In this document: one piece after another, positions 1 through 64,000 of the stretch
Layout: each line of letters opens with the position of its first letter
How positions within the stretch are numbered: the first letter of the stretch is position 1
DNA from: Antrihabitans stalactiti
GTDB taxonomy: Bacteria; Actinomycetota; Actinomycetes; Mycobacteriales; Mycobacteriaceae
Direction of reading: 5' to 3'
Assembly (NCBI RefSeq): GCF_012932915.1
Contig: NZ_VCQU01000003.1
Span: 434,001 to 498,000 of the forward strand
Length of the DNA stretch: 64,000 nucleotides
Position numbers and translations under genes: made by a program
Notes under the pieces: model-generated
The model's input: only the letters and a program-made list of their open reading frames with translations
Told to the model about the DNA's origin: nothing
The model's database searches: none

Positions 1-865
1 GCAGTGTCCCGAGTCGGCTGAGCTGCTCGCGCTGCTGTTCCTCGAGGCCGGATTCCCACAAGGCGCCTACATCGACATCCGCGCGACCAACGACCAGGCC
101 GCCACGATCATCGCCGACCCGCGAGTGGCCGCGGTGTCGCTCACCGGTTCCGAGCGTGCCGGTGCCGCGGTCGCCGAGATCGCCGGCCGCAACCTCAAGA
201 AATGCGTCCTCGAGCTCGGCGGGTCCGATCCGTTCATCGTGCTCTCGTCCGACGACCTGGACGCGACCGTCGATGCCGCCGCCGCGGCTCGCCTCGACAA
301 CACCGGTCAGGCCTGTAACGCCGCCAAGCGCTTCATCGTCGCCGACGACCTGTACGACGCATTCGTCGAGAAGTTCACCGCACGCCTCGTCGGGGCAGGC
401 GACGGCATTGCGCCGTTGTCGTCGGTCCGTGCTGCGGAGGGTTTGGAAGCGCAAGTTGCAGCCGCGGTCGCGAACGGCGCAACGGTGACGTCGGCCGGTG
501 AGCGGAAGGGAGCCTTCTTCCCGCCGGCGGTCCTGACCGGCGTGACGTCGGACAATCCCGCCTACCAGCAGGAATTCTTCGGCCCGGTCGCGACCGTGTA
601 CCGCGCCGAATCCGAAGACGAAGCAATCGCCATCGCCAACGACACACCGTTCGGCCTCGGTTCGTACGTCTTCACCACCGACGCCGATCAGGCTGCGCGC
701 GTTGCGGATCGCATCGACGCCGGCATGGTGTTCGTCAACGGCGTGGGCGCCGAGGGCGCGGAGTTGCCGTTCGGCGGTATCAAGCGGTCCGGCTTCGGAC
801 GTGAGCTCGGCAAGTACGGCATCGAGGAGTTCGTCAACAAGAAACTGATCCGCACTGTCGGCTAA
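1..865 (+). CDS. Aldehyde dehydrogenase, succinate-semialdehyde type (5' end outside window)
   Basis: The reading frame is open from base 2 to the TAA at 863-865, so the N-terminal part of the gene lies outside the window. About 287 residues are visible. They contain the ALDH catalytic glutamate in ELGGSDPF and, 34 residues later, the catalytic cysteine in NTGQACNAAKRF (codon 314-316), then the usual C-terminal FGPVATVY and PFGGIKRSGFGRE segments. These show an NAD(P)-dependent aldehyde dehydrogenase. The motif wording is closest to the GabD1-like succinate-semialdehyde dehydrogenases of mycobacteria and rhodococci, but substrate is inferred. Its stop overlaps the stop of the convergent hydrolase gene. 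Confidence 0.88.
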   Translation, partial: QCPESAELLALLFLEAGFPQGAYIDIRATNDQAATIIADPRVAAVSLTGSERAGAAVAEIAGRNLKKCVLELGGSDPFIVLSSDDLDATVDAAAAARLDNTGQACNAAKRFIVADDLYDAFVEKFTARLVGAGDGIAPLSSVRAAEGLEAQVAAAVANGATVTSAGERKGAFFPPAVLTGVTSDNPAYQQEFFGPVATVYRAESEDEAIAIANDTPFGLGSYVFTTDADQAARVADRIDAGMVFVNGVGAEGAELPFGGIKRSGFGRELGKYGIEEFVNKKLIRTVG

Positions 866-1530
866 GCGTCACGCAGGAGTAGATCAGCGACGGCATCCGG
901 AGCCTCGTGGGTTACGTCGTGGCCGGTTGGGAGTTCGTGGACGGCCCAACCGGGATCGGCGGCAAGTCGGGTCCGGACGTCGGCGAACGGCGTGCCGTCC
1001 CAACCGGAGCAAAAGACGAACTCGCGGCGAGGGACCTCGTCCACCGCGCCCGTGAGCTGGATTTCCTGCATGAACGAGGCGAGTGGATGGGGACGGGTTC
1101 GCGGGTCCAGGTGACCGGGAGGTTGGACGGCGTAGCCGGTAGTTGCCGCGCCGTCGACGAACCTTTGCCGGTACTGGTCGGTCGTCGACGACCAGCATGA
1201 TTCGCCGTTGAGCGGAACACAGGCATCGAGATGGACCAGGCGTTCGACCCGGCCACGCGCGCGGTCGGCGGCCGCGGCGATCACCATCCCGCCGTAGCTG
1301 TGGCCGACCAGGGTCGCACTGGTGAGGCGAGCGCGGTCGAGGTGTCGCAGAACGTCGTCGGCGTGGGTGTCGAGGTTGGCTGTGGCGACCGTTGCCTGGT
1401 CGTCATCGGGCCGTAAACCTTTGAGGGTCAACGCAGTAACGGTGTGACCGGCACGTTCCAGAAGTGGGACCACCTCTTCGAAATACCAAGAGCCGTGCCA
1501 ACCGCCGGGGACGAGTACGAAATGTGCCAT
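862..1530 (-). CDS. Alpha/beta hydrolase, small esterase-like
   Basis: A protein of 222 residues with an N-terminal FVLVPGGWHGSW strand-loop (oxyanion region), the nucleophile elbow GHSYGG (Ser about residue 78) and a C-terminal catalytic histidine candidate in TGHDVTHEAP. This is the compact alpha/beta hydrolase form often annotated as salicylate-esterase-like or EstC-like; the substrate cannot be told. I place the start at the ATG that gives MAHFVLVPGG, as homologues begin there; a GTG seven codons upstream (1551) is possible, and neither has a well-spaced ribosome site. It is divergent from the AraC regulator that follows, which may control it. Confidence 0.8.
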   Translation of the reverse strand: MAHFVLVPGGWHGSWYFEEVVPLLERAGHTVTALTLKGLRPDDDQATVATANLDTHADDVLRHLDRARLTSATLVGHSYGGMVIAAAADRARGRVERLVHLDACVPLNGESCWSSTTDQYRQRFVDGAATTGYAVQPPGHLDPRTRPHPLASFMQEIQLTGAVDEVPRREFVFCSGWDGTPFADVRTRLAADPGWAVHELPTGHDVTHEAPDAVADLLLRDA

Positions 1531-1584
1531 GCCTCCACTGTCACCCGGCACGGTCGTGGCTGACTACCGATAGAATGCCTATAC

Positions 1585-2349
1585 ATGCCCGCTCGCCGCC
1601 AAGCACCGGTGACGTCCCACATTTGGGCATCTGGTGGACGGCATCTCTGGCCATCGGGTGAAGCAAGCGCGTTGCAGTCGCACGAGCGAGGGCACCTGGT
1701 CTATGCCGCGAGCGGCGTCTTGGCAGTGCACACCGAGCGCGGAACGTCGATCGTTCCCGCCAACCGAATCGCCTGGACCCCAGCAAGATTCGCTCACCAC
1801 CATCGCGCACACGGCGACACCGACATGCGCATCGTCTTTCTCGCGCCTTCGCTGGCACGTCTTGTGCCAGCTCATCCCACCGTGTTTCTGGCTACCGACC
1901 TGGCCCGCGAAGTTCTTCTCGCCCTCACTGGTCCGCGCAACTCGGACTACGACCAGAGCGCGCGCTCCCGCCTGTCTCGCGTACTCGTCGGCGAACTTCG
2001 CGAGGCACAGGAACAGCCCCTCCAGCTGCCCGAGCCGCACGACGATCGGCTGCAAGCGCTCGCGCAGTTGCTGTACGAAAACCCCGGAGACAACACGTCT
2101 TTGGCCGAACACGGCAGGCACATCGGAGCCAGCGCCCGTACCCTGAGCAGGCTGTTTCACGACGAGCTCGGCATGACCTTCTACGAGTGGCGCACGCAAT
2201 TGCGCATCTATCACGCGCTCGTTCTCCTCGCCGAGGGTCGCGACGCCACTCAGACCGCTTTCGCTTGCGGATGGGCAAACCCGAGCCACTTCATCGCTGC
2301 GTTCACTGCAATCATCGGCACGACACCAGGGCGTTACCGCACGAACTAA
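1585..2349 (+). CDS. AraC-family transcriptional regulator with cupin-like sensor domain
   Basis: The 254-residue protein has an N-terminal beta-rich region with cupin character (residues 20-80) and a C-terminal double helix-turn-helix (about 155-254) ending in the AraC signature ACGWANPSHFIAAFTAIIGTTPGRYR. Such regulators bind a small ligand or sense a state with the N-terminal half and DNA with the C-terminal half. It is transcribed away from the alpha/beta hydrolase with about 50 bases between the starts, so that hydrolase is the likeliest target. Its stop overlaps the stop of the convergent TetR gene by four bases. Confidence 0.85.
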   Translation: MPARRQAPVTSHIWASGGRHLWPSGEASALQSHERGHLVYAASGVLAVHTERGTSIVPANRIAWTPARFAHHHRAHGDTDMRIVFLAPSLARLVPAHPTVFLATDLAREVLLALTGPRNSDYDQSARSRLSRVLVGELREAQEQPLQLPEPHDDRLQALAQLLYENPGDNTSLAEHGRHIGASARTLSRLFHDELGMTFYEWRTQLRIYHALVLLAEGRDATQTAFACGWANPSHFIAAFTAIIGTTPGRYRTN

Positions 2350-2963
2350 CCGGTCACCACACCTACACGCTGAACGGCGATGTCGACGAAGCGCGGGATC
2401 GCATCTTTGGCGCGAATCGCGCGCATGACAACAGGATCGAGGATCGACTGCATTGCCAATCCGTCTGTGAGTGCGACGAGCTGCATGGTCACCGCATCGG
2501 GATCGAGATCGGCCGAAACCGAGCCTTCCGCCTGAGCGGCGACGACGGTATCGCGAACGACGCTCCGCCATCGAGCGAGAAAGCCGGTGATCTCGGCACG
2601 CGCCTTCTCTTCGGCTGCGCCTTCGGCGTAGAAGAACAGGTAGATGCGCGTCATCGCCAGCCGCCGCTTGCCGAGCGGCAGGACGCTGGCGGTGATCTTG
2701 TACAGCTTGTCGAGTGCCGGCAGGTCGGCGTCGTCGAGGATCGAGCGGTACTGCTCGCCCTGGATGTCGCCTGCCCGGCGCAATGCTGCGAGGAGGAGAT
2801 CGTGCCGAGAGTCGAAGTAGTGGTTCAGAACTCCGGTCGACCAGCCGCTCTCGTCGGCGACGCCCCGGGTGGTGACGGCGGCGACGCCGTCGCGCGCGAG
2901 AAGCGCCAACGCGGCGTCTGCCAGCACGCGTCGGCGCTCCTCGTGATCAACGATCTTCGGCAC
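2346..2963 (-). CDS. TetR/AcrR-family regulator, BetI-like
   Basis: The 205-residue protein has an N-terminal TetR helix-turn-helix (residues about 8-55, with VTTRGVADESGWSTGVLNHYF) and an all-helical ligand-binding C-terminal domain of the BetI type. It starts only four bases after the stop of the symporter gene on the same strand, so the two form one operon and the regulator probably controls symporter expression in response to the imported solute or a product of it. That link is inference from spacing. No operator could be assigned to it specifically. Confidence 0.85.
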   Translation of the reverse strand: MPKIVDHEERRRVLADAALALLARDGVAAVTTRGVADESGWSTGVLNHYFDSRHDLLLAALRRAGDIQGEQYRSILDDADLPALDKLYKITASVLPLGKRRLAMTRIYLFFYAEGAAEEKARAEITGFLARWRSVVRDTVVAAQAEGSVSADLDPDAVTMQLVALTDGLAMQSILDPVVMRAIRAKDAIPRFVDIAVQRVGVVTG

Positions 2964-2967
2964 GTGG

Positions 2968-4449
2968 TCAGGCTATCGCGACCGGCACCGGTGCGGCCTC
3001 GGACTCCGGCTCTGGCTTGCCCGACGAACGCGCGATCCAGATGGCCATGATGTTGGCTGGTGTCCGTGGCGTGACCAGGCTGACCGCAACGAAGGCGATC
3101 AGAGCTGCGATAAGGCCAACGTAGACAGGCTCATTCGCGAGAACGTCGCCGACGTACCACATCGTGGCAAGGGTACCCACGGTGCCGACTGCCATCGCTG
3201 CCATCGCTCCAGCGCCGGTCGCGCGCTTCCAGAAGAGCCCGCCGATGATCGGGACCAGGAGTCCGCCGACCAGGATGTCGTACGCGATCGTGAGAGCCGA
3301 CACGATGTCGTTGATGAGTGCGGCGAGAACGATGCTGACGAGTCCGATGGCGATCACGAACAGGCGGTTGCCGCGAACGTCGTGCTCAGGGTTGCCGGTG
3401 TCGAGCTCGGGACGCTTACGGCCGACCATCTGAGCGAGCAGCGGCAGAACATCTTGGCGTGCAACGGTTGCCGTGGCAATCAGTGCTCCGGACGCGGTCG
3501 ACATCATCGCGGCGACGGCGGCTGCGAGGACGATTCCGCTCAGTCCGACCGGCAGCACATGCAGTGCGACATCGGCATAGACGTCGTCCTTGGCGGTGAT
3601 GTCAGGGATCAGAGCAGAAGCAGCAAGGCCGATGAGCGCGCCAGCAACGCCGTAGAGCAAGCAATACACGCCGGCGGCGACGCCACCCCAGCGAGCGACC
3701 TCAGGAGACTTCGCCGTGAATACGCGCTGCCAGATGTCCTGGCCGATAAGCAGTCCCAAGGTGTAGACGACGAAGAACGTGATGATCGTGCCGGTGCCGA
3801 TGGTGCCGAGGCTGAAGGCGGCGTCGCCGACGCGCTCCTTGATGCCGTCGTAACCGCCTGCCTTGGCCCAGGTGAAGGGGAGGAGCAGGAAGAAGATGCC
3901 GATGGTCTTGATGACGAACTGGACGACGTCGGTGAGCGTGATCGACCACATGCCGCCCATTGCGGAGTAGGCGACGACGATAAGGCCACCGAGAATCACG
4001 GAAAGCGTGCGGTCGAACCCGAAGAGAACGTTGAAGATGGTCGCGTACGCGATGGTGGAGGTGACGGTGAGCATGAGGGTGTACGCCATCATGACGATGC
4101 CGGACGCGCCGGTGGCGTCGATTCCGTAGCGCAACTTCAGCATTCCCGACACGGTGTACACCTTGAGCCGCTGGATGCGTGAGGCGAAGAGCACGCTCAG
4201 CAGCAGTACGCCACAGGCGATGGAAACGACGAGCCACATTCCGGAAATGCCGTACTTGTAGCCGAGGCCGACCCCGCCGACCGTCGACGCGCCGCCGATC
4301 ACGACGGCCGCCATCGTGCTGGTGTAGAGGACTCCACCGAGACGACGGCCCGCGACCAGGTATTCGCTCGAATTCTTGGCGCGCCGTTTGCCCCACCAGC
4401 CGAAGGCCAGCATGGCGCCTAGGTAGATCAGGATTATGGAGATGTCCAT
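2968..4449 (-). CDS. Sodium:solute symporter (SSS family)
   Basis: The 493-residue integral membrane protein has about 13 hydrophobic segments and typical SSS family features: an early FGWWGKRRAKNSSEYLVAGRR loop after the first helix, then glycine-rich helices and the AAAVAAMMSTASGALIATAT stretch in the middle that corresponds to the sodium-binding helix 8 region. It uses a sodium gradient to import a solute; substrate (amino acid, carboxylate or betaine) is not determinable. The start is the ATG at 4449, preceded by an AAGGA ribosome site with about eight bases of spacing; a longer in-frame extension to 4491 lacks this. It leads an operon with the TetR gene and is divergent from LysR. Confidence 0.9.
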   Translation of the reverse strand: MDISIILIYLGAMLAFGWWGKRRAKNSSEYLVAGRRLGGVLYTSTMAAVVIGGASTVGGVGLGYKYGISGMWLVVSIACGVLLLSVLFASRIQRLKVYTVSGMLKLRYGIDATGASGIVMMAYTLMLTVTSTIAYATIFNVLFGFDRTLSVILGGLIVVAYSAMGGMWSITLTDVVQFVIKTIGIFFLLLPFTWAKAGGYDGIKERVGDAAFSLGTIGTGTIITFFVVYTLGLLIGQDIWQRVFTAKSPEVARWGGVAAGVYCLLYGVAGALIGLAASALIPDITAKDDVYADVALHVLPVGLSGIVLAAAVAAMMSTASGALIATATVARQDVLPLLAQMVGRKRPELDTGNPEHDVRGNRLFVIAIGLVSIVLAALINDIVSALTIAYDILVGGLLVPIIGGLFWKRATGAGAMAAMAVGTVGTLATMWYVGDVLANEPVYVGLIAALIAFVAVSLVTPRTPANIMAIWIARSSGKPEPESEAAPVPVAIA

Positions 4450-4537
4450 CGGGGAGGTCCTTCGCTTATCGAGTGCGGTGACTTCGACCATAGAAGACGA
4501 TTGACGTGTTTTAAATCACCTGATACAAATAATCACA

Positions 4538-4551
4538 TCAGAAATTTCTGA
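4538..4551. promoter_or_regulatory. 14-bp perfect palindrome, likely LysR operator
   Basis: TCAGAAATTTCTGA lies in the 134-base space between the symporter start (4449) and the LysR start (4584). It fits the T-N11-A pattern with dyad symmetry typical of LysR-type regulator sites and lies close to the regulator start, where an autoregulatory site is expected. The assignment rests on position and symmetry only. Confidence 0.5.
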
Positions 4552-4583
4552 AGTAATGGCGTGATCTTGGTGAAGGACCTCAG

Positions 4584-5474
4584 ATGCGAACCTCCTTGCC
4601 CGATCTCAAGCTCCTCCAGATATTCGCCTGCGTAGTCCGCCATCAAGGGTTCGCGCCCGCGCAGCAAGAGCTGGGTCTGTCGGCGTCGGCGATCAGTACT
4701 TACATGAGCCAGCTCGAACGTCATCTGGGACTTGTGCTGTGCCATCGAGGCCGTGCGGGGTTCAGTCTCACCGCGAAAGGCGAGCTGTACCACAAGGAAT
4801 GCCTGCGGATCATGGGTGAGCTCGAAGGCTTCGAACGGTACGGCGCCGCGCTGCAAGGGGAGCTGCGAGGAACGCTCACCATCGGAGTGCTCGACTCGAC
4901 GGTCACCGACACGACGCTGCCACTCGCCGCAGTGATCGGGGAGTTCGTCAAGGACCATCCAGGCGTCTACCTGGACCTCACCATCCAGACTCCGCACGAG
5001 CTGCAGGTCGGCGTACTCGACGACCGCATCGATCTCGCGATCGGCGCATTCGCCTCACCGATGGCCGGACTGCTGTCTCACGCGCTGCATCGCGAGCAGC
5101 ACTGGCTCTATTGCAGCGACAAGCACCCGCTGTTCTCGAGCAATCGGGTCCTGCCGGATGTGATCACCCAGCAGCGCATGGTCACCAGGGGTTACTGGAG
5201 TGAGGCGGAACTCGCGCGTCAAGGCTTCACGCAACGGCAGGCGACGGTCGAGAACATGGAGGCGCAGCTCATGCTCGTCCTCTCCGGCGGCTACATCGGT
5301 TACCTGCCCGAGCACTACGCGCAGCACTGGGTTGATCAGGGGCGGTTGCGGCCGCTGCTTCCGGCGTCGTTCGGCTATCAAGCGCCGTTCTCGCTGATCT
5401 ATCGCCGGGGTCGCGCTCGCGAGCCGTTGGTCCTCACCTTCCGTGAGCTGGTCCGTACCGCCGTCGACAGCTGA
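4584..5474 (+). CDS. LysR-family transcriptional regulator
   Basis: The 296-residue protein has the LysR winged helix-turn-helix at residues 5-65 (LKLLQIFACVVRHQGFAPAQ, then SASAISTYMSQLERHLG) and a periplasmic-binding-protein-like effector domain from about residue 90, beginning with ELRGTLTIGVLDS. It is divergent from the symporter operon and is the natural candidate for its effector-dependent activator, with a 14-bp palindrome between the two starts. The effector is unknown. Confidence 0.9.
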   Translation: MRTSLPDLKLLQIFACVVRHQGFAPAQQELGLSASAISTYMSQLERHLGLVLCHRGRAGFSLTAKGELYHKECLRIMGELEGFERYGAALQGELRGTLTIGVLDSTVTDTTLPLAAVIGEFVKDHPGVYLDLTIQTPHELQVGVLDDRIDLAIGAFASPMAGLLSHALHREQHWLYCSDKHPLFSSNRVLPDVITQQRMVTRGYWSEAELARQGFTQRQATVENMEAQLMLVLSGGYIGYLPEHYAQHWVDQGRLRPLLPASFGYQAPFSLIYRRGRAREPLVLTFRELVRTAVDS

Positions 5475-5569
5475 TATTTGCTGCACGACTTTGCCAGTTG
5501 TCAATGGCACAGTAATGAGCCATGCTTGTTGTTGTTCGTCAGTCTTCGCCCGCAGAAGAGGAGATCACC

Positions 5570-6424
5570 GTGAATGCTCAGCCGATTCCGCAGCGTGTGG
5601 TGAAGACGAGGCGCATCGCGTTCTCGTATCCCTCGGGTGGCTTGAATCAGCATTACGTACAAGGCGACCTCGTCATGAGTCACGCCGTCGCGGTCCTCTC
5701 GGCGATGTTTCCCGAGGGTGAGGATTTCTTCGTCCGCGCGGTGAAGCACTACGCCGACAGAGTCACCGATCCCCAGCTGAAGGCGCAGGTGAAAGGCTTC
5801 ATCGGGCAGGAGATCACGCACGGCCGCGAGCATCGTGCGCTCAACGATCGGCTGCGGGCGATGGGGTATCCGACCAGGCTGGTCGACCGATTCACGCATT
5901 GGCTGATGATCCGTACGGACCGGATCGTCCCGAAACGCTTTCAGTTGGCAGTCACTGCCGCGCTCGAGCACTACACCGCCACCGTCGCCGAACGTCTGCT
6001 CACCAGCCCTGAGGCGCAGGAGTTGCTGGGCGAGAACGAGGTTCGGTCGATGCTGCTCTGGCATGCGTTGGAGGAGTCGGAACACAAAGCCGTCGCGTTC
6101 GAGGTCTATCGGCACACCGGCGGTAGTGAACGGCTACGGATCGTGACGATGTATGTGGTGAACCTGCTGTTCTTCCCGATCGTCGTCGGATTCACGGCGC
6201 TCTCGCTCCTGGGCGACCGCGCGACTTACAATCCTGTGCGGCTGATCCGAAGTCTTGCGGCACTACGGCATTCGCCGTTTCTGGCTCGCGTCGTCATCGA
6301 GCATCTGCGCGCCTACAACCACAGTGGCTTCCATCCGGACGACTTCGACGCCTCCGAGTTACTCGATCGCTGGCGTACCGAATTGTTCGGTGAACAGGGT
6401 GTTCTCGCCGACCACCTCAAGTAG
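5570..6424 (+). CDS. Metal-dependent hydrolase of the PF10118 family (ferritin-like)
   Basis: The protein has 284 residues. The helical sequence carries metal-ligand-rich motifs GQEITHGREH and WHALEESEHKAVAFEVY, which are characteristic of the family annotated as predicted metal-dependent hydrolase (PF10118); these look like the Glu/His pairs of a ferritin-like di-iron site. One hydrophobic stretch (near NLLFFPIVVGFTALSLLG) may touch the membrane. The true reaction of the family is poorly defined. I choose the GTG at 5570 because a GAAGAGGAG ribosome site precedes it at ideal spacing; an in-frame ATG at 5522 would add 16 unlikely residues. Confidence 0.75.
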   Translation: MNAQPIPQRVVKTRRIAFSYPSGGLNQHYVQGDLVMSHAVAVLSAMFPEGEDFFVRAVKHYADRVTDPQLKAQVKGFIGQEITHGREHRALNDRLRAMGYPTRLVDRFTHWLMIRTDRIVPKRFQLAVTAALEHYTATVAERLLTSPEAQELLGENEVRSMLLWHALEESEHKAVAFEVYRHTGGSERLRIVTMYVVNLLFFPIVVGFTALSLLGDRATYNPVRLIRSLAALRHSPFLARVVIEHLRAYNHSGFHPDDFDASELLDRWRTELFGEQGVLADHLK

Positions 6425-6433
6425 GCGAAAGAT

Positions 6434-6841
6434 TCAGACCGTGATGGGCGTGTTCTGTGCAGCAGCGAGCCACCATTCGCCGTCTTGCTCGATGAGGACG
6501 TACAGCGCCATTTCGGAGAAACCATCGGGGTCCAAGGCTTGTCGGCGAATGTGCGCGATGACGACATGGGGTGCGGGTGACTGCGCCCTGACGACCTCGA
6601 ATCGCGACGCCGGCGCGACACCGGCTTTCATGAGTCGATGATGGATGGCGTTGAGCTCGTCATAGCGGACGAGCGTGGCGCCTTTGGGACTGCCCCACAT
6701 GACATCTGCGGCGAACCAGCTGTCGTAGACATCCGCGTCACGCGACTCGCCGCCCTTCTGCAGTTGCTTGGCTAGGGCGGTCGCCTCGATATCCGCGCGA
6801 CCGGCGCGTGCAGGCTCGTGAAGTGTGGGACGTGGTTTCAT
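6434..6841 (-). CDS. SnoaL/NTF2-like protein
   Basis: The 135-residue protein has the alpha+beta cone layout of SnoaL/DUF4440 proteins: an N-terminal helix with VYDSWFAADVMWGSPKG, then alternating strands ending in ALYVLIEQDGEWWLAAAQNTPI. The family includes small-molecule isomerases, hydrolases and plain binding proteins; no function can be assigned. The start at MKPRPT (6841) is favoured over an ATG eight codons upstream. It is convergent with the PF10118 gene and divergent from the DsbA-like gene. Confidence 0.7.
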   Translation of the reverse strand: MKPRPTLHEPARAGRADIEATALAKQLQKGGESRDADVYDSWFAADVMWGSPKGATLVRYDELNAIHHRLMKAGVAPASRFEVVRAQSPAPHVVIAHIRRQALDPDGFSEMALYVLIEQDGEWWLAAAQNTPITV

Positions 6842-6950
6842 GACTTCACCGTAAAAGCTAAACAAAGGTTGATGTCAATCAGTCAGCCTCACCTGAGGTC
6901 GTCTCCCGCGGAGGCGGAATCGATACCGCACTCGAGTTGTTGAAATTAGA

Positions 6951-7664
6951 ATGAGTATGAAGGTCGAGATCTGGTCCGATGTGGTGTGCCCGTGGTGCTA
7001 CGTGGGTAAGCGGCGTTTCGAAAAAGCGCTGTCCCGGTTCGAGCATCGTGACGACATCGAACTCGTCTGGCGCAGTTTCGAATTGGATCCGAACTCGCCG
7101 CCGAGTGCAGCACAACCGGGCAACCATGCCGAACGGCTCGCCGCGAAGTACGGCGTCTCCGTCGCCGACGCGAAGGCCATGAACGACCGGCTCACCGCCA
7201 CGGCGGCGCAGGAAGGTCTCGACTTCCGTTTCGATCTCGCGCGTCCCGGGAACACGTTCGATGCGCATCGCCTGCTGCATCTCGCGTTGGAGCATGGACT
7301 CCAGGACACGCTCAAGGAGCGTTTGGATCGTGGCACCTTCACCGAAGGCCTGGCGACGTCGGACCATTCCGAATTACGTGAGCTCGCAATCGAAGTCGGG
7401 CTTGATGCGGCCGAGGTGGACGCAGTACTCGAAGGTGACAAGTACTCGGACGCGGTCCGCGCCGACGAGCAGCAGGCTCGTGCATACGGCATCAGGGGCG
7501 TGCCGTTCTTCGTCATCGACGAAAAGTATGGCGTATCCGGCGCACAGCCGGCCGAGGTCGTGTTGCAGGCCCTGGATCAGGCTTGGTCGGAGCGTGCGCC
7601 GTTGACGCTCGTGACCTCCAGCGGTGACGCACCGAATTGCGAAGGTGACTCCTGCGCCATCTGA
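6951..7664 (+). CDS. DsbA-family oxidoreductase (FrnE-like)
   Basis: The 237-residue protein begins with a thioredoxin-fold strand and the CPWC redox motif (SDVVCPWCYVGKRRF, residues about 9-23), then an inserted helical domain and the second half of the fold with the cis-proline loop RGVPFFVIDEKYGVSGAQ. This is the FrnE/2-hydroxychromene-isomerase-like branch of the DsbA superfamily. There is no signal peptide, so it is cytoplasmic, unlike classical DsbA. Two further cysteines occur at the C-terminus (NCEGDSCAI). The next gene, a TetR regulator, starts 20 bases downstream and may be cotranscribed. Confidence 0.88.
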   Translation: MSMKVEIWSDVVCPWCYVGKRRFEKALSRFEHRDDIELVWRSFELDPNSPPSAAQPGNHAERLAAKYGVSVADAKAMNDRLTATAAQEGLDFRFDLARPGNTFDAHRLLHLALEHGLQDTLKERLDRGTFTEGLATSDHSELRELAIEVGLDAAEVDAVLEGDKYSDAVRADEQQARAYGIRGVPFFVIDEKYGVSGAQPAEVVLQALDQAWSERAPLTLVTSSGDAPNCEGDSCAI

Positions 7665-7684
7665 CCGGTGCGGATAATTGAGCC

Positions 7685-8233
7685 GTGCGGTCGCGGAGGA
7701 AGATCCTGGACGCCACGCTCGAGTTGATCGGCAGCGTGGGGTTCGACGGGGTCAATATCGCCTCGGCAGCACAGGCGGCGGGTGTGTCGCGCCAGACCGT
7801 GTACGCGAACTTCGGTTCACGCGAGGAACTGGTTTCGCAGGCGATGTCAGGTGTCACGATCGAGGTGCTCGGTCGGATCAATGAAAGGCTGGAGTCGACA
7901 ACAACTCCCGTCGAGTACGTCATCGAGCTCATTGTCGAAGGCCGCAGCGCCGTGCGGGCCAATCCGGTTCTGGCAACCCTCCTCAACGCCGGGCGCGGCA
8001 ACCCCTTGTTCGACACCGACATGATGGCGCGGGCGAAACCGGTTGCGCGAGAGTTACTTTCTCCTCTCGTTGCCCGCGATTCCAGTATTGAGTCCAAGCT
8101 GGAGGACCTCATCGAGGTCTCGCTTCGCCTCGGATTGTCGGTGATTCTGTTCGATGACGAGGCGGTCCACACCGACGACGACCTTCGCCGCTTCCTCACC
8201 CGCTGGCTGGAACCAGCGATGCGCAAAACTTGA
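7685..8233 (+). CDS. TetR-family transcriptional regulator
   Basis: The 182-residue protein starts at a GTG and has the TetR helix-turn-helix at residues 3-50 (IASAAQAAGVSRQTVYANFGSREEL), followed by an all-helical C-terminal domain. It lies between the DsbA-like gene and the secreted lipase on the same strand. Its targets are probably one of these neighbours; the sequence does not decide between them. Confidence 0.83.
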   Translation: MRSRRKILDATLELIGSVGFDGVNIASAAQAAGVSRQTVYANFGSREELVSQAMSGVTIEVLGRINERLESTTTPVEYVIELIVEGRSAVRANPVLATLLNAGRGNPLFDTDMMARAKPVARELLSPLVARDSSIESKLEDLIEVSLRLGLSVILFDDEAVHTDDDLRRFLTRWLEPAMRKT

Positions 8234-8307
8234 CACTTTTGTCGTGGGGTGTCTAGTTTTGACCGCGCCCGCAATGCGATCTGGAGGTCACGGCCATTCC
8301 GCACGCC

Positions 8308-9585
8308 ATGAAACGCCACACGGTCCTAGCGGCTATGGTTCTCTGCGCACTCATCGCGGGCACCCGTCCGGCAGTCGCAGAACCTGACTTCTACGTTCCC
8401 CCTGCGCAGATCGCACCGGGCCCAGGGGCGATCGTTCGCACACAACCAATGCCGCTGTTTGCCACGGTCCCCGGAATCGCAGGCAACTGGCCGGGTACGG
8501 CGCAACTCGTGATGTACACGTCGCAGTTGCAAGACGGTTCGCCGACCGCTGTGACCGGCACGTTCATCGACGCGACTCGACCATGGCAAGGCAACGGACC
8601 TCGCCCGACGGTCGTCATCGCACCGGGCACAGTGGGTCAGGGTGACCAGTGTGCGGCCTCGCGTGCCTTCGCCCTCGGACTCAACATCACCACCGCCCCA
8701 TTCTCGTTGTCCGCCAACCAGGAAGCCCTTTCGGCAAATGTGTGGAGCGCACTGGGTGCGCGGGTTTTCGTCACCGACTATGTCGGCCTCGGCACTCCCG
8801 GAGTGCACACGTACGTCAACCGAATCGAGGAGGCCCACGCGGTGCTTGACGCCGCGCGCGCCGCAAATGCCCTCAGCGGCAGCGGCTCCGACACGCCGAT
8901 CGCATTGTGGGGATACTCCCAAGGGGGCGGCGCAACGGCCGCTGCGGCCGAACTCCAGCCCTCCTATGCGCCGGAGTTGAATCTGAAAGGCACCTGGGCT
9001 GGTGCGCCGCCTGCAAACTTGCTCGACACCCTCGCGGCGATCGACGGCAACCTTATCGGCGGCGCAATTGGGTTCGCTATCAACGGTTTTGTCGCGCGTT
9101 ATCCCGAGTTGCAGAAGCCGCTAGAGGAACGCATGTCTCCCGCAGGGCGAGCAATGCTGGCCACCCTTGCCACGGAATGCATCGGCGACGTCATCACCAA
9201 CCAGCCGTTTCTCGAAACGAGCACCTTCACCAATGACGGCCGTTCGTTGCTCGACAACCTCTCGGCGATCCCGGAGGCCATTCCGATCTTCGATCGGCAG
9301 CGCATCGGAAACCTGACTCCGACGAGCCCTGTGCTGATCACGAGCGGCCGGAACGACGACACGGTTCCCTACGGGCAAGCCCGCCAACTCGCGGTCGACT
9401 GGTGTGCCAACGGCGCGGACGTCACGTTTCGCACCAACGAGCTACCCCCGATCTTGCCCGGGGCGACCCTTCCGAATCATTTCGGTCCCGAACTGATCGA
9501 CGGCTACGGCACCAACAACGCGGTGTCCTATGTTCTGGACCGCTTGAACGGTGTGCCGATCGCGAGCGGATGCACTCTGAGCTGA
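8308..9585 (+). CDS. Secreted lipase, LIP (secretory lipase) family
   Basis: The 425-residue protein begins with a Sec signal peptide (KR, then a hydrophobic stretch, cleavage probably after AVA at residue 24-25). The catalytic serine is in GYSQGG (near residue 206), and a C-terminal aspartate/histidine pair candidate is seen in GRNDDTVPYGQ and LPNHFGPE. This matches the secretory-lipase family (PF03583) that is common and often multicopy in rhodococci and nocardiae, acting on triacylglycerols or other esters outside the cell. The nearest good ribosome site (GGAGG) lies about 21 bases before the ATG, so the exact start is slightly uncertain. Confidence 0.9.
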   Translation: MKRHTVLAAMVLCALIAGTRPAVAEPDFYVPPAQIAPGPGAIVRTQPMPLFATVPGIAGNWPGTAQLVMYTSQLQDGSPTAVTGTFIDATRPWQGNGPRPTVVIAPGTVGQGDQCAASRAFALGLNITTAPFSLSANQEALSANVWSALGARVFVTDYVGLGTPGVHTYVNRIEEAHAVLDAARAANALSGSGSDTPIALWGYSQGGGATAAAAELQPSYAPELNLKGTWAGAPPANLLDTLAAIDGNLIGGAIGFAINGFVARYPELQKPLEERMSPAGRAMLATLATECIGDVITNQPFLETSTFTNDGRSLLDNLSAIPEAIPIFDRQRIGNLTPTSPVLITSGRNDDTVPYGQARQLAVDWCANGADVTFRTNELPPILPGATLPNHFGPELIDGYGTNNAVSYVLDRLNGVPIASGCTLS

Positions 9586-9607
9586 GGCGCCCGGCGAAAT
9601 GGACCGG

Positions 9608-10750
9608 CTACTTACCGGCCAGCGATCGTGCGATGACGAGGCGCTGAATCTGATTGGTGCCCTCGAAGATCTGGGTGATTTTCGCTTCCCGCATGTACCG
9701 CTCGACGCGGAAATCGCGTGTGTAGCCGTAGCCGCCCAGCACCTGCACGGCGTCGGTGGTGACCTTCATTGCGGCGTCGGTCGCGACCAGTTTGGCGACC
9801 GAGGCGTTGCGTGAGTACGGCAGGCCCGCGTCGCGTCGGCGTGCGGCGTCCAGGTAGGTGGCGCGGGCCGAATCGACCGCAGCGGCCATGTCGGCGAGCA
9901 GGAAGCCGAGGCCCTGGTGGTCGATGATCTTGCGGCCGAACGTGGACCGTTCTTTCGAGTACTCGACGGCGTCGTCGAGCGCTGCCTGCGCAATGCCGAC
10001 CGCGACTGCGGCGATGCCGAGACGGCCGGAATCGAGTGCGCTGAAGGCAATTTGGAGCCCCTGCCCCTCGGTGCCGAGTAGTCGCTCCGATGGAACGAAT
10101 GCATTGTCGTAGTACGCAGAGGTCGTGGGGACCGCGTGCAGGCCCATCTTCTCTTCGGGCTTACCGAAGCTGAGGCCATCGGTGTCTTTCGGAACGAGGA
10201 AGCACGAGATCCCGCGCGAGCCCTCGCCGGTGCGGGCGAAAAGATTGTAGAAATCGGCGATGCCACCGTGGGTGATCCATGCCTTGGACCCGGTGACGCT
10301 GTACCCGCCGTCGGTCGGCGTTGCTTTGCACGTCAGCGCGGCGGCGTCGGAACCGGCCTGCGGTTCGGAAAGGCTGTAGGCGCCGATCGTGTTGCCGCCC
10401 AGCATGTCCGGCAGCCAACGCTGTTTCTGTTCGTCGGTACCGAAAATCATCATCGGGTGGCATGCGAGGGTGTGCACGCTTACCGCAACGGCGACCGCCG
10501 CCCAGCGTGCCGCGAGTTCTTCGAGGACCTGCAAGTACACCTCGTACGGCTGGCCCCCGCCGCCGAACTCCTCGGGATACGCAAGGCTCAGCAGTCCTGC
10601 CTCGCCGAGCGTGGCGAACACGCCTTCGGGGTAGGTCTCCGACTTTTCGTGCTCGTCCACGATAGGCGTCAGAACTTTGTCGGCGACGTCGCGCGTGAGC
10701 TGAATCAGCTCACGGGCTTCCGGCGTCGGCAGCAAGCGTTCGACGACCAT
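9608..10750 (-). CDS. Acyl-CoA dehydrogenase
   Basis: The 380-residue flavoprotein has the acyl-CoA dehydrogenase signatures YSLSEPQAGSDAA near residue 130 and the C-terminal segment GGYGYTRDFRVERYMREAK, then IFEGTNQIQR, whose glutamate is the catalytic base. It would oxidise an acyl-CoA to the 2-enoyl-CoA, passing electrons to ETF; chain type is unknown. The start at 10750 is set by a strong AAGGAG ribosome site; an extension to 10825 would run through the operator region. It is divergent from a TetR-OYE operon across a region with repeated palindromic sites, suggesting joint control. Confidence 0.92.
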   Translation of the reverse strand: MVVERLLPTPEARELIQLTRDVADKVLTPIVDEHEKSETYPEGVFATLGEAGLLSLAYPEEFGGGGQPYEVYLQVLEELAARWAAVAVAVSVHTLACHPMMIFGTDEQKQRWLPDMLGGNTIGAYSLSEPQAGSDAAALTCKATPTDGGYSVTGSKAWITHGGIADFYNLFARTGEGSRGISCFLVPKDTDGLSFGKPEEKMGLHAVPTTSAYYDNAFVPSERLLGTEGQGLQIAFSALDSGRLGIAAVAVGIAQAALDDAVEYSKERSTFGRKIIDHQGLGFLLADMAAAVDSARATYLDAARRRDAGLPYSRNASVAKLVATDAAMKVTTDAVQVLGGYGYTRDFRVERYMREAKITQIFEGTNQIQRLVIARSLAGK

Positions 10751-10795
10751 GTGGTTCTCCTTCGGCACTACTGGTGATGATACTGCGGTACCTGA

Positions 10796-10844
10796 AATAG
10801 TACTGCCGCAGAAACAGTACTGCAACCAATCGTTCAGTACTATT
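10796..10844. promoter_or_regulatory. Repeated TetR operator between acyl-CoA dehydrogenase and tetR
   Basis: AATAGTACTG at 10796-10805 and its exact inverse CAGTACTATT at 10835-10844 form a 10-bp inverted repeat, with a third, self-palindromic CAGTACTG at 10815-10822 between them. The three sites share the core AGTACT and lie just before the TetR start at 10850 and upstream of the acyl-CoA dehydrogenase. This is strong evidence for binding of more than one TetR dimer and for joint control of both directions; the binding protein is inferred. Confidence 0.7.
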
Positions 10845-10849
10845 CGGAT

Positions 10850-11431
10850 ATGTCAACACTTGCGTCGCAATTCGGTACTCGACGACGTGCCGAACTCTTC
10901 GACACTTTGGTCGACCTGTTTCTCGCGGAGGGGTTCGCGCATCTGACTCTCGACGAGATCGCCGCGAGGCTGCGTTGTTCCAAGTCGACCCTCTACACGC
11001 TGGCTGGCAGCAAAGAGCAGTTGGTCCAGGCGGCGACCGTGCATTTCTTCCGCAACGCGGCCCTCGAGGTCGAGCAGCGAATCGCCGACGTCGCTGAACC
11101 GAGGGAGCGCATCACCGCCTATCTCTCGGCGGTCGGTGCCGTTCTCAGCGGTGTCAGTGATCAGTTCATGGCGGACCTCGACGATTTCCCACCCGCCAGG
11201 GAGGTCTACGAACGAAACACCGAGATCGCGGCGGGCCGAGTGCAGGAACTGATCACCGACGGCGTTGCCCATGGCGTTTTCCGCGATGTGCACGCGGCGT
11301 TCGCTGCCGATCTCGCTACGACGATGATGGTGCGAATCCAGCAGCGCGCTGTGCGTAAGAGGACGGGTCTCGACGACGCGCAGTCCTATCGTGAGCTCGC
11401 TGCTATCCTCACGTCAGGAATCAGCGCATGA
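10850..11431 (+). CDS. TetR-family regulator of acyl-CoA dehydrogenase/OYE genes
   Basis: The 193-residue protein has a TetR helix-turn-helix at about residues 12-58 (LTLDEIAARLRCSKSTLYTLAGSKEQLV) and a helical C-terminal domain. It starts a few bases after a set of AGTACT palindromes, which are probably its own operators. The last four bases overlap the start of the following oxidoreductase gene (ATGA), so both are translated from one message. The neighbours suggest a ligand related to acyl-CoA or enone metabolism; this is inference. Confidence 0.88.
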   Translation: MSTLASQFGTRRRAELFDTLVDLFLAEGFAHLTLDEIAARLRCSKSTLYTLAGSKEQLVQAATVHFFRNAALEVEQRIADVAEPRERITAYLSAVGAVLSGVSDQFMADLDDFPPAREVYERNTEIAAGRVQELITDGVAHGVFRDVHAAFAADLATTMMVRIQQRAVRKRTGLDDAQSYRELAAILTSGISA

Positions 11432-12525
11432 CGGATTCGCCGATGTTGTTCGAGCCCATGCGATTTCGAGACCTGACGCTGCGGAACCGGATCTGGCTCG
11501 CGCCGATGTGCCAATACTCGGTGCCCGAGGAAGACGGCGTCCCGACCGACTGGCATCTGGTGCACCTGGGGTCACGTGCAGCGGGCGGCTATGGATTGAT
11601 CATGACGGAAGCGTCGGCCGTGGTCCCCGAAGGCCGGATCAGCCTCCAGGACGCTGGAATCTGGAACGACCGACAAGCCACGGCGTGGCAGCGAATTGTC
11701 GAGTTCATCCACTCACAAGGATCCGCAGCCGGAGTGCAATTGGCGCACGCTGGCCGAAAAGCGTCCGCGCACAGAGGATTTCCGGGCGAGAAGGTCGGAC
11801 CGTTAACCGAGTCGGAAGGCGCTTGGCAGACCGTCGGTCCGTCCGAGGTCCCTTTCGAGGGGATGCCCGCACCCCGAGCGCTGACAGTCGAGGAACTCCG
11901 AGGAGTCGTCGACGCGTTCGGCGAGGCTGCCGGTCGCGCTGACGCAGCCGGGTTCGACCTTGTGGAGATCCATGCTGCCCACGGCTACCTGCTGCACGAG
12001 TTTCTCTCGCCGCTGTCCAATGTGCGCACCGATGAGTACGGCGGTGACTTCGATGGCCGCACCCGACTGCTCCGTGAAGTGGTCGCGGGCGTGCGTGCTG
12101 CGTTGCCGGCCGAGAAACCGCTGTTCGTCCGCTTGTCCGGCACCGACTGGACCGACGGTGGATGGGATATCGAACAGACCGTACACCTGGCTCGTGTGCT
12201 CGCGGAGCTGGGCGTCGACTTGATCGATATGTCCAGTGGCGGAAACGTTGTGGCGCACATCCCCGTCGGTCCCGAGTATCAGGTACCGCTCGCGCGAGCC
12301 GTTCGGAAGGACGGCGTCGTAGCGGTTTCGGCGGTGGGTCTGATCGACGATCCTGCTCAGGCGGAGGCCATTCTGCAACGCGGTGACGCCGATGCGATCT
12401 TCATCGCGCGCGCGGCTTTGCGCGAACCTGCCTGGCCGCTGCGAGCCGCCGCCGAGCTGGGCGTGCCGTGGCGCGATGCTCCCTATCCGCCGCAATACAC
12501 ACGCGGGAAGTGGGCCGACGAGTAG
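11428..12525 (+). CDS. NADH:flavin oxidoreductase, YqjM-type old yellow enzyme
   Basis: The 365-residue FMN-dependent TIM-barrel enzyme carries the marks of the YqjM/NamA branch: LAPMCQYSV with the FMN-modulating cysteine, QLAHAGRKAS with the conserved substrate-binding histidine, EIHAAHGYLLHEFLSPLSN with the second His pair, and a late FIARAALREP phosphate-binding loop. Such enzymes reduce the activated C=C of enones, enals or nitro-compounds with NAD(P)H. It is translationally coupled to the TetR gene before it and shares the operator region with the divergent acyl-CoA dehydrogenase. Confidence 0.92.
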   Translation: MTDSPMLFEPMRFRDLTLRNRIWLAPMCQYSVPEEDGVPTDWHLVHLGSRAAGGYGLIMTEASAVVPEGRISLQDAGIWNDRQATAWQRIVEFIHSQGSAAGVQLAHAGRKASAHRGFPGEKVGPLTESEGAWQTVGPSEVPFEGMPAPRALTVEELRGVVDAFGEAAGRADAAGFDLVEIHAAHGYLLHEFLSPLSNVRTDEYGGDFDGRTRLLREVVAGVRAALPAEKPLFVRLSGTDWTDGGWDIEQTVHLARVLAELGVDLIDMSSGGNVVAHIPVGPEYQVPLARAVRKDGVVAVSAVGLIDDPAQAEAILQRGDADAIFIARAALREPAWPLRAAAELGVPWRDAPYPPQYTRGKWADE

Positions 12526-12563
12526 TTGGGGCTAGTTCGTCTTGCTATGAGCCGGATCACAGG

Positions 12564-12600
12564 AATAAGCGCTTGCTTATGAAATAAGCGAGCGCTTATT
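12564..12600. promoter_or_regulatory. Long inverted repeat, TetR operator before the wax ester synthase operon
   Basis: AATAAGCGCTTGCTTAT (12564-12580) and ATAAGCGAGCGCTTATT (12584-12600) are inverse complements with one mismatch, separated by GAA. Each arm is itself close to palindromic around AAGCGCTT-like cores, so the site can hold two TetR dimers. It ends eight bases before the start of the TetR gene at 12609, a position suited to autorepression. Confidence 0.75.
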
Positions 12601-12608
12601 CTGAGTGC

Positions 12609-13217
12609 ATGAAATCGGTGGATGTGGACGAGAACGTCGTCAGCAGTTCCAAGGCTGCTGCACGACTTCGGGCCGCCGCGGTCGAGGCGTTCGCGGAGAA
12701 CGGCTTCGGCGCGACGACGACCCGAGAAATTGCCGCTCGCCTCGAAATGAGCGCAGCCGCAATGTATCCGCACTACAAGTCGAAGGAAGAACTGCTCTTC
12801 GCCATCGCGTACGAAGGTCATCAACTGACTCTCGAATGGCTTCGAGCAGCCGATCCGGTACACGAGACGCCGTCGACCCGGTTGCGCGCCGTCGTGGGCG
12901 AGTTCGCGAAGAACCAAGCGACGCATCACGCCCGTGCTCGTGTCGTCGAATACGAACTTGCAGCCCTGACTCCCGAACACTTTCGGGCCGTCGCGGGACT
13001 GCGACGTGACGTCGTCCGCCTCGTACGGCAGATCGTCGAAGCAGGTGCTGCCGACGGCTCATTTGCCGTACCCGACGTCGAGGGAGTCACCCTCGCGATC
13101 GTCTCCCTCTGCGTCGACGTCTGCCGCTGGTTTCCCGGCGGTAGCTACACCGATCCCGACACCGTCGCAAAGCTCTATCCAGAGTTGGCGATTCGCCTCG
13201 CCGGCGCACAGTCCTAG
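12609..13217 (+). CDS. TetR-family regulator upstream of wax ester synthase
   Basis: The 202-residue protein has the TetR helix-turn-helix at about residues 14-65 (TTTREIAARLEMSAAAMYPHYKSKEELL) and a helical effector domain. A 37-base double palindrome ends eight bases upstream of its start, and the wax ester synthase gene begins 30 bases after its stop, so it probably represses its own operon and thereby neutral-lipid synthesis. The ligand is likely an acyl-CoA or lipid by context only. Confidence 0.87.
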   Translation: MKSVDVDENVVSSSKAAARLRAAAVEAFAENGFGATTTREIAARLEMSAAAMYPHYKSKEELLFAIAYEGHQLTLEWLRAADPVHETPSTRLRAVVGEFAKNQATHHARARVVEYELAALTPEHFRAVAGLRRDVVRLVRQIVEAGAADGSFAVPDVEGVTLAIVSLCVDVCRWFPGGSYTDPDTVAKLYPELAIRLAGAQS

Positions 13218-13247
13218 AAATCAACCTCGCAACAAAAGGGATATCGA

Positions 13248-14687
13248 ATGAAGCAATTGTCCGGACTCGACGCCGCCTTCTTGACGCTCGAGACCCACAA
13301 CTCGACCGGGCACGTCGGCGGCGTGTGCATTCTCGACCCGGCCGACTCTCCGCACGTGCTGGACCTGGCGGCATTGACGTCGCTGATGTCCGAGCGGGCG
13401 CCGTTGATCCCGATCCTGCGGCAGCGATTGAAGTTCGTGCCGCTCGGGCTCGATCAGCCGTACTGGATCGACGACGAGTTCTTCGACATCGAGTTTCACG
13501 TCCGTGAGATCTCGCTTCCTGCACCGGGTTCCGATGCGCAGCTCGCCGAGCAGGTCGCGCGGCTGCATTCGCGTCCGCTTGATCGCCGCAGGCCATTGTG
13601 GGAGATGTACCTCATCTCCGGCCTCGCAGGCGGAAAGTTGGCCGTCTATACGAAAATGCATCACTCTGCGATCGACGGCGCGTCGGGAGCGGAACTGCTG
13701 ACCGTCCTGCTCGATCTGACGCCTGAAGGCAAAAAGCGTTCGCCCGCACCAGCATTCACCCCCGAGGCTGCGCCGACTGCGACGAAATTGCTTGCGCGAG
13801 CAGCAGGTTCACTTGCGACACGTCCGCTCGGTGCCGTGCGAATCGCCACCAGCCTCGGTCGCGCACTGCCGATGGTCGGGAGCTACGTTTCGCCCTACAT
13901 CGACGCAGCACTTCGCCGCGGTTCGAGCGACGGTGACGTCATCGCGACAGCTCCCGGTCTGGCGCCGCGCACCCCCTTCAACGAAGAGATCACGCTGCAT
14001 CGACGGTTCGCGTTCCGCAGCGTCCCACTCGCCGACGTCAAAACTGTGAAGAACGCATTCGGAATGTCCGTTAACGATGTCGTCATGGCGATGTCCGCTG
14101 GTGCAGTGCGCAATTGGCTGATCGACCACGATGCTCTGCCCGAATCACCTTTGGTGGCAATGGTTCCGGTGTCGGTCCGTGACGAGGCCAGCAAATCGAG
14201 CTTGGGCAACAAGGTCTCTGCAATGTTGGCCTCGCTACCGACCAACATCAGTGACCCCGTCGACCGCCTCACTCGCGTGCACTCGGCGACTGTCGTCGCG
14301 AAGGCGCAGCACGCCACGATCCCGCCTGGCCTGGTCGAGAACGTGACCGACTTCGCGCCGCCGGCATTGGTTGCCCGCGCTGCCCGCGTCGCCTTTGCCA
14401 CCGGGCTGCTCCATCGAATCCCGCCGTACAACTTGGTGATCTCGAACGTCCCGGGCCCCAACGTCGACGTTTTCCTCGGTGGTGCGAAGGTCGTCGCCAA
14501 CTACCCGGTTTCGGTGGTGACGGACGGCCAGGGCTTCAACATCACGGTCAACAGTCTTGGCGGCGAACTACATTTCGGCCTCATCGGTTGCCGCGAGCTT
14601 GTTCCGGACATCGACGTCATCGCGACCTACCTCGTCGATGAGTTGGAGACGCTTGTGAAGCTGGCGCGAGAAGCAGAGGTCAACTAG
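13248..14687 (+). CDS. Wax ester synthase/diacylglycerol O-acyltransferase (WS/DGAT)
   Basis: The 479-residue protein starts with MKQLSGLDAAFLTLET and carries the catalytic HHxxxDG motif as HHSAIDG at residues 138-144, together with the later NLVISNVPGP motif of the bacterial WS/DGAT family. These enzymes esterify diacylglycerol or fatty alcohol with acyl-CoA to make storage lipids, peripheral to membrane and lipid droplets. Rhodococci and mycobacteria carry many copies. It is the second gene of a TetR-controlled operon. Substrate preference is not visible. Confidence 0.94.
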   Translation: MKQLSGLDAAFLTLETHNSTGHVGGVCILDPADSPHVLDLAALTSLMSERAPLIPILRQRLKFVPLGLDQPYWIDDEFFDIEFHVREISLPAPGSDAQLAEQVARLHSRPLDRRRPLWEMYLISGLAGGKLAVYTKMHHSAIDGASGAELLTVLLDLTPEGKKRSPAPAFTPEAAPTATKLLARAAGSLATRPLGAVRIATSLGRALPMVGSYVSPYIDAALRRGSSDGDVIATAPGLAPRTPFNEEITLHRRFAFRSVPLADVKTVKNAFGMSVNDVVMAMSAGAVRNWLIDHDALPESPLVAMVPVSVRDEASKSSLGNKVSAMLASLPTNISDPVDRLTRVHSATVVAKAQHATIPPGLVENVTDFAPPALVARAARVAFATGLLHRIPPYNLVISNVPGPNVDVFLGGAKVVANYPVSVVTDGQGFNITVNSLGGELHFGLIGCRELVPDIDVIATYLVDELETLVKLAREAEVN

Positions 14688-15426
14688 CCGCCGTCGGAGT
14701 GCCGCCGATGAGGTCGTCCCAGTGCCGCCGCACGGGCGCCCATCGGCGGTCGAAGGCGTCAGCCCGCCGGCGCGCGCGCTCCAGCTCCTTCGCCGAGTAG
14801 CGCCACCTCGCCCAGGGCGAGGTGGGCCGCGCAATGCGGATTACTGCGACCCAGGCAATCGGCGGTATGAACATACCGAGCAACGCAGTCGGATACTTTC
14901 CCTTCAGGGCGGTAATTGTTATCAACACAAACTGCAGCAACAGCCCACCTGCGAGCCCGCCACGCACAGCGACTTCTGCGCCTTCCAGTCCCGCCACACC
15001 GACAGGCGAAAGACCGAACACAGCGAAGCCGATGCAGGCCGCAGCGAGAGTAACCATATTCACCGACAGCTGGCCTTCCTGCGACCAGTACACGTCTTGC
15101 AGCCGAAAGATCATCGCGAATTCGTCCAACACCAGCGACGAGCCTGCTCCCACCAACACTGCCGCTGCGTAAGTCCAGCCCGACAGAGGCGGGGCTCCCA
15201 CCCCCGAGAAGCCGCCGACGATCAGCAAAATGACACCCGGCGTGGAGTGATGCATGTGCACGCCGCCACTGCTGATGTTGTGGAACGGTCCCTTGCCAGC
15301 TCGGATCATCCGCGTGATGGTGCGGGTCGCCAGGAACGTCACGACGAACACGACGAACCCGACCAGCAGCGGACCCTTGTATCCGTCGACGACCTCGTAG
15401 TGCCACCACTTCTCCAACCACGTCAT
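14680..15426 (-). CDS. Multi-spanning membrane protein of unknown function
   Basis: A 248-residue protein with about six hydrophobic segments, starting MTWLEKWWHYEVVDGYKG and ending in a basic, arginine-rich cytoplasmic tail with WARWRYSAKELERARRR. A histidine cluster, GGVHMHHSTPG, lies at the start of the second hydrophobic region and could bind metal. I do not recognise a characterised family. The start at 15426 is chosen over 15480 because the divergent gene at 15472 needs that space. Its stop overlaps the end of the convergent WS/DGAT gene by eight bases. Confidence 0.7.
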   Translation of the reverse strand: MTWLEKWWHYEVVDGYKGPLLVGFVVFVVTFLATRTITRMIRAGKGPFHNISSGGVHMHHSTPGVILLIVGGFSGVGAPPLSGWTYAAAVLVGAGSSLVLDEFAMIFRLQDVYWSQEGQLSVNMVTLAAACIGFAVFGLSPVGVAGLEGAEVAVRGGLAGGLLLQFVLITITALKGKYPTALLGMFIPPIAWVAVIRIARPTSPWARWRYSAKELERARRRADAFDRRWAPVRRHWDDLIGGTPTAAS

Positions 15427-15471
15427 TGCCGCGATGATAGGCAGTCGGAGACGTATGGCATCGTCGAATAC

Positions 15472-15843
15472 GTGTCCCAACGACCTGATGTACCGCTCGA
15501 CATGGTCGAACGGCTACGAGGCATCATCGAGCGATTCCCGAGCTGCCGCGAGGAAATCGCCTGGGTCGGCGTGCGTTGGCGAGTCGGCAGTGCGACAGTC
15601 GCTCACGTTTTCGGCGGTGAGGACCAGCTCTTCCGGATCATCTTTCGCGCCGAAGCAGGGGAAGTGCTGGCCTTCGAGAACTTAGGTCCGCCGTATTTCA
15701 AGACGGAGTGGGGTGCCAACGTCGTTGGCCTCCTGCTCTCCGACGACACCGACTGGGACGAGCTCGCGGAACTGCTCACCGATTCTTACTGTTTGCAGGC
15801 GCCCGCAAAGCTGGCTGAGCAGGTAGGCCGACCAGGCGATTGA
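15472..15843 (+). CDS. MmcQ/YjbR-like small protein
   Basis: A 123-residue protein read from the GTG at 15472 (VSQRPDVPLDMVERLRG), hidden inside a much longer open frame whose first part is antisense to the membrane-protein gene. It has the layout of MmcQ/YjbR proteins: an early helix MVERLRGIIERFP, the strand pair EEIAWVGVRWRVG, a middle segment with FRIIFRAEAGEV and a final helix with DWDELAELLTDSYCLQAP. An alternative start is the ATG at 15502. The family is thought to bind DNA or small ligands; no role is established. Confidence 0.6.
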   Translation: MSQRPDVPLDMVERLRGIIERFPSCREEIAWVGVRWRVGSATVAHVFGGEDQLFRIIFRAEAGEVLAFENLGPPYFKTEWGANVVGLLLSDDTDWDELAELLTDSYCLQAPAKLAEQVGRPGD

Positions 15844-15973
15844 TCAGCGTGGGATCCACGTCGTTTGGGCGGGTGTCGCCCGCGAATCTGCCGAAAGCAG
15901 GCTCGTCGCGGGTGGATCAACTGCTAACTTTACGTCGCTCGTCGGGGTGGTTTGTGACACGAGAGGAAGCGTC

Positions 15974-16783
15974 ATGCCCGACGTAATCGTGCGCCAAGCC
16001 CGGACGAAATGGCTTCTAGCCGCGACACCCATCCTGCTCTTGTTGACGCACTACGCAGCGGTCCTGCCGCACGAGTTCGCCCATTCGACCGTTGCGTGGC
16101 TCGTCGGGATCAAATCTGTTCCGGGAGACATCTATTGGGGTCCGGGCAGCGTCGTCAACATTTTGCTGCTCGTGGATATCGACGAGAACGTCGACTACTC
16201 GGCGGCGCTCGACGCCGGGCGAAATTGGCAGGTCGCGCTGGTTGCGTTCGCCGGTCCGATTCTTGTCAACGGCGGGTTGTACGTCGTGTCGCGGTTGCTG
16301 TTGCGAACGTCGTATTGCGCGGCCCGGCCGAATTTCACGTACGTGCTGTTCTGGTTCTATTTGATGAACGCAGCGAACCTCTTTTGCTACATCCCGTTGC
16401 GCGTATTTCCCGAAGATGGCGATGTTTACAATTTCCTGCGCGGAACCGGCATGTCCCCACTGTGGGTATACGTCGTTGGCGGGTACGTAGTTCTGTGGGT
16501 GATGTTCGATATGTACCGCGTTGTGCTGCCCGATGTTCTACGAATCTGCGGTTTCATCTCTCACGTCGAGCGTGCGGTGGTTCTGGTCGTCGCATCTGCC
16601 GTGATATTCGGCTACTTCGCGATACCAGGCTTGCTCGAAGACAACAACAATTCGGTCCTGATGGGGCGCACGTCATTGATGGCAATTCCCGTCATCCTTT
16701 TGCTCACATGGCGGCGGATAGTGCTGACGGATTCCGCCCCCGCCGCGGCCGTTGCATCGGAAACCAGTCGAACACCCTTGTGA
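15974..16783 (+). CDS. Integral membrane protein with HExxH motif (M50-like)
   Basis: The 269-residue protein has six or seven hydrophobic segments. The first is followed by LPHEFAHS, an HExxH zinc motif at residues 33-37, and a later helix has MNAANLFCYIPLRVFPEDGD, which resembles the N-x-x-P..DG motif that supplies the third zinc ligand in site-2-protease-like M50 peptidases. The spacing and order suit an intramembrane metalloprotease fold, but overall similarity to characterised members is not evident to me. The ATG at 15974 has a GAGAGGAAG ribosome site. A hairpin terminator follows. Confidence 0.65.
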   Translation: MPDVIVRQARTKWLLAATPILLLLTHYAAVLPHEFAHSTVAWLVGIKSVPGDIYWGPGSVVNILLLVDIDENVDYSAALDAGRNWQVALVAFAGPILVNGGLYVVSRLLLRTSYCAARPNFTYVLFWFYLMNAANLFCYIPLRVFPEDGDVYNFLRGTGMSPLWVYVVGGYVVLWVMFDMYRVVLPDVLRICGFISHVERAVVLVVASAVIFGYFAIPGLLEDNNNSVLMGRTSLMAIPVILLLTWRRIVLTDSAPAAAVASETSRTPL

Positions 16784-16819
16784 GTCTTTTTGGAGTCCCT
16801 GGACTCCTAAAAGACTCAC
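16780..16819. terminator. Bidirectional hairpin terminator, copy 1 of a repeated element
   Basis: GTGAGTCTTTTTGGAGTCC (16780-16798) pairs with GGACTCCTAAAAGACTCAC (16801-16819) with one mismatch and a two-base loop. It lies between two convergent genes and overlaps the stop codon of the first one. The TCTTTT in each arm provides a partial T-run in either direction. A near-identical hairpin occurs at 37321-37364. Confidence 0.7.
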
Positions 16820-16834
16820 GACCGTTGAATGCAA

Positions 16835-18055
16835 TCAGGCGTTGAGGGTGGACGATCGCGATCTGGACTCGCGGCGCCAGAAGAGCAACCACAGCGCTGA
16901 GCCGACAACTGAGGCGGCGAATCCGATCCAGCAGACGCGTGCCCACCCGCCGGACTCGTATGCGAAGCCGGCGGTGACGGACCCTGCGACTCCACCCGCG
17001 AAGAAGGCGACCATGTAGGCAGTTGTGAGGCGACTTCGGGACGTGGGATCCAGTGCGTAGACCGCGGTTTGGTTCGACAGGTGGACCCCTTGAATTCCGA
17101 AGTCGAACAACAGAAGCGCGACGATGAGAGCGATGACGTTGTGCCCGCCCCAAGCGATGAGCGCCCAGCTGACGAGAACACACCCCCATACCGCGGTGGT
17201 CACGCCGACGAGGTGTCCGCGGTCGGCGAGTTTCCCCACCCGCGGGGCGCCCATGGCACCCGCGACACCCGCCAGACCGAAGAGGCCGATGACGAAATCG
17301 GAGTAGTGGTATCCGCTGGACCGGTCGCCGGCCAGCAGGAAGGCCATCGCGGTCCACACGCCCGAGAAGCACGCCATGCTGAGAAAGCCGAGCAGCATTC
17401 GCTGGCGAAGTACACGGTGTCTACGGATGAGTCGGATGATCGACGTCAGGACTTCGCCATAGCGTTCGCCAGTTGCCGCCGGACCTGTCGCTGGGGCGAG
17501 CACGTACACGCCAATTGCCATGAGTAACTGAAGCCCAGCCGCGAAGAAGAGAATTGCCCGCCAGCCGCCGAACTCCGCCAACGCGCCGGCCAGAATTCGG
17601 GACGACAGAATGCCGAGGAGCAAGCCGCTCATCACAATGCCGACCACGTGCCCGCGTTCACGCGGACCCGCCAACGCCGCGGACCAGGGTACGACTATCT
17701 GCGCGGCCGATGCCGTCACGCCGGTCAGGAACACGCCGACCAGCAGCAGGCCGAAACTGGGTGCGACCGCCGAAAACAGCAGTGCTGCCATGGAACCGGC
17801 GAGCAGTCCGGGAACCATGCGGCGGCGTTCGAGGAAGTCGCCAAGGGGGACGACGAGTGCAAGTCCACACAGGTAGCCGACCTGTGTGCCGCTCACGAGC
17901 AGACTGGCCGACGTTGTGGACACCTTCAGGTCGTCCGCGACACCGTCGAGCAGCGGCTGTAGGTAGTAAAGACAGCCTGCCGACGTGCCCGCGGTGACCG
18001 CAAAGATGATTGTGATCGAGCGTTTTATGACGGTTTCGTCTGAATTCGCAGTCAC
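16835..18055 (-). CDS. MFS transporter (drug/metabolite efflux type)
   Basis: The 406-residue protein has 12 predicted membrane helices and major facilitator signatures: a helix 2-3 loop GLALVVPLGDFLERRRMVPG, and a comparable loop in the second half after helix 8. It resembles the YgaY/Bcr-like and AraJ-type exporters. Substrate unknown. It starts at a GTG (18055) and is convergent with the HExxH protein gene. Directly upstream, on the other strand, lies a short remnant of another exporter. Confidence 0.88.
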   Translation of the reverse strand: MTANSDETVIKRSITIIFAVTAGTSAGCLYYLQPLLDGVADDLKVSTTSASLLVSGTQVGYLCGLALVVPLGDFLERRRMVPGLLAGSMAALLFSAVAPSFGLLLVGVFLTGVTASAAQIVVPWSAALAGPRERGHVVGIVMSGLLLGILSSRILAGALAEFGGWRAILFFAAGLQLLMAIGVYVLAPATGPAATGERYGEVLTSIIRLIRRHRVLRQRMLLGFLSMACFSGVWTAMAFLLAGDRSSGYHYSDFVIGLFGLAGVAGAMGAPRVGKLADRGHLVGVTTAVWGCVLVSWALIAWGGHNVIALIVALLLFDFGIQGVHLSNQTAVYALDPTSRSRLTTAYMVAFFAGGVAGSVTAGFAYESGGWARVCWIGFAASVVGSALWLLFWRRESRSRSSTLNA

Positions 18056-18099
18056 AACACAGAATCTGCCACGAGGCGGCCGATACCGACAGCGAACCG

Positions 18100-18258
18100 G
18101 CGATCCGAGGTGTCGCAGGCGTGCTCGTCAACATCAGGCAGCACGAGGGCTTCGTATCAGGATTCCAGCTCGCAATGGCTTGCACCGCCGGACTCTGTGC
18201 ATTATCCGGGGTCGTCGCATGGATGCTGTTGCGTCGAGGCGCAGCGGTCGCGAGCTAG
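18100..18258 (+). pseudogene. Remnant of a membrane transporter C-terminus (MFS-like)
   Basis: One frame through this short gap reads IRGVAGVLVNIRQHEGFVSG and then a hydrophobic helix QLAMACTAGLCALSGVVAWM ending LLRRGAAVAS and a TAG at 18256-18258. This looks like the end of an EmrB/QacA-type MFS protein: the conserved G-x-x-N-x-x-R-Q segment directly joined to the last helix, with the intervening helices missing. There is no start codon or upstream part. I infer a deletion relic; chance coding-like sequence cannot be excluded. Confidence 0.4.
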
Positions 18259-19487
18259 ACGCGGTTGGCCAGGGCCGCCTTCAGTAGCTCGTTCAGTGCG
18301 GTGTCCGGACTCGCAAGTTGGGCTTTGTCGACCGGAACTCGCTCGCCGATGGCCCGTCGACTGAACATGAATTCCTGTGGGCGGTTGACGCAATCGGCGG
18401 CGATCAGATCGTCGTCCTTGAAGTAGAAGCAGGCGAAGCTTCGACCAGCCTCGGGATCTCCGCGAAGCACGACATCGTCGTAACCGGCGTTGAGACCAGC
18501 GATCTGGAGCTTGAGTTCGTACTGATCGGACCAGAACCACGGCAGCGCAGTGACGGTCTTGTCCTTGCCGCACATCGTCGCGGCGGCGACCTTTGCTTGT
18601 TCGCCGGCACTCGGCACTGATTCAAGCCGCAACTGGCGGTCGTAGCGCGTCATGAAATGGCTCGCGCAGTCGCCGGCGGCGACAATATCCGGGTCGCTGG
18701 TCACGGCGTGGTGATCGATGATCACGCCATCGTCGACAGCCAAGCCCGCGGCCTCGGCGAGCTCGGTGTTGGGCACGACCCCGATGCCGATGATCACGAC
18801 GTCCGCTTCGATCAGCTCACCGTCGGCGAGGCGTACTCCGCGCACGTGGTCGTCGCCCTCGATTGCCGAAATCGCAACGCCGGTGCGAAGTTCGACGCCT
18901 TCTTCGCGGTGGACGCGGCTGTAGAAGGCGGACACCTCGGGTGCGGTGACTCGCTGCAAAACCCGCTCGGCGCTCTCCAGAACGGTGACGTGGACATCGA
19001 GCTTTCGCAACGACGCTGCGGTCTCCAAACCGATGTAACCCGCCCCGATGATGGCGACCCGGCTTGCAGCGGAGACTGAGCTGCGAATTGCCTCGATGTC
19101 GGCCGCATCACGGAGGTAGTGCACGCCTGCCAGCTCGGCACCGGAAATCGGGAGTTGGCGCGGACGGGCGCCGACACATAGTGCGAGCTTGTCGTAGGAG
19201 ATGTGCTCGCCATCGGTAAGAGTGACCGAGTGCGCGTGTCGGTCGATGCTCGCCACGCGCCCGACGCGGAACGTGATGTCGTGTTTCGCGTAGAACTCGG
19301 CCGGGCGGATCAGCAGATCATCCATCGTGGACTTACCGGAGAGGTAGGTCTTCGACAGCGGGGGTCGGTGGTAGGGCAGGCCTGGTTCGTCCCCAAGGAG
19401 CAGGATCTCGCCGTCCCAGCCTTCCTGACGCAGGCTGGCGCAGAGCTGTGCGCCAGCATGGCTGGCGCCGATGATCAGCGCACGCAT
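18255..19487 (-). CDS. NAD(P)H-dependent ferredoxin reductase of a P450 system
   Basis: The 410-residue flavoprotein has an N-terminal FAD-binding fold (ALIIGASHAGAQLCASLR), the YHRPPLSK motif, a second dinucleotide-binding motif for NAD(P)H (VAIIGAGYIGLETAASLRKL, near residue 145) and the FAD-binding DIVAAGDCA near residue 270. This is the oxygenase-coupled NADH:ferredoxin reductase family (putidaredoxin-reductase type). It begins three bases after the CYP153 gene and is the last gene of the ferredoxin-P450-reductase operon, delivering electrons to the ferredoxin. Confidence 0.93.
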   Translation of the reverse strand: MRALIIGASHAGAQLCASLRQEGWDGEILLLGDEPGLPYHRPPLSKTYLSGKSTMDDLLIRPAEFYAKHDITFRVGRVASIDRHAHSVTLTDGEHISYDKLALCVGARPRQLPISGAELAGVHYLRDAADIEAIRSSVSAASRVAIIGAGYIGLETAASLRKLDVHVTVLESAERVLQRVTAPEVSAFYSRVHREEGVELRTGVAISAIEGDDHVRGVRLADGELIEADVVIIGIGVVPNTELAEAAGLAVDDGVIIDHHAVTSDPDIVAAGDCASHFMTRYDRQLRLESVPSAGEQAKVAAATMCGKDKTVTALPWFWSDQYELKLQIAGLNAGYDDVVLRGDPEAGRSFACFYFKDDDLIAADCVNRPQEFMFSRRAIGERVPVDKAQLASPDTALNELLKAALANRV

Positions 19488-19490
19488 AGG

Positions 19491-20903
19491 TCAGGACTTC
19501 TTCGCGGTGAGCTCGACCATCAACTTCGAGTAGCCGCGAACGAACGTCGACTGCACGATCTCGGGCTCTTCCAAGACCTTGATGTCCTCGAACCGGGGAA
19601 GTAGCTCTTCCCACAAGATGCGGAGCTGCATCTCTGCGAGACGGTTACCCATGCAGCGGTGGATGCCGAAGCCGAATGCGATGTGGTTCCGGGCGTTCTT
19701 ACGGTCGATGATGAGCTCGTCAGGACGCTCGAAATGCCGCTCGTCCCGGTTGGCCGACGAGTACCACATGATGAGCTTGTCGCCCTTTTTGATGTGCTGG
19801 CCGTTCAGGACCGTGTCTTCCTTGGCTCGGCGGGCCATGTATGCCAGCGGCGTCTGCCAACGGATGATCTCGGAGACCATATTCGGAATCAGCTTCGGGT
19901 CGGCCTTGAGCTTGGCGAACTGGTCCGGGAACTTGTTCAGCGCCAACACACCGCCCGACATCGAGTTGCGGGTCGTGTCATTGCCGCCGACGACGAGCAG
20001 TACGAAGTTGCCCAGGAACTCCATCGGCTTGTCGATCATGTTCTTGGTGCCTTCGTCAGCCAGCATCAAGCTGATCAGATCGAAGCCCGGTTTCTCACCT
20101 GCGGCGATACGTGCCGCCTTGTCGTGCCACAGATGCATGACCTTGCGCAGCATCGGAACTGCGGCACTGAACGTCTCGTCGAGATCGGACGTGCCGCCCG
20201 TCGCAGCCGGGACGCCGGAGGCCAAGTCGGAGATCTGCGTGAGCTCGCGACGATCCTCGTACGGGTAGTCGGCGAGCGTGGCGAGCATACGGCCGGTCAG
20301 CTCGATCGAGACACGGTCCACCCAGTTGAACGGCTCGCCGACGGGGAGCTCGTCGAGCACCTCCTGGACGCGAGAGCGGATGAGACTTTCCATCTCTTTG
20401 AGGTTCTTCGGGGCGACGACGCCCTGCACCGCGGCGCGCTGAACGTCGTGCTTCGGCGGGTCCATGGCGATGAACATCCGAATATCGAACCCAGCGGGCA
20501 TCTTGCCCATCACGATGTACGGCTCGGCCGAGAACACATGGTGGTTCTTGTCCACCGCAAGGACGTCCTCGTACCGGGTGACCGACCAGAACGGTCCGAA
20601 CGGACCCTTCTTCTGGAAGTGCACCGGCGACTCGTCGCGCAGCCGTTTGAGATGTGACTCCCACTGTCCCGCTCGATAGAGGAACGGGTTGCTCATGTCG
20701 ATATCGGCAAGCGGAATGGTGGCGCCGTCTGCGATCGGCTTCTCGACGAAGCGCGGAGATCGTTCGCGCCTGTCCACGACCCGACGCGCACGGTTGTAAA
20801 GGTGCGCTCCGCGGACGAGTTGGTCGATCGGAACGACTTGCTCGACCTTGCTCCGTACGGGATCGACTACGTTGTTTTTGACGCGACCGACTACGTTGAT
20901 CAT
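19491..20903 (-). CDS. Cytochrome P450, CYP153 family (terminal alkane/fatty acid hydroxylase)
   Basis: The 470-residue P450 has the I-helix oxygen-activation motif GGNDTT at about 306-311, the ExxR pair E345/R348 and the haem-ligand loop FGFGIHRCMG with Cys417. The stretches FIAMDPPKHDVQR and FNWVDRVSIELTGRMLATL are typical of CYP153, which hydroxylates medium-chain alkanes, alcohols or fatty acids at the terminal carbon. It stands between its ferredoxin (upstream, 36-base gap) and its reductase (downstream, 3-base gap), the complete three-component class I set as in known CYP153 operons. Assignment to family is firm; chain-length range is not visible. Confidence 0.93.
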   Translation of the reverse strand: MINVVGRVKNNVVDPVRSKVEQVVPIDQLVRGAHLYNRARRVVDRRERSPRFVEKPIADGATIPLADIDMSNPFLYRAGQWESHLKRLRDESPVHFQKKGPFGPFWSVTRYEDVLAVDKNHHVFSAEPYIVMGKMPAGFDIRMFIAMDPPKHDVQRAAVQGVVAPKNLKEMESLIRSRVQEVLDELPVGEPFNWVDRVSIELTGRMLATLADYPYEDRRELTQISDLASGVPAATGGTSDLDETFSAAVPMLRKVMHLWHDKAARIAAGEKPGFDLISLMLADEGTKNMIDKPMEFLGNFVLLVVGGNDTTRNSMSGGVLALNKFPDQFAKLKADPKLIPNMVSEIIRWQTPLAYMARRAKEDTVLNGQHIKKGDKLIMWYSSANRDERHFERPDELIIDRKNARNHIAFGFGIHRCMGNRLAEMQLRILWEELLPRFEDIKVLEEPEIVQSTFVRGYSKLMVELTAKKS

Positions 20904-20939
20904 TCGCTTACCTCGCCGTGGCTCGAGAGACGCTCTGGA

Positions 20940-21260
20940 CTACATCTGGAATTCGGGAAGTTTGACGGTCATGCCGTCCATCGCCTCGGTGACCGCGATC
21001 TGACAGGCGAGGCGAGATGTCGGTTCGCGTTCGGGAGTCAGGTCGAGCATCTGCAGCTCTTCGGCGTTGTGTTCGCCGGTCTTGCCATACCAGTCGGCCT
21101 CGAGAATGACATGGCATGTACCGCATGCGCATTCACCGCCGCAGTCGCCGTCGATGCCCGCAACGCCATTGCTCGTCGCGAGCTGCATCAGCGAACTTCC
21201 TTCGACGATCTCCGCCTCGGTCGATTCGCCGTCGTATGAAACGAACGTGATAGTTCCCAT
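20940..21260 (-). CDS. [2Fe-2S] ferredoxin, P450 redox partner
   Basis: The 106-residue protein has the adrenodoxin/putidaredoxin-type cluster motif: three cysteines in CGGECACGTC at about residues 40-49 and the fourth in SRLACQIAV near residue 87. It starts MGTITFVSYDG at 21260; an upstream in-frame start at 21290 is less likely. As first gene of the operon it carries electrons from the flavoprotein reductase to CYP153. Confidence 0.92.
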   Translation of the reverse strand: MGTITFVSYDGESTEAEIVEGSSLMQLATSNGVAGIDGDCGGECACGTCHVILEADWYGKTGEHNAEELQMLDLTPEREPTSRLACQIAVTEAMDGMTVKLPEFQM

Positions 21261-21431
21261 GTCCCCATCCTCGCTAGCCGAGGGCCACAAAGATTGGGGC
21301 GCAACCGGCTACCTTGCCTTGTTGTTCGAGCCCGACGCGCCAACGACCCGCGGGATTTACAAAATAATGGCATATGTCTCCATGGTCGACAAGGGGGCTA
21401 GTGATGTCAACTCAAGTTTTTCAGTTCGATC

Positions 21432-21466
21432 ACAACAATGTTGTGCTACATATTAGTTGTGGTACA
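21432..21466. promoter_or_regulatory. Palindrome and direct repeat upstream of marR, likely operator
   Basis: ACAACAATGTTGT (21432-21444) is a near-perfect dyad, followed by two direct copies, TTGTGCTACA (21441-21450) and TTGTGGTACA (21457-21466), 16 bases apart with one mismatch. The spacing of about one and a half helix turns and the position ten bases before the GTG at 21476 fit MarR binding sites. If this is the operator, it supports 21476 as the MarR start over 21374 or 21404. Confidence 0.45.
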
Positions 21467-21475
21467 TTCGGACTT

Positions 21476-21976
21476 GTGACCGAACCTGCTGAGCTGGATT
21501 GCGATCTGGGCTGGTCCGTCGCGATGCTGATGCGCGACTACAAAGCGCATGTCGAACCGACGCTCGCGGACCTGCCGCGTGGCGCGCGCGGCTATCAACT
21601 GCTGTACACCGTGGTGCGCAAGCAGATTCGCACCCAGGTCCAGCTCGCCGACTACCTCGGCATCGACCGTTCGGTAATTCCGTACGTCGTCGACGACTTG
21701 GTCGAAGCGGGCTTGGTCGACCGTCGGCCCGACGCAAACGATCGACGAATTCGCACCGTTGTTGCGACAGACGAGGGCATCGAAACCCTTCAGCGTCACG
21801 AAGCCGCTGTCGCGCACGCCGAGCAGACCTTTCTCAGCGCGCTCGACACAGCCGACCAACAACTGTTCCGGTCGCTGCTGAGCAGAGTCGCTCGGCAGGC
21901 TCGCGATCACTCTCGTCCGGACTCCGGGGCCGGCGACACCCGCCGTAAGGCTGCCCGATCGACACCAACCGACTAA
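21476..21976 (+). CDS. MarR-family transcriptional regulator
   Basis: The protein has 166 residues if read from the GTG at 21476. It contains a MarR winged helix domain: RKQIRTQVQLADYLGIDRSV as recognition region (about residues 55-75) and the wing DRRPDANDRRIRTVVATDEG. MarR proteins often respond to phenolic or oxidising compounds. It lies between the CYP153 operon (divergent) and a DJ-1/PfpI gene that starts 18 bases after its stop, so it probably controls the latter and perhaps the former. The longer frame from 21374 gives an N-terminus unlike the family. Confidence 0.82.
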   Translation: MTEPAELDCDLGWSVAMLMRDYKAHVEPTLADLPRGARGYQLLYTVVRKQIRTQVQLADYLGIDRSVIPYVVDDLVEAGLVDRRPDANDRRIRTVVATDEGIETLQRHEAAVAHAEQTFLSALDTADQQLFRSLLSRVARQARDHSRPDSGAGDTRRKAARSTPTD

Positions 21977-21994
21977 CCAAGGAGAACTCAGCCC

Positions 21995-22693
21995 ATGTCG
22001 AACACAAACCGCATCCTCGTCATCGTGACCAATGTGAACGAATACGAGAAGGTGGGATACCGCACCGGACTCTGGCTCGGCGAACTCACTCACTTCTACG
22101 ACTTCGCCGTCGAGAACGGCTTTGCCGTCGACATTGCCAGTCCGGCGGGCGGATTCGTGCCCATCGATCCCGAAAGTCTCGCCCACGACTACCTCGACGA
22201 GCTCGGAACCGGTGAGCGCTACCGCGACCGCGAGTTCATGAACCTTCTCGACGACAGCAAGAAGATCGCGGACGTCGACGTCGACGATTACGACGCGATC
22301 TACTTCACCGGCGGACACGGGGTCATGTTCGACTTCCGGGGCGACGAACTCGGCGCCCTCACAGCGAAGTTCTACGAGAGCGGCAAGATCGTGTCTGCCG
22401 TCTGCCACGGACCGGTCGGCCTGCTCAACGTGCCGCTCAGCACCGGCGCAGCCATGATCGCAGGCAAGAACGTCACCGGATTCTCTTGGCCCGAAGAAGA
22501 ATTGGCACAACGCGCCGACGCAGTTCCGTTCAATCTGCAGGAAGAGATGGCCAAGATCGGCGCGAACTACAGCATGGCCGACAAGCCCTTCGAAACGTAC
22601 GTGGTCGAGGATGGGCGACTGATCACTGGCCAAAATCCCGGCAGCGCACGCGCTGTCGCCGAAGCCGTCGTCGGAGCACTGCAGGCCGCGTAG
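21995..22693 (+). CDS. DJ-1/PfpI superfamily protein (Hsp31-like, class I amidotransferase fold)
   Basis: The 232-residue protein has the nucleophile elbow VSAVCHGPVGLL with the reactive cysteine near residue 133, preceded by FTGGHGVMFDF, which supplies oxyanion and acidic residues. This order is typical of Hsp31/GATase1-like DJ-1 proteins, which act as glyoxalases or deglycases or bind reactive carbonyls. A clear AAGGAG ribosome site precedes the ATG. It follows a MarR regulator in the same direction, which suggests induction by reactive chemicals. Confidence 0.88.
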   Translation: MSNTNRILVIVTNVNEYEKVGYRTGLWLGELTHFYDFAVENGFAVDIASPAGGFVPIDPESLAHDYLDELGTGERYRDREFMNLLDDSKKIADVDVDDYDAIYFTGGHGVMFDFRGDELGALTAKFYESGKIVSAVCHGPVGLLNVPLSTGAAMIAGKNVTGFSWPEEELAQRADAVPFNLQEEMAKIGANYSMADKPFETYVVEDGRLITGQNPGSARAVAEAVVGALQAA

Positions 22694-22884
22694 CGGAATT
22701 CAGGTTCGTCGGCGAACTGGGCTGTCACGCGTTAATTGGCTTGTCAGATCGGAACATGCCGTTTAGCCTCGAAAAGGTCTTGCCCCCGACGATCGGAGAC
22801 GGAGCGTTGTTCATCCAGAAGTAGTCGCTCGCCACAGCCGCACATCCGCGTGCTGTGTCCGCTTGCACTCTTCTTGGAGGACAC

Positions 22885-24480
22885 ATGGCTGCTACGTCTC
22901 TATCCATTTCGGATCTCACCTTCATCTGGCCTGACGGCGAGCCCTTGTTCGAGGGCGTCGATCTCGTTCTCGGTCAGGGCCGCACAGGGCTCGTCGGCCT
23001 GAACGGGTCGGGCAAATCCACGCTGCTGCGCTTGATCGCGGGGCGGCTGTGCCCGGAGCGCGGCTCGGTCACTGTGTCGGGTGCGTTGGGGTACCTGCGG
23101 CAGGATCTCACGATCAGCACTGGACAGCGCGTCGACGAGATCCTCGGTATCCGCTCGACACGGGACGCGTTGCACCGCATCGAATCCGGCGCGGCGACCG
23201 AATTCGACTTCGACGACGTCGGCGGGCAGTGGGACATCGAGGAACGTGCGGTCGCGCTGCTCGGCAAGCTCGGACTTGCCCACATCGTCGCCGAGCCAGC
23301 CCAGCTGGAGCGGACGATCGAAACACTCTCGGGCGGCGAGGCCGTATTGCTTGGACTCACCGCGGAACTGCTGCGCGATCCCGACGTCTTGCTGCTCGAC
23401 GAACCGACGAACAATCTGGATCGCGTTGCGCGGGAACGCCTGTACGAGGTCGTCGCGCAGTTCCCCGGCACACTCGTCGTGGTCAGCCACGATCGCGAAC
23501 TGCTCGATCGGATGGACATCATCGCGGAGTTGCGCGACGGCGGTGTGCGGCTGTTCGGCGGCAACTTCACCGTTTACGAGCAGACCGTTGCCGCCGAGCA
23601 GGAGGCAGCGCGTGCGGCGTTCCGGGACGCGAAGAACGACGTCCGCAAGCAGGGCCGCGAGCTCGTCGAGGCGCGCACGAAGCTCGACCGGCGAAAGCGC
23701 TACGGCAAGAAGATGTTCGAGCAGAAGCGCGAGCCCAAGATCGTGATGGGGTTGCGCAAGATGCAGGCCGAGGAATCGGCCGGCAAGTTGCGCAACAACC
23801 ACATCGAGAAGCTCGAGGAAGCCAAGGCGACACTCGACGAGGCGGAGAAGGCGCTGCGTGACGACAGGGAGATACGAGTCGATCTTCCCGCGACGCGGCT
23901 GTATCCGGGCCAGGACGTCATCGACCTCGACGACTTCCCGCTCGCGTGCGGACCGGTGGTGACGTTGAAAGTCTCAGGGCCGGAACGGATTGCCCTGACC
24001 GGACGCAACGGCATCGGCAAGACGACGCTGCTCGACGCTATCGCTGCGCAAGGTCCGAAGGTGCCATCGCGGACGCTACCCCAGCGCCTCGACATCTTCG
24101 ACGAGTCGCTGTCGGTATTCGAGAACGTGGCTCACCAAGCGCCGCATGCGCTGCCCGAGGAGATCCGTGCGCAACTCGCGCGCTTCCTCTTCCGCGGCGC
24201 CGACGCCGACGTCGCTGCCGCCGCCCTGTCCGGCGGCGAACGGCTGCGCGCCGCACTCGCGATGCTGTTGCTCGCCGAACCCGCGCCACGTCTGCTGATG
24301 CTGGACGAGCCGACGAACAACCTCGACCTACCGAGTCTTGCGCACCTGACGCAAGCTCTCGCGAGCTTTCAAGGCGCGCTGATCGTGGTCAGCCACGATC
24401 AGCCGTTCTTGCAGCAGATCGGGATCACACGGTGGGTCGAACTCACGGAGGAGGGGTTATCCACTGCGCCGGTCGGATAA
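22885..24480 (+). CDS. ABC-F family ATPase
   Basis: The 531-residue protein has two ABC ATPase domains and no membrane segments. Domain 1 has GLNGSGKSTLL and LSGGEAVLLGL, then DEPTNNLD; domain 2 has GRNGIGKTTLL, LSGGERLRAAL and again DEPTNNLD. The charged linker between them (about residues 240-330, with long helices) is the P-site tRNA interaction motif region of ABC-F proteins, which act on ribosomes and can confer antibiotic protection. The specific subfamily is not decided. The ATG at 22885 has a GGAGG site; an upstream ATG at 22855 does not. It ends directly against the convergent dnaB. Confidence 0.92.
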   Translation: MAATSLSISDLTFIWPDGEPLFEGVDLVLGQGRTGLVGLNGSGKSTLLRLIAGRLCPERGSVTVSGALGYLRQDLTISTGQRVDEILGIRSTRDALHRIESGAATEFDFDDVGGQWDIEERAVALLGKLGLAHIVAEPAQLERTIETLSGGEAVLLGLTAELLRDPDVLLLDEPTNNLDRVARERLYEVVAQFPGTLVVVSHDRELLDRMDIIAELRDGGVRLFGGNFTVYEQTVAAEQEAARAAFRDAKNDVRKQGRELVEARTKLDRRKRYGKKMFEQKREPKIVMGLRKMQAEESAGKLRNNHIEKLEEAKATLDEAEKALRDDREIRVDLPATRLYPGQDVIDLDDFPLACGPVVTLKVSGPERIALTGRNGIGKTTLLDAIAAQGPKVPSRTLPQRLDIFDESLSVFENVAHQAPHALPEEIRAQLARFLFRGADADVAAAALSGGERLRAALAMLLLAEPAPRLLMLDEPTNNLDLPSLAHLTQALASFQGALIVVSHDQPFLQQIGITRWVELTEEGLSTAPVG

Positions 24481-26745
24481 CTAGCCCCGCGCCATGTCGA
24501 CGAAGCGGCTCAAATGCAGTTGGTGCGCAACGGTAATGGTGGCGGTGGGACCGTTGCGGTGCTTGCCGAGGATGAGGTCGGCCTCGCCACCGCGGGGGTC
24601 GTCGCGTTCGAAGGCGTCGGGGCGGTGGAGCAGGATCACCATGTCGGCGTCCTGCTCGAGCGAGCCGGATTCACGAAGGTCGGACACCATGGGGCGCTTG
24701 TCAGTGCGCTGCTCCGGACCACGGTTCAGCTGACTGATCGCCACAACCGGGACCTCGAGCTCTTTGGCCATCAGCTTCAGGCTTCGGGAGAATTCGGAGA
24801 CTTCTTGCTGGCGTGATTCGACCTTCTTGCCGGAGGTCATCAGCTGAAGGTAGTCCACGACAATGAGTTTCAGGTCGTGCCGTTGCTTGAGCCGCCTTGC
24901 CTTGGCGCGGATTTCCATCATCGTCAAATTCGGCGAATCGTCGACGAAGAGCGGGGCTTCGCTGATCTCGCTCATACGGCGCGCGAGGCGAGTCCAGTCG
25001 TCGTCATTCATGCGGCCGGACCGCATATCGCCGAGCTTGATCTTCGCCTCGGCAGACAGCAGGCGCATGACGATCTCGGTGCGGCTCATTTCCAGCGAGA
25101 AGATGACGCTGGCGAGGCCGTGCTTGACCGAGCATGACCGCATGAAGTCCAGGCCCAACGTGGAGTTGTGGGTGGGCACCATGGCGCGGCTGGCGAGGTA
25201 GAGGTGGTCGGGGTTGTCGACCTCGACGCATCGAACGGGGACGCTCTCGATCCGGCGCACGGCGACGATGGTGCGTGACGTGGAACCGGCGCGGACCTTC
25301 GCGCGAGTTTCTTTGTGCACCAGCGCCTTTGCATGCAGGTGAAACACGTCGTCGTCGGCGGCGAACATGAGTGAGCCGGAGACGCGGCGGCAGCTGTAGC
25401 CGAGGCTGACAATCAGTTCGGCGACCGTGCGAGAGAGGGCCTCCGTCGTGCACGTCACGCAGACCATGCCGTTCTCGAGGACCTCGCCCTCGGCGTCGAG
25501 CAGGCCCGCGAGCAGGTCGCGGCGTTGCGCCTCGGAACCGCGCAGATATTCGGTGGGCACGTGCTTGTCGTCGAACACGCCGACCGCACGGAGGTAGCCG
25601 CTGCTCAGGATGCCCTCGGCCTCGATGCGGGCGAGGATCTGTTGGTCCGGCGCGGCGAGGTCGGCCGACAGCGGATCGCCACAACCCAGCCAGGCGCCCA
25701 ATGTGTAGGGCGCGATGAGATATTCACGCGGACGCATATCGAGTGGCCGTACATTCGCGACCACGTGGTGGGCGGATACGGACACGGCGATGTCGCCGGT
25801 CGTGCGGACGTCAGGAGAGTCGTTGATTTCGGTGAGCCACTGGTGCTGCTCGTCGGCAACGATAACGGTGCCGTCGGAGAACTCGACCGAGTAGCACGGC
25901 CGGTCGGTGAGCACGCCCGTCACGGCTACGACGCGGGTGGGGCGACCTTCTGCATCGAGTAGTTCGTCGCCGACGGTGACTGCGCCCATCGTGGTCCAGC
26001 CGCGAGGCGTCGGCAGCGGCGTATCGAGACCGAGCGCTTTACCGACACCGGGACGCGCAGCAACGATGATCATCTGGCCGGGATGCAGACCGTTCGTCAC
26101 CTCATCGAGCTCGGCGAAACCCGTTGGCACGCCCAGCGAAATGCCGCCGCGCGATGCGATCGAGTCGATTTCGTCCATCGTGGGCTGCAACAGCTCTTCG
26201 AGCGGTACGAAGTCCTCCGCAGTACGGCGCTCAGTGACCTCGTAGATCTCCGCCTGAGCCCTATCGACGACCTCGGCGACATCCTGGCCGTCGGCTCCTG
26301 CATAGCCGTACTGGACGATCCTGGTGCCTGCTTCGACGAGCCTGCGCAGAATCGCTTTCTCGCTGACGATCTCGGCGTAGAAGCCGGCGTTCGCGGCAGT
26401 CGGCACAGTCTGGGTGAGCGTGACGAGGTACGAGGGCCCGCCAATGCGGCGCAGCTGACCGCGACGGTCCAACTCTGCTGAGACGGTGACCGGGTCGGCA
26501 GGTTCGCCGCGCGCATACAGATCGAGAATCGCGTCGTAGACGTCCTGATGGGCGGGACGATAGAAATCGCCCGGGCGCAAACGCTCCAGGACGTCGGCGA
26601 TTGCGTCCTTACTGAGCAACATGCCGCCGAGTACGGACTGTTCGGCAGCCATGTCTTGCGGCGGCTGACGACCGAAATCTTCGCCCGTCGGTGGCTCGGT
26701 CTGGTCCGAATAATCCGCGTGACCTCGGTCGTCGACTACCGCCAT
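24481..26745 (-). CDS. dnaB: Replicative DNA helicase DnaB with in-frame intein
   Basis: The 754-codon precursor matches mycobacterial DnaB from MAVVDD on, with a conserved N-terminal primase-interaction domain (residues about 25-170) and the RecA-like helicase domain with VDYLQLMTSGKK and LRESGSLEQDADMV motifs. The Walker A motif is split: ARPGVGK is followed by 291 foreign residues (237-527), after which STLGLDFMRS completes the P-loop. Without that insert the helicase has about 463 residues. Splicing is therefore required for ATP binding and replication. The site differs from the well-known M. tuberculosis DnaB intein, whose insertion lies further along, at the ESG^C position. The start at 26745 is preferred to the ATG four codons upstream. 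Confidence 0.96.
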   Translation of the reverse strand: MAVVDDRGHADYSDQTEPPTGEDFGRQPPQDMAAEQSVLGGMLLSKDAIADVLERLRPGDFYRPAHQDVYDAILDLYARGEPADPVTVSAELDRRGQLRRIGGPSYLVTLTQTVPTAANAGFYAEIVSEKAILRRLVEAGTRIVQYGYAGADGQDVAEVVDRAQAEIYEVTERRTAEDFVPLEELLQPTMDEIDSIASRGGISLGVPTGFAELDEVTNGLHPGQMIIVAARPGVGKALGLDTPLPTPRGWTTMGAVTVGDELLDAEGRPTRVVAVTGVLTDRPCYSVEFSDGTVIVADEQHQWLTEINDSPDVRTTGDIAVSVSAHHVVANVRPLDMRPREYLIAPYTLGAWLGCGDPLSADLAAPDQQILARIEAEGILSSGYLRAVGVFDDKHVPTEYLRGSEAQRRDLLAGLLDAEGEVLENGMVCVTCTTEALSRTVAELIVSLGYSCRRVSGSLMFAADDDVFHLHAKALVHKETRAKVRAGSTSRTIVAVRRIESVPVRCVEVDNPDHLYLASRAMVPTHNSTLGLDFMRSCSVKHGLASVIFSLEMSRTEIVMRLLSAEAKIKLGDMRSGRMNDDDWTRLARRMSEISEAPLFVDDSPNLTMMEIRAKARRLKQRHDLKLIVVDYLQLMTSGKKVESRQQEVSEFSRSLKLMAKELEVPVVAISQLNRGPEQRTDKRPMVSDLRESGSLEQDADMVILLHRPDAFERDDPRGGEADLILGKHRNGPTATITVAHQLHLSRFVDMARG
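25165..26037 (-). other. DnaB intein (class 3 type) with degenerate LAGLIDADG endonuclease
   Basis: Residues 237-527 of the DnaB precursor. The insert begins with Ala instead of Cys or Ser, contains block B as VADEQHQWLT, block F as VRCVEVDNPDHLYLA and ends VPTHN before Ser+1. Trp303, Cys506 and Thr525 sit at the positions of the WCT triplet that defines class 3 inteins, where the block F Cys is the first nucleophile. A homing-endonuclease domain is present but reduced: the first motif reads LGAWLGCGDP, with Cys where the catalytic Asp is expected; the second reads LAGLLDAEG. Splicing should be intact; homing activity is doubtful. Confidence 0.9.
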
Positions 26746-27335
26746 GCGATCGCCCACCTCTCCGTCAACGCATGCTGCGCACGCACTTGCTCATGCCGCA
26801 CTACTCGGCAACTTTGCCTCGAACGTAAGTTCTACCCCGACGTACCGACACCATGCTTTGGCAACACTGGCAAAGCGGCCTTCCGGAGACGCTTGGATGA
26901 CCCTAGGGAGGAACGGTCAGCGATTCAAACTGGCCTGTGTACACAGGTGTGGAGCAAATGTGGAATGTCGTGGACAGCCGTGTGCACATGGTGGGGACAA
27001 CCTGGGGACAGACCCAAATCACACTGCCATTTATGCTGGAAGAGACCATTTTCCACGAATTTCAGCTGTGGATGGAAAAGGTTGCGGCGTGTCGTAAAAG
27101 TGGCGCCTTCGGGCGTGTTGAGTAAACGTGCCCTTAACTTCAATATGACATTCGACACATGATGGGCAGTATGTTTCTGAGTCGGCAAACAGACTCACCA
27201 TTAGGGGCACGCCCCGAAACTAGTCGCCTAATGTGCGGGAGCAAACAGACGGCGAATGCCTCGCAAATGCACATCCACGCGCAAAATCGGAAACGCGAGT
27301 CCAGGGCGACATTGCTGCGGAATTGGCAGACGCGA
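26746..27335. other. Non-coding leader region of dnaB with palindrome and DnaA-box-like repeats
   Basis: No convincing gene is seen between dnaB and the rplI terminator. CCTGTGTACACAGG (26934-26947) is a perfect 14-bp palindrome. On the + strand it is followed by six related 9-mers: TGTGGAGCA (26948), TGTGGAATG (26959), CGTGGACAG (26969), TGGGGACAA (26992), TGGGGACAG (27003) and TGTGGATGG (27067). These resemble the actinobacterial DnaA box TGTGGACAA with one to several mismatches each. The region presumably contains the dnaB promoter; the DnaA link is a guess. The stretch 27080-27335 shows nothing I can name. Confidence 0.35.
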
Positions 27336-27369
27336 AACAGCCCCGCGGACATCTGTCCGCGGGGCTGTT
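27336..27369. terminator. Terminator hairpin of the rpsF-ssb-rpsR-rplI operon
   Basis: AACAGCCCCGCGGACA (27336-27351) pairs perfectly with TGTCCGCGGGGCTGTT (27354-27369) around a two-base loop. It lies 12 bases beyond the rplI stop in the direction of that operon. The 16-bp GC-rich stem is very stable; the T-run is short (TTTCG in the operon direction). Confidence 0.8.
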
Positions 27370-27381
27370 CCGAATTTGTGG

Positions 27382-27837
27382 CTATGCGCCTGCGACGTCC
27401 AAATCGAATGTCGCGGTCACGTCGGGATGCAGGTTCACGCTGACCGAATGCTTTCCGGTCGCCTTGATGTGAGCCTTCGGCAACACGATGCTGCGCTTGT
27501 CGACGATCGGACCGCCTGCAGCCTTGATGGCGGCGGCAACGTCGGCCGGTGTGACGGAGCCGAAGAGCTTGCCGGATCCACCTGACGTCTTCGCCTTCAG
27601 CGTCACCGAACCCAGATTCTGGATGGCCGTCTTGAGCTCGTTAGCGTGCTCGAGTCCACGGACCCGGCGTGCTTCCTGAGCGCGGCGGATGCCGGCGACC
27701 TGCTTCTCGGCGCCCTGTGAGGCGACGATCGCAAGACCACGCGGCAAGAGGAAGTTACGGCCGTAGCCGTCCTTCACCTCGACCGTATCGCCGGGCGCAC
27801 CGAGGTTGTCGACATCAGCAGTGAGGATCAACTTCAC
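27382..27837 (-). CDS. rplI: 50S ribosomal protein L9
   Basis: The 151-residue protein begins [20 protein letters not shown] and contains the L9 signature [13 protein letters not shown] in its N-terminal rRNA-binding domain, then a long connecting helix (about residues 40-75) and a C-terminal domain, the usual two-domain dumbbell. It binds 23S rRNA at the base of the L1 stalk. It is last in the rpsF-ssb-rpsR-rplI operon, 17 bases after rpsR, and is followed by a strong hairpin. Confidence 0.98.
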
Positions 27838-27854
27838 GATTGTGTCTCCCTATC

Positions 27855-28112
27855 TCAGCGAGCCGTCGAAACGTAAGGAAGCAATGCGACCTCACGCGAA
27901 TTCTTCACTGCGACAGCGACACGACTCTGGTGCTGCACGCAGTTGCCAGTGACTCGACGCGCGCGGATCTTGCCACGGTCGCTGACGTACTTACGCAGCA
28001 TCGTCGTGTCCTTGTAATCGATCGGTGTGCCACCGGTCTTGGACTTTTCAGCCTTGCAGAACGGGCACGCCTTCTTCTTCAGTACCTTGTCGCGCGCGGG
28101 CGGCTTAGGCAT
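27855..28112 (-). CDS. rpsR: 30S ribosomal protein S18
   Basis: The 85-residue protein carries the S18 core [33 protein letters not shown]. It has the CPFC pair and a later NCVQH cysteine/histidine, so it is the zinc-binding (C+) form; mycobacteria often encode a second, zinc-free S18 elsewhere for zinc limitation. It binds S6 on the small subunit platform. Position between ssb and rplI is the standard order. Confidence 0.98.
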
Positions 28113-28135
28113 GGTCTTTCTCCATAACGGTTGGT

Positions 28136-28154
28136 TGATCCCCTCCGGGGATCA
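28136..28154. other. Small hairpin at the end of ssb
   Basis: TGATCCCC and GGGGATCA form an 8-bp perfect stem with a TCC loop, overlapping the ssb stop codon and lying within the operon before rpsR. It has no T-run. It may limit read-through or mark an RNA processing site, but it could also be chance. Confidence 0.35.
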
Positions 28155-28673
28155 GAAAGGTGGTTCGTCGTCTGTCCGAGAGCCGCCGAAGGAGCCGGAC
28201 GCTTGCGGCGCACTGCCCCAAGGGTCGTCTCCTGCGGAACTCTGGGGGCGTCCGCCGGCAGGAGGAGCATTCGATGCTCCGTACCCGCCGCCCGCACCGC
28301 CACCACCGCGGCTGGCCTTGTTGACCTTGGCCGTGGCGTACTTCAGCGATGGGCCGATTTCGTCGACCTCGAGCTCCACGACAGTGCGCTTTTCGCCTTC
28401 TCGAGTTTCGTACGACCGCTGCTTGAGCCGACCGCTCACGATTACTCGTGAACCGCGGGTCAAGCTTTCCGCAACGTTCTCCGCTGCCTCGCGCCAGATG
28501 TTGCAGCGCATGAACAGTGCTTCGCCGTCTTTCCATTCGTTGGAATTACGGTCGAACGTGCGTGGTGTGGACGCGACGGTGAAGTTGGCTACCGCTGCGC
28601 CCGCGGGCGTGAATCGAAGCTCGGGATCAGCCGTCAAATTTCCGATGACGGTGATGACTGTGTCGCCTGCCAT
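28152..28673 (-). CDS. ssb: Single-stranded DNA-binding protein
   Basis: The 173-residue protein has the N-terminal OB-fold (residues 1-110, with [15 protein letters not shown] and [19 protein letters not shown]), a Gly-rich flexible linker from about 125, and the acidic tail ending DDEPPF, which recruits partner proteins in replication and repair. It lies between rpsF and rpsR as is usual in actinobacteria. Confidence 0.97.
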
Positions 28674-28748
28674 GTGGGTTCCTCCTGGTTTCGTGTCCTG
28701 TTGCGTTAGAGCCTAGGTTGTGTGACCGACAGCACGAACGCGAACAAG

Positions 28749-29036
28749 TCACTTGTCCTGGCGGATGACCTTCGTGCGCAGCACAGACTCGTTGAGGCTG
28801 AGCTGGCGATCCAGTTCGCTGACCGTGGCGGGCTCTGCACTGATATCGATCACTGCGTAGATGCCTTCGGTGTGCTTCAGGATTTCGTAAGCCAGACGAC
28901 GCTTACCCCAGATGTCGACCTTGTCGACTTTGCCGCCATCCTGGCGAACAACATTGAGGAACGTATCCAGGGACGGGGCGACAGTGCGCTCGTCCAGGTT
29001 TGGATCGAGTATGACCATCAATTCGTAATGACGCAC
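28749..29036 (-). CDS. rpsF: 30S ribosomal protein S6
   Basis: The 95-residue protein begins [18 protein letters not shown], the standard start of S6, and has the conserved [10 protein letters not shown] strand near residue 43 and the GIYAVIDI strand. It pairs with S18 on the platform of the small subunit. It is the first gene of the operon and is divergent from a membrane glycosyltransferase gene with about 140 bases between. Confidence 0.97.
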
Positions 29037-29174
29037 GGAACCTCTTCACCTCCTATGGACTAAGAACGGCCACGGACGATCCGTGACAGGAGAGTCGTTG
29101 CGTCAGCAACCTGAGATACGGTACACGACAGCCCCTTGACCTGCGAAATTGATGAGACCGCATAGGGTGGCCTG

Positions 29175-30533
29175 ATGCGCCCCGGTCCCCGCGCCCGAAA
29201 CGCGACACTTGCGGTCGTCGTGCTGCTGTGCGGACTCACGTTGCTGGCCGCATTCTTCAACAAGGCCCGCTGTTCCGGGGCGCCGTTCGACGGTGACGGT
29301 CGCAGTGTGGTCTTCGACGAACTCAAGGATCGCGACGCCTGCTACTCCGATATCCAGTTCCTCTGGCTGGGCCGCGACGTCGACAATCACGTCTTTCCCT
29401 ATATCGACGGAGCGATCACCGACGGTGGTGCGCTCGTCGGCGGCGCAGTCGAATATCCAGTGCTGAGCGGAACTTTGATGTGGATCGGCGCGCTGGGCGC
29501 GCACAACGACGCCGAGTTCCTCCTGCATTCGGCCCTGCTGCTCGCGCCCTTCGCATTGCTGATCGCGTGGATGCTGGGGCGTTTGGCCGGCCGCGCGGCG
29601 ATGCTGTGGTCGATCGGTCCGCCGCTGATTCTGTACGCCTTCCACAACTGGGAGCTGCCGGTCGTCGCCGCGTCGGTCGCGGCGGTGTTCGTCGTCGCGT
29701 CGTGGAATCGAGTGTCGTTGCGCCAACGGGCGACCGCAGCGGCAGTGTTGCTCGGGGTCGGTTTCTGCTTGAAGCTCTACCCCGGGCTGTTCGTCCTGCC
29801 GCTCATGGCCTACGTCCTCACTGGCGGCATCGGTGGGCGAGAATTCCCTGCCGATTTCCGACGTCGCTACGACGTGCGAGGCGCTATCGGAGTGGGTCTC
29901 GCCGCTGCGGGCACGGCCATCGCCATCAACTTGCCGTTCGCCCTCGCCGGGTTCGAGGGGTGGCGCGCGTCGTTCGAGTTCCAGCAGCAGCGGGAAGCCG
30001 ACATCACGACCAACTCGATTTGGTTCTGGGGCGTTCGGCACCTGTTCGGCACCAGCGGCGCGGCAGAGGCGTCGTTTCAGCACACCGTGAGTGTCTTATC
30101 GCCGGTGATGGTGCTGGGGTCGTTCGCGCTCGCTCTGTGGCTGGGGTGGCGGCGCTACGGGGTCGACGGCACTTATCCGTGGGTGGCGGTCAGCGGTTCG
30201 ATGCTGTGCGGATTCCTGCTTTTTCACAAGGTCCATTCGCCGCAGTACACGCTGTGGCTGATCCCGTTCTTCGTTCTGCTGACGGTGCCGTGGGGGACCG
30301 TGCTGTGGTATCTCGTCGCCGACCTCGCCGTCGGTATTGGTGTGTTCCAATACTTTTGGGCCCTGCAGACCGCCGGCGCCGTCGAGTGGACCGAGAACAT
30401 CGTCCAGTTCGGTGTGTGGGGGCGCGCCGCGTTGCTTGTCTACTTCTTCTTCATGTTCCTCCGCGCGAAGCCGAGGGGTACTCCCGAACCCGTGCCCGTC
30501 GAGTCGCCAGGACGGGAACTGGTCGCCATCTGA
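29175..30533 (+). CDS. GT87-like polyprenol-dependent membrane glycosyltransferase
   Basis: The 452-residue protein has about ten hydrophobic segments and resembles the DUF2029/GT87 alpha-mannosyltransferase group: a short N-terminal helix, a first extracellular loop with DACYSDIQFLWLGRD, EYPVLSG and the later GVGFCLKLYPGLFVLPL and HKVHSPQYTLWLIPF segments. Members use polyprenyl-phosphate sugars to build cell-wall glycans outside the membrane. A paralogue with the same motifs lies at 50829-52394. It is divergent from rpsF. Confidence 0.82.
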   Translation: MRPGPRARNATLAVVVLLCGLTLLAAFFNKARCSGAPFDGDGRSVVFDELKDRDACYSDIQFLWLGRDVDNHVFPYIDGAITDGGALVGGAVEYPVLSGTLMWIGALGAHNDAEFLLHSALLLAPFALLIAWMLGRLAGRAAMLWSIGPPLILYAFHNWELPVVAASVAAVFVVASWNRVSLRQRATAAAVLLGVGFCLKLYPGLFVLPLMAYVLTGGIGGREFPADFRRRYDVRGAIGVGLAAAGTAIAINLPFALAGFEGWRASFEFQQQREADITTNSIWFWGVRHLFGTSGAAEASFQHTVSVLSPVMVLGSFALALWLGWRRYGVDGTYPWVAVSGSMLCGFLLFHKVHSPQYTLWLIPFFVLLTVPWGTVLWYLVADLAVGIGVFQYFWALQTAGAVEWTENIVQFGVWGRAALLVYFFFMFLRAKPRGTPEPVPVESPGRELVAI

Positions 30534-30541
30534 CCCTGTGC

Positions 30542-30573
30542 GTGAATTTAGCCCCCAGGAGGGCCAAACTCAC
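30542..30573. terminator. Hairpin between convergent glycosyltransferase and antiporter genes
   Basis: GTGAATTTAGCCC (30542-30554) and GGGCCAAACTCAC (30561-30573) form a 13-bp stem that is complete in the minus-strand RNA if two G-U pairs are allowed; the loop is six bases. It lies 19 bases past the stop of the antiporter gene in its direction and eight bases past the stop of the glycosyltransferase. Confidence 0.5.
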
Positions 30574-30592
30574 TCACAGTTGGCGAGAGTGC

Positions 30593-31717
30593 TCAGCGCT
30601 TCTTCGCCGCCAGCGCGCCGGCGCCACCGGCGACGGCCATGGTGACGAGTGCGCCGAGGATCAGCGCGGCGGGTTCACCGGGTTCGAGCAGATGCAACTG
30701 GGTGCCGACCGTTACGGCAGCGACGGGGACGCCGAGCTGGGTGGCGGCCAGGGCGGTCAAGGGCAGTGGCTGACCGAGGAACCTCGTTGCCGCATGCGTT
30801 GCTACTGCTCCGAACCCGAGGGCCAAACCGAGCAGGATGTACACCGGGTGATCGCCGAACTCCCGCAGGTTGATCTTCGAACCGAGCCATACGAAGAACA
30901 GCGGTCCGAGGAAGCCGTCGTTGATGGCGAAGAGCTGTCTGGCAACTCGCCGCGGCTCGCCGATTCCGGCCACCGCTAGCCCGAAGGAGAAGCCCGCCAA
31001 CATGATCGAGACGTGACTGCTCGTGGCGAGCGCGGCGAGGGCGAACAGCACTGCCAAGCTGACCCGCAATTCGATGGCGAACTTTCGCTCCTCGGACAGC
31101 TCGTGCACCTTGCGTCTCAGCCCGGACCCTTCGAGATAGCGCAGCACGAAGAACAACACTGCGGCACAGGCAGATACGGCAACGGCGCCGAGCGCGGCTT
31201 TGCCTGCGTTCGCCGAATCGATCACCAACGGCAGTGCGACAATGCATGCTGTATCGGCGATGGCGACTTGCGCCGTCAGCTCGAGAATCGACGTACCGCG
31301 CAGGCCGAGCGAGTCGACGATCGGCAATGCCAAGGCCGCCGACGACGATGCCAGCAACACGGCATACAGCGCTGCGTGACCGGTGTCGAAAGCTGTTGCG
31401 AGCAACCAACCGAGGACGGCAGCAAGCACCCCGACCGTCACCGCGCGTGCCGCGCCTTTGCCGATCGCACCACGGACAGCGGGATCACGAACGGGGACAT
31501 GGGTTCCCGCAACGAACATCGTCAGCGCGAAACCGACGTCGCCGAGAAATGCGAATGTTGGCTCCGTCGCGTCGAGTACGGCGAACCCGGTGGCGCCGAA
31601 CACCGCTCCAGCTGCCAGCTCGCCCAATACGACTGGGACGTGCCAGTTCTGGCGGATTGCCAGAAGCGGGCCGGCTAAGCCGATCACCATGACCAGCGCC
31701 AGAGTCGCGAAACTCAT
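30593..31717 (-). CDS. Cation:proton antiporter (CPA2/KefB-like)
   Basis: The 374-residue protein has about 12 hydrophobic segments and the sodium/proton exchanger layout: GELAAGAVFGATGF near residue 30, a middle TAQVAIADTACIVALPLVID that carries the helix 5 acidic residue, and a late SFGLAVAGIGEPRRVARQLFAINDGFLGPLFFVWLG. No RCK regulatory domain is attached. The start at 31717 is chosen because the upstream extension has no membrane character and overlaps the previous gene. It begins ten bases after the ParB-like gene, so it is the last gene of a four-gene TerD operon. Confidence 0.85.
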   Translation of the reverse strand: MSFATLALVMVIGLAGPLLAIRQNWHVPVVLGELAAGAVFGATGFAVLDATEPTFAFLGDVGFALTMFVAGTHVPVRDPAVRGAIGKGAARAVTVGVLAAVLGWLLATAFDTGHAALYAVLLASSSAALALPIVDSLGLRGTSILELTAQVAIADTACIVALPLVIDSANAGKAALGAVAVSACAAVLFFVLRYLEGSGLRRKVHELSEERKFAIELRVSLAVLFALAALATSSHVSIMLAGFSFGLAVAGIGEPRRVARQLFAINDGFLGPLFFVWLGSKINLREFGDHPVYILLGLALGFGAVATHAATRFLGQPLPLTALAATQLGVPVAAVTVGTQLHLLEPGEPAALILGALVTMAVAGGAGALAAKKR

Positions 31718-31727
31718 GGCGTGGCAA

Positions 31728-32120
31728 TCACTTCCACGATGCGATCTTCGTGGGGATGTCGGTATTCTCGTCGGTGTGGTAACTCGCGCAGACCCGGTGG
31801 TATCCGTCTGCGATCTGCAGGGCGACATCGGATTCCAGGTCGCCGCGCACCAGCAGGATCGGTGCAAGCGCCTTGCCGTTCTCGATCTTGTCCAGGTCCG
31901 CTTGCACGTGCGGGTTGTCGGCGGGCAGCAATTGGAGCCGGGCTGCGCGGAGGATGTCCTTCGCCTTCTTGTGAAGAATCGGTGCCGACCGCAGTTGCGC
32001 GGTCAGGTGATCGACAGTCGCCCGGTCAGCCAGTAGCGCAAGGTAATCCGCTGCGGCCGGATAGTCGTGTTCGTCCGGTTCGTCTTTCCACTTGGTCTGC
32101 GGCATATCTCGGTGTACCAC
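31728..32120 (-). CDS. Small ParB/sulfiredoxin-fold-like protein in the Ter operon
   Basis: The 130-residue protein has no family I can name with certainty. Its C-terminal half reads LAPILLVRGDLESDVALQIA followed by DGYHRVCASYH, which matches the ParB/Srx fold pattern of a P-I-x-V-R strand and a D-G-x-H-R nucleotide-binding loop. The N-terminal half is helical and lysine-rich. Start is the GTG at 32120, which has an AGGAG site at six bases; an ATG at 32105 is the alternative. It sits nine bases after the TerD-FtsK-like gene and ten before the antiporter. Confidence 0.6.
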   Translation of the reverse strand: MVHRDMPQTKWKDEPDEHDYPAAADYLALLADRATVDHLTAQLRSAPILHKKAKDILRAARLQLLPADNPHVQADLDKIENGKALAPILLVRGDLESDVALQIADGYHRVCASYHTDENTDIPTKIASWK

Positions 32121-32129
32121 AACGGTCTC

Positions 32130-33692
32130 CTAGCGGCGGGCGAGAACGCCCATAACCTTGGCGAGGCGGTCGGTGTCGTTAGGGACCGCGTCGGGCGTGA
32201 ATTCCCATTCGTTGTCTGTCCACGGGTCGAATATTTTGAGGTCCCCGACCGTCGGCAGGTGCTGACAATGCCGCGACAACGTCGAGAGTCCACCGTCGCT
32301 GGACTGAGACTCGTTGGAGCCCACGATGATCAACGACAAACGAACAGCGGGTCCAATTGCCGCAAGTCGGATGATCCGTTCGATATCGGCCGCCTGGTAC
32401 CCGTGCGGGAAGTCCGACAGCACGATCACGGGCCCGGCGCCTTCGGGCGGCGCTCCTCGATCCGAGGCTGCCATCTCTTCCAGTTCGACCTCGTTGGTGA
32501 TGCTTTCGAGCCAAGTCGAGATGTCCGCATGATTCCGAACGACCGGACCGAGCATGAGTCGACCCAATGGACCGGTGATGGCATCGAGCGAGCCGGTCAA
32601 GTCGACAGCGGCGAACGACGGCGTCGGCGACGACGCCGAAAGCAGACGCAACACGATCGACGAGACGACGCCCGATGCGGCACTGGGTGATTCGGTATCG
32701 ATCCACAACGGTCGCAACAACGGCAGTCGGACGCAGAACGGGATGCGCAACGGACCGCGCTCGCTCACACCGACCTCGCCCAGCCGGATTCCATCACTCG
32801 GGTCGGGTGTATTGGTAAGCCACGCTGCCGAATTCCACGAAGCCAACGATCGGGGCAGCGCAGGATCTATGGTGACAAGTTCGCGGATCAAGTGGTCGGA
32901 GTCGTTGTTATGGCTCGCGGTCGCCTTGGCGACCAGCTCGTCGTAACGTTGTTGCGCGGTCGCGCGCAGCGCGTTGCCTGCGGGTGAGTTGCGGGTCGCA
33001 GGATCGGCCACTGCCGCCGAAAGCTCATCGTCGAGCCGCTTCTCAGCGTAATCGCGCGACGATTGCAGCGAGGCGGCCGACCGTGCGGCGTCCTCGAAGA
33101 TCATCCACATGCGCTCGAACGCGTGGTTTCGGTCCAGCGGTTCGATGGGAATGGTCGACGTGCTGGGTGGGCGCATGACGGAATGCGTTGCGGCAGGCGC
33201 AGGTTGATCATCCACCTCGACGCCGTGGGTCGTGATGAGCTGCGCAAGCCCGCCTGCGTAACCCTGCCCGTTTGCGCGGACCTTCCACTCGTGGCCCTTG
33301 CGGTACAGCTCGAAGCACAGCACCGCCGATATGCCATTGCTCAACGGAACGTCGAATTCCGCTACGGCGGTGTTGTTTTCGTCGACCAAGCCCGCAGAGA
33401 GGCGACCGAACGTTCCGGCGCGGCTCGCAGCGGGATCGACACTCACGATGCAGAGCACCCCGGCCGCGTCGGGGGTGACCGCCGCGAGATCGATCTGCAG
33501 TCCGTCGGCTTGCAGCGCGACGCCGGGCGTGTGCGGCTTGTTGTAGAACACGAAGCCGTCAGCACTCAGCGATTCGAGATTCGGACCGACGACGAGCCCT
33601 GAAACGTCCAGCGGTGCATCACTGCTCGCGACGAATCGGAGCCGCCGTGCCCGTAGGGGCGCGTTCTGTCCGGGGACGAGGCGCTGAGTCAT
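32130..33692 (-). CDS. TerD-domain protein fused to degenerate FtsK/HerA-like domain
   Basis: The 520-residue protein has a divergent TerD domain at residues 1-165 (ending KVRANGQGYAGGLAQLITTHGVEVDD), a linker, a helical region (185-285) and a C-terminal domain (310-520). In the last, LPLLRPLWIDTESPSAASGV, then SSIVLRLLSASSPTP and PVIVLSDFPHGYQAADIE, follow the order of an FtsK/HerA-like P-loop ATPase, but the Walker A glycine/lysine residues are absent. So it is probably a non-hydrolysing scaffold. It starts nine bases after the two-domain TerD gene and is the second gene of that operon. The FtsK relation is my inference from pattern. Confidence 0.75.
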   Translation of the reverse strand: MTQRLVPGQNAPLRARRLRFVASSDAPLDVSGLVVGPNLESLSADGFVFYNKPHTPGVALQADGLQIDLAAVTPDAAGVLCIVSVDPAASRAGTFGRLSAGLVDENNTAVAEFDVPLSNGISAVLCFELYRKGHEWKVRANGQGYAGGLAQLITTHGVEVDDQPAPAATHSVMRPPSTSTIPIEPLDRNHAFERMWMIFEDAARSAASLQSSRDYAEKRLDDELSAAVADPATRNSPAGNALRATAQQRYDELVAKATASHNNDSDHLIRELVTIDPALPRSLASWNSAAWLTNTPDPSDGIRLGEVGVSERGPLRIPFCVRLPLLRPLWIDTESPSAASGVVSSIVLRLLSASSPTPSFAAVDLTGSLDAITGPLGRLMLGPVVRNHADISTWLESITNEVELEEMAASDRGAPPEGAGPVIVLSDFPHGYQAADIERIIRLAAIGPAVRLSLIIVGSNESQSSDGGLSTLSRHCQHLPTVGDLKIFDPWTDNEWEFTPDAVPNDTDRLAKVMGVLARR

Positions 33693-33701
33693 CTGCCGAG
33701 C

Positions 33702-35042
33702 CTAGGTGTGTTGCAGGAACCGGCCGAGCTGTGGCGCTGCCTCACCGGGGTGCTTGGCCTGCATGCCTTCGCCGATGGCCTGGAGCTTCCACTCGCCGCC
33801 TACCCGGTAGATCTTCGTCATGACGATGCCGGTGAACGGCATTCCGCCACCGAGGGTGTAGCGGGCCAGTTCGGAATTCGTGGTGCCGTCGACCAGGCGG
33901 CAGAACGCGTTCTGCACCTGCTCGAACGTCTGCCCCTTGTAGGACGTGACAATCAAGATGATCGTCGACACGTGCGCTGGCACGCGCGTCAGATCGATGA
34001 GGATCACCTCGTCGTCGCCCTCGCCCGCGCCGGTCAGGTTGTCGCCCTGGTGCCGGACCGAACCGTCCTTGGATGTGAGCTGGCCGTAGTAGGCGACGTC
34101 GACAATCCTGTCGTCAGCGCAGAGCACCGCCGAGGCATCGAGATCGATGTCGGGCGTGCGGTTGCCGAACATGCCCTTGGTCTTGACCGGGTCCCAACCG
34201 AGGCCCATCGTGAGCAGCGTCAGGGCGACGTTTCCCTCCTTGCGGAGCGTGACCTTCTGCCCCTTCTGGAGGCTGACCGGGCGACCCTTCTGCAGGTTGA
34301 CCTCGCCGCTGCGCGCCGCCGGTGGCTGTTGCTGAGCCGGGGGCTGCTGATAGGCAGGCGGTTGCTGCGGTGGCGGCGGCTGTTGGTAGGCAGGCGGCGG
34401 GGGAACGTAGACGGGGTTCGGCGGCGGTGGGGCGTTGTACGCCGGTGGCGGCGGTTGGTAGGCAGGCGGCTGGGGCGGCGTGTACGCCGGTGGGGCGGGC
34501 GGCGGCGGAGTGTAGGCCGGGGGCGGCGGCGCTGGGGCGTCGTCGACGGAGACTCCGTGATCGGTGACCAGCGCAGCGAAACCGCCCGCATAGCCCTGCC
34601 CGACCGCGCGGACCTTCCATGCCCCGCCACGGCGATACAGCTCGATGGCGATGACGATCGACTCCGTCGTCAGGCCGTCGATTCGGTAGTCGTACAACGC
34701 ATTTCCAGCACCGTCACTGACCCTTGCGGATGGTGGAGCGGAGCGGCCGAAGCTGCTCGACGCGTCCTCGAGGGTGATGACGGCACGAATCTGATCGATA
34801 TCTGCGGGAACCTGGTTCAGCGAGATCGCCAGTGATGCAGGCTGACCAGGCGCACCTGGCTGAAGCCGAACGCCAGGACCGGTCGGCTGGTTGAAGAAGA
34901 CGAAATCGGCATCGGACCGAACCTTGCCGTTCTCCTTCACCAGGAGCGCCGAGAGGTCGGCGGGGGCCGTCAGTTGGACGGAGACGACGACGTCGTTGAC
35001 GGCGATCGGACCGTTCTGACCTTTGGTGAGCGGTGCTGACAA
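33702..35042 (-). CDS. Two-domain TerD protein with proline-rich linker
   Basis: The 446-residue protein has a first TerD-like domain (1-167), a Pro/Tyr/Gln-rich linker (168-243, many PPPPAY units) and a second TerD domain (about 246-446). Only the second has the calcium-binding residues: GWDP, then DIDLDASAV and the loop RHQGDNLTGAGEGDDEV. TerD proteins are stress-response factors linked to tellurite, phage and envelope stress. It heads an operon with the TerD-FtsK-like, ParB-like and antiporter genes and is divergent from three AIM24 genes, with 189 bases between. Confidence 0.92.
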   Translation of the reverse strand: MSAPLTKGQNGPIAVNDVVVSVQLTAPADLSALLVKENGKVRSDADFVFFNQPTGPGVRLQPGAPGQPASLAISLNQVPADIDQIRAVITLEDASSSFGRSAPPSARVSDGAGNALYDYRIDGLTTESIVIAIELYRRGGAWKVRAVGQGYAGGFAALVTDHGVSVDDAPAPPPPAYTPPPPAPPAYTPPQPPAYQPPPPAYNAPPPPNPVYVPPPPAYQQPPPPQQPPAYQQPPAQQQPPAARSGEVNLQKGRPVSLQKGQKVTLRKEGNVALTLLTMGLGWDPVKTKGMFGNRTPDIDLDASAVLCADDRIVDVAYYGQLTSKDGSVRHQGDNLTGAGEGDDEVILIDLTRVPAHVSTIILIVTSYKGQTFEQVQNAFCRLVDGTTNSELARYTLGGGMPFTGIVMTKIYRVGGEWKLQAIGEGMQAKHPGEAAPQLGRFLQHT

Positions 35043-35231
35043 GGTGATGACCCTTCACTATGTGGGCGCGGCCGTTCCAAACCAAGGATGGTGCTTCCTG
35101 CCACTGTACGAGAGGCGGCCGCGGGGAGGCGAGAGCAGCCGCGTTAACTACACCGCCTTCGCGCGCGATGATCGGTTAAGGTTTCCGCGAGCGAGCAGGT
35201 CCGGGACCCGCCTCAACCCGAAAGAGCAGGT

Positions 35232-35855
35232 ATGGGACAACTACTCGAGAAGTCGAAAAAGGTCGTCGAAGCCCAATTATCCGGAACGACGATCCGTGCA
35301 ATCAGCGGTTCGATGGTGGCCTACGAAGGCAACGTCACCTTCAAGTCGGCAGGGTTCGGCGGCGGCGCCGGCATCCTCGCCGGGCTCAAGCAGAAGGCGA
35401 CGGGCGAGTCCCTGACTCTGATGGAATGTACCGGCAACGGCCGGGTCTACCTCGCGGTCCAGGGCCAGCACGTCACCGTCATCAATCTGAACAACGAGAC
35501 GCTGCAAGTCGAGTCGAGGCAGTTACTCGCACTGAACGGCAACCTGCAGACGAATGTGACGTTCGCCGGGCTTCGTGGAGCATCGGCGGGTCAAGGCCTG
35601 TTCACGACAACGGTGACGGGGCACGGTCAGGTCGCGTTGCTCTCGGCTGGCGGACCGCTGATCCATCTCGAAGTGTCGCCGCAGTACCCGTTGGTCGTCG
35701 ACCCGGACGCTTTCGTCTGCGCGAAAGGCAATTTGCAGCAATCGTTCATCACCGATGTGTCCTGGCGAACCGTCGTAGGGCAAGGCAGCGGCGAAGCGTT
35801 CTCCTTGCGCTACGAAGGCCAAGGCGTGGTGTCCATTCAACCGGCAGAACGGTAG
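35232..35855 (+). CDS. AIM24-family protein, copy 1
   Basis: The 207-residue protein has the AIM24 beta-helix-like fold pattern: an early SGSMVAYEGNVTFKSAGFGG, repeated short strands with ESRQLLALNGNLQTNV, and the C-terminal PLVVDPDAFVCAKGNL segment. The family (named from a yeast mitochondrial protein) is of unknown biochemistry in bacteria and is known to occur next to Ter genes. It starts at an ATG preceded by AAAGAGCAGGT. It is first in a three-gene AIM24 operon, divergent from the TerD operon. Confidence 0.85.
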   Translation: MGQLLEKSKKVVEAQLSGTTIRAISGSMVAYEGNVTFKSAGFGGGAGILAGLKQKATGESLTLMECTGNGRVYLAVQGQHVTVINLNNETLQVESRQLLALNGNLQTNVTFAGLRGASAGQGLFTTTVTGHGQVALLSAGGPLIHLEVSPQYPLVVDPDAFVCAKGNLQQSFITDVSWRTVVGQGSGEAFSLRYEGQGVVSIQPAER

Positions 35856-35862
35856 CGGTCGG

Positions 35863-36564
35863 ATGTCTTTTCAGAAGGTCAATTCGAAGGTCGTCAAGGT
35901 CAACGTCGGGCAGGTGGGCGGCGTCGTCGCACGTACCGGCGCGATGCTTTTTTACACCGGCCAAGTCGGGTTCTCGCCCCACCAGGTACCCGGTGCTGCC
36001 CAGATGGGCGGCATGGGTGGCCTCGCCCGGATGGCGGGCCGCATGATGCAAGGCGAGCACGAAGCCACGATGATCGCCCAAGGCAACGGCGAGGTGCACT
36101 ACGGCTTCGCCGGTCTCGAGGTCCATATCGTCGAGCTTCAGCAGGGCGCGTCCTTGAAGGTGGAAGCCTCACGGCTGCTTGCCAATACCGCGGGACTGCA
36201 GAGCTCGGTCGTTTCGGTGATGAGTCAGAGCGGTGGCGGACGCGGTGGCGGCTTGATGGGCAGCCTGCGCGGTGCCGCGAGCGGTGCGCTGACCGGTCAG
36301 GGCATGTTCACCACACAGCTGTCGGGTTTCGGCGCAGCAGTCTTGCTCGCACACGGTGGGCTGATCGAGTTGCAGGTCGGCGGTCCGGCGCCGGTGGTCG
36401 TCGACCCGCAGGCGTTCGTCGCGGCGTACGGAAACGTGACGACCGAGTTGAAGACTGCATTGAGCTGGCGTGACGCGGTCGGCCGCGGAGCAGGCGAGGC
36501 TATGCAATTGCAGTGTGTCGGACAGGGAGTCGTGTTCGTGCAGGCCTCGGAGGAGAAGCTATGA
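35863..36564 (+). CDS. AIM24-family protein, copy 2
   Basis: The 233-residue protein repeats the AIM24 pattern with VGGVVARTGAMLFYTGQVGF at the start and PVVVDPQAFVAAYGNVTTEL near the end. A Gly-rich insert (GGGRGGGLMGSLRGAASGAL, about residues 125-145) may be a membrane-touching or flexible loop. It starts seven bases after copy 1 and overlaps copy 3 by four bases, so all three are made together. Confidence 0.85.
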   Translation: MSFQKVNSKVVKVNVGQVGGVVARTGAMLFYTGQVGFSPHQVPGAAQMGGMGGLARMAGRMMQGEHEATMIAQGNGEVHYGFAGLEVHIVELQQGASLKVEASRLLANTAGLQSSVVSVMSQSGGGRGGGLMGSLRGAASGALTGQGMFTTQLSGFGAAVLLAHGGLIELQVGGPAPVVVDPQAFVAAYGNVTTELKTALSWRDAVGRGAGEAMQLQCVGQGVVFVQASEEKL

Positions 36565-37319
36565 GTGTGATTCTGAATCCGCAGACGCTCGTCGGGGACG
36601 ACAATATTCCCGACAACAGCTACGCCTACAACATCGACCTCCAGTCGCCGTGGTTCATCCGCAAGGGCGCGATGATCGCGTACTACGGCCAGATGGAGTT
36701 CCGATCGCTGACCCACGGACTGCAGGGCGGCGTGCTGCAGATGGTCTCGCAGCAGTTCTCCGCTCCGCTGTATACCGGTGACTACGCGGTCGCGGAAGGC
36801 TTCGGCAAGCTGATCATCGGCGACCGTGGCTACGACATCAACTCCTACGACCTCGACGATGGCAACCTGACCATCCGGGCCGCGAATCTCCTTGCGTTCC
36901 AACCAGGTCTGTCGTTGAACCAGTCGATCGTTCCCGGCTTCCTGACGCTCATCGGGACGGGGAAGTTCCTGGCGTCGTCGAACGGTCCGGTCATGTTCGC
37001 CGAGCCACCGCTGCGCGTCGACCCGGAAGCATTGGTCGGCTGGGCGGATTGCCCGTCGCCGAGCCATCACTACGACCAGGGCTGGATCACCACCTTCCTC
37101 GCCGCCGGTGCCGCGCGCTTCGGCGTCAACTCCGGGGAGGAGCGCCAGTTCGACTTCACCGGTGCCGGAACGGTTTTGATTCAGTCGAGCGAGAAGATCC
37201 TCGACGACAGCATGGTCGTTCGGACCATCGAGGGCCAGCTCCACGGCATCACACCCGTTGGGCTGCAACGCCTGAGTTCGGTCATCGCCAGTCAGATGGG
37301 CCAGCAGCAACGCTACTGA
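36561..37319 (+). CDS. AIM24-family protein, copy 3
   Basis: The 252-residue protein begins MSVILNPQTLVGDDNIPDNS at the ATG overlapping the stop of copy 2 (ATGA), and shows the AIM24 pattern with KGAMIAYYGQMEFRSL and PPLRVDPEALVGWADC. It is more divergent than the other two copies and lacks the Gly-rich insert. Three non-identical copies in one message suggest a hetero-oligomer rather than simple gene dosage. A hairpin terminator follows the stop. Confidence 0.85.
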   Translation: MSVILNPQTLVGDDNIPDNSYAYNIDLQSPWFIRKGAMIAYYGQMEFRSLTHGLQGGVLQMVSQQFSAPLYTGDYAVAEGFGKLIIGDRGYDINSYDLDDGNLTIRAANLLAFQPGLSLNQSIVPGFLTLIGTGKFLASSNGPVMFAEPPLRVDPEALVGWADCPSPSHHYDQGWITTFLAAGAARFGVNSGEERQFDFTGAGTVLIQSSEKILDDSMVVRTIEGQLHGITPVGLQRLSSVIASQMGQQQRY

Positions 37320-37320
37320 G

Positions 37321-37364
37321 TCGTGAGTCTTTTCGGAGTCCATAGACTCCGAAAAGACTCACGA
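37321..37364. terminator. Bidirectional hairpin terminator, copy 2 of a repeated element
   Basis: A perfect 20-bp inverted repeat, TCGTGAGTCTTTTCGGAGTC with its inverse, around the loop CATA, between the convergent AIM24 and GH15 genes. It has the same sequence design as the hairpin at 16780-16819 (GTGAGTCTTTT, then GGAGTC), differing only at the loop and one stem pair. Confidence 0.8.
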
Positions 37365-37369
37365 GGGTG

Positions 37370-39385
37370 TTAGTGGGCCGGCTTGAATTCGCCCAAGTCA
37401 GCGCCTTGTTCCGCGCGGATCACATGCACGACCGCGTTGATCAGGGCGAGGTGCGTGAACGCCTGCGGGAAGTTGCCGAGGTGGCGGCCCGTCTTCGTGT
37501 CGATCTCCTCGGCATAGAGCTTCAGTGGGCTGGCGAAGCTGAGCAGCCGTTCGCACAGTTGCTTCGCGCGGACCACCTCGCCGATCTCGACGAGCGCCGA
37601 CACCAACCAGAACGAGCAGATGGTGAATGTGCCCTCTTCGCCGACGAGACCGTCGTCGGTCTCCTCGACCTTGTAGCGCAACACAAGTCCGTCGACCGTC
37701 AGTTCGTCGGCGATCGCCAGGACGGTCGCCCGGACCCGCGGATCGTCGGGCGGCAGGAAGCGAACCAACGGAATCATCAGGTTCGCCGCGTCCAGCGCGT
37801 CCGTGCCGTAGTACTGCGTGAAGACGCCACGCTTGTCGAGACCGTTGGCCAGAATGTCGGCCTTGATCTCGTCTGCGATGGCGGCCCACTGCTTGGCGTA
37901 TTCCTTCTCGCCGTGCATCACTGCGAGCTTGGTGCCACGGTCGAGCGCGACCCAGCACATCATCTTCGAGTTGGTGAAGTGTTTCGGCTCGCCACGGACC
38001 TCCCAGATGCCGCGATCAGGCTCCTTCCAATGCGTGATCGCCTTCTCGACCTGCTTTTTCAAGATCGGCCACAACGCCTCCGGCACATGCTCGCGAGAGC
38101 GCACGTGCAGGTACACCGAGTCGAGCATCGCGCCCCACACGTCGTGCTGCTTCTGGTTGTAGGCACCGTTGCCGATGCGGACCGGTCGGGCGTCCTCGTA
38201 GCCGCGGAGGTGGTCGAGCTCGCTCTCCTCCAACTCCATTTCGCCGCCGAGGCTGTACATGACTTGGAGGTCCGCGTCCTGGGTGACGTCGGAAATGAAG
38301 TGGAAGAAGTTGTTGGCCTCACGGTCCAGGCCGAGGGTGTACAGACCCCACAGGGCGAACGTGGAGTCGCGCACCCATGCGTAGCGGTAGTCCCAGTTGC
38401 GCACGCCGCCAGGGGTTTCCGGCAGCGATGTCGTCGACGCCGCCATCAGCGCGCCGGTCGGGGCGTAGGTGAGGCCCTTCAGAGCGAGGGCACTCTGCTG
38501 CAGGTAGCTCCGCCACGGGTGGTCCGGGAATTTGCCGACTGTGATCCATTGGCGCCAGAACTCGGAGGTCTGCCACATCTTGTCGTCGGCGTCCTGCTGC
38601 GACGTCGGCGACGGATTCGGCGACCAGCTCAGCGCGACGAACGCCTCCTGACCTTCGGTCATCCGCGTCCGTGCGAGCGCCGCGCGGCCTTCGATGCCGA
38701 GCCGCAGATTCGTGTTCAGTCGCAGCGTCGGGTGGACCGACCCGAGCGGCGTCTCTTTGTTGATCCGGACCCGGTCGACGCTGCCTTCACACGTTGCGGT
38801 GGCCTCCTCGTAGGCCTCGCCGGTGTACTCCCACTTCGTCGGTTTGCGGGCGTAATCGAACGCAGGCTCACAGGTGACTTCGACCTCGACGACTCCGCTC
38901 ACACATTTGATGGTGCGGAGCAGGGTGTGCTCGGCATCCCAGTCGGTGGGTGCACGGCGATGGGTCTTCGACCTGCGATCGGAGTTGTGCCACCGGCCCA
39001 TGACCAGCGCGTCTGTGACCACCAGCCAGCCGGTCTCGGTCTGCCACGTGGTCTCGACGATCAGCCCGCCGGGTTGGTAATGGCGAGCCGAAGGAACGAA
39101 TTGCCCGTACGGACCGACGCGGAAGTGCCCGGCACCGCGGTCGAGGATCGCGGCGAAGATGCTCGGTGTGTCCGGACGCGGAATACACATCCATTCGACG
39201 GCGCCGCTCGGAGCGATGAGGCAGGTCGTTTCGCAGTCGGAGAGGAATGCGTAATCGTCGATTGGAGGGAACGGGCTGCGAATCGATTGCATCGCTCCGA
39301 ATGAGCGGGGTGCCGCCGCGAGGTCGGCTCCCTGGCCGTTGTCGGATACCGAGGCGACAGCGGGTTCTTTGTCGGTCGTCGTCAT
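37370..39385 (-). CDS. Glycoside hydrolase family 15 protein (trehalase/glucoamylase-like)
   Basis: The 671-residue protein has an N-terminal beta-sandwich with DYAFLSDCETTCLIAPSGAV and a C-terminal (alpha/alpha)6 barrel. The GH15 signatures are GVRNWDYRYAWVRDSTFALW (containing substrate-binding residues) and EEGTFTICSFWLV with a catalytic glutamate. Actinobacterial members of this shape include the trehalase of mycobacteria (Rv2402 type), so trehalose is a plausible substrate. There is no signal peptide; the protein is cytoplasmic. The start is the ATG at 39385; the frame stays open far upstream, but that part is antisense-like arginine-rich sequence. Confidence 0.9.
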   Translation of the reverse strand: MTTTDKEPAVASVSDNGQGADLAAAPRSFGAMQSIRSPFPPIDDYAFLSDCETTCLIAPSGAVEWMCIPRPDTPSIFAAILDRGAGHFRVGPYGQFVPSARHYQPGGLIVETTWQTETGWLVVTDALVMGRWHNSDRRSKTHRRAPTDWDAEHTLLRTIKCVSGVVEVEVTCEPAFDYARKPTKWEYTGEAYEEATATCEGSVDRVRINKETPLGSVHPTLRLNTNLRLGIEGRAALARTRMTEGQEAFVALSWSPNPSPTSQQDADDKMWQTSEFWRQWITVGKFPDHPWRSYLQQSALALKGLTYAPTGALMAASTTSLPETPGGVRNWDYRYAWVRDSTFALWGLYTLGLDREANNFFHFISDVTQDADLQVMYSLGGEMELEESELDHLRGYEDARPVRIGNGAYNQKQHDVWGAMLDSVYLHVRSREHVPEALWPILKKQVEKAITHWKEPDRGIWEVRGEPKHFTNSKMMCWVALDRGTKLAVMHGEKEYAKQWAAIADEIKADILANGLDKRGVFTQYYGTDALDAANLMIPLVRFLPPDDPRVRATVLAIADELTVDGLVLRYKVEETDDGLVGEEGTFTICSFWLVSALVEIGEVVRAKQLCERLLSFASPLKLYAEEIDTKTGRHLGNFPQAFTHLALINAVVHVIRAEQGADLGEFKPAH

Positions 39386-39459
39386 CCACACATCATTGCG
39401 GTCGGAGCGTATCGGTGTCCGGCGATTCGCTGGCAAACCGGAGTTCTTCGAGCTGCCGG

Positions 39460-41154
39460 CTACGACAACCGCCATTCGATCGGTCGGCTCGGGTCCGGCT
39501 CGAAACTGCAGACCCGTCCGGTCCGGACGGCGTCCCGCAGCAGTCGTGCGAAGGTCGGGTCTTGCTGGGCAATGCGGTCGAGAGCGGCTGAGATCGCTTT
39601 GCGTACGGCGACTCTCGCGCGTTCGGAGTTCGACAGTGCCACGCGGCCTCGCCCGCCGAGCCCAGCGGCGGCCGCGAGCTGGTCGAGCAAGGCGTCGCGC
39701 TCCAGTTCCAGCCTCGCCGCGCGTTCGGTATCCGACCACGCTGACGCCTCGGCGATCTCCTCGTCGAGGTCCGCCAGTCGTCGCCGATATGCGCTCTTGG
39801 CGGCTGCGTCGAGGACTTCACCGGCGTCCGAGTCGACGAGGGCAGTGCCGCTGTGGCCCTCGACCACCGCTGTCAGGTCCAGTGCCGAAATTTCCTTGCC
39901 CGCGTTGCCGACAAGTTCGCGCAGGTAACGAAGTCCCTTCGAATCGCGTAGGACGCAAGACGATCCGTCGTAGCCGACGATCCAGAGGTCGCCGCCGGTC
40001 GCACGGAGGTGCACCACCCGCGACAGCGCTGACCGTTGGACGGTCGGTTCGCCGAGTCGCTCGAGCCACCACACGGCGCCGAGGCGTCGATACTCGTCGG
40101 CGGCCGCTGCACGATACCGGGCGGCGTCGTCGGTACGGCCCAAGGCGGCACTGGCTCGATAGAGCACGTCCGACACGACTCCATGGAACATGACCGCACC
40201 TGCGTCGATAATTGCGCGTCCGGAATACGGTGCGAGCAGCCCGATTCCACGGTCGAGCAGGTCGGTCCGGCCGACTTTGGTTGCAGTCCAGACGAGTAAC
40301 GCAACGGTCGGCAGCCAATCGACATCACGTGCAAGGTCAGGAATCGTATCCGTCGTGAGACGATCGAGAACCGTGCCTGCTCGAGCGAGATCGCCTGCGT
40401 AGCAGAACAAGTTGGAGCCAACTGCTGCGATGATCGGGACCCCGGTAGCCAGGCCGTGTTCGCAGTGCTGGGCAGCTTCGTCCGCGAGCGCAGCGGTGTC
40501 GCTCGTCTGCACCGCCAAACCTGCATGCAAACAATGAGTTACGGCCTCCAGATCGACAACTTCGGCGGCCGCGCCGGACCGAAGGGCGGTCTCTGCGAGT
40601 CGCCTGGCCGTGTCGACATCCCCGGTGACCAAGGCGTGCACTGCGCCGCGGGAATCGGCGAAAAACCGTACGAGAGGCGAATCCGTTTCGATAGCAAGGG
40701 AATCGAGCACGCGAAGCTGGCGGGCGACCGCGAGTCCGTCGAGTGATTCCAACGACACGGTCAGGCGCCACATGCTCGCCATCATCCGCGCATGAACGTC
40801 GTCGAGATGGGCTGCCACATCGGACAGTCGTTCGGTGATAGCCCGGCGCTCGGCGAGCTGGTCAGGACCCCACGTCGCGAGGAGGGCGGCCTCCAGTGCG
40901 TCGGCCAGAATGGCGGGGTCGGCGATCCGCTCGGCCAGGTCCACCGCTTCCGCAGCAAACCTGGTCGCGCGGTCCGCCTCGCCGCCGTACACCCAGGACC
41001 GGACCAGTGCGGCGGCAACGCGGGCGCGCGTTCGATCGTCGGTCGCGGTCGCGTAGACGGTATGCAGTTGCGCGGCGACGCGGCCGGGGTGGGCACCCCA
41101 CTGCTGCTCACGGACTCGCCGCAGTAGCTCCTCGACGTCGACAGAATCTGCCAC
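39460..41154 (-). CDS. Helical-repeat (TPR-like) protein of unknown function
   Basis: The 564-residue protein, starting at a GTG, consists of alanine-rich paired helices through residues 1-370, which look like tetratricopeptide or MalT-type repeats (for example EADRATRFAAEAVDLAERIA). The C-terminal part (about 390-564) has GGDLWIVGYDGSSCVLRDSK, then GLRYLRELV and a charged coiled coil, and resembles the C-terminal module that follows TPRs in some AAA-type regulators, but no ATPase or DNA-binding domain is present. It lies ten bases after the SnoaL-like gene. Function not known. Confidence 0.75.
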   Translation of the reverse strand: MADSVDVEELLRRVREQQWGAHPGRVAAQLHTVYATATDDRTRARVAAALVRSWVYGGEADRATRFAAEAVDLAERIADPAILADALEAALLATWGPDQLAERRAITERLSDVAAHLDDVHARMMASMWRLTVSLESLDGLAVARQLRVLDSLAIETDSPLVRFFADSRGAVHALVTGDVDTARRLAETALRSGAAAEVVDLEAVTHCLHAGLAVQTSDTAALADEAAQHCEHGLATGVPIIAAVGSNLFCYAGDLARAGTVLDRLTTDTIPDLARDVDWLPTVALLVWTATKVGRTDLLDRGIGLLAPYSGRAIIDAGAVMFHGVVSDVLYRASAALGRTDDAARYRAAAADEYRRLGAVWWLERLGEPTVQRSALSRVVHLRATGGDLWIVGYDGSSCVLRDSKGLRYLRELVGNAGKEISALDLTAVVEGHSGTALVDSDAGEVLDAAAKSAYRRRLADLDEEIAEASAWSDTERAARLELERDALLDQLAAAAGLGGRGRVALSNSERARVAVRKAISAALDRIAQQDPTFARLLRDAVRTGRVCSFEPDPSRPIEWRLS

Positions 41155-41164
41155 GTCGATGATC

Positions 41165-41578
41165 CTATGGCCGGATCAGCGTCACCGCCCGTGCATGTTC
41201 GGCCCGCCGCGCGCGGTCCCAGTCGCCGGTGCAATACACCGAGAGGTCCGTGATCTCGCCGTCGACGACGACTGCCCACATGAGCTCGCGGCATGTCCAA
41301 TCCTCGCCGCCGCTGGACCAGCTTTCGGTCAACTCGAGGACGAAGCCGCTCGGCGTCGGCTCCCACCTCGTGGCCCGCGCGCTGCCGAGATCGGGGTGGG
41401 TGGTGGTGCGGAGGGCGACGACATCGTCATGACCACGAGCTTGAATGCGCCACAAGGGAATAGTGAGGTCGCAGAACGCGTCTGCGGCGAACAATCCGTC
41501 GGCCGCCTCGCCGGTCTCGAGAAACGCGATCACGTCGTGCACGAGTTGTTCGTTCGTCTTCACGGCTGCAGTGGTCAT
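41165..41578 (-). CDS. SnoaL/NTF2-like small protein
   Basis: The 137-residue protein begins MTTAAVKTNEQLVHDVIAFL and follows the NTF2/SnoaL layout: two N-terminal helices, LFAADAFCDLTIPLWRIQ and C-terminal strands with LELTESWSSGGEDWTC and ELMWAVVVDGEITDLSVYC. Its start overlaps the stop of the cupin gene (ATGA at 41575-41578), so the two are translationally coupled. The in-frame region upstream belongs to the cupin gene in another frame. Function not assignable. Confidence 0.7.
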   Translation of the reverse strand: MTTAAVKTNEQLVHDVIAFLETGEAADGLFAADAFCDLTIPLWRIQARGHDDVVALRTTTHPDLGSARATRWEPTPSGFVLELTESWSSGGEDWTCRELMWAVVVDGEITDLSVYCTGDWDRARRAEHARAVTLIRP

Positions 41579-41955
41579 GACGCACTCTCCATCATGCTCA
41601 TGTTCTGCGCGAGAACAGCGTTCGTCTTCGCCAGCTCGTCGGTCGGGCTGAATTCGACGACCTCGGTGCCCGCCGTGACGATCGGGGTGTGGCCGGGACG
41701 ACCGTAGAACGCGTCGCCCGCGTTGTAGACCTCGTCGTGGTCGGCGTATCTGAAGGTCACGCTGCCGGTGAGGACCACGCCCCAATGCGGGCATTGGCAA
41801 CGATCGTCAGGCAGACCGCGGAACAACGGCGCTGGATCGGCGTCGGCGTGAAAATTTGCGAAGCTGACCGTGTACTCGCCCAGTTCGGCTTCGCGGCTCG
41901 TGATCTGGGGCGCGTCCATCGTGACCGGCGCTTCCGACTTGCTTACCCGTGGCAT
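41575..41955 (-). CDS. Cupin-domain protein
   Basis: The 126-residue protein has the cupin pattern: CQCPHWGVVLTGSVTFRYAD as first motif region and GDAFYGRPGHTPIVTAGTEVVEFSP as second. Only one clear His is present in the first motif, together with two Cys, so metal binding may be unusual. It is first in a probable operon with the SnoaL-like and TPR genes. Substrate or ligand is unknown. Confidence 0.75.
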   Translation of the reverse strand: MPRVSKSEAPVTMDAPQITSREAELGEYTVSFANFHADADPAPLFRGLPDDRCQCPHWGVVLTGSVTFRYADHDEVYNAGDAFYGRPGHTPIVTAGTEVVEFSPTDELAKTNAVLAQNMSMMESAS

Positions 41956-42041
41956 TGCTCTCGTCCAATCCGTTCGTGGGGCTCGCGGCGTGCGTGCCCT
42001 TCACAAAGAAGGCGTGAGTTTCGACGGAACAATGTGACGTT

Positions 42042-43277
42042 TCACCCTGTGACGCCGGCACCTCGCGCAGCACGGAGCCAATCGGGGAATTCGCTGAGCA
42101 GGCGACGGTAGAGCTCGGTGTCGTCGATACGGTCGATGTCGTCGACTGCGAAGAAGCCCGCATTGTCGACCACTCTGCCGTCCATCTCGTCGAGTTGGAT
42201 GAGTACGCCGTAGTTGGCATTCCCGAGCCCGATGAACTGCCAGAACGCCGGGAGCGACGACGCCTGTTGGATCAGGCGGGTGATCTCGGCGCGCTTGCTG
42301 AAGCCGCCGTCGGTGAAGAACAGCACCAGCGTCGGGTTTGCATCACCGCGTCGCACAGTCGAGATGATGTGATCCATGATCGGGATTTCGTCGTTCAACC
42401 CGCCGATGCTGCGGTAATCGATACCCTCGTGCACCCCGTTCAGGTGCAGGTACGTGTCCGACCACTGCTCCACCTCGTGGACCGCGATGTCGGGCAGCCG
42501 CGCAAAGCTCTTGGCGTAGAGGTACGGCTCGATCTGGCCGTCGTCGTCGATCTGGGTCGCGACCGGAACCATGCGCTCGACGACTCGATGCACCACGCGC
42601 TGCTTGTACAGGCGATTCATACTGCCGGTCTTGTCGATGACGACGATGACGCGGGCGCGAACGCCCGCCGCTCCGCCTTTGTGCAGAACCTCGGCAACGA
42701 CTCGCTTACGCAGATTCAGCTTCTGCCGCTTCTCGAGCGACAGCTTCGCCTCGTCCGGAACCGTTCTTACAGTCGGGGTTTCGGCGGGCTCGTCGTCGAC
42801 CGAAACGCCATGATCAGTGACGAGGGCTGCGAATCCACCTGCGTAACCCTGGCCGACGGCCCGCACCTTCCAGGCGTCGCCGCGGCGGTAGATCTCGACG
42901 GCGATCACAATGGATTCGCTGCTCAATCCGTCGATTCGATACTCGTACAACAGATTTCCCGCCGCATCGGCGACGCGAGCGGTCGGCGCTGCCGAGCCGC
43001 CGAAAGTAGCTGCCGTGTCGGCGAGGGTGATGACGGTCCGTACCTGATCGATGTCGCCGGGTACCTGGTCGAGTGCCAGCGATAGTGCGCCGTCGTGCAG
43101 GCGCGCACCCGGGGCCGTCGGCTGGTTGAAGAACACGAAGTCGTTGTCGGAGCGGACTTTTCCGTCCGCCTTGACCAGAAGGGCGGAGAGGTCGGCAGCT
43201 GCGGTCAACGCGACGGTCACGATGATGTCGTTGGTGGCGAGGGCACCGTTCTGGCCCTTGGTGAGCGAGCTAGGCAC
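42042..43277 (-). CDS. TerD-vWA fusion protein
   Basis: The 411-residue protein, read from a GTG that overlaps the stop of the HAD gene by eight bases, has a TerD-like domain (1-165), a short linker and a von Willebrand factor A domain (about 205-411). The vWA metal site reads VIVVIDKTGSMN (DxTxS form of MIDAS), with a later TLVLFFTDGG strand. This architecture is well known in Ter loci, where the vWA part is thought to mediate metal-dependent protein assembly. The TerD part lacks the acidic calcium loop of classical TerD. It is last in the six-gene operon. Confidence 0.9.
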   Translation of the reverse strand: MPSSLTKGQNGALATNDIIVTVALTAAADLSALLVKADGKVRSDNDFVFFNQPTAPGARLHDGALSLALDQVPGDIDQVRTVITLADTAATFGGSAAPTARVADAAGNLLYEYRIDGLSSESIVIAVEIYRRGDAWKVRAVGQGYAGGFAALVTDHGVSVDDEPAETPTVRTVPDEAKLSLEKRQKLNLRKRVVAEVLHKGGAAGVRARVIVVIDKTGSMNRLYKQRVVHRVVERMVPVATQIDDDGQIEPYLYAKSFARLPDIAVHEVEQWSDTYLHLNGVHEGIDYRSIGGLNDEIPIMDHIISTVRRGDANPTLVLFFTDGGFSKRAEITRLIQQASSLPAFWQFIGLGNANYGVLIQLDEMDGRVVDNAGFFAVDDIDRIDDTELYRRLLSEFPDWLRAARGAGVTG

Positions 43278-44082
43278 GGTCGGCGAACCACCGGACGATC
43301 TCTTCGCCCGCATCGACGCCGCTGCGATCGGTCAGGGCGACGGTCGGGTATTGCCAGTTCAGTGCCTCGAGTTCGCCGTGCCGTGGGCGGATACCGGCAT
43401 CCGCGGCCATCAACATCTCGGCGTCCAATGCTCCGTCGCCCGCTGCCACGACTGTCGCGCTGGCGTCGAGCCGTCCTTCGGCGATCAATCGCTTTCGAAC
43501 CTCGGCGACGGCACGGCTCTTGCACACCGTCGACGGCATCGAGTAGATCTTGCGACCTTGCTGCGAGGCGGCCCAGCCGTGGTCGGCGCACCAGGTTCCC
43601 CACTCGGTGAGGAAGCTCGGTGGCAATCGGTCGAGTTGGACGACGAGGTAGCAGAACAGGTCGTCGGCGATGCGGAACTTGTCGACCCACTCGTCGCTGA
43701 TGCGCGACTGCAGTTCGGCGGCGACCTCGGCGAGCGAGGCACCGGCTGCACGGGTGGCATCGATAACGGCACCGAGCCACTCGGGATCCGGCGTCCCATC
43801 GACGAGGATATTGCCGCCGTTGCTCGTGATCGCGTAGCGCCACGGCTCACCGGGAAGATGAATTCGCTTGAACTGAGCGATGGTTCGGGTGGTCGTCGGA
43901 ATGAGCGGGGTCTGTGCGGACACCTCTGCGAGCAGATCCGCCGCTGCGACGGTCATGAAGGAGACCGGCTTGTGCTTGGCGAGTTCGACGCAACGCAGGT
44001 CGGCCGTAGAGGGTGCGGCCTTCAGGGCTGCCTTCGAATAGATCATGGTGCGATCGAGGTCGGTCGCGATCAGCGTCTTCAT
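43270..44082 (-). CDS. HAD-superfamily phosphatase of the Ter biosynthetic module
   Basis: The 270-residue protein begins MKTLIATDLDRTMIYS, the HAD motif I (DLDRT with nucleophile Asp), followed by a cap domain and motif IV-like VVAAGDGALDAEMLMAAD. It resembles Cof-type or sucrose-phosphatase-like HADs. Its start overlaps the PRTase stop (ATGA at 44079-44082). In Ter loci such a HAD is found with PRTases and a CitE-like lyase and is proposed to dephosphorylate an intermediate; substrate unknown. Confidence 0.88.
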   Translation of the reverse strand: MKTLIATDLDRTMIYSKAALKAAPSTADLRCVELAKHKPVSFMTVAAADLLAEVSAQTPLIPTTTRTIAQFKRIHLPGEPWRYAITSNGGNILVDGTPDPEWLGAVIDATRAAGASLAEVAAELQSRISDEWVDKFRIADDLFCYLVVQLDRLPPSFLTEWGTWCADHGWAASQQGRKIYSMPSTVCKSRAVAEVRKRLIAEGRLDASATVVAAGDGALDAEMLMAADAGIRPRHGELEALNWQYPTVALTDRSGVDAGEEIVRWFADRA

Positions 44083-45191
44083 TCGAGAATGTCCTTCACG
44101 AGGCCCATGCACGAGTAGGCGAGGTCCGGGACCTCGTCGACAGGAACACCGCGCGCCTGCGCCAGCATTCGAATGTGTGCGTGTTCTGGCGCGTCGGCGT
44201 CTCGGACGAGAACGCGCCACGGTACGCGACGCAACAGCACTCGCGTGGTTTCGCCGACGCCGGGCTTGACGAAGTTGACGGTCGAGATGCCGTACTCCGC
44301 GCGGACCTTCTCGACCGAGCGCCAACCGGCCCAGGTCGGCGTGCGGTCTGTGGCGAGGAGGGTGGCGAGTTCGGTCGGAACCTGTTTGCGCACAGCAGGA
44401 AATGCGGCGGTGACGGTGTCGAGCAAGTAGTTCGAGACGTCGTCACCGGCGAGTTCGCGATAGAACTTTGCGCCATGGAACTCGCCCGGACCGATCACGG
44501 TGTCGTTGAGCACCGTGCGTGAAACCAGCCCGGACACAGTGGAATTGAGGCATGCAGACGCGATGAGGAAGTCGTCGCGGGTTCCGTAGGTGGTCACGCA
44601 ATAGCCCGGATCGGCCAGCACGGCGAGGTCGTCGTTGAACGACGCACCGCCGGCGGCTCGGTATTCTTCCAGCGCCGCTGTGAGTTCCTTGGCGATGGCG
44701 CCCTTGCCGGTCCAGCCGTCGACGAACACAATGGTCGACGGATCATGATGGCGAGCAAGGTAATCCAACGCGGCGGCGTCGATTCCGCGGTCGCGGACGA
44801 TGGACACGGCGTAGTGGGGGAGGGTCAAGCCGCGTTCGGCCTGTGCCCAGCGCCGCATGAGCACCCCGATGGGAGTGCCCGCGCGAGCCAAGGAGACGAG
44901 GACGACGTCGTGGCCGCGCTCGCGCAGAACCAGTTCGGTCACCACCCCGACCGCCAGCGCCAGTCGCTCGGCGCTGGTCTGCAACACCGTGTCGAACAGC
45001 TCACGATATGCCGCATCGGGCTGGAACTCGATCGGCAGTGACTCCGCGTAATGCGCCTCGCCGGACTGAATCCGCTTCTCGCGGTAAGTGATATCGGCTT
45101 CGAGCTGATAGTCCGAGAGGTCCTTGAGCAACCACGTCACTTCATCGGGTGCATACGAGCCGAACTGTGGACCGTTGAGCGGCTGCGTCAT
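44079..45191 (-). CDS. Phosphoribosyltransferase-like protein (PF11202/StiP type)
   Basis: The 370-residue protein begins MTQPLNGPQFGSYAPDEVTW and continues with DLSDYQLEADITYREKRIQS and HYAESLPIEFQP, the signature of the family once named cysteine protease StiP and now considered a PRTase-related enzyme. VVLVSLARAGTPIGVLMRR and STIVFVDGWTGKGAIAKEL have the two-loop layout of a phosphoribosyl site. It is coupled by four-base overlaps to genes on both sides. It probably acts with the TRSP-type PRTase to make a nucleoside-like metabolite; that role is a proposal from genomics. Confidence 0.85.
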   Translation of the reverse strand: MTQPLNGPQFGSYAPDEVTWLLKDLSDYQLEADITYREKRIQSGEAHYAESLPIEFQPDAAYRELFDTVLQTSAERLALAVGVVTELVLRERGHDVVLVSLARAGTPIGVLMRRWAQAERGLTLPHYAVSIVRDRGIDAAALDYLARHHDPSTIVFVDGWTGKGAIAKELTAALEEYRAAGGASFNDDLAVLADPGYCVTTYGTRDDFLIASACLNSTVSGLVSRTVLNDTVIGPGEFHGAKFYRELAGDDVSNYLLDTVTAAFPAVRKQVPTELATLLATDRTPTWAGWRSVEKVRAEYGISTVNFVKPGVGETTRVLLRRVPWRVLVRDADAPEHAHIRMLAQARGVPVDEVPDLAYSCMGLVKDILE

Positions 45192-46459
45192 TGGGCAATC
45201 CTTCGCGAATCATGCAACGCCACGACATCGGCGCCGGTAACCACGGCGACCACGACATCGCCGCCTGAGGCGGTGAGCACATCGACCAGCCCGCCGTCGG
45301 CGGTCAGCGCCGGGGTGTCGGCTGGCTCGTCGATCACCACGACGATCAGCGGATCGACTTCCGACGTGTGCGCGTTGTACAGGAACCTTGGTGCATCCGG
45401 ATCGAGTTCCGGTGCGGTGAAACGGAATCCGCGCCGCAGCGGATAGCCCGGCACGTCACGAACGTAGGCCGGCGAGCGCGTCGTCGTCTGAAATGTGACT
45501 TCGTGCCCGGATTTCGAGAGAGCGTCCGCCAGTCGTAGCGGGAGGTACATCAACTCTTCGTGACCGACGACCACAAGCGGACGGGCCGGCAAGTATTTCG
45601 CGAGTTCTACTGCGGCGGAATCGATTGCGCGGTCGAACGCGTCGCTGTCTGATCGCAGGAAGCCGTGGCGTCCGCCGTCGGGAACTGTCGAGGGCCAACT
45701 CAATTCGACCCGCGAAATCGTTCCTCGGACCTCGGCGCGCGGGTTCAGCACCGGATCGGGCAGCGCGGCGACGGCGTCGGTCAGGCCATCCGGCAAGACT
45801 GCGTGACCGGTTGCCAGGCTGACGAATTCGATGACGGTGCCGAGCTCGTCCGCGGCAGCGGCGGTGGCCTCGCGGTGGCGCTCTGTCCGCATATCGACCA
45901 ACGATGCGACAACGTAGCGACTACGCCGGTCGTGTGCGTGCAACGACCGTATCGCATCGATTGCCGTTGCGCCGGTCGATATTTCGTCGTCGACCAGCAC
46001 AAGCGGGTGATCGTTTGCGAACAGGTCCGGCGACGTCGGCATCAGCAGATGGCTCGTCGCGTGCGAGTGCCCTTCCTCGAACGCAGCATGCACCGATGCG
46101 TCGGCAACCGCGCGTCGCGTCGAATGCAGATAGCACTGCGCGCCGATGCGAGCAGCGACACAATGGCCGAGTCCTGTTGCCGTTTCCGCGAATCCGAGGA
46201 CGACGACATCACCCACATCCGGTCCGAGTGCGTCGACGACGAGGTCGCCCAATGCATTGCCTGCGCCGATCACCGCATCGGGCGGGGTCGGAATGTGTTT
46301 CCCGAGCACCGTCGAGACGAGCAGGTGCGCGCGTTTCGGGTTGCGTCGCAGCCCGGGAAGGACCAACTCTGGGACCGTGGCGCTGATCGATGATCCGGAG
46401 TCGACCAGTTCGAAGCCGAGTTCGCTGGTCGCCCAGGGTGTTGTGGCCGAACGCGTCAC
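45188..46459 (-). CDS. Phosphoribosyltransferase with C-terminal TRSP domain
   Basis: The 423-residue protein starts at a GTG that overlaps the lyase stop (GTGA). The N-terminal half is a type I PRTase: DVVVLGFAETATGLGH and the PRPP loop LVLVDDEISTGATAIDAI. The C-terminal part has GHEELMYLPLRLADAL and TTRSPAYVRDVPGYPLRRGF, which contains the TRSP motif that names this Ter-associated domain. The open frame continues upstream past 46459 but overlaps the lyase gene in another frame. With the StiP-like protein it forms the core of the Ter biosynthetic module. Confidence 0.88.
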   Translation of the reverse strand: MTRSATTPWATSELGFELVDSGSSISATVPELVLPGLRRNPKRAHLLVSTVLGKHIPTPPDAVIGAGNALGDLVVDALGPDVGDVVVLGFAETATGLGHCVAARIGAQCYLHSTRRAVADASVHAAFEEGHSHATSHLLMPTSPDLFANDHPLVLVDDEISTGATAIDAIRSLHAHDRRSRYVVASLVDMRTERHREATAAAADELGTVIEFVSLATGHAVLPDGLTDAVAALPDPVLNPRAEVRGTISRVELSWPSTVPDGGRHGFLRSDSDAFDRAIDSAAVELAKYLPARPLVVVGHEELMYLPLRLADALSKSGHEVTFQTTTRSPAYVRDVPGYPLRRGFRFTAPELDPDAPRFLYNAHTSEVDPLIVVVIDEPADTPALTADGGLVDVLTASGGDVVVAVVTGADVVALHDSRRIAQ

Positions 46460-47613
46460 CGGTCGACCAGTGCAGTCAGCAGATCGACGAACGTCACACC
46501 CTTGTTGGTCACGCCGAAAACCCTGGCGCGCAACAGTGTTTGTTCGGCCCAGCTGCGGTGCGGCTTCGTTTCGTTCATCTTGTTGCGATAGCCCGACGCT
46601 TGAGCTCCGCCGGAAGCGGCGCCGACGATGTCCTGCGCGTCGTGAAACTCCTCGTGCGTGACTGCAGACAACGCGTTCACAGCTGCGACGTGCGACGGAT
46701 GGATGACCGTCTTGCCCTGGATACCGTTGGCGCGGTCCAGCGCGATCTCGCGAAGCAAACCGTCGAGGTCGCGGCTCACCAAGTGCTGCCGGAAGCGGAC
46801 GGCATCGTGCTCGACGAACGGCGTCGCACGCAGCATGGGCCGGAACATGCGCTCGTGGTCGGCGAAGTACTCCCAGACCGGTCCGGTGATGACGAAGCCA
46901 GTGCCGTCGGACCGGCCGAGGTAGTTGACGATGCCGGCGATCACGTCCGCCACGACGCGCACGTCGTAGATCGTGAGGTCGCGGTCGCGGCGGATACCGA
47001 AGGTTCCGCACATGTCGGTCGCGCCGATACGGACCGCCAACACGCGGTCGCGGTGCTCGGCGAGCAGTAGCGCGATCTCACGAAGTTCGTGATCCCGCGT
47101 CTCGCGGTGCACGAGTTCCGGTGACTCGAGGACCGGCATCGCGTACAGATGCTTACCCAGCAATTCGGAAGCTGACGCGATCTCCTGAAGGAACTTGCCG
47201 CCTGTTTCGCTGTTGAACTTGGGGATGACGAACCCGGTCAGCGCGCCGACGCCCGTCGTCAGGCGCTCGGCGATCGATCGAATTGCGTCGGCGGTCCGCA
47301 CGCGGACGAACAGCAGAACCTCGGCAGCGTCGGTCCCTGCGAGCGTGTCCAGCGATGCGATCGCATTCGTCATCGCGTCGTCGACCTGATGATCGGCGAC
47401 GGCGTCCTCGAGGTCGATCACCATCGAGCACACGCCTTCGGCCGCGCGTTTGCGCACCGCGTCGACAAGGTCCGGCCGGGTCGCCGGAACATAGAGCGTC
47501 GCGCCGAGTGCGACCGCTAGCAGCCGACGATCGGTACGGTCGTCGAATTGTTCAGGCACGTGCAGAAACAGTTCCTGCTTGCGCGCTGCTTCGAGTTGTC
47601 GAAAATGTTTCAA
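46456..47613 (-). CDS. HpcH/CitE-type C-C bond lyase of the Ter module
   Basis: The 385-residue protein reads LKHFRQLEAARKQELFLHVP at its start and then GATLYVPATRP, SMVIDLEDAV (metal-binding Glu/Asp of the citrate lyase beta family), PVLESPELVHRETRD and a late GIQGKTVIHPSHVAAVN. The family is the Ter-linked aldolase/lyase, using Mg2+ and probably a CoA- or phosphate-free keto substrate. I use the TTG at 47613 as start since homology begins there and no ATG or GTG is near. It follows the coiled-coil gene by 44 bases. Confidence 0.87.
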   Translation of the reverse strand: MKHFRQLEAARKQELFLHVPEQFDDRTDRRLLAVALGATLYVPATRPDLVDAVRKRAAEGVCSMVIDLEDAVADHQVDDAMTNAIASLDTLAGTDAAEVLLFVRVRTADAIRSIAERLTTGVGALTGFVIPKFNSETGGKFLQEIASASELLGKHLYAMPVLESPELVHRETRDHELREIALLLAEHRDRVLAVRIGATDMCGTFGIRRDRDLTIYDVRVVADVIAGIVNYLGRSDGTGFVITGPVWEYFADHERMFRPMLRATPFVEHDAVRFRQHLVSRDLDGLLREIALDRANGIQGKTVIHPSHVAAVNALSAVTHEEFHDAQDIVGAASGGAQASGYRNKMNETKPHRSWAEQTLLRARVFGVTNKGVTFVDLLTALVDR

Positions 47614-47657
47614 GCTGCGCTCTTTCCTACGGCCGCGTGTGCGGTGCTCCGCGCGTT

Positions 47658-48857
47658 CTACTGTGACCCGGTTTGCTTCTTCATCCGTTGGACCACACCC
47701 GAAATGAATGTCTTGACGGCATCGAGGCCGGTAACGTACGCCCAATAATCGGGGTGCCTACCGTTAAGCCCACCGGCGATGCGGTCTATTCGATCGAGCT
47801 GTGCGTCGAGTACTGACCCCCATTCCGACGTCAACCCTCGACTTACTGCAAGCATCTGCGCGTCACGCAGCCGGAAGCGGACCTCGTTCTCTTTCGCTTT
47901 CGGGTTGTCGCGGACCTCCCGGAGCAACACAAGTCTATCCGTGACTGCGTCGACGTGCTGTTCGGCGCTGCTCAGATGCGCACGAACCGACGCCGTGAGT
48001 TCGAGGGCAAGATCCGGATTTCCTGAGGTCAGAGCAGTGGTCGCCTGCTCGAGCTTGGCTTCGGCCGCCGCGATCTCCCGACGGCTGGCAGCCTCGTTCC
48101 CTGACACGTCCGACGAACTCGCCGCGTTGAACTCCCGCAGCAACGCCGAGTACGCGGGGGCGAGTCCCTCGGCGCGAGTTCGGGCAGCAGCCATTCGGGT
48201 CTGCACCGAACTCAGTGCCTTCTTCGCGTCCTGCGCCCGCGTGGGCGCCGCCGAAATTGCGTCGTCGAGGGCGGTGACCGCCGACCGAACTCGAGCAGCA
48301 GCCTCCCGTTTGGCATTGGCGCTGCCTGCTGTTTCGAGAGCGACGACGGCATCGACGAGCGCGCTCCTCTTCGACTGCACCGACGGGTACTCGAGGTAAG
48401 CCGAAGCTTCCCCAGCGAGACGCGCCATCACTGTGTCGGCGGCGGTGTGAGCTTGCGCGACCACTGCGGGGACTGCAGCCAGAGTCGATGAAGCGTTGTC
48501 GAGCTGGGGGCGATGAGCGTCGTAGAACTGGTCGACCGCATGTGCGGCGTCGGCCAGTTGCCGAATCGTCAGATCGAGTTCACCGGGCGGCCGTCGCGTC
48601 GGGGTCGGCGTTTGAGCTTGCTCGGTCACGGCTAGATACGCCGCGGACGCCCGATAGCAGAGCTGCGCAACGGGGTCCCAGAGTTGACGCATCCTGCGCT
48701 CGGGAAACAGCTGATCGGACGCCTGCACCGCGGACTCGACCGCCGATTGCCGTTTGTCCATGTCGAGGAAGGCCGCCGTCAGCGCATCCAGTGCGCTGCG
48801 GTCCGGCGCTAGGTTGCGGGACCGTCGAAACAGTCGGCCCGGCCATTTGCTCGTCAC
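47658..48857 (-). CDS. Long coiled-coil protein heading the Ter biosynthetic operon
   Basis: The 399-residue protein, starting at a GTG, is almost wholly helical and alanine-rich with several long heptad-like stretches (for example ASRREIAAAEAKLEQATTAL near residue 255). The basic N-terminus (KWPGRLFRRSRN) could touch membrane or nucleic acid. The C-terminus ends with DYWAYVTGLDAVKTFISGVV. It has no catalytic motif that I can recognise. It is the first gene of the six-gene operon and is divergent from the classical terD. Function unknown; a structural role is a guess. Confidence 0.75.
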   Translation of the reverse strand: MTSKWPGRLFRRSRNLAPDRSALDALTAAFLDMDKRQSAVESAVQASDQLFPERRMRQLWDPVAQLCYRASAAYLAVTEQAQTPTPTRRPPGELDLTIRQLADAAHAVDQFYDAHRPQLDNASSTLAAVPAVVAQAHTAADTVMARLAGEASAYLEYPSVQSKRSALVDAVVALETAGSANAKREAAARVRSAVTALDDAISAAPTRAQDAKKALSSVQTRMAAARTRAEGLAPAYSALLREFNAASSSDVSGNEAASRREIAAAEAKLEQATTALTSGNPDLALELTASVRAHLSSAEQHVDAVTDRLVLLREVRDNPKAKENEVRFRLRDAQMLAVSRGLTSEWGSVLDAQLDRIDRIAGGLNGRHPDYWAYVTGLDAVKTFISGVVQRMKKQTGSQ

Positions 48858-49013
48858 CGCAAAATCGTACTTGCACGTCCGTCGTGCAGCCGTTCTGAAC
48901 TTGTTTCGACCACTCCGGCGAAACCGGCATTAGAGTCGGTGGTGTCGACAGGGGTACGGAGTACGCCGGTCGTCCAGGCTTCATAACAACCATCTCCAAC
49001 GAAAGGGCCCCAA

Positions 49014-49589
49014 ATGGGTGTCAGCTTGAGCAAGGGCGGCAACGTTTCACTGACGAAGGCAGCGCCGAACCTCACCGCGGTCGCAGTCGGACTCGGATGG
49101 GACATCCGTTCGACGACCGGGACCGACTTCGACCTCGACGCGAGCGCCATCGCAACCGGCGAGGACAAGAAGGTGCTCTCCGACCAGCACTTCGTGTTCT
49201 TCAACAACCTCAAGTCACCCGACGGCGCGATCGAGCACACGGGCGACAACACCACCGGTGAAGGTGAAGGCGACGACGAGGTCATCAACGTCGACCTCGC
49301 TGCAGCACCGCCGACCATCACCAGCATCTTCTTCCCCGTCTCGATCTACGACGCCGACACCCGCGCGCAGTCGTTCGGTCAGGTCCGCAACGCGTACATC
49401 CGCGTCGTCGATCGTGCGAACGGAAGCGAGCTCGCTCGCTACGACCTGAGCGAGGACGCGTCGACCGAAACCGCCATGGTGTTCGGTGAGCTCTACCGCA
49501 ACGGCGCCGAGTGGAAGTTCCGCGCAATCGGTCAGGGCTATGCCTCCGGTCTCGCCGGAATCGCACGCGACTACGGTGTGAACGTCTAG
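49014..49589 (+). CDS. terD: TerD-family calcium-binding stress protein
   Basis: The 191-residue single-domain protein has all TerD features: [15 protein letters not shown] start, [18 protein letters not shown] and the acidic calcium loop [16 protein letters not shown], then [10 protein letters not shown] and the C-terminal [15 protein letters not shown]. It corresponds to TerD/TerE of tellurite-resistance operons, cytosolic and calcium-binding. A GAAAGG ribosome site precedes the ATG. It leads a two-gene operon with the DUF475 membrane protein and is divergent from the coiled-coil gene, with 156 bases between the starts. Confidence 0.95.
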
Positions 49590-49690
49590 TTTGTCTGTTT
49601 CGATACGTAGGTCCTGACATTGTTGCGGGACCTACGTATCGTCACGTCATGTCGAACACCACGTTCTGCCCATAGAAAGGCCACGATTCC

Positions 49691-50779
49691 GTGTTGCGCA
49701 TATTCGGCGCGTCCATCGTCGTCACCGTCATATCGCTGATAGTCGCGTTCCTGTACGGCGGACCCGAGGCGCTGGCGCTCTGCGCAATCCTCGGCATCCT
49801 CGAGGTCTCGCTCTCCTTCGACAACGCGGTCATCAATGCGACCGTCCTGCAACGGATGAGCGAGTTCTGGCAGAGAATCTTCCTTACTGTCGGCATCCTC
49901 ATCGCCGTCTTCGGTATGCGGCTCGTCTTCCCGCTCGCAATCGTCTGGGTCACCGCTGGTCTGGACCCGTTCAGGGCCTTCGACCTGGCGCTGAACCCGC
50001 CGGCCAACGATGCTGCGAACTTCCCGAACGGCGATCCGAGTTACGAGACCCTGTTGACCGACGCGCATCCGCAGATCGCGGCGTTCGGTGGAGCGTTCCT
50101 GTTGATGCTGTTCCTCAACTTCATCTTCGAAGAGCGTGACATCACCTGGTTGTCGTGGCTGGAGAAGCCGCTCGCCAAGGTCGGCAAGCTGGACATGATC
50201 CCGGTTGTCGTCACCGGTATTGCACTGATCCTGGCTGCCGAATTGCTCGCCGCCGACGACAAGGTCGCGACCGTTATGGTCAGCGGCATTCTCGGCATGG
50301 TCGTCTACATCACGGTCGACGGACTCGGCTCGATGTTCCACCCCGAAGACCACCAAGGTCCGTCGGGTGCGGCGCTCGCGACCGGCAAGGCAGGGTTCTT
50401 CCTGTTCCTGTACCTCGAAGTGCTCGATGCATCGTTCTCGTTCGATGGCGTCATCGGCGCATTCGCGATCACCGCAGATCCGATCCTCATCGCCCTGGGC
50501 CTCGGCTTCATCGGCGCGATGTTCGTCCGGTCGATCACCGTGTACCTCGTTCGCAAGGGCACGCTGTCGGAGTACGTCTACCTGGAGCACGGTGCACATT
50601 GGGCGATCGGCGCGCTGGCCGTCATCCTGATCATCACCGTCGGAAATATCCACATCCCGGAGGTAGTCACCGGTCTGGTCGGTGTGTTCCTGATCGGCGC
50701 AGCATTCATCACCAGCGTCATCCGCAACCGACGCGAAGATGCCCGCGAGGTTGAGTTGGAGAAGTCGTCGGCTAGCTAG
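49691..50779 (+). CDS. DUF475 membrane protein, TerC-related
   Basis: The 362-residue protein starts at a GTG after an AGAAAGG site and has nine or so membrane helices. LEVSLSFDNAVINATVLQRM near residue 40 and LEVLDASFSFDGVIGAFAI near residue 240 are the paired acidic motifs of the TerC/DUF475 group, which are probably metal-ion exporters and are found next to TerD. It stands 100 bases after terD, is likely cotranscribed, and is followed by a strong terminator. It fills the TerC place in this locus. Confidence 0.9.
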   Translation: MLRIFGASIVVTVISLIVAFLYGGPEALALCAILGILEVSLSFDNAVINATVLQRMSEFWQRIFLTVGILIAVFGMRLVFPLAIVWVTAGLDPFRAFDLALNPPANDAANFPNGDPSYETLLTDAHPQIAAFGGAFLLMLFLNFIFEERDITWLSWLEKPLAKVGKLDMIPVVVTGIALILAAELLAADDKVATVMVSGILGMVVYITVDGLGSMFHPEDHQGPSGAALATGKAGFFLFLYLEVLDASFSFDGVIGAFAITADPILIALGLGFIGAMFVRSITVYLVRKGTLSEYVYLEHGAHWAIGALAVILIITVGNIHIPEVVTGLVGVFLIGAAFITSVIRNRREDAREVELEKSSAS

Positions 50780-50793
50780 CTCGAACGGTTCGA

Positions 50794-50827
50794 AACAGCC
50801 GCACCCATCTCGATGGGTGCGGCTGTT
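50794..50827. terminator. Terminator hairpin after the terD-DUF475 operon
   Basis: AACAGCCGCACCCAT (50794-50808) pairs perfectly with ATGGGTGCGGCTGTT (50813-50827) around a four-base loop. It lies 14 bases after the DUF475 stop and ends just before the stop of the convergent glycosyltransferase gene, so it can serve both directions. Confidence 0.8.
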
Positions 50828-50828
50828 G

Positions 50829-52394
50829 CTATCTGGCGGTCGCCATGTCGAGGTCGACGCGGGGCCGGAGCCACGCGGGTAGCCAGGTCGGCGGGTTGTC
50901 GGGAGCCTGGTCGAGATCGCCGCCGGCGGGGTCGTCGATGAATCCGTACCGCACGAGGTCTTCCTGTGGGCGGTAGATCTGGCGGATCACCAAGGCGCAG
51001 AGGGCAATAACAGCGAGGTCGCGAATGACGACGGTGCCGGTGAACCACTGCTCGGGCAGCCCTTTGTTGCTTTCGCCGAGGTAGTAATACATCCGCGGCG
51101 CCCATAACACGGCGTCGATGCCCATCCAGGCCAACAGAATTCGGCGATGGGGGAGAGCCAGCACGGCGAGCGGCACCAACCACAGCGAATACTGCGGGCT
51201 CCACACCTTGTTGGTCAGCAGGAAGCCGGCGACGACGAGTAGACAGAGTTGCGCGACGCGAGGTCGGCGCGGAGCGGTCAGTGCGATCCAGACGACGACC
51301 GCGCACACCGCTACGAACGCCACGAGCGAGACCAGGTTGAGTAGGACAGGCTTTTCGCCGTCAGCCAACTGACCGTCGAAGCCGGCCCAGCCGGTGAACG
51401 AGGTGACCACGTTGTAGAGGGAATCGGGATCGGCGTGGCGGTCGGTGTTGAATCGGAAGAACTCGGACCAGCCTGTCGGAAACAGTGCAGCGATCGGCAG
51501 ATTCACGAGCACCCATGCGCCGATCGCTGCCCCGAATGCCGGTAGCCAGGACCGTATCTTGCCCGCGCGTAAGCACAGCACGAGTAGCGGTCCGAGCAGA
51601 AGTAATGGATACAGCTTCGTGGCTCCGCCGATGCCCAGCAAGACGCCTGCGAGTACCGGTTGCCGTCGTGCCCAGGCCAACATTCCCCCGGCGGCGAACG
51701 CCGTGGCCAGGGGATCGAAATTGGTGAAGGCGTGGACGATGACAAGCGGCGAACACGCAACCAACGCTGCATCCCACACCCGTCGACCTGCCAAAAGCGC
51801 AGTCGCCCACACGGTTACGAGCCAGGCCATTGCGAGGCCGAAGGCCACGATGTTGAAGTAGATCGCAACTTCGATCGCACCGGGCAACCATGATGCGGAT
51901 CGCCACGCCTTCGTGAGCCCCATCGACGCGTACTGGTAGAGCCCGGAAACGACGGGGTACTCCATGTACCGCACCTGGGGCTGACCGCCGGGCCCGTCTT
52001 CGGTCCATGACTTCTTGTACGGAAATGCGCCCTCGATCAAGCGCTCGGCGCCATAGAGCGGCACCGTGTCGGAATAGCACAACGCCGTGTACTGCCGGTT
52101 TCCACTCCAGTCGAGGCCGAGTTCACCGTGCGGACCGTTCGGCGCCTGCTGAATACACCCTGCTTTGGTGAACCAGCCGAGGCTGAGGAACACGACGGCA
52201 AGCAGCATCAACACCCGCATCGGCGTGAAGAACCGGGTACGGCCGACGAGCGCGTGCGCACCCACCGGACCGCCGACGACCTTGGACAGCTCGCTTGTCA
52301 GTGGGTCGGTGCGGCCGGGAAGATCACGCCACTCGGCCGACCGCAGGTCACCGGCGATCGGTGCAGGACCGATCCACGTCCGTTCGTCTGTCAC
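50829..52394 (-). CDS. GT87-like membrane glycosyltransferase next to ponA (Rv0051-like)
   Basis: The 521-residue protein has an N-terminal cytoplasmic stretch of about 60 residues, then ten or more hydrophobic segments. YMEYPVVSGLYQY, HAFTNFDPLATAFAAGGMLA and GVLLGIGGATKLYPLLLLGP match the DUF2029/GT87 group and its location downstream of ponA matches Rv0051 of M. tuberculosis. It likely uses a polyprenyl-phosphate sugar in cell-envelope assembly. It starts nine bases after the penicillin-binding protein stop, so the two are cotranscribed. A paralogue lies at 29175-30533. Confidence 0.85.
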   Translation of the reverse strand: MTDERTWIGPAPIAGDLRSAEWRDLPGRTDPLTSELSKVVGGPVGAHALVGRTRFFTPMRVLMLLAVVFLSLGWFTKAGCIQQAPNGPHGELGLDWSGNRQYTALCYSDTVPLYGAERLIEGAFPYKKSWTEDGPGGQPQVRYMEYPVVSGLYQYASMGLTKAWRSASWLPGAIEVAIYFNIVAFGLAMAWLVTVWATALLAGRRVWDAALVACSPLVIVHAFTNFDPLATAFAAGGMLAWARRQPVLAGVLLGIGGATKLYPLLLLGPLLVLCLRAGKIRSWLPAFGAAIGAWVLVNLPIAALFPTGWSEFFRFNTDRHADPDSLYNVVTSFTGWAGFDGQLADGEKPVLLNLVSLVAFVAVCAVVVWIALTAPRRPRVAQLCLLVVAGFLLTNKVWSPQYSLWLVPLAVLALPHRRILLAWMGIDAVLWAPRMYYYLGESNKGLPEQWFTGTVVIRDLAVIALCALVIRQIYRPQEDLVRYGFIDDPAGGDLDQAPDNPPTWLPAWLRPRVDLDMATAR

Positions 52395-52403
52395 CGGTCG
52401 AGG

Positions 52404-55022
52404 CTACCGTTGCGGCTGCAACTGCCCGCCGTTGTAGTTGTACTGCGGCACGTTGTTCGGGGCCACGTTGTTGGGTGCCACGTAGTTCGGTGCAACTCGG
52501 TTGGGCGCCACGTTGTTCGGTACGACGGGTTGACCAGGCAGCGGCCCAGGTTGTGTCGTCGTCGCAGCTGGTGGCTGTGTCGTCGGCTGTGGTTGCGTCG
52601 TCTGCGGTTGCCCACCGGGGACCGGAATCGTGATGCCCGGGAGGATCTCGATCGACGGTGGCAGGTTCAAGGTCGGCGGTGCCTGCGTCGTCACCGTCGG
52701 CGTGGTCGTCTTCGGCGGAACATACGGCGCGGTGTAGTCGGGAACACCTGCCTGACCGGCGATCTCACCGGGCACGGGGAAGCTCTCGATGTCGGTGCCC
52801 TCCAGCGCGCCGTTCATCGTTTCCTGCCAGATGTCGGACGGCAGGCCGGAGCCGTAGATGGGTCCGCCACCCTTGTTGCGGAGCGGCAGTCCTTGCGGAG
52901 TACCGACCCAGACCGCGGTCGACAGTGACGGCGTGTAGCCGACCATCCACGCGTCCTTGTTCTCGCCGGTGTCGCCGAGCTGGCTGGTGCCTGTCTTGGC
53001 GGCTGACGGCCGTCCGTTGGCGAGCTGGTGGCGGTTCGAGTACGCGGCGATGGGCTTCATCGCCGACGTGACGTTGTCCGCGACAGCGGCGTCTATCCGC
53101 TTCTCACCCGACGGATTGCCGCGGTCGAGCAGGACGTTGCCGTCTGCGGTCACGACCTTCTGGACGAAGTGCGGCGTGTGATAGGTGCCGGACGCGGCAA
53201 GCGTGGCGTACGCAGATGCCATGTCGATCACGCGAGATTGGTACTGACCGAGCACGATTCCGTTGTTGGGACCGGCGCCGTCGGGTTCGGTGAGCGTCTT
53301 GCCGACACCGGGAATCTCCTCCGGAATGCCCGCACGGTGGGCGACGTCGGCGATCTTTGCCGGTCCGTCGGTCAGCGCGATTTCCATCCGGTAGAAGCTG
53401 GTGTTGAGCGATCGCTTCAAGGCCTCGGCGATCGTGCAGGTGCCGCAGGATTCACCTTCGACGTTGCCGATGCTGATGCCGTTGACCGTCAACGGCGAGC
53501 TGTCGTACATCTTCGACAGCGGAATGCCGGCCTCGAGGTTTGCGGCCAGACCGAAGACCTTGAAGGACGAGCCGGTCTGCAGGCCGGAGTTCGCGAAGTC
53601 GAAGCCCTTGCCGTCGGCGCCGCCGTAATACGCGCGGACCGCACCGGTCTTGGGGTCGATCGACACGACAGCAGTGCGAAGATCTTCCGGCTGGTTCTCC
53701 ATGGTCGACGTCGCCGCGTCGACAGCTGCGGTCTGTGCCTTCGGATCGATCGTCGTGGTGATCTGCAGTCCCTCGGTGTTGAGGGCCTGCTCGCTGATGC
53801 CAGCGTCGGTGAGCTCACGCAACACCTGCGCCTTGATCAAGCCCTCTGGACCGTTGTCCTGATTAGGGTTCGGCAAGCTCGCGAGTGGGACCGGCATCGG
53901 GTAGTTGGCGATCTTGCCGTCCACCTTTGCGACCAGCGTGTCTCGTTCGGCCGAAGGGAGCGTGCCGCTCTCGACCATGCCGTCGAGTACGTAGAGCCAG
54001 CGAGCCTGCGCTTCGGCCAGGTTGGTTTCCGGGTCGAGCTGCGACGGCCGCTGAATCGACGACGCCAGGACCGCGCCTTCTGCGACGGTGAGCGCCTCGA
54101 CCGGCTTGTCGAAGTACGCCTTCGACGCTGCCGCAATTCCGTAGGCGCCGCGACCGAAGTAGATGGTGTTGAGGTAGGCAGCGAGGATCTCGTCCTTGCT
54201 CCACTCCCTGGTCATCTTCGATGAGATGACGAGCTCGTGCATCTTTCGCGTGATGGTCCGGTCGTTGCCGACCAGCGCGTTCTTGACATACTGCTGCGTG
54301 ATGGTGGAGCCACCGCCGGCGCTTTCCTTGCCGAGGATGTTGTCGCGGGCAGCGCGGGCGAATCCGGAGATCGAGAAGCCCGGGTTCGAGTAGAAGTCGC
54401 GGTCTTCGGCGGAGATGACGGCATTGCGAACGTGAACGGGTACCTGATCGATGTTCACGTCGGTGCGGTTGCCCTCGGGCGGCACGACCTTGCTGATGAC
54501 TGAGGTGCCGTCGTCGGCGTAGATGGTCGCCACCTGGTTGGTCTTGATGTCGCGAGGTACGTCGACGATCACGTAGGCGACGAGGAACGCGACCATCGGC
54601 AGCACGAGGAACAGGGCGACGAGGGTGTAGAGCACGCGCCGTACGGTCCGCCAGCGGGACTTCTTGTTGCGGGGCGGTTTGCCGCCTCCCGACCCGCCGT
54701 TCTTCGACACTCCTAGCGGACCGCGCGGCGGCGGTGGGGTCGAAGCGGTGCGTGGGCGTTCCGGCGTCTTGCGGACCACGGGAGCAGGCTCCTGGCGCGG
54801 ACCGTCGGAGATTGCGCCGAACTGAACCGTCGCAGCTTCCGAATCAGGTCGCTGGGGCGGCAAGGGCGGGATTCTTTCGCTCGCGTGACGCGCCGGACCG
54901 GCTGTGCGCGGGAGCGGCATGTTCGGCGGCGGAGTCACGTTGCGCCCAGAGCCCCGAGGCGGTCCGGACGGTCGGCGGGGTTGCCCGCTGTTTTCCGGCA
55001 GGTCGTCGTGGGGAAAAGTCAC
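52404..55022 (-). CDS. Class A penicillin-binding protein, PonA1-like
   Basis: The 872-residue protein has a Pro-rich cytoplasmic tail (1-120), a membrane anchor near 128-152, a GT51 transglycosylase domain (ISAEDRDFYSNPGF, GGSTITQQYVKN, about 180-350) and a transpeptidase domain with SxxK in TGSSFKVFG, SLN in SLNTSFYR and KTG in AAKTGTSQ. It makes and cross-links peptidoglycan at the outer membrane face. The C-terminus is a low-complexity Pro/Thr/Gln tail with VAPN repeats. Upstream DUF5318 and downstream GT87 match Rv0049 and Rv0051, supporting orthology to ponA1. A shorter paralogue lies at 60098-62290. Confidence 0.94.
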   Translation of the reverse strand: MTFPHDDLPENSGQPRRPSGPPRGSGRNVTPPPNMPLPRTAGPARHASERIPPLPPQRPDSEAATVQFGAISDGPRQEPAPVVRKTPERPRTASTPPPPRGPLGVSKNGGSGGGKPPRNKKSRWRTVRRVLYTLVALFLVLPMVAFLVAYVIVDVPRDIKTNQVATIYADDGTSVISKVVPPEGNRTDVNIDQVPVHVRNAVISAEDRDFYSNPGFSISGFARAARDNILGKESAGGGSTITQQYVKNALVGNDRTITRKMHELVISSKMTREWSKDEILAAYLNTIYFGRGAYGIAAASKAYFDKPVEALTVAEGAVLASSIQRPSQLDPETNLAEAQARWLYVLDGMVESGTLPSAERDTLVAKVDGKIANYPMPVPLASLPNPNQDNGPEGLIKAQVLRELTDAGISEQALNTEGLQITTTIDPKAQTAAVDAATSTMENQPEDLRTAVVSIDPKTGAVRAYYGGADGKGFDFANSGLQTGSSFKVFGLAANLEAGIPLSKMYDSSPLTVNGISIGNVEGESCGTCTIAEALKRSLNTSFYRMEIALTDGPAKIADVAHRAGIPEEIPGVGKTLTEPDGAGPNNGIVLGQYQSRVIDMASAYATLAASGTYHTPHFVQKVVTADGNVLLDRGNPSGEKRIDAAVADNVTSAMKPIAAYSNRHQLANGRPSAAKTGTSQLGDTGENKDAWMVGYTPSLSTAVWVGTPQGLPLRNKGGGPIYGSGLPSDIWQETMNGALEGTDIESFPVPGEIAGQAGVPDYTAPYVPPKTTTPTVTTQAPPTLNLPPSIEILPGITIPVPGGQPQTTQPQPTTQPPAATTTQPGPLPGQPVVPNNVAPNRVAPNYVAPNNVAPNNVPQYNYNGGQLQPQR
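52452..52526 (-). repeat. Five 15-base units encoding V(A/V)PN(N/R/Y) pentapeptides in the PBP tail
   Basis: The end of the penicillin-binding protein reads VVPNN, VAPNR, VAPNY, VAPNN, VAPNN, each from 15 bases with nearly the same codons. The array is in frame, so it changes only tail length. It looks like recent slippage expansion and the copy number probably varies among strains. Confidence 0.85.
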
Positions 55023-55098
55023 TGAGCAAACTCCCGTGGTCGTGAACGGTCTTCGGCCCGGTTCAGGACAAAGTCCTGGAACCGCCGATGTATGTGGG

Positions 55099-55527
55099 CT
55101 ATTCGATCGCGGTGCGCCGGCTCGCTTCGTGGGCTTGCGACGAGCGGCGTGTGCGCTTTGGCGCGGGGGCGACCCCGAGGACGTACGACTGAACCAAATG
55201 GTTCCAGCTGCATGTCCTGCACACTTCGACGACGTGCACGGAGAATTCTTCGTGCGTAGCCGCGAGTCGGACCAATTCTTCGGACGTTCGAGCCGATCCG
55301 GAGACCGGTCCGAGCCTGTCGCCGAACACCCAGGATACGAGAGTCAGCTGTTCTTTTCGGCAAATGGGACACACGACACTGCTGGCCCGGCCGTGGAACT
55401 TGGCGGCACGAAGCAGGTACGGACCCGCGTCACACACCTCGGATACACCCGTTCGTCCGGCGTATACCTCGGCCAGCAGGGACCGACGCTGAAGCGCGTA
55501 GTCCACGACCTGCCGCTGTATTCGCAC
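55099..55527 (-). CDS. DUF5318 protein (Rv0049-like)
   Basis: The 142-residue protein, read from the GTG that gives VRIQRQVVDYALQRRSLLAE, matches the actinobacterial DUF5318 family. It has two CxxC-type pairs: VVCPICRKEQLTLVSWVFGD and VVEVCRTCSWNHLVQSYVLG, which form a likely zinc site. Family function is unknown. The gene is directly upstream of ponA as in mycobacteria. The in-frame extension upstream to 55857 is antisense to the DUF1707 gene and is not coding. Confidence 0.85.
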   Translation of the reverse strand: MRIQRQVVDYALQRRSLLAEVYAGRTGVSEVCDAGPYLLRAAKFHGRASSVVCPICRKEQLTLVSWVFGDRLGPVSGSARTSEELVRLAATHEEFSVHVVEVCRTCSWNHLVQSYVLGVAPAPKRTRRSSQAHEASRRTAIE

Positions 55528-55617
55528 GAGAACCAGAGTACGTCCGTTGCCTTTCGGTGGGGGCCGTTGGGCCTTCTGCCGTGTCGGTTCCCAGGGCGTG
55601 TCCGGAAAAACTAAGCT

Positions 55618-56409
55618 GTGCGCGTGCCGCCCTCGCTCTCCCCGAAGAAGCGCGCGAACGACAACGATCGCGCAGATACCGCCAGGCGCCTGGACGAGGC
55701 GTATGCCGACGGTCAGCTTTCTCCGGGCGAACACGAAGAGCGGCTGACCACCGCGTTGCACGCCACCACCTTGGGCCAGCTGGCGGCACTCACCGTGGAC
55801 CTGCAGTCCGGGACCGTGCTGCCGTCGATGACGAAGCCACGTGCCCGCAAACAGCACAACATCGTTCGTTTTCTGGTTCCAGCCATCGTGACGTTGCTGG
55901 TCATGGGTCTACTCATCTGGGCTGCCGGCGGCAGAAACGAATCCGACGACGAGGTGAATACCGCTGGTGAGCAATACAGCTATCTGACCCCGCGCGGACT
56001 GGCCGAGGTGATCGCGGCGATTCGCGCCAAGTTCGGCAACGCAACGGTCGACGATCTGACCGTTTACCCCGGGTACGCGGTGGTTTTCCGTGCAGCTGAA
56101 GATGCTCCGCTGCAGCAACTGAGCTACTACTACAACGGCGAGTTCCGCGAGCCGACCGACTCGGGCACGCGCAAGGACCTTCCGATGGTCGATCTGAAGA
56201 CGGTGGACATCATGAAGGTCGCGTCCGTTATCGCTGGTGCCGGCACCAGCCTGAACCTGAGCCGAGTCGACCAGAGCTACCTCGTCATCAGGGCGGGCGA
56301 GGAGGAACCTGAAGTGCTGGTCTTTGCGAGCAACGACAAAAAGGAGAGCGGCCACCTCGCGCTCGACATCCACGGCTCGTTCCTGGCCGTGTACCCATCC
56401 GGACAATAG
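55618..56409 (+). CDS. DUF1707-domain membrane protein, copy 1
   Basis: The protein has about 263 residues and starts at a GTG (55618, or 55624). The N-terminal DUF1707/SHOCT-like domain reads DTARRLDEAYADGQLSPGEH, then EERLTTALHATTLGQLAALT. One membrane helix follows (about residues 83-102, IVRFLVPAIVTLLVMGLLIW). The remaining 160 residues form an outside domain of unknown fold with strands. It is divergent from DUF5318 and ten bases before a second gene of the same design. Function unknown. Confidence 0.82.
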   Translation: MRVPPSLSPKKRANDNDRADTARRLDEAYADGQLSPGEHEERLTTALHATTLGQLAALTVDLQSGTVLPSMTKPRARKQHNIVRFLVPAIVTLLVMGLLIWAAGGRNESDDEVNTAGEQYSYLTPRGLAEVIAAIRAKFGNATVDDLTVYPGYAVVFRAAEDAPLQQLSYYYNGEFREPTDSGTRKDLPMVDLKTVDIMKVASVIAGAGTSLNLSRVDQSYLVIRAGEEEPEVLVFASNDKKESGHLALDIHGSFLAVYPSGQ

Positions 56410-56418
56410 GAGCGGACC

Positions 56419-57252
56419 GTGGCATACAGAGCTGAGCCGCAAGTCCGGGCGCGCGACCTCGATCGGTCGACGACGATTGCCGTATTGGACAACGCTCGCG
56501 CAGACGGTCAGCTCGATTACGGCGAGCACCAGTCGCGCGTCGAACGTGCGAGGAACGCGGTCACATTGACGCAGCTGGATGCGTTGGTAACCGATCTGCA
56601 AACAGCGCCAGGCTCAATGGCGCCGCCCGTTGCGGCGCCGCGTGCATCGCAATTCCCGTGGTTTCTCGTCGTGCTGATCGCCGTCGGCATCGCCCTCGCT
56701 GCGTGGTTGGTGCTCTCCGGGAAGCCACCGAAGGCGGATGTCACCGACACCGCGACCACGTCGACCGCGCCGACGACGCTGCTCCCCACCGAGGCCGTAC
56801 CCATCGTCGCGCCGAAGGTGAACCTGACAACAGCAGACGGTCTGCGGACCTTCACCGAGCTGTACCGGGCGAAGTTCGGCGACACCTTGGGCGATCAATG
56901 GCTGTTCTACCCCGATGGGCCGTATGCGATCGTCACTCGCGCTGAGCAGGCGAACCGGGACCGCGACTACACCTTCCGCGGTGGCTTCGAGCCAGGCTCA
57001 CTCGACTCCAGAGACCCGAATACCCAGGTCATCGACTTCGGCGCGGTCAACGTCGACGCGATGGCAGGCCTGATGGCGAGTGCTCCGCAGCTGCTCGGCG
57101 TGCCCGACGCGAAGGTGGGTCACGTGGCGGTCCGCACAGAACGTGGCGGTCCCGCGATCTACGTCTTTGCCGACAACGAGGTGCACGAAGGCGGCTATAT
57201 CAAGGCCGCGCTGGCCGGTGACATCATTTCGCTGCAGAAGAGCGGTCGGTAG
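56419..57252 (+). CDS. DUF1707-domain membrane protein, copy 2
   Basis: The 277-residue protein, read from a GTG, has the same layout as copy 1: DUF1707 domain (TIAVLDNARADGQLDYGEHQ, then SRVERARNAVTLTQLDALV), one membrane helix (about 75-97) and a 170-residue outer domain that aligns with that of copy 1 (RTFTELYRAKFGDTLGDQW against AEVIAAIRAKFGNATVDDL). The two are tandem duplicates, cotranscribed, and may form a pair. Function unknown. Confidence 0.82.
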   Translation: MAYRAEPQVRARDLDRSTTIAVLDNARADGQLDYGEHQSRVERARNAVTLTQLDALVTDLQTAPGSMAPPVAAPRASQFPWFLVVLIAVGIALAAWLVLSGKPPKADVTDTATTSTAPTTLLPTEAVPIVAPKVNLTTADGLRTFTELYRAKFGDTLGDQWLFYPDGPYAIVTRAEQANRDRDYTFRGGFEPGSLDSRDPNTQVIDFGAVNVDAMAGLMASAPQLLGVPDAKVGHVAVRTERGGPAIYVFADNEVHEGGYIKAALAGDIISLQKSGR

Positions 57253-57325
57253 TAAGCCCAACTTCGCTCGACCAGCCAGTCTCGGCACACTATGTCCGTC
57301 GACTGTGTTGAGCAGCACTATGTGA

Positions 57326-57348
57326 AACTATATCGGTGCGATATAGTT
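57326..57348. promoter_or_regulatory. Perfect inverted repeat, PadR operator
   Basis: AACTATATCG (57326-57335) and CGATATAGTT (57339-57348) form a 10-bp perfect inverted repeat with a GTG spacer, 21 bases before the padR start at 57369. The AT-rich sequence differs strongly from its surroundings and could also hold the -10 region (TATATC), so binding would block transcription of padR-ino1. Confidence 0.75.
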
Positions 57349-57368
57349 AGCCATCGCATCAAGTAGTT

Positions 57369-57959
57369 ATGGTTGTCGACTCGAAAGGGGTGTGGTCCGT
57401 GCTTGAACTGGCAATTCTCGGGCTACTCCTGGAGTCGCCAATGCACGGTTATGAATTGCGGAAACGATTGACCGGTCTCCTCGGGGCCTTCCGCGCTTTC
57501 TCTTATGGGTCGCTCTATCCGACGCTGCGCCGTATGCAGGCCGACGGATTGATCGCCGATGAGGAAGGCGTTGTGGGTCCGATCAAACGCCGTGCGCGGC
57601 GTGTGTACGAGTTGACTCCGCTCGGCAGGAAACGCTTTGCCGAGCTTGTTGCCGACACCGGTCCGCAGAACTACACCGACGATGGCTTCGGCGTTCACCT
57701 CGCCTTCTTCAGCCGCACGCCCGCCGAGGCGCGCATGCGGATTCTCGAAGGCAGGCGACGTCAGGTCGAGGAGCGCCGCGAAGGGCTCCGTGAGGCCGTC
57801 GGGCGCGCCAGTGGCTCGCTCGATCGCTACACCAAGCAGCTCCACCAGCTCGGCCTCGAATCCAGCGAGCGCGAAGTGCGTTGGCTCAACGAACTGATTG
57901 CCGCCGAGCAATCAACGACATCAGCATTACCTAAAGAAGGAGAGCCCGACCATGGGTGA
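57369..57959 (+). CDS. PadR-family transcriptional regulator
   Basis: The 196-residue protein has the PadR winged-helix domain ([20 protein letters not shown] to GRKRFAELV, residues 10-95) and a C-terminal helical dimerisation domain (about 105-190). It begins 21 bases after a perfect inverted repeat, presumably its own operator, and its end overlaps the start of ino1 by eight bases. The order padR-ino1 matches Rv0047c-Rv0046c of M. tuberculosis, so control of inositol synthesis is likely; the signal is unknown. Confidence 0.9.
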
Positions 57960-59034
57960 GAACAGCAGCACGGTGCGCGTAGCCATTGTGGGCGTGGGTA
58001 ACTGCGCTTCCTCCCTGGTGCAGGGCGTGCAGTACTACAAGGACGCCGACGAGACCGCCACGGTCCCCGGTCTGATGCACGTGAAGTTCGGTCAGTACCA
58101 CGTTCGCGACGTCAAGTTCGTTGCGGCCTTCGATGTGGACGCGAAGAAGGTCGGCTTCGACCTCTCCGAGGCGATCTTCGCGAGCGAGAACAACACGATC
58201 AAGATCTCCGACGTGCCGCCGGCCAACGTCGTCGTCCAGCGTGGCCCGACGCTCGACGGCATCGGCAAGTACTACGCCGAGACCATCGAGCTGTCCGACG
58301 CCGAGCCGGTCGACATGGTCAAGGCGCTCAAGGATGCCAAGGTCGACGTGCTCGTCTCCTACCTGCCCGTCGGTTCGGAGCAGGCTGACAAGTTCTACGC
58401 ACAGGCGTGCATCGACGCCGGCGTCGCGTTCGTCAACGCGCTCCCCGTCTTCATCGCTTCGGACCCGGTCTGGGCCCAGAAGTTCAAGGACGCGGGCGTC
58501 CCGATCGTCGGCGACGACATCAAGAGCCAGGTCGGCGCCACCATCACCCACCGCGTGATGGCGAAGCTGTTCGAAGACCGCGGCGTGCTCCTCGAGCGCA
58601 CCATGCAGCTCAACGTCGGCGGAAACATGGACTTCAAAAACATGCTCGAGCGCGAGCGCTTGGAGTCGAAGAAGATCTCCAAGACTCAGGCCGTCACGTC
58701 GAACCTGACGCGCGAGCTCGGTGCAGGCAACGTCCACATCGGTCCGTCCGATCACGTCGGCTGGCTCGACGACCGCAAGTGGGCCTACGTCCGCCTCGAA
58801 GGCCGTGCCTTCGGTGACGTTCCGTTGAACCTCGAGTACAAGCTCGAAGTGTGGGACTCGCCGAACTCGGCAGGCATCATCATCGACGCGGTCCGTGCGG
58901 CGAAGATCGCGCTCGACCGTGGCGTCGGCGGACCGGTGTACCCGGCCTCGGCGTACCTGATGAAGTCGCCTCCGATCCAGATGGCCGACGACAAGGCACG
59001 CGCCGAGCTCGAAGCCTTCATCATCGACGCATAG
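57952..59034 (+). CDS. ino1: Inositol-3-phosphate synthase (myo-inositol-1-phosphate synthase)
   Basis: The 360-residue protein has the N-terminal NAD-binding motif [20 protein letters not shown] and the catalytic region with [37 protein letters not shown] and [12 protein letters not shown]. It is the actinobacterial-type enzyme that converts glucose 6-phosphate to inositol phosphate for mycothiol, phosphatidylinositol and lipoarabinomannan-type glycolipids. The ATG at 57952 follows an AAGGAG site and overlaps the padR stop, so both are translated together. Confidence 0.96.
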
Positions 59035-59036
59035 CC

Positions 59037-60101
59037 CTAAGGCGCGATGCGGTAGATCCGTTCGGCGGTCGCAGCGAATATGTCTGCGACCGCGGCGGAA
59101 CCGCGATCCCGTACCAACTCGACCATGGTCGCGACATTTGCGGCCATGGTCGATACTGGTTTCTCCAGCGGTGAGTTCGAGCCCCACATGCTGCGGCCGC
59201 TGCCGAACACGTCGATGACGTGGTCCGCAAGTGGCTGCAGGCGTGCCACGAGTTCGGGGACTGCGACCGACTGGCCCCGCAGCGGAAGCTGATGGCCGAG
59301 CACCGGCAGCGTCAGGCCGGACACCTTCACGACCACGTTCGAGTGTTGCGCTACGGCGGAGAGGTCGTCACGCCAGGCGTCGAAGAGCCCGCGTCGTTCG
59401 GCTTCGGACCGTCCCGTGCTCCGACCCACTGGCCCGAGCACGCCTGCGGGTGTGCCGAAGTGGTCGAGCACGATCGTCGTGTCGGGGAACCTTCGTGCAA
59501 GCTCGGTGACATCCGGTAGATCGTGCGAATAGACCCAGGTCTCGAACACCAGGTCGCGCTCGGCGAGTTGTCCGAAGCCGTCCAAGAATCGCGGTTGCAT
59601 CAGCAGCCGGTTTCTCGTCGTCCAGGAACGAACGCCCTTGTCCTGGTGATGTGCTGCCAGACAACGGATTCCACGAAACAACGGTGACGCGTCCGCGTGC
59701 GCATCCAGCACGCTTCCGAAGCGCGGCGAGGACGGGTCGGCGGCGCCGATGATCGCCCCCAGCCTCGGCGCGCCGTCGCCGAACGGCAATCCTGCAATCC
59801 ATCTCGTCTCGTCCACGGGTGCCAGCTCGCCACGACCGTGCCAACCCGAGTCGACGTGAACGACAGTGTCGATCGGCAGATCGCCTGCGTCGAATCCGTA
59901 TTCGTCGAGCAGATACGGGTTGACCAGATATGCCGGATCGGCGATGGATTCCCGGTCCGAGCGCGAGACGAACTTGAATGCGAGATCCAGCAGCGGCGGC
60001 ACGTAGACCAGCGGGTTCAGGGTCAATCGCCAGTCACGTGGGGTCGTACGCGGATCCCACTGATGCATGTGCGCATCAACGATCCGAGTCGGTGCGGTCA
60101 T
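59037..60101 (-). CDS. Amidohydrolase-family (metal-dependent) hydrolase
   Basis: The 354-residue protein begins MTAPTRIVDAHMHQWDPRTT with the HxH motif of the amidohydrolase-2 (PF04909) family, followed by strand motifs FETWVYSHDL (third His) and TIVLDHFGTP (Asp-His), and a late GSNSPLEKP. Members are lactonases or decarboxylases such as 2-pyrone-4,6-dicarboxylate lactonase-like enzymes; substrate unknown. Its start overlaps the stop of the penicillin-binding protein gene upstream (ATGA), and it ends three bases from the convergent ino1. Confidence 0.87.
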   Translation of the reverse strand: MTAPTRIVDAHMHQWDPRTTPRDWRLTLNPLVYVPPLLDLAFKFVSRSDRESIADPAYLVNPYLLDEYGFDAGDLPIDTVVHVDSGWHGRGELAPVDETRWIAGLPFGDGAPRLGAIIGAADPSSPRFGSVLDAHADASPLFRGIRCLAAHHQDKGVRSWTTRNRLLMQPRFLDGFGQLAERDLVFETWVYSHDLPDVTELARRFPDTTIVLDHFGTPAGVLGPVGRSTGRSEAERRGLFDAWRDDLSAVAQHSNVVVKVSGLTLPVLGHQLPLRGQSVAVPELVARLQPLADHVIDVFGSGRSMWGSNSPLEKPVSTMAANVATMVELVRDRGSAAVADIFAATAERIYRIAP

Positions 60102-62290
60102 CCTGGAAGAGGTATCACGATGCCTGGGAAGATCTCGACATTTCGCAGCGGCGGCAGCTGCGGTATGACGATCGGCGGAACGTCTGGTGGCGGCGGAGCC
60201 TCGGAAGTCGTGGGCTTCGCGGGAGCGGTATAGGTCGGAACGCCTGCTTGGCCGCCGATCGGATCCGGCCACGGGAACTTCTCGTTCTCGGTTCCCTCCA
60301 GCGCGGAGTTCATCGTCTTCTGCCAGATGTCGCTGGGCAGGCCCGAGCCGTAGATGCTCGCACCGTTGAGATTGGTGATCGCCTGAGCTTGCTCGGTCCC
60401 CATCCACACCGCGGTCGACAGCGACGGCGTGTAGCCGACCATCCAGGCATCTTTGTTGAGGCCCGAGTCGCCGAATTGCGCAGTACCGGTCTTGGACGCG
60501 GATTGCCGCCCACCCGCGAGCTGGTGATTGCGGGAGTATGCCGCGATCGGCAGCATCGCCTGTGTGACGTTCTCAGCGACGGCCTTCGGGATTCGCTGTT
60601 CGCCCGGGTCGGGTGTGCGATCGAAGAGTACGTTGCCGTCCGCGGTCACGACCTTCTGCACGAAATGGGGAGCGTGGTAGACGCCGGATGCGGCGATCGT
60701 GGCGTACGCCGATGCCATATCGATGGCCCGCACCTGGTACTGGCCGAGGACGATGCCGTTCTCCGGCGGCCCTCCGTCCTGCGTCAGAGTCTTGACCGGC
60801 AAGCCGGGAATGTTCTCCGGGATGCCCGCATCGTGCGCAGCCTGTGCGACCTTCTCCGCGCCGTTGACCATGTCCAGCTCGAGGCGGTAGAAGCTGGTGT
60901 TCAGTGACTGCTTGAGTGCCTGCGCGATGGTGCACGTACCGCACGTCTCGCCACCGACGTTCGTGATGGTCAGACCGTTCCCGACATTCAACGGCGCGCT
61001 GCTGTACATCGCCGAGAGCGGGATGCCTTCCTTCAGCGCGGCGATCAGGCCGAACACCTTGAATGCCGAACCGGTCTGCAATGGAGCTTGGGCGAAGTCG
61101 AAGCCGGCTCCGTCGAAGCCGCCGAAGTAGGCGCGGACCGCGCCCGACCGCGGATCGATCGACACGACAGCCGTGCGTAGCTCGGCAGGCTCACCCTCCA
61201 TCACGCTGTTGACCGAATCGATCGCTGCGGCTTGCGCCTTCGGATCGATCGTGGTCGTGATCTGCAGACCGCCGGTGTTCAGATCCGAATCGCTGATACC
61301 CAGCGCGGTCAGTTCGTTCTTGACCTGAGTCCGAATGAGTCCCTCAGGGCCGCGCGCGGCGTTCTCGTCGCCGACCTCCGCAGCGGGAACGATCGGCGGA
61401 AAGGCGATGCCCGCGCGTTCGTCCGACTTGAGGACGCCCATCTCGACCATTCCGTCCAACACGTAGTTGAAGCGTTCGGTGAGCTGGGGTAGGTGCGTTT
61501 CCGGATCGAGGCGCGACGGGCTGCGTACGACCGAGGCGAGGATGGCGCCCTCGGCAAGCGTCAGGTCGCGCGGAGCTTTGTTGAAGTAGGACTTAGCGGC
61601 AGCCGCGATTCCGTACGTGCCGCGACCGAAGTAGATGGTGTTGAAGTACGCGGCGAGGATGTCGTCCTTGCTCCACTCGCGGGCCATCTTCGCGGAGATG
61701 ACGAACTCGCGCCATTTGCGGCCGACCGTGCGGTCGTTGCCGACGAGTGCGTTCTTGACGTACTGCTGCGTGATGGTGGAACCGCCGCCGGCGCTTTCCT
61801 TGCCCTGAATGTTGTCGCGGGCCGCGCGCAGGAAGCCGGTGATCGAAAAGCCGGGGTTGCCGTAGAAGTTGCGGTCTTCGGCCGACAGCATCGCGTTGCG
61901 GACATGAACGGGGACTTCGGACAGCGGAACCTCGGTCCGGTTGCCCTCGGGAGGCACGATCTTGCTGAGCACGCTGGTGCCGTCCGAGGCGAAGATCGTC
62001 GCTACCTGATTGGTCCGCATGTCGGATGGGCGTGGCACTTCGACGTTGCGGTACGTCCATGCAAAAATCGATGCTGGAACGACGATCGACAACACGATGA
62101 GGAATGCGAGCGTCCGGCGCACGTAGCGCCACTTGGACTTCGGCTTCTTTTTCTTACGGTGCCCGCTTGCGTCCGGCGAAGCGGCGGTTTCAGTATCGGA
62201 CACAGCGGAATCCGAATCGCTCGAAGGCGTCTCGGGCCGCACGGCCGTCGACCGCGATGCGGTCAGCGTCGTGTTCTGCTGCGAACTCAC
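60098..62290 (-). CDS. Class A penicillin-binding protein, second PonA-like paralogue
   Basis: The 730-residue protein repeats the plan of the PonA1-like protein at 52404-55022: lysine-rich cytoplasmic tail (HRKKKKPKSKWRYVRR), membrane helix about 60-80, GT51 domain with LSAEDRNFYGNPGF and GGSTITQQYVKN, and transpeptidase with TGSAFKVFG, SLNTSFYR and SKTGTAQF. The tail is shorter and lacks VAPN repeats. High similarity in the catalytic parts shows a duplication within the lineage. It is translationally coupled to an amidohydrolase gene, an unusual partner. Confidence 0.93.
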   Translation of the reverse strand: MSSQQNTTLTASRSTAVRPETPSSDSDSAVSDTETAASPDASGHRKKKKPKSKWRYVRRTLAFLIVLSIVVPASIFAWTYRNVEVPRPSDMRTNQVATIFASDGTSVLSKIVPPEGNRTEVPLSEVPVHVRNAMLSAEDRNFYGNPGFSITGFLRAARDNIQGKESAGGGSTITQQYVKNALVGNDRTVGRKWREFVISAKMAREWSKDDILAAYFNTIYFGRGTYGIAAAAKSYFNKAPRDLTLAEGAILASVVRSPSRLDPETHLPQLTERFNYVLDGMVEMGVLKSDERAGIAFPPIVPAAEVGDENAARGPEGLIRTQVKNELTALGISDSDLNTGGLQITTTIDPKAQAAAIDSVNSVMEGEPAELRTAVVSIDPRSGAVRAYFGGFDGAGFDFAQAPLQTGSAFKVFGLIAALKEGIPLSAMYSSAPLNVGNGLTITNVGGETCGTCTIAQALKQSLNTSFYRLELDMVNGAEKVAQAAHDAGIPENIPGLPVKTLTQDGGPPENGIVLGQYQVRAIDMASAYATIAASGVYHAPHFVQKVVTADGNVLFDRTPDPGEQRIPKAVAENVTQAMLPIAAYSRNHQLAGGRQSASKTGTAQFGDSGLNKDAWMVGYTPSLSTAVWMGTEQAQAITNLNGASIYGSGLPSDIWQKTMNSALEGTENEKFPWPDPIGGQAGVPTYTAPAKPTTSEAPPPPDVPPIVIPQLPPLRNVEIFPGIVIPLPG

Positions 62291-62444
62291 GAGTAATAGC
62301 CTCCGGACTCCAGGACGCCTCCCACCTGGATCCTGCGTCGGGTCGAGACTTCACCCTAACGGTTACACGCCGCAAAAGCACAGGATCGCGCAAGCAACGG
62401 TTGCATACCGGCTCGGCAAATCTGAAAATCCGCGAACCGCGGCG

Positions 62445-63320
62445 TCAGCTCTTGACGCCGCCCGCAGTCAGCCCGGAAATGATGCGGCGCTGGAACAACA
62501 GCACCATGATCACCAGCGGAATCGTCACGATCGTGCCCGCCGCCATGATCGCGGCGTACGGAATGTCGTGCGGGTCGTTGCCCGAGAAACGAGCAATCGC
62601 GACTGTGACCGGCTCGGTTTTGTCCGAGGACAACAGGCTTGCAAGCAGGAACTCGTTCACCGCGGCGATGAAGGCGAGGATCGCTGTCGTGAACACCGCG
62701 GGTGCCGCTAGTGGCAGCATCACCAGGCGAAATGCCTGCGGACGGCTCGCGCCGTCGATGCGTGCGGCCTCCTCGAGTTCCCACGGCAACTCAGCGAAGA
62801 ACGACGCGAGGATGTAGACCGTCATCGGCAGGACGAAGGAGATGTTCGGAATGATCATCGCCTGGTATTTGCCGATCCAGCCGACCTCGGTGAACAGCTG
62901 GAACAACGGCGTGACGAGGGCGACCACGGGAAACATCGAGGCGCTCAAGATCAGCCCAGCGACGACGTACCTGCCGCGGAAAGTGATGCGCGCCAGCGCA
63001 TATGCAGCGAACACTCCGATGGTGAGCGCGATCAGCGTCGTCACTCCGCCGATGATCACGCTGTTCACGAGCGCGCGACCGAAGTTGCTGCCCTTCTCGG
63101 TGTCGAAGGCGTTCTCGAAGTTCTTCGTCGTCACGTGGGTCGGCCACGGGGTCGTGTCGTAGGTGTGCGACGCATCCCGGAACGCAGTGACCGCCATCCA
63201 GTAGAACGGCGCGAGCCCCCAGACCAAAATGATGACGACGCCGACGTACACGCGTAGCGAGCCGAGCTTGAACTTGCGCGCAGGGACTGCGGCAGCGGTC
63301 TCCGGTTTGCGGTGCGTCAT
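62445..63320 (-). CDS. Sugar ABC transporter permease (MalG/SugB type)
   Basis: The 291-residue protein has six membrane helices and the EAA loop EEAARIDGASRPQAFRLVML near residue 200, which docks to the ATPase. It is closely comparable with SugB of the trehalose importer and other CUT1 family permeases, and ends with the typical FQRRIISGLTAGGVKS. Sugar unknown. The start at 63320 overlaps the stop of the other permease (ATGA). The ATPase and binding-protein genes are not in the window. Confidence 0.92.
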   Translation of the reverse strand: MTHRKPETAAAVPARKFKLGSLRVYVGVVIILVWGLAPFYWMAVTAFRDASHTYDTTPWPTHVTTKNFENAFDTEKGSNFGRALVNSVIIGGVTTLIALTIGVFAAYALARITFRGRYVVAGLILSASMFPVVALVTPLFQLFTEVGWIGKYQAMIIPNISFVLPMTVYILASFFAELPWELEEAARIDGASRPQAFRLVMLPLAAPAVFTTAILAFIAAVNEFLLASLLSSDKTEPVTVAIARFSGNDPHDIPYAAIMAAGTIVTIPLVIMVLLFQRRIISGLTAGGVKS

Positions 63321-64000
63321 TTTCGTTGCCCCCGGCGCTGGTCTTCCTGCGTGCGAACGACGTTGGCGCCGAAGCCTTTCACGAGCAGGAAGGCGATGAT
63401 GAAGATCATCACGAAGGTGATAGTCGACAGTGCCGAGGCGCTGTTGGCCGCATTCGGTTGCCGCAGTTGATCGATGACGAGGATCGAAATGGTCTGCGTC
63501 GCGTCGTTTCCGCTGGTCAAAATCGCAGGCAGGTCGTACATCCGCAGCGCGTCCATGGTGCGGAACAGAATCGCGACCATCAGAGCGGGCTTGACCAAAG
63601 GAAGCGTGATCTGGAAGAAGCGTTGCCGGGCCGACGCGCCGTCGACGCGGGCAGCCTCGTAGACGTCTTGGGGAATCATCTGCAGGCCCGCGAGGATCAG
63701 GAGCGCCATGAAGGGCGTCGTCTTCCAGACATCGGCGATGATGACCGCGAAGCGCGATGGCCATTCGTCGGACGTCCACAGAATGTGGGTGCCGAACACC
63801 CGGTTGACCACGCCGTCGTAGGCGAACATGTACTCCCACAACCGCGACGTCACAGCGGTCGGGATAGCCCACGGAATCAGGACTGCTGCGCGAAGCAGTG
63901 CACGGCCCTTGAACGTCTTACCCATGACGATCGCCATGCCGAGACCGATGACTGCCTCCAGCGACACGGTCACGACGGTGAAGAACAGCGTCACGCCGAC
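63317..64000 (-). CDS. Sugar ABC transporter permease (MalF/SugA type), N-terminus outside window
   Basis: The frame is open to the right edge, and about 227 residues are visible. They include the EAA loop YEAARVDGASARQRFFQITL and the end of a MalF/SugA-like permease. It forms a heterodimer with the downstream permease, to which it is coupled by a four-base overlap. The binding-protein gene is expected beyond the window. Confidence 0.9.
   Translation of the reverse strand, partial: VGVTLFFTVVTVSLEAVIGLGMAIVMGKTFKGRALLRAAVLIPWAIPTAVTSRLWEYMFAYDGVVNRVFGTHILWTSDEWPSRFAVIIADVWKTTPFMALLILAGLQMIPQDVYEAARVDGASARQRFFQITLPLVKPALMVAILFRTMDALRMYDLPAILTSGNDATQTISILVIDQLRQPNAANSASALSTITFVMIFIIAFLLVKGFGANVVRTQEDQRRGQRK

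Follow-up and report, generated by a model that had tools for sequence, protein, structure and literature searches.

A six-gene operon of the soil bacterium Antrihabitans stalactiti, located at positions 42042–48857 of the window (the whole 64,000-nucleotide stretch of contig NZ_VCQU01000003.1 that was analysed), encodes a Ter stress-response enzyme module: genes for PRTase_2-type and StiP-type PRTases and for a HAD phosphatase lie in the same unit, and genes for the ligand-binding TerD and the membrane protein TerC are linked to it. The best reading of the whole pathway, to which we assign a probability of about 0.6, is that its product is a ribosylated, dephosphorylated compound. Such a set of enzymes was reportedly already predicted in print, as the biosynthetic component of Ter stress response, by Anantharaman in 2012. 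The general Ter model given in a passage of PMC7824862 has nucleoside or nucleotide derivatives made by PRTases and HAD phosphoesterases, and PMC8115787 describes the biosynthetic pathway as still unsolved; both agree with a preliminary description of this DNA, according to which Ter surveys had proposed the pathway and its product was not established, and we found no report of the identity of the small-molecule product in the literature searched. The terZ-F genes alone confer tellurite resistance on E. coli MG1655 (PMC8115787), so in that strain the classical Ter phenotype does not depend on the module.

All six open reading frames are on the minus strand, as the preliminary description had them. 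The first encodes a 399-aa coiled-coil protein (47658–48857, with its TAG stop at 47658–47660) for which Pfam gave only a weak hit (EzrA, 18.7 bits against a cut-off of 39.6). It is followed by a CitE/HpcH-type C–C bond lyase (385 aa, 46456–47613), whose start is most likely the TTG at 47613, preceded by AGGAAAGAG, and by a PRTase_2-TRSP protein (423 aa, GTG start, 45188–46459), a StiP-PELOTA protein (370 aa, 44079–45191), a HAD phosphatase (270 aa, 43270–44082) and a TerF-like TerD-vWA protein (411 aa, 42042–43277). The 44-base gap between the coiled-coil gene and the lyase start limits overlaps to the last five genes, where the ones previously claimed can all be read at the junctions: GTGA between lyase and PRTase genes (46456–46459), ATGA between PRTase and StiP (45188–45191), ATGA between StiP and HAD (44079–44082), and eight bases between HAD and TerD-vWA (43270–43277), the last gene having a GTG start. 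Judged by these junctions, the overlapping genes are arranged as one unit. An intergenic region (48858–49013) separates the operon from divergent plus-strand genes for TerD (49014–49589; PF02342, 278.8 bits) and a TerC/DUF475 membrane protein (49691–50779; PF04332, 448 bits, and PF03741, 63 bits), an arrangement that recurs in relatives, and two minus-strand TerD-domain genes belong to the same Ter island (32130–33692 and 33702–35042; PF02342, 67.6 and 266.4 bits, respectively).

Searching other genomes for the same gene order, as had been suggested, recovered the four-enzyme part of it: of the 80 named loci, 78 have lyase, PRTase_2-TRSP, StiP-PELOTA and HAD in succession and the remaining two are ~5-kb contigs, which makes the arrangement more than chance. 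Four-base overlaps are readable between lyase and PRTase genes in 76/80 loci, between PRTase and StiP in 39 of 41 measured loci where the two are unfused, and between StiP and HAD in 55/78, counts that are not independent and are biased towards close spacing, since the loci were found via the lyase and are mutually kin, and the script chose the start codon nearest to the upstream stop. The recurrent neighbours of the four enzymes are the coiled-coil protein (79/80 loci) and TerD and TerC on the opposite strand (79/80 and 77/80). No exact 10-mer is common to more than 52 of the 79 TerD/coiled-coil intergenic regions, and the commonest one may be TerD coding sequence. These other Nocardiaceae modules (Rhodococcus, Nocardia, Antrihabitans) thus resemble that of the window in gene order, with the coiled-coil gene first, in their opposite-strand TerD and TerC, and in the absence of ATP-grasp from the stretch examined; they differ from it in that PRTase_2-TRSP and StiP-PELOTA form a single fused ORF in 38/80, and in that none of the 80 has a TerD-vWA gene behind HAD. 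The TerD-vWA protein itself is well matched (TerD PF02342, 88 bits; vWA-TerF PF10138, 268 bits), and its position behind HAD was otherwise seen only in a same-genus genome. It is a local addition rather than a conserved member of the operon, so the earlier proposal that it senses or uses the product has its basis in local position.

The lyase matches PF15617 with 410 bits and PF03328 with 31.7 bits, and its PDB matches are weak. Across 12 homologues E69 D70, P131 K132, E163, D200, G300 K301 T302 and I304 H305 P306 are invariant, and these include the metal-binding Glu/Asp pair (E163, D200) and the C-terminal GK..IHP stretch of CitE/HpcH enzymes, whose roles we take to be those known from CitE structures. 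By its residue pattern the enzyme is a CitE-type lyase.

In the PRTase_2-TRSP protein (PF15609, 217 bits; TRSP PF12500, 118 bits) the residues D157 D158 E159..T162 G163.T165 are invariant among 12 PRTase_2 homologues from actinobacteria, proteobacterial plasmids and a phage. The PRPP motif of type-I PRTases has the form acid-acid...TG.T, and comparison of the structure model gave an APRT/XPRT/OPRT fold. The motif and the predicted fold together identify PRTase_2 as a type-I PRTase of APRT-type fold with its PRPP motif intact; an invariant F.E.HSH...H stretch sets it apart from the known type-I PRTases (APRT, XPRT, OPRT, PyrR, HGPRT). The TRSP domain may be a degenerate third PRTase-like copy: aligned with PRTase_2 by hhalign it scored above controls, at a probability of 8.6–18.6%, and its helix/strand order in the model, judged by eye, is that of PRTase_2.

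The StiP protein (PF11202, 353 bits; PELOTA_1 PF15608, 122 bits) is predicted, from its profiles and model, to have a PRTase fold in which the PRPP loop is altered, and to end in an L7Ae/Pelota-like domain. Its fold, taken from the VIA-align 2 rows drawn out of the Foldseek ranking, is that of the type-I PRTases: 49 of the 50 matches listed are PRTases, and the other is to the L7Ae-like C-terminus. Domain-cut profiles of StiP and PRTase_2, the only ones that gave such scores, matched each other above nine control profiles and 60/60 column shuffles; whole-protein alignments gave a weak match (probability 2.6%, E 0.018). Where type-I PRTases have DD..TG.T, StiP has DGWTGKG, which keeps the glycine-rich loop and is missing one acid, the second of the motif, so StiP may not use PRPP. 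Of the two PRTases claimed in the preliminary description, both are therefore predicted to have the fold, and given the partial motif and the added L7Ae/Pelota-like domain of StiP, only PRTase_2 has good support for using PRPP. The PELOTA domain, the possibly PRTase-like TRSP and the link from HAD to solved structures had been missed in that description.

The Pfam description of PF11202 and plasmid annotation name StiP a cysteine protease, and the operon could on that account be a stress proteolysis unit. C198, the best-conserved cysteine position, occurs in 11 of 14 diverse homologues and in at least 90% of a 31-sequence set, mostly Nocardiaceae; neither alignment has an invariant cysteine, and the predicted PRTase fold and the profile scores with PRTase_2 also speak against a protease. 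We rejected this candidate and regard it as very improbable. StiP is found in 2,567 of 72,556 plasmid records, and the annotation name "cysteine protease StiP" deserves re-examination; the text examined of PMC10318531 and PMC8193136 contains nothing on StiP or the Ter module.

The C-terminal domain raises the further possibility of an RNA substrate for StiP-PELOTA, with the L7Ae/Pelota-like domain docking on tRNA, rRNA or damaged RNA, the PRTase folds transferring a phosphoribosyl group or base there or exchanging one, and HAD removing the phosphate. PRPP-dependent tRNA ribosylation follows a comparable logic. However, sequence comparison matches L7Ae only weakly and the structural match lies close to the noise level of the tool, L7Ae-like folds may also serve without RNA, and the lyase, like the ATP-grasp of other lineages, resembles small-molecule chemistry; we consider action on RNA unlikely.

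The HAD protein gave no Pfam match at 1e-3, PF02358 included. Its DLDRT, K188 and G215 D216...D220 residues are invariant in 13 actinobacterial homologues, and a profile of these 13 members only matches PDB 6cj0/6d3v with E 3.1e-13 (next match 0.047), which places it by sequence in the 6cj0/6d3v family. A second profile, A4, includes a P. aeruginosa HAD that is nearly identical to the PDB protein, which makes the 277-bit PDB match of this profile circular, and it also includes one unrelated HAD (L150:11021–11749). The P. aeruginosa plasmid protein nearly identical to 6cj0/6d3v is encoded within a ter module, and it carries both cysteines that were reported for the "extrachromosomal trehalose-6-phosphate phosphatase"; it is about 21% identical to the window HAD (50/236 aligned positions, L150). 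In the literature searched we found no paper tying the extrachromosomal enzyme to ter, and one may exist.

The P. aeruginosa relative is named for trehalose 6-phosphate, unlike the predicted role of the operon HAD, and in the part of PMC6838324 consulted it is used as a phosphatase and studied as a trehalose-6-phosphate phosphatase (TPP); the part of PMC7549927 consulted mentions reported inhibition of P. aeruginosa OtsB by trehalose 6-phosphate. The HAD could accordingly be a real TPP, with the module serving under stress to tune trehalose or a ribosyl sugar that resembles it, and "nucleoside-like" the wrong term for its product. The match of the 13-member profile to 6cj0/6d3v, entries that bear the name trehalose phosphatase, and the study of the relative as a TPP favour this, as does a GH15/trehalase-like gene nearby (37370–39277); against it, tblastn matches the GH15 gene in just one of the 80 named loci, no trehalose-6-phosphate synthase was seen among the module genes, the genome already encodes a PF02358 trehalose phosphatase (108 bits) elsewhere, the window HAD falls below the PF02358 threshold of 1e-3, and the pairing with PRPP-type enzymes is left unexplained. 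A sugar-phosphate role is in our estimation improbable; nonetheless, that the HAD relative is known as a TPP and not for a nucleotide substrate is a point against the pathway that we favour.

No Ter-type ATP-grasp reaching the family cut-off was found in the organism's own genome: the best PF15632 match has 27.3 bits against a cut-off of 29.1, the best match to a whole ATP-grasp query has 23.5 bits, and both fall in one 1105-aa frame that is probably CarB, so a copy hidden elsewhere in the genome was rejected. A match above 60 bits is present in 5 of 24 lyase-bearing relatives and absent from 19, the window included. The preliminary description was thus right about the absence here and wrong, for this lineage, in calling ATP-grasp a usual member; judging from these genomes it is dispensable. 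Nor do we take it as defining the module, since it is not among the parts given in the PMC7824862 passage and was not found in Acinetobacter jumbo phage vB_AbaM_ME3, whose Ter set that passage calls relatively complete. The phage has PRTase_2, HAD and StiP consecutively, adjoining TerC and TerD, and unlike the window has no lyase (nor ATP-grasp) within the 19 kb examined, so the lyase may be off the main line of the pathway. Four proteobacterial ter plasmids (E. coli IncHI2 pCE1537-A, Klebsiella, Shewanella and P. aeruginosa) share PRTase_2-TRSP, HAD, StiP-PELOTA and lyase with the window, beside TerD genes, and carry ATP-grasp in addition; their order is ATP-grasp-PRTase-HAD-StiP-lyase, in contrast to lyase-PRTase-StiP-HAD here, and identities to the window proteins are 28–37% for lyase, PRTase and StiP and 21–23% for HAD. 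PADLOC gave no match for the six proteins, and an antiphage defence family was set aside, a result with which a defence role is still compatible.

In the pathway that we favour, the lyase would make or trim an acid-type acceptor via an acyl-CoA enolate, and PRTase_2 would couple this acceptor to 5-phosphoribose from PRPP. StiP, held beside PRTase_2, would act next on the phosphoribosyl product; this step could be a second transfer, an exchange, or retention of a nucleotide- or RNA-like ligand by the L7Ae-like domain. The HAD would strip the 5'-phosphate and so release the ribosyl compound. In other lineages an ATP-grasp ligase would do some optional tailoring, a step unused here. TerD proteins and TerC would provide downstream action at the membrane. 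This scheme is supported by the conserved unit, the fusion of the PRTase proteins, the invariant PRPP motif of PRTase_2 and the PRTase folds, and likewise by the HAD catalytic residues, the relation to 6cj0/6d3v, the P. aeruginosa copy in a ter module and the dispensability of ATP-grasp. The earlier idea that lyase, two PRTases and HAD make a ribosyl compound is partly supported: these enzymes do form a conserved unit near TerD/TerC, and PRPP use by StiP is the less supported part.

A more specific arrangement, which we put forward as a long shot, is that three PRTase-type domains and an L7Ae-like RNA-binding head together put the lyase-derived acid on ribose, possibly on or with RNA, and that the TPP is the HAD of the pathway. 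It would comprise an active PRTase_2, a degenerate TRSP and an altered-loop StiP, often in one polypeptide; no free nucleobase nucleoside would be made, and trehalose 6-phosphate would be a stand-in substrate of the P. aeruginosa TPP.

The Ter system is widespread and a small-molecule product has been predicted for it. One member of the enzyme set, the HAD phosphatase, turns out to be distantly related to a protein that has been purified and crystallised under a different name, and this offers a practical entry to the pathway. The module described here is a compact version without ATP-grasp from environmental actinobacteria, and with that simplicity, the natural PRTase fusions in relatives and the crystallised HAD relative, the question of the product becomes directly testable.

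The six minus-strand genes of the operon, on contig C20 of the 6.76 Mb A. stalactiti genome, encode a coiled-coil protein (47658–48857), the lyase (46456–47613), PRTase_2-TRSP (45188–46459), StiP-PELOTA (44079–45191), the HAD phosphatase (43270–44082) and TerD-vWA (42042–43277), and the coordinates of these six ORFs bear out the gene overlaps claimed in the preliminary description. Divergent from this run are a TerD gene (49014–49589) and, after it, a gene for a TerC/DUF475 protein (49691–50779); the rest of the window has two more genes with a TerD domain and three of the AIM24 type. The lyase probably starts at the TTG at 47613, which has AGGAAAGAG upstream, and the alignment places the start of its five Nocardiaceae lyase homologues at the same position (their ends were fixed by a search that used that start). 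The three AIM24-domain genes stand in a row beside the Ter genes (35232–37319, plus strand), and this triple is also found near the ter module in many Nocardia loci. The Ter island further includes a GH15/trehalase-like gene (PF00723, PF19291; 37370–39277, minus strand), matched by tblastn in one of 80 related loci (L079), and a gene for a 564-aa protein (39460–41154, minus strand) is without match in Pfam at 1e-3 and in NCBIfam at 0.01.

A single lyase scan gave 179 relatives, and the best 80, from Nocardiaceae (Rhodococcus, Nocardia, Antrihabitans), were retained as named loci in stretches of at most 21 kb, some shorter; the closest lyase among these best 80 of 179 is that of Antrihabitans sp. 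YC2-6 (83% identity). The order lyase, PRTase_2, StiP, HAD on one strand is present at 78 of the 80 named loci; at the other two, the contig (5,122 and 4,927 bases long, respectively) breaks off within the module. The coiled-coil gene is found at 79 loci, and TerD and TerC are on the opposite strand, at any place in the stretch, at 79 and 77, respectively; these loci are close kin selected by their lyase, so the counts describe conservation in a single clade and not 80 independent cases. Among 61 genomes (the window's own and 60 relatives) a full-length lyase (>200 bits) is present in 24, and the four enzymes occur together in 19 of the 20 surroundings read from these 24 (window counted), the exception being a lyase alone on a 12-kb contig of a 66% complete genome (G017). 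In a wider spread of Actinomycetota, StiP was found in 12 of 246 genomes (5 of 171 genera): the window's own, two of another genus of the same family, seven of a genus with large genomes (g54, probably Streptomyces), whose loci all have the complete four-enzyme set, and two with weaker matches (103.8 and 21.2 bits). At the locus of one weak-match genome (L138) weak StiP and PRTase_2 matches adjoin TerD genes and lyase and HAD were not found, and at that of the other (L146) none of the four enzymes was found.

Downstream of the HAD gene the next marker at the named loci is an opposite-strand AIM24 gene (40 loci), a same-strand TerD-domain gene (31), an opposite-strand TerD gene (1) or none (8, two of them without HAD). 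When the window's vWA domain was the sole phmmer query, a match behind HAD was found in the window and in one same-genus relative (G001) only; the 80 named loci gave a single vWA match, on the opposite strand (L041), and outside these 80 weaker matches lie elsewhere in the locus in L122, L130 and a Klebsiella stretch (L153). Two more proteins on other contigs of the same genome (L006, L007) are ~30% identical to the operon TerD-vWA along most of its length.

The preliminary description regarded an ATP-grasp enzyme as the usual member missing from this operon. It is indeed missing, with no ATPgrasp_Ter match above the cut-off in the whole genome, but "usual" does not fit this lineage, since absence is the common state among the relatives compared. 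Eight of the 61 genomes have a match above 60 bits, five with a full-length lyase (G014, G030, G039, G052 and G054, of the 24) and three without (G051, G059 and G038). The ATP-grasp gene is less than 9 kb from the lyase in G039, G052 and G054, and in G039 (L102) and G054 (L101) it lies antisense between the coiled-coil and lyase genes. Five of the seven g54 genomes have a match above 100 bits that is megabases away or on another contig, and none was found at the 80 named loci. Among eight distinct, hand-picked non-actinobacterial loci, ATP-grasp is inside the module in six (L149, L150 and L153–L156) and was not seen in Acinetobacter phage vB_AbaM_ME3 (L151) or scaffold L152. The latter (MT836648.1), an unverified "Bacteriophage sp." faecal scaffold that may be bacterial rather than phage, carries PRTase_2, StiP and three TerD genes, with a lyase on the opposite strand; HAD was not found on it. 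Between ATP-grasp and PRTase, the ter module of the P. aeruginosa plasmid has a gene (L150:5903–7042) that bears the annotation trypsin-like peptidase and gives a weak TerD-type profile match.

In the window PRTase_2-TRSP and StiP-PELOTA are encoded by separate genes that overlap at ATGA, and a single stop-free reading frame spans both at 38 of the 80 named loci. The frame is likewise fused at 14 of 26 module loci (window included; 19 from the lyase-relative set plus the seven of g54), whose genomes partly overlap the 80. When two proteins are fused in one lineage and separate in a second, this classically points to their being partners.

In PRTase_2, D157 D158 E159..T162 G163.T165 and a second stretch, F127.E129.H131 S132 H133...H137, are invariant in 12 of 12 homologues from the window to phage ME3, and alignment of the lyase shows CitE-type residues kept. 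StiP has D158 G159 W160.G162 K163 G164, R103 A104 G105 and S130 I131.R133 invariant in 14 of 14 homologues, but its PRPP motif is short of the second acid. The name "cysteine protease StiP", given by Pfam and by 38 of 40 plasmid rows among the matches listed, is poorly supported, because no cysteine is invariant in these 14 homologues (the best column, C198, has 11) or in a set of 31, mostly Nocardiaceae, in which C198, C214 and C361 are kept in at least 90%. StiP-type proteins occur in 2,567 of 72,556 plasmid records. One in the plasmid collection, 76.8% identical to the window's, is on a 2.66-Mb Nocardia farcinica record (NZ_LN868939.1) whose size casts doubt on its plasmid status.

With the window HAD as lone query, the top PDB chains were 6cj0 and 6d3v (E ~6e-4; next chain 0.015), and a profile of 13 HADs, all actinobacterial, reached the same structures at E 3.1e-13 (next chain 0.047). 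The HAD of the ter module of P. aeruginosa plasmid pBT2436 (L150:8229–8987), flanked by PRTase and StiP, matches 6d3v with 528 bits over 251 residues and has cysteines at 85 and 231 and a further one at 239, where 6d3v has Arg. PMC6838324 names Cys85 and Cys231 as specific to the P. aeruginosa extra-chromosomal trehalose-6-phosphate phosphatase, and demonstrates its phosphatase activity and inhibition. From these observations we infer that the extra-chromosomal enzyme belongs to the ter-type HADs. A housekeeping role of the ter HAD as trehalose phosphatase seems unlikely, since a PF02358 trehalose phosphatase (108 bits) is encoded separately in the A. stalactiti genome.

PMC7824862, citing Anantharaman 2012, summarizes the Ter system: nucleoside or nucleotide derivatives are produced by PRTases and HAD enzymes, TerB/TerD act as sensors, and TerC and submembrane components complete the set. 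PMC8115787 terms the cluster putative and the TerC link unclear, and states that terZ-F by itself makes E. coli MG1655 resistant to tellurite. Because these sources already describe the Ter cluster, the window operon is a further example of a known module. What may be new are the identity of the HAD, the correction of the StiP name, the possible PRTase-like nature of TRSP, the lack of ATP-grasp in most of the clade and the frequent fusion.
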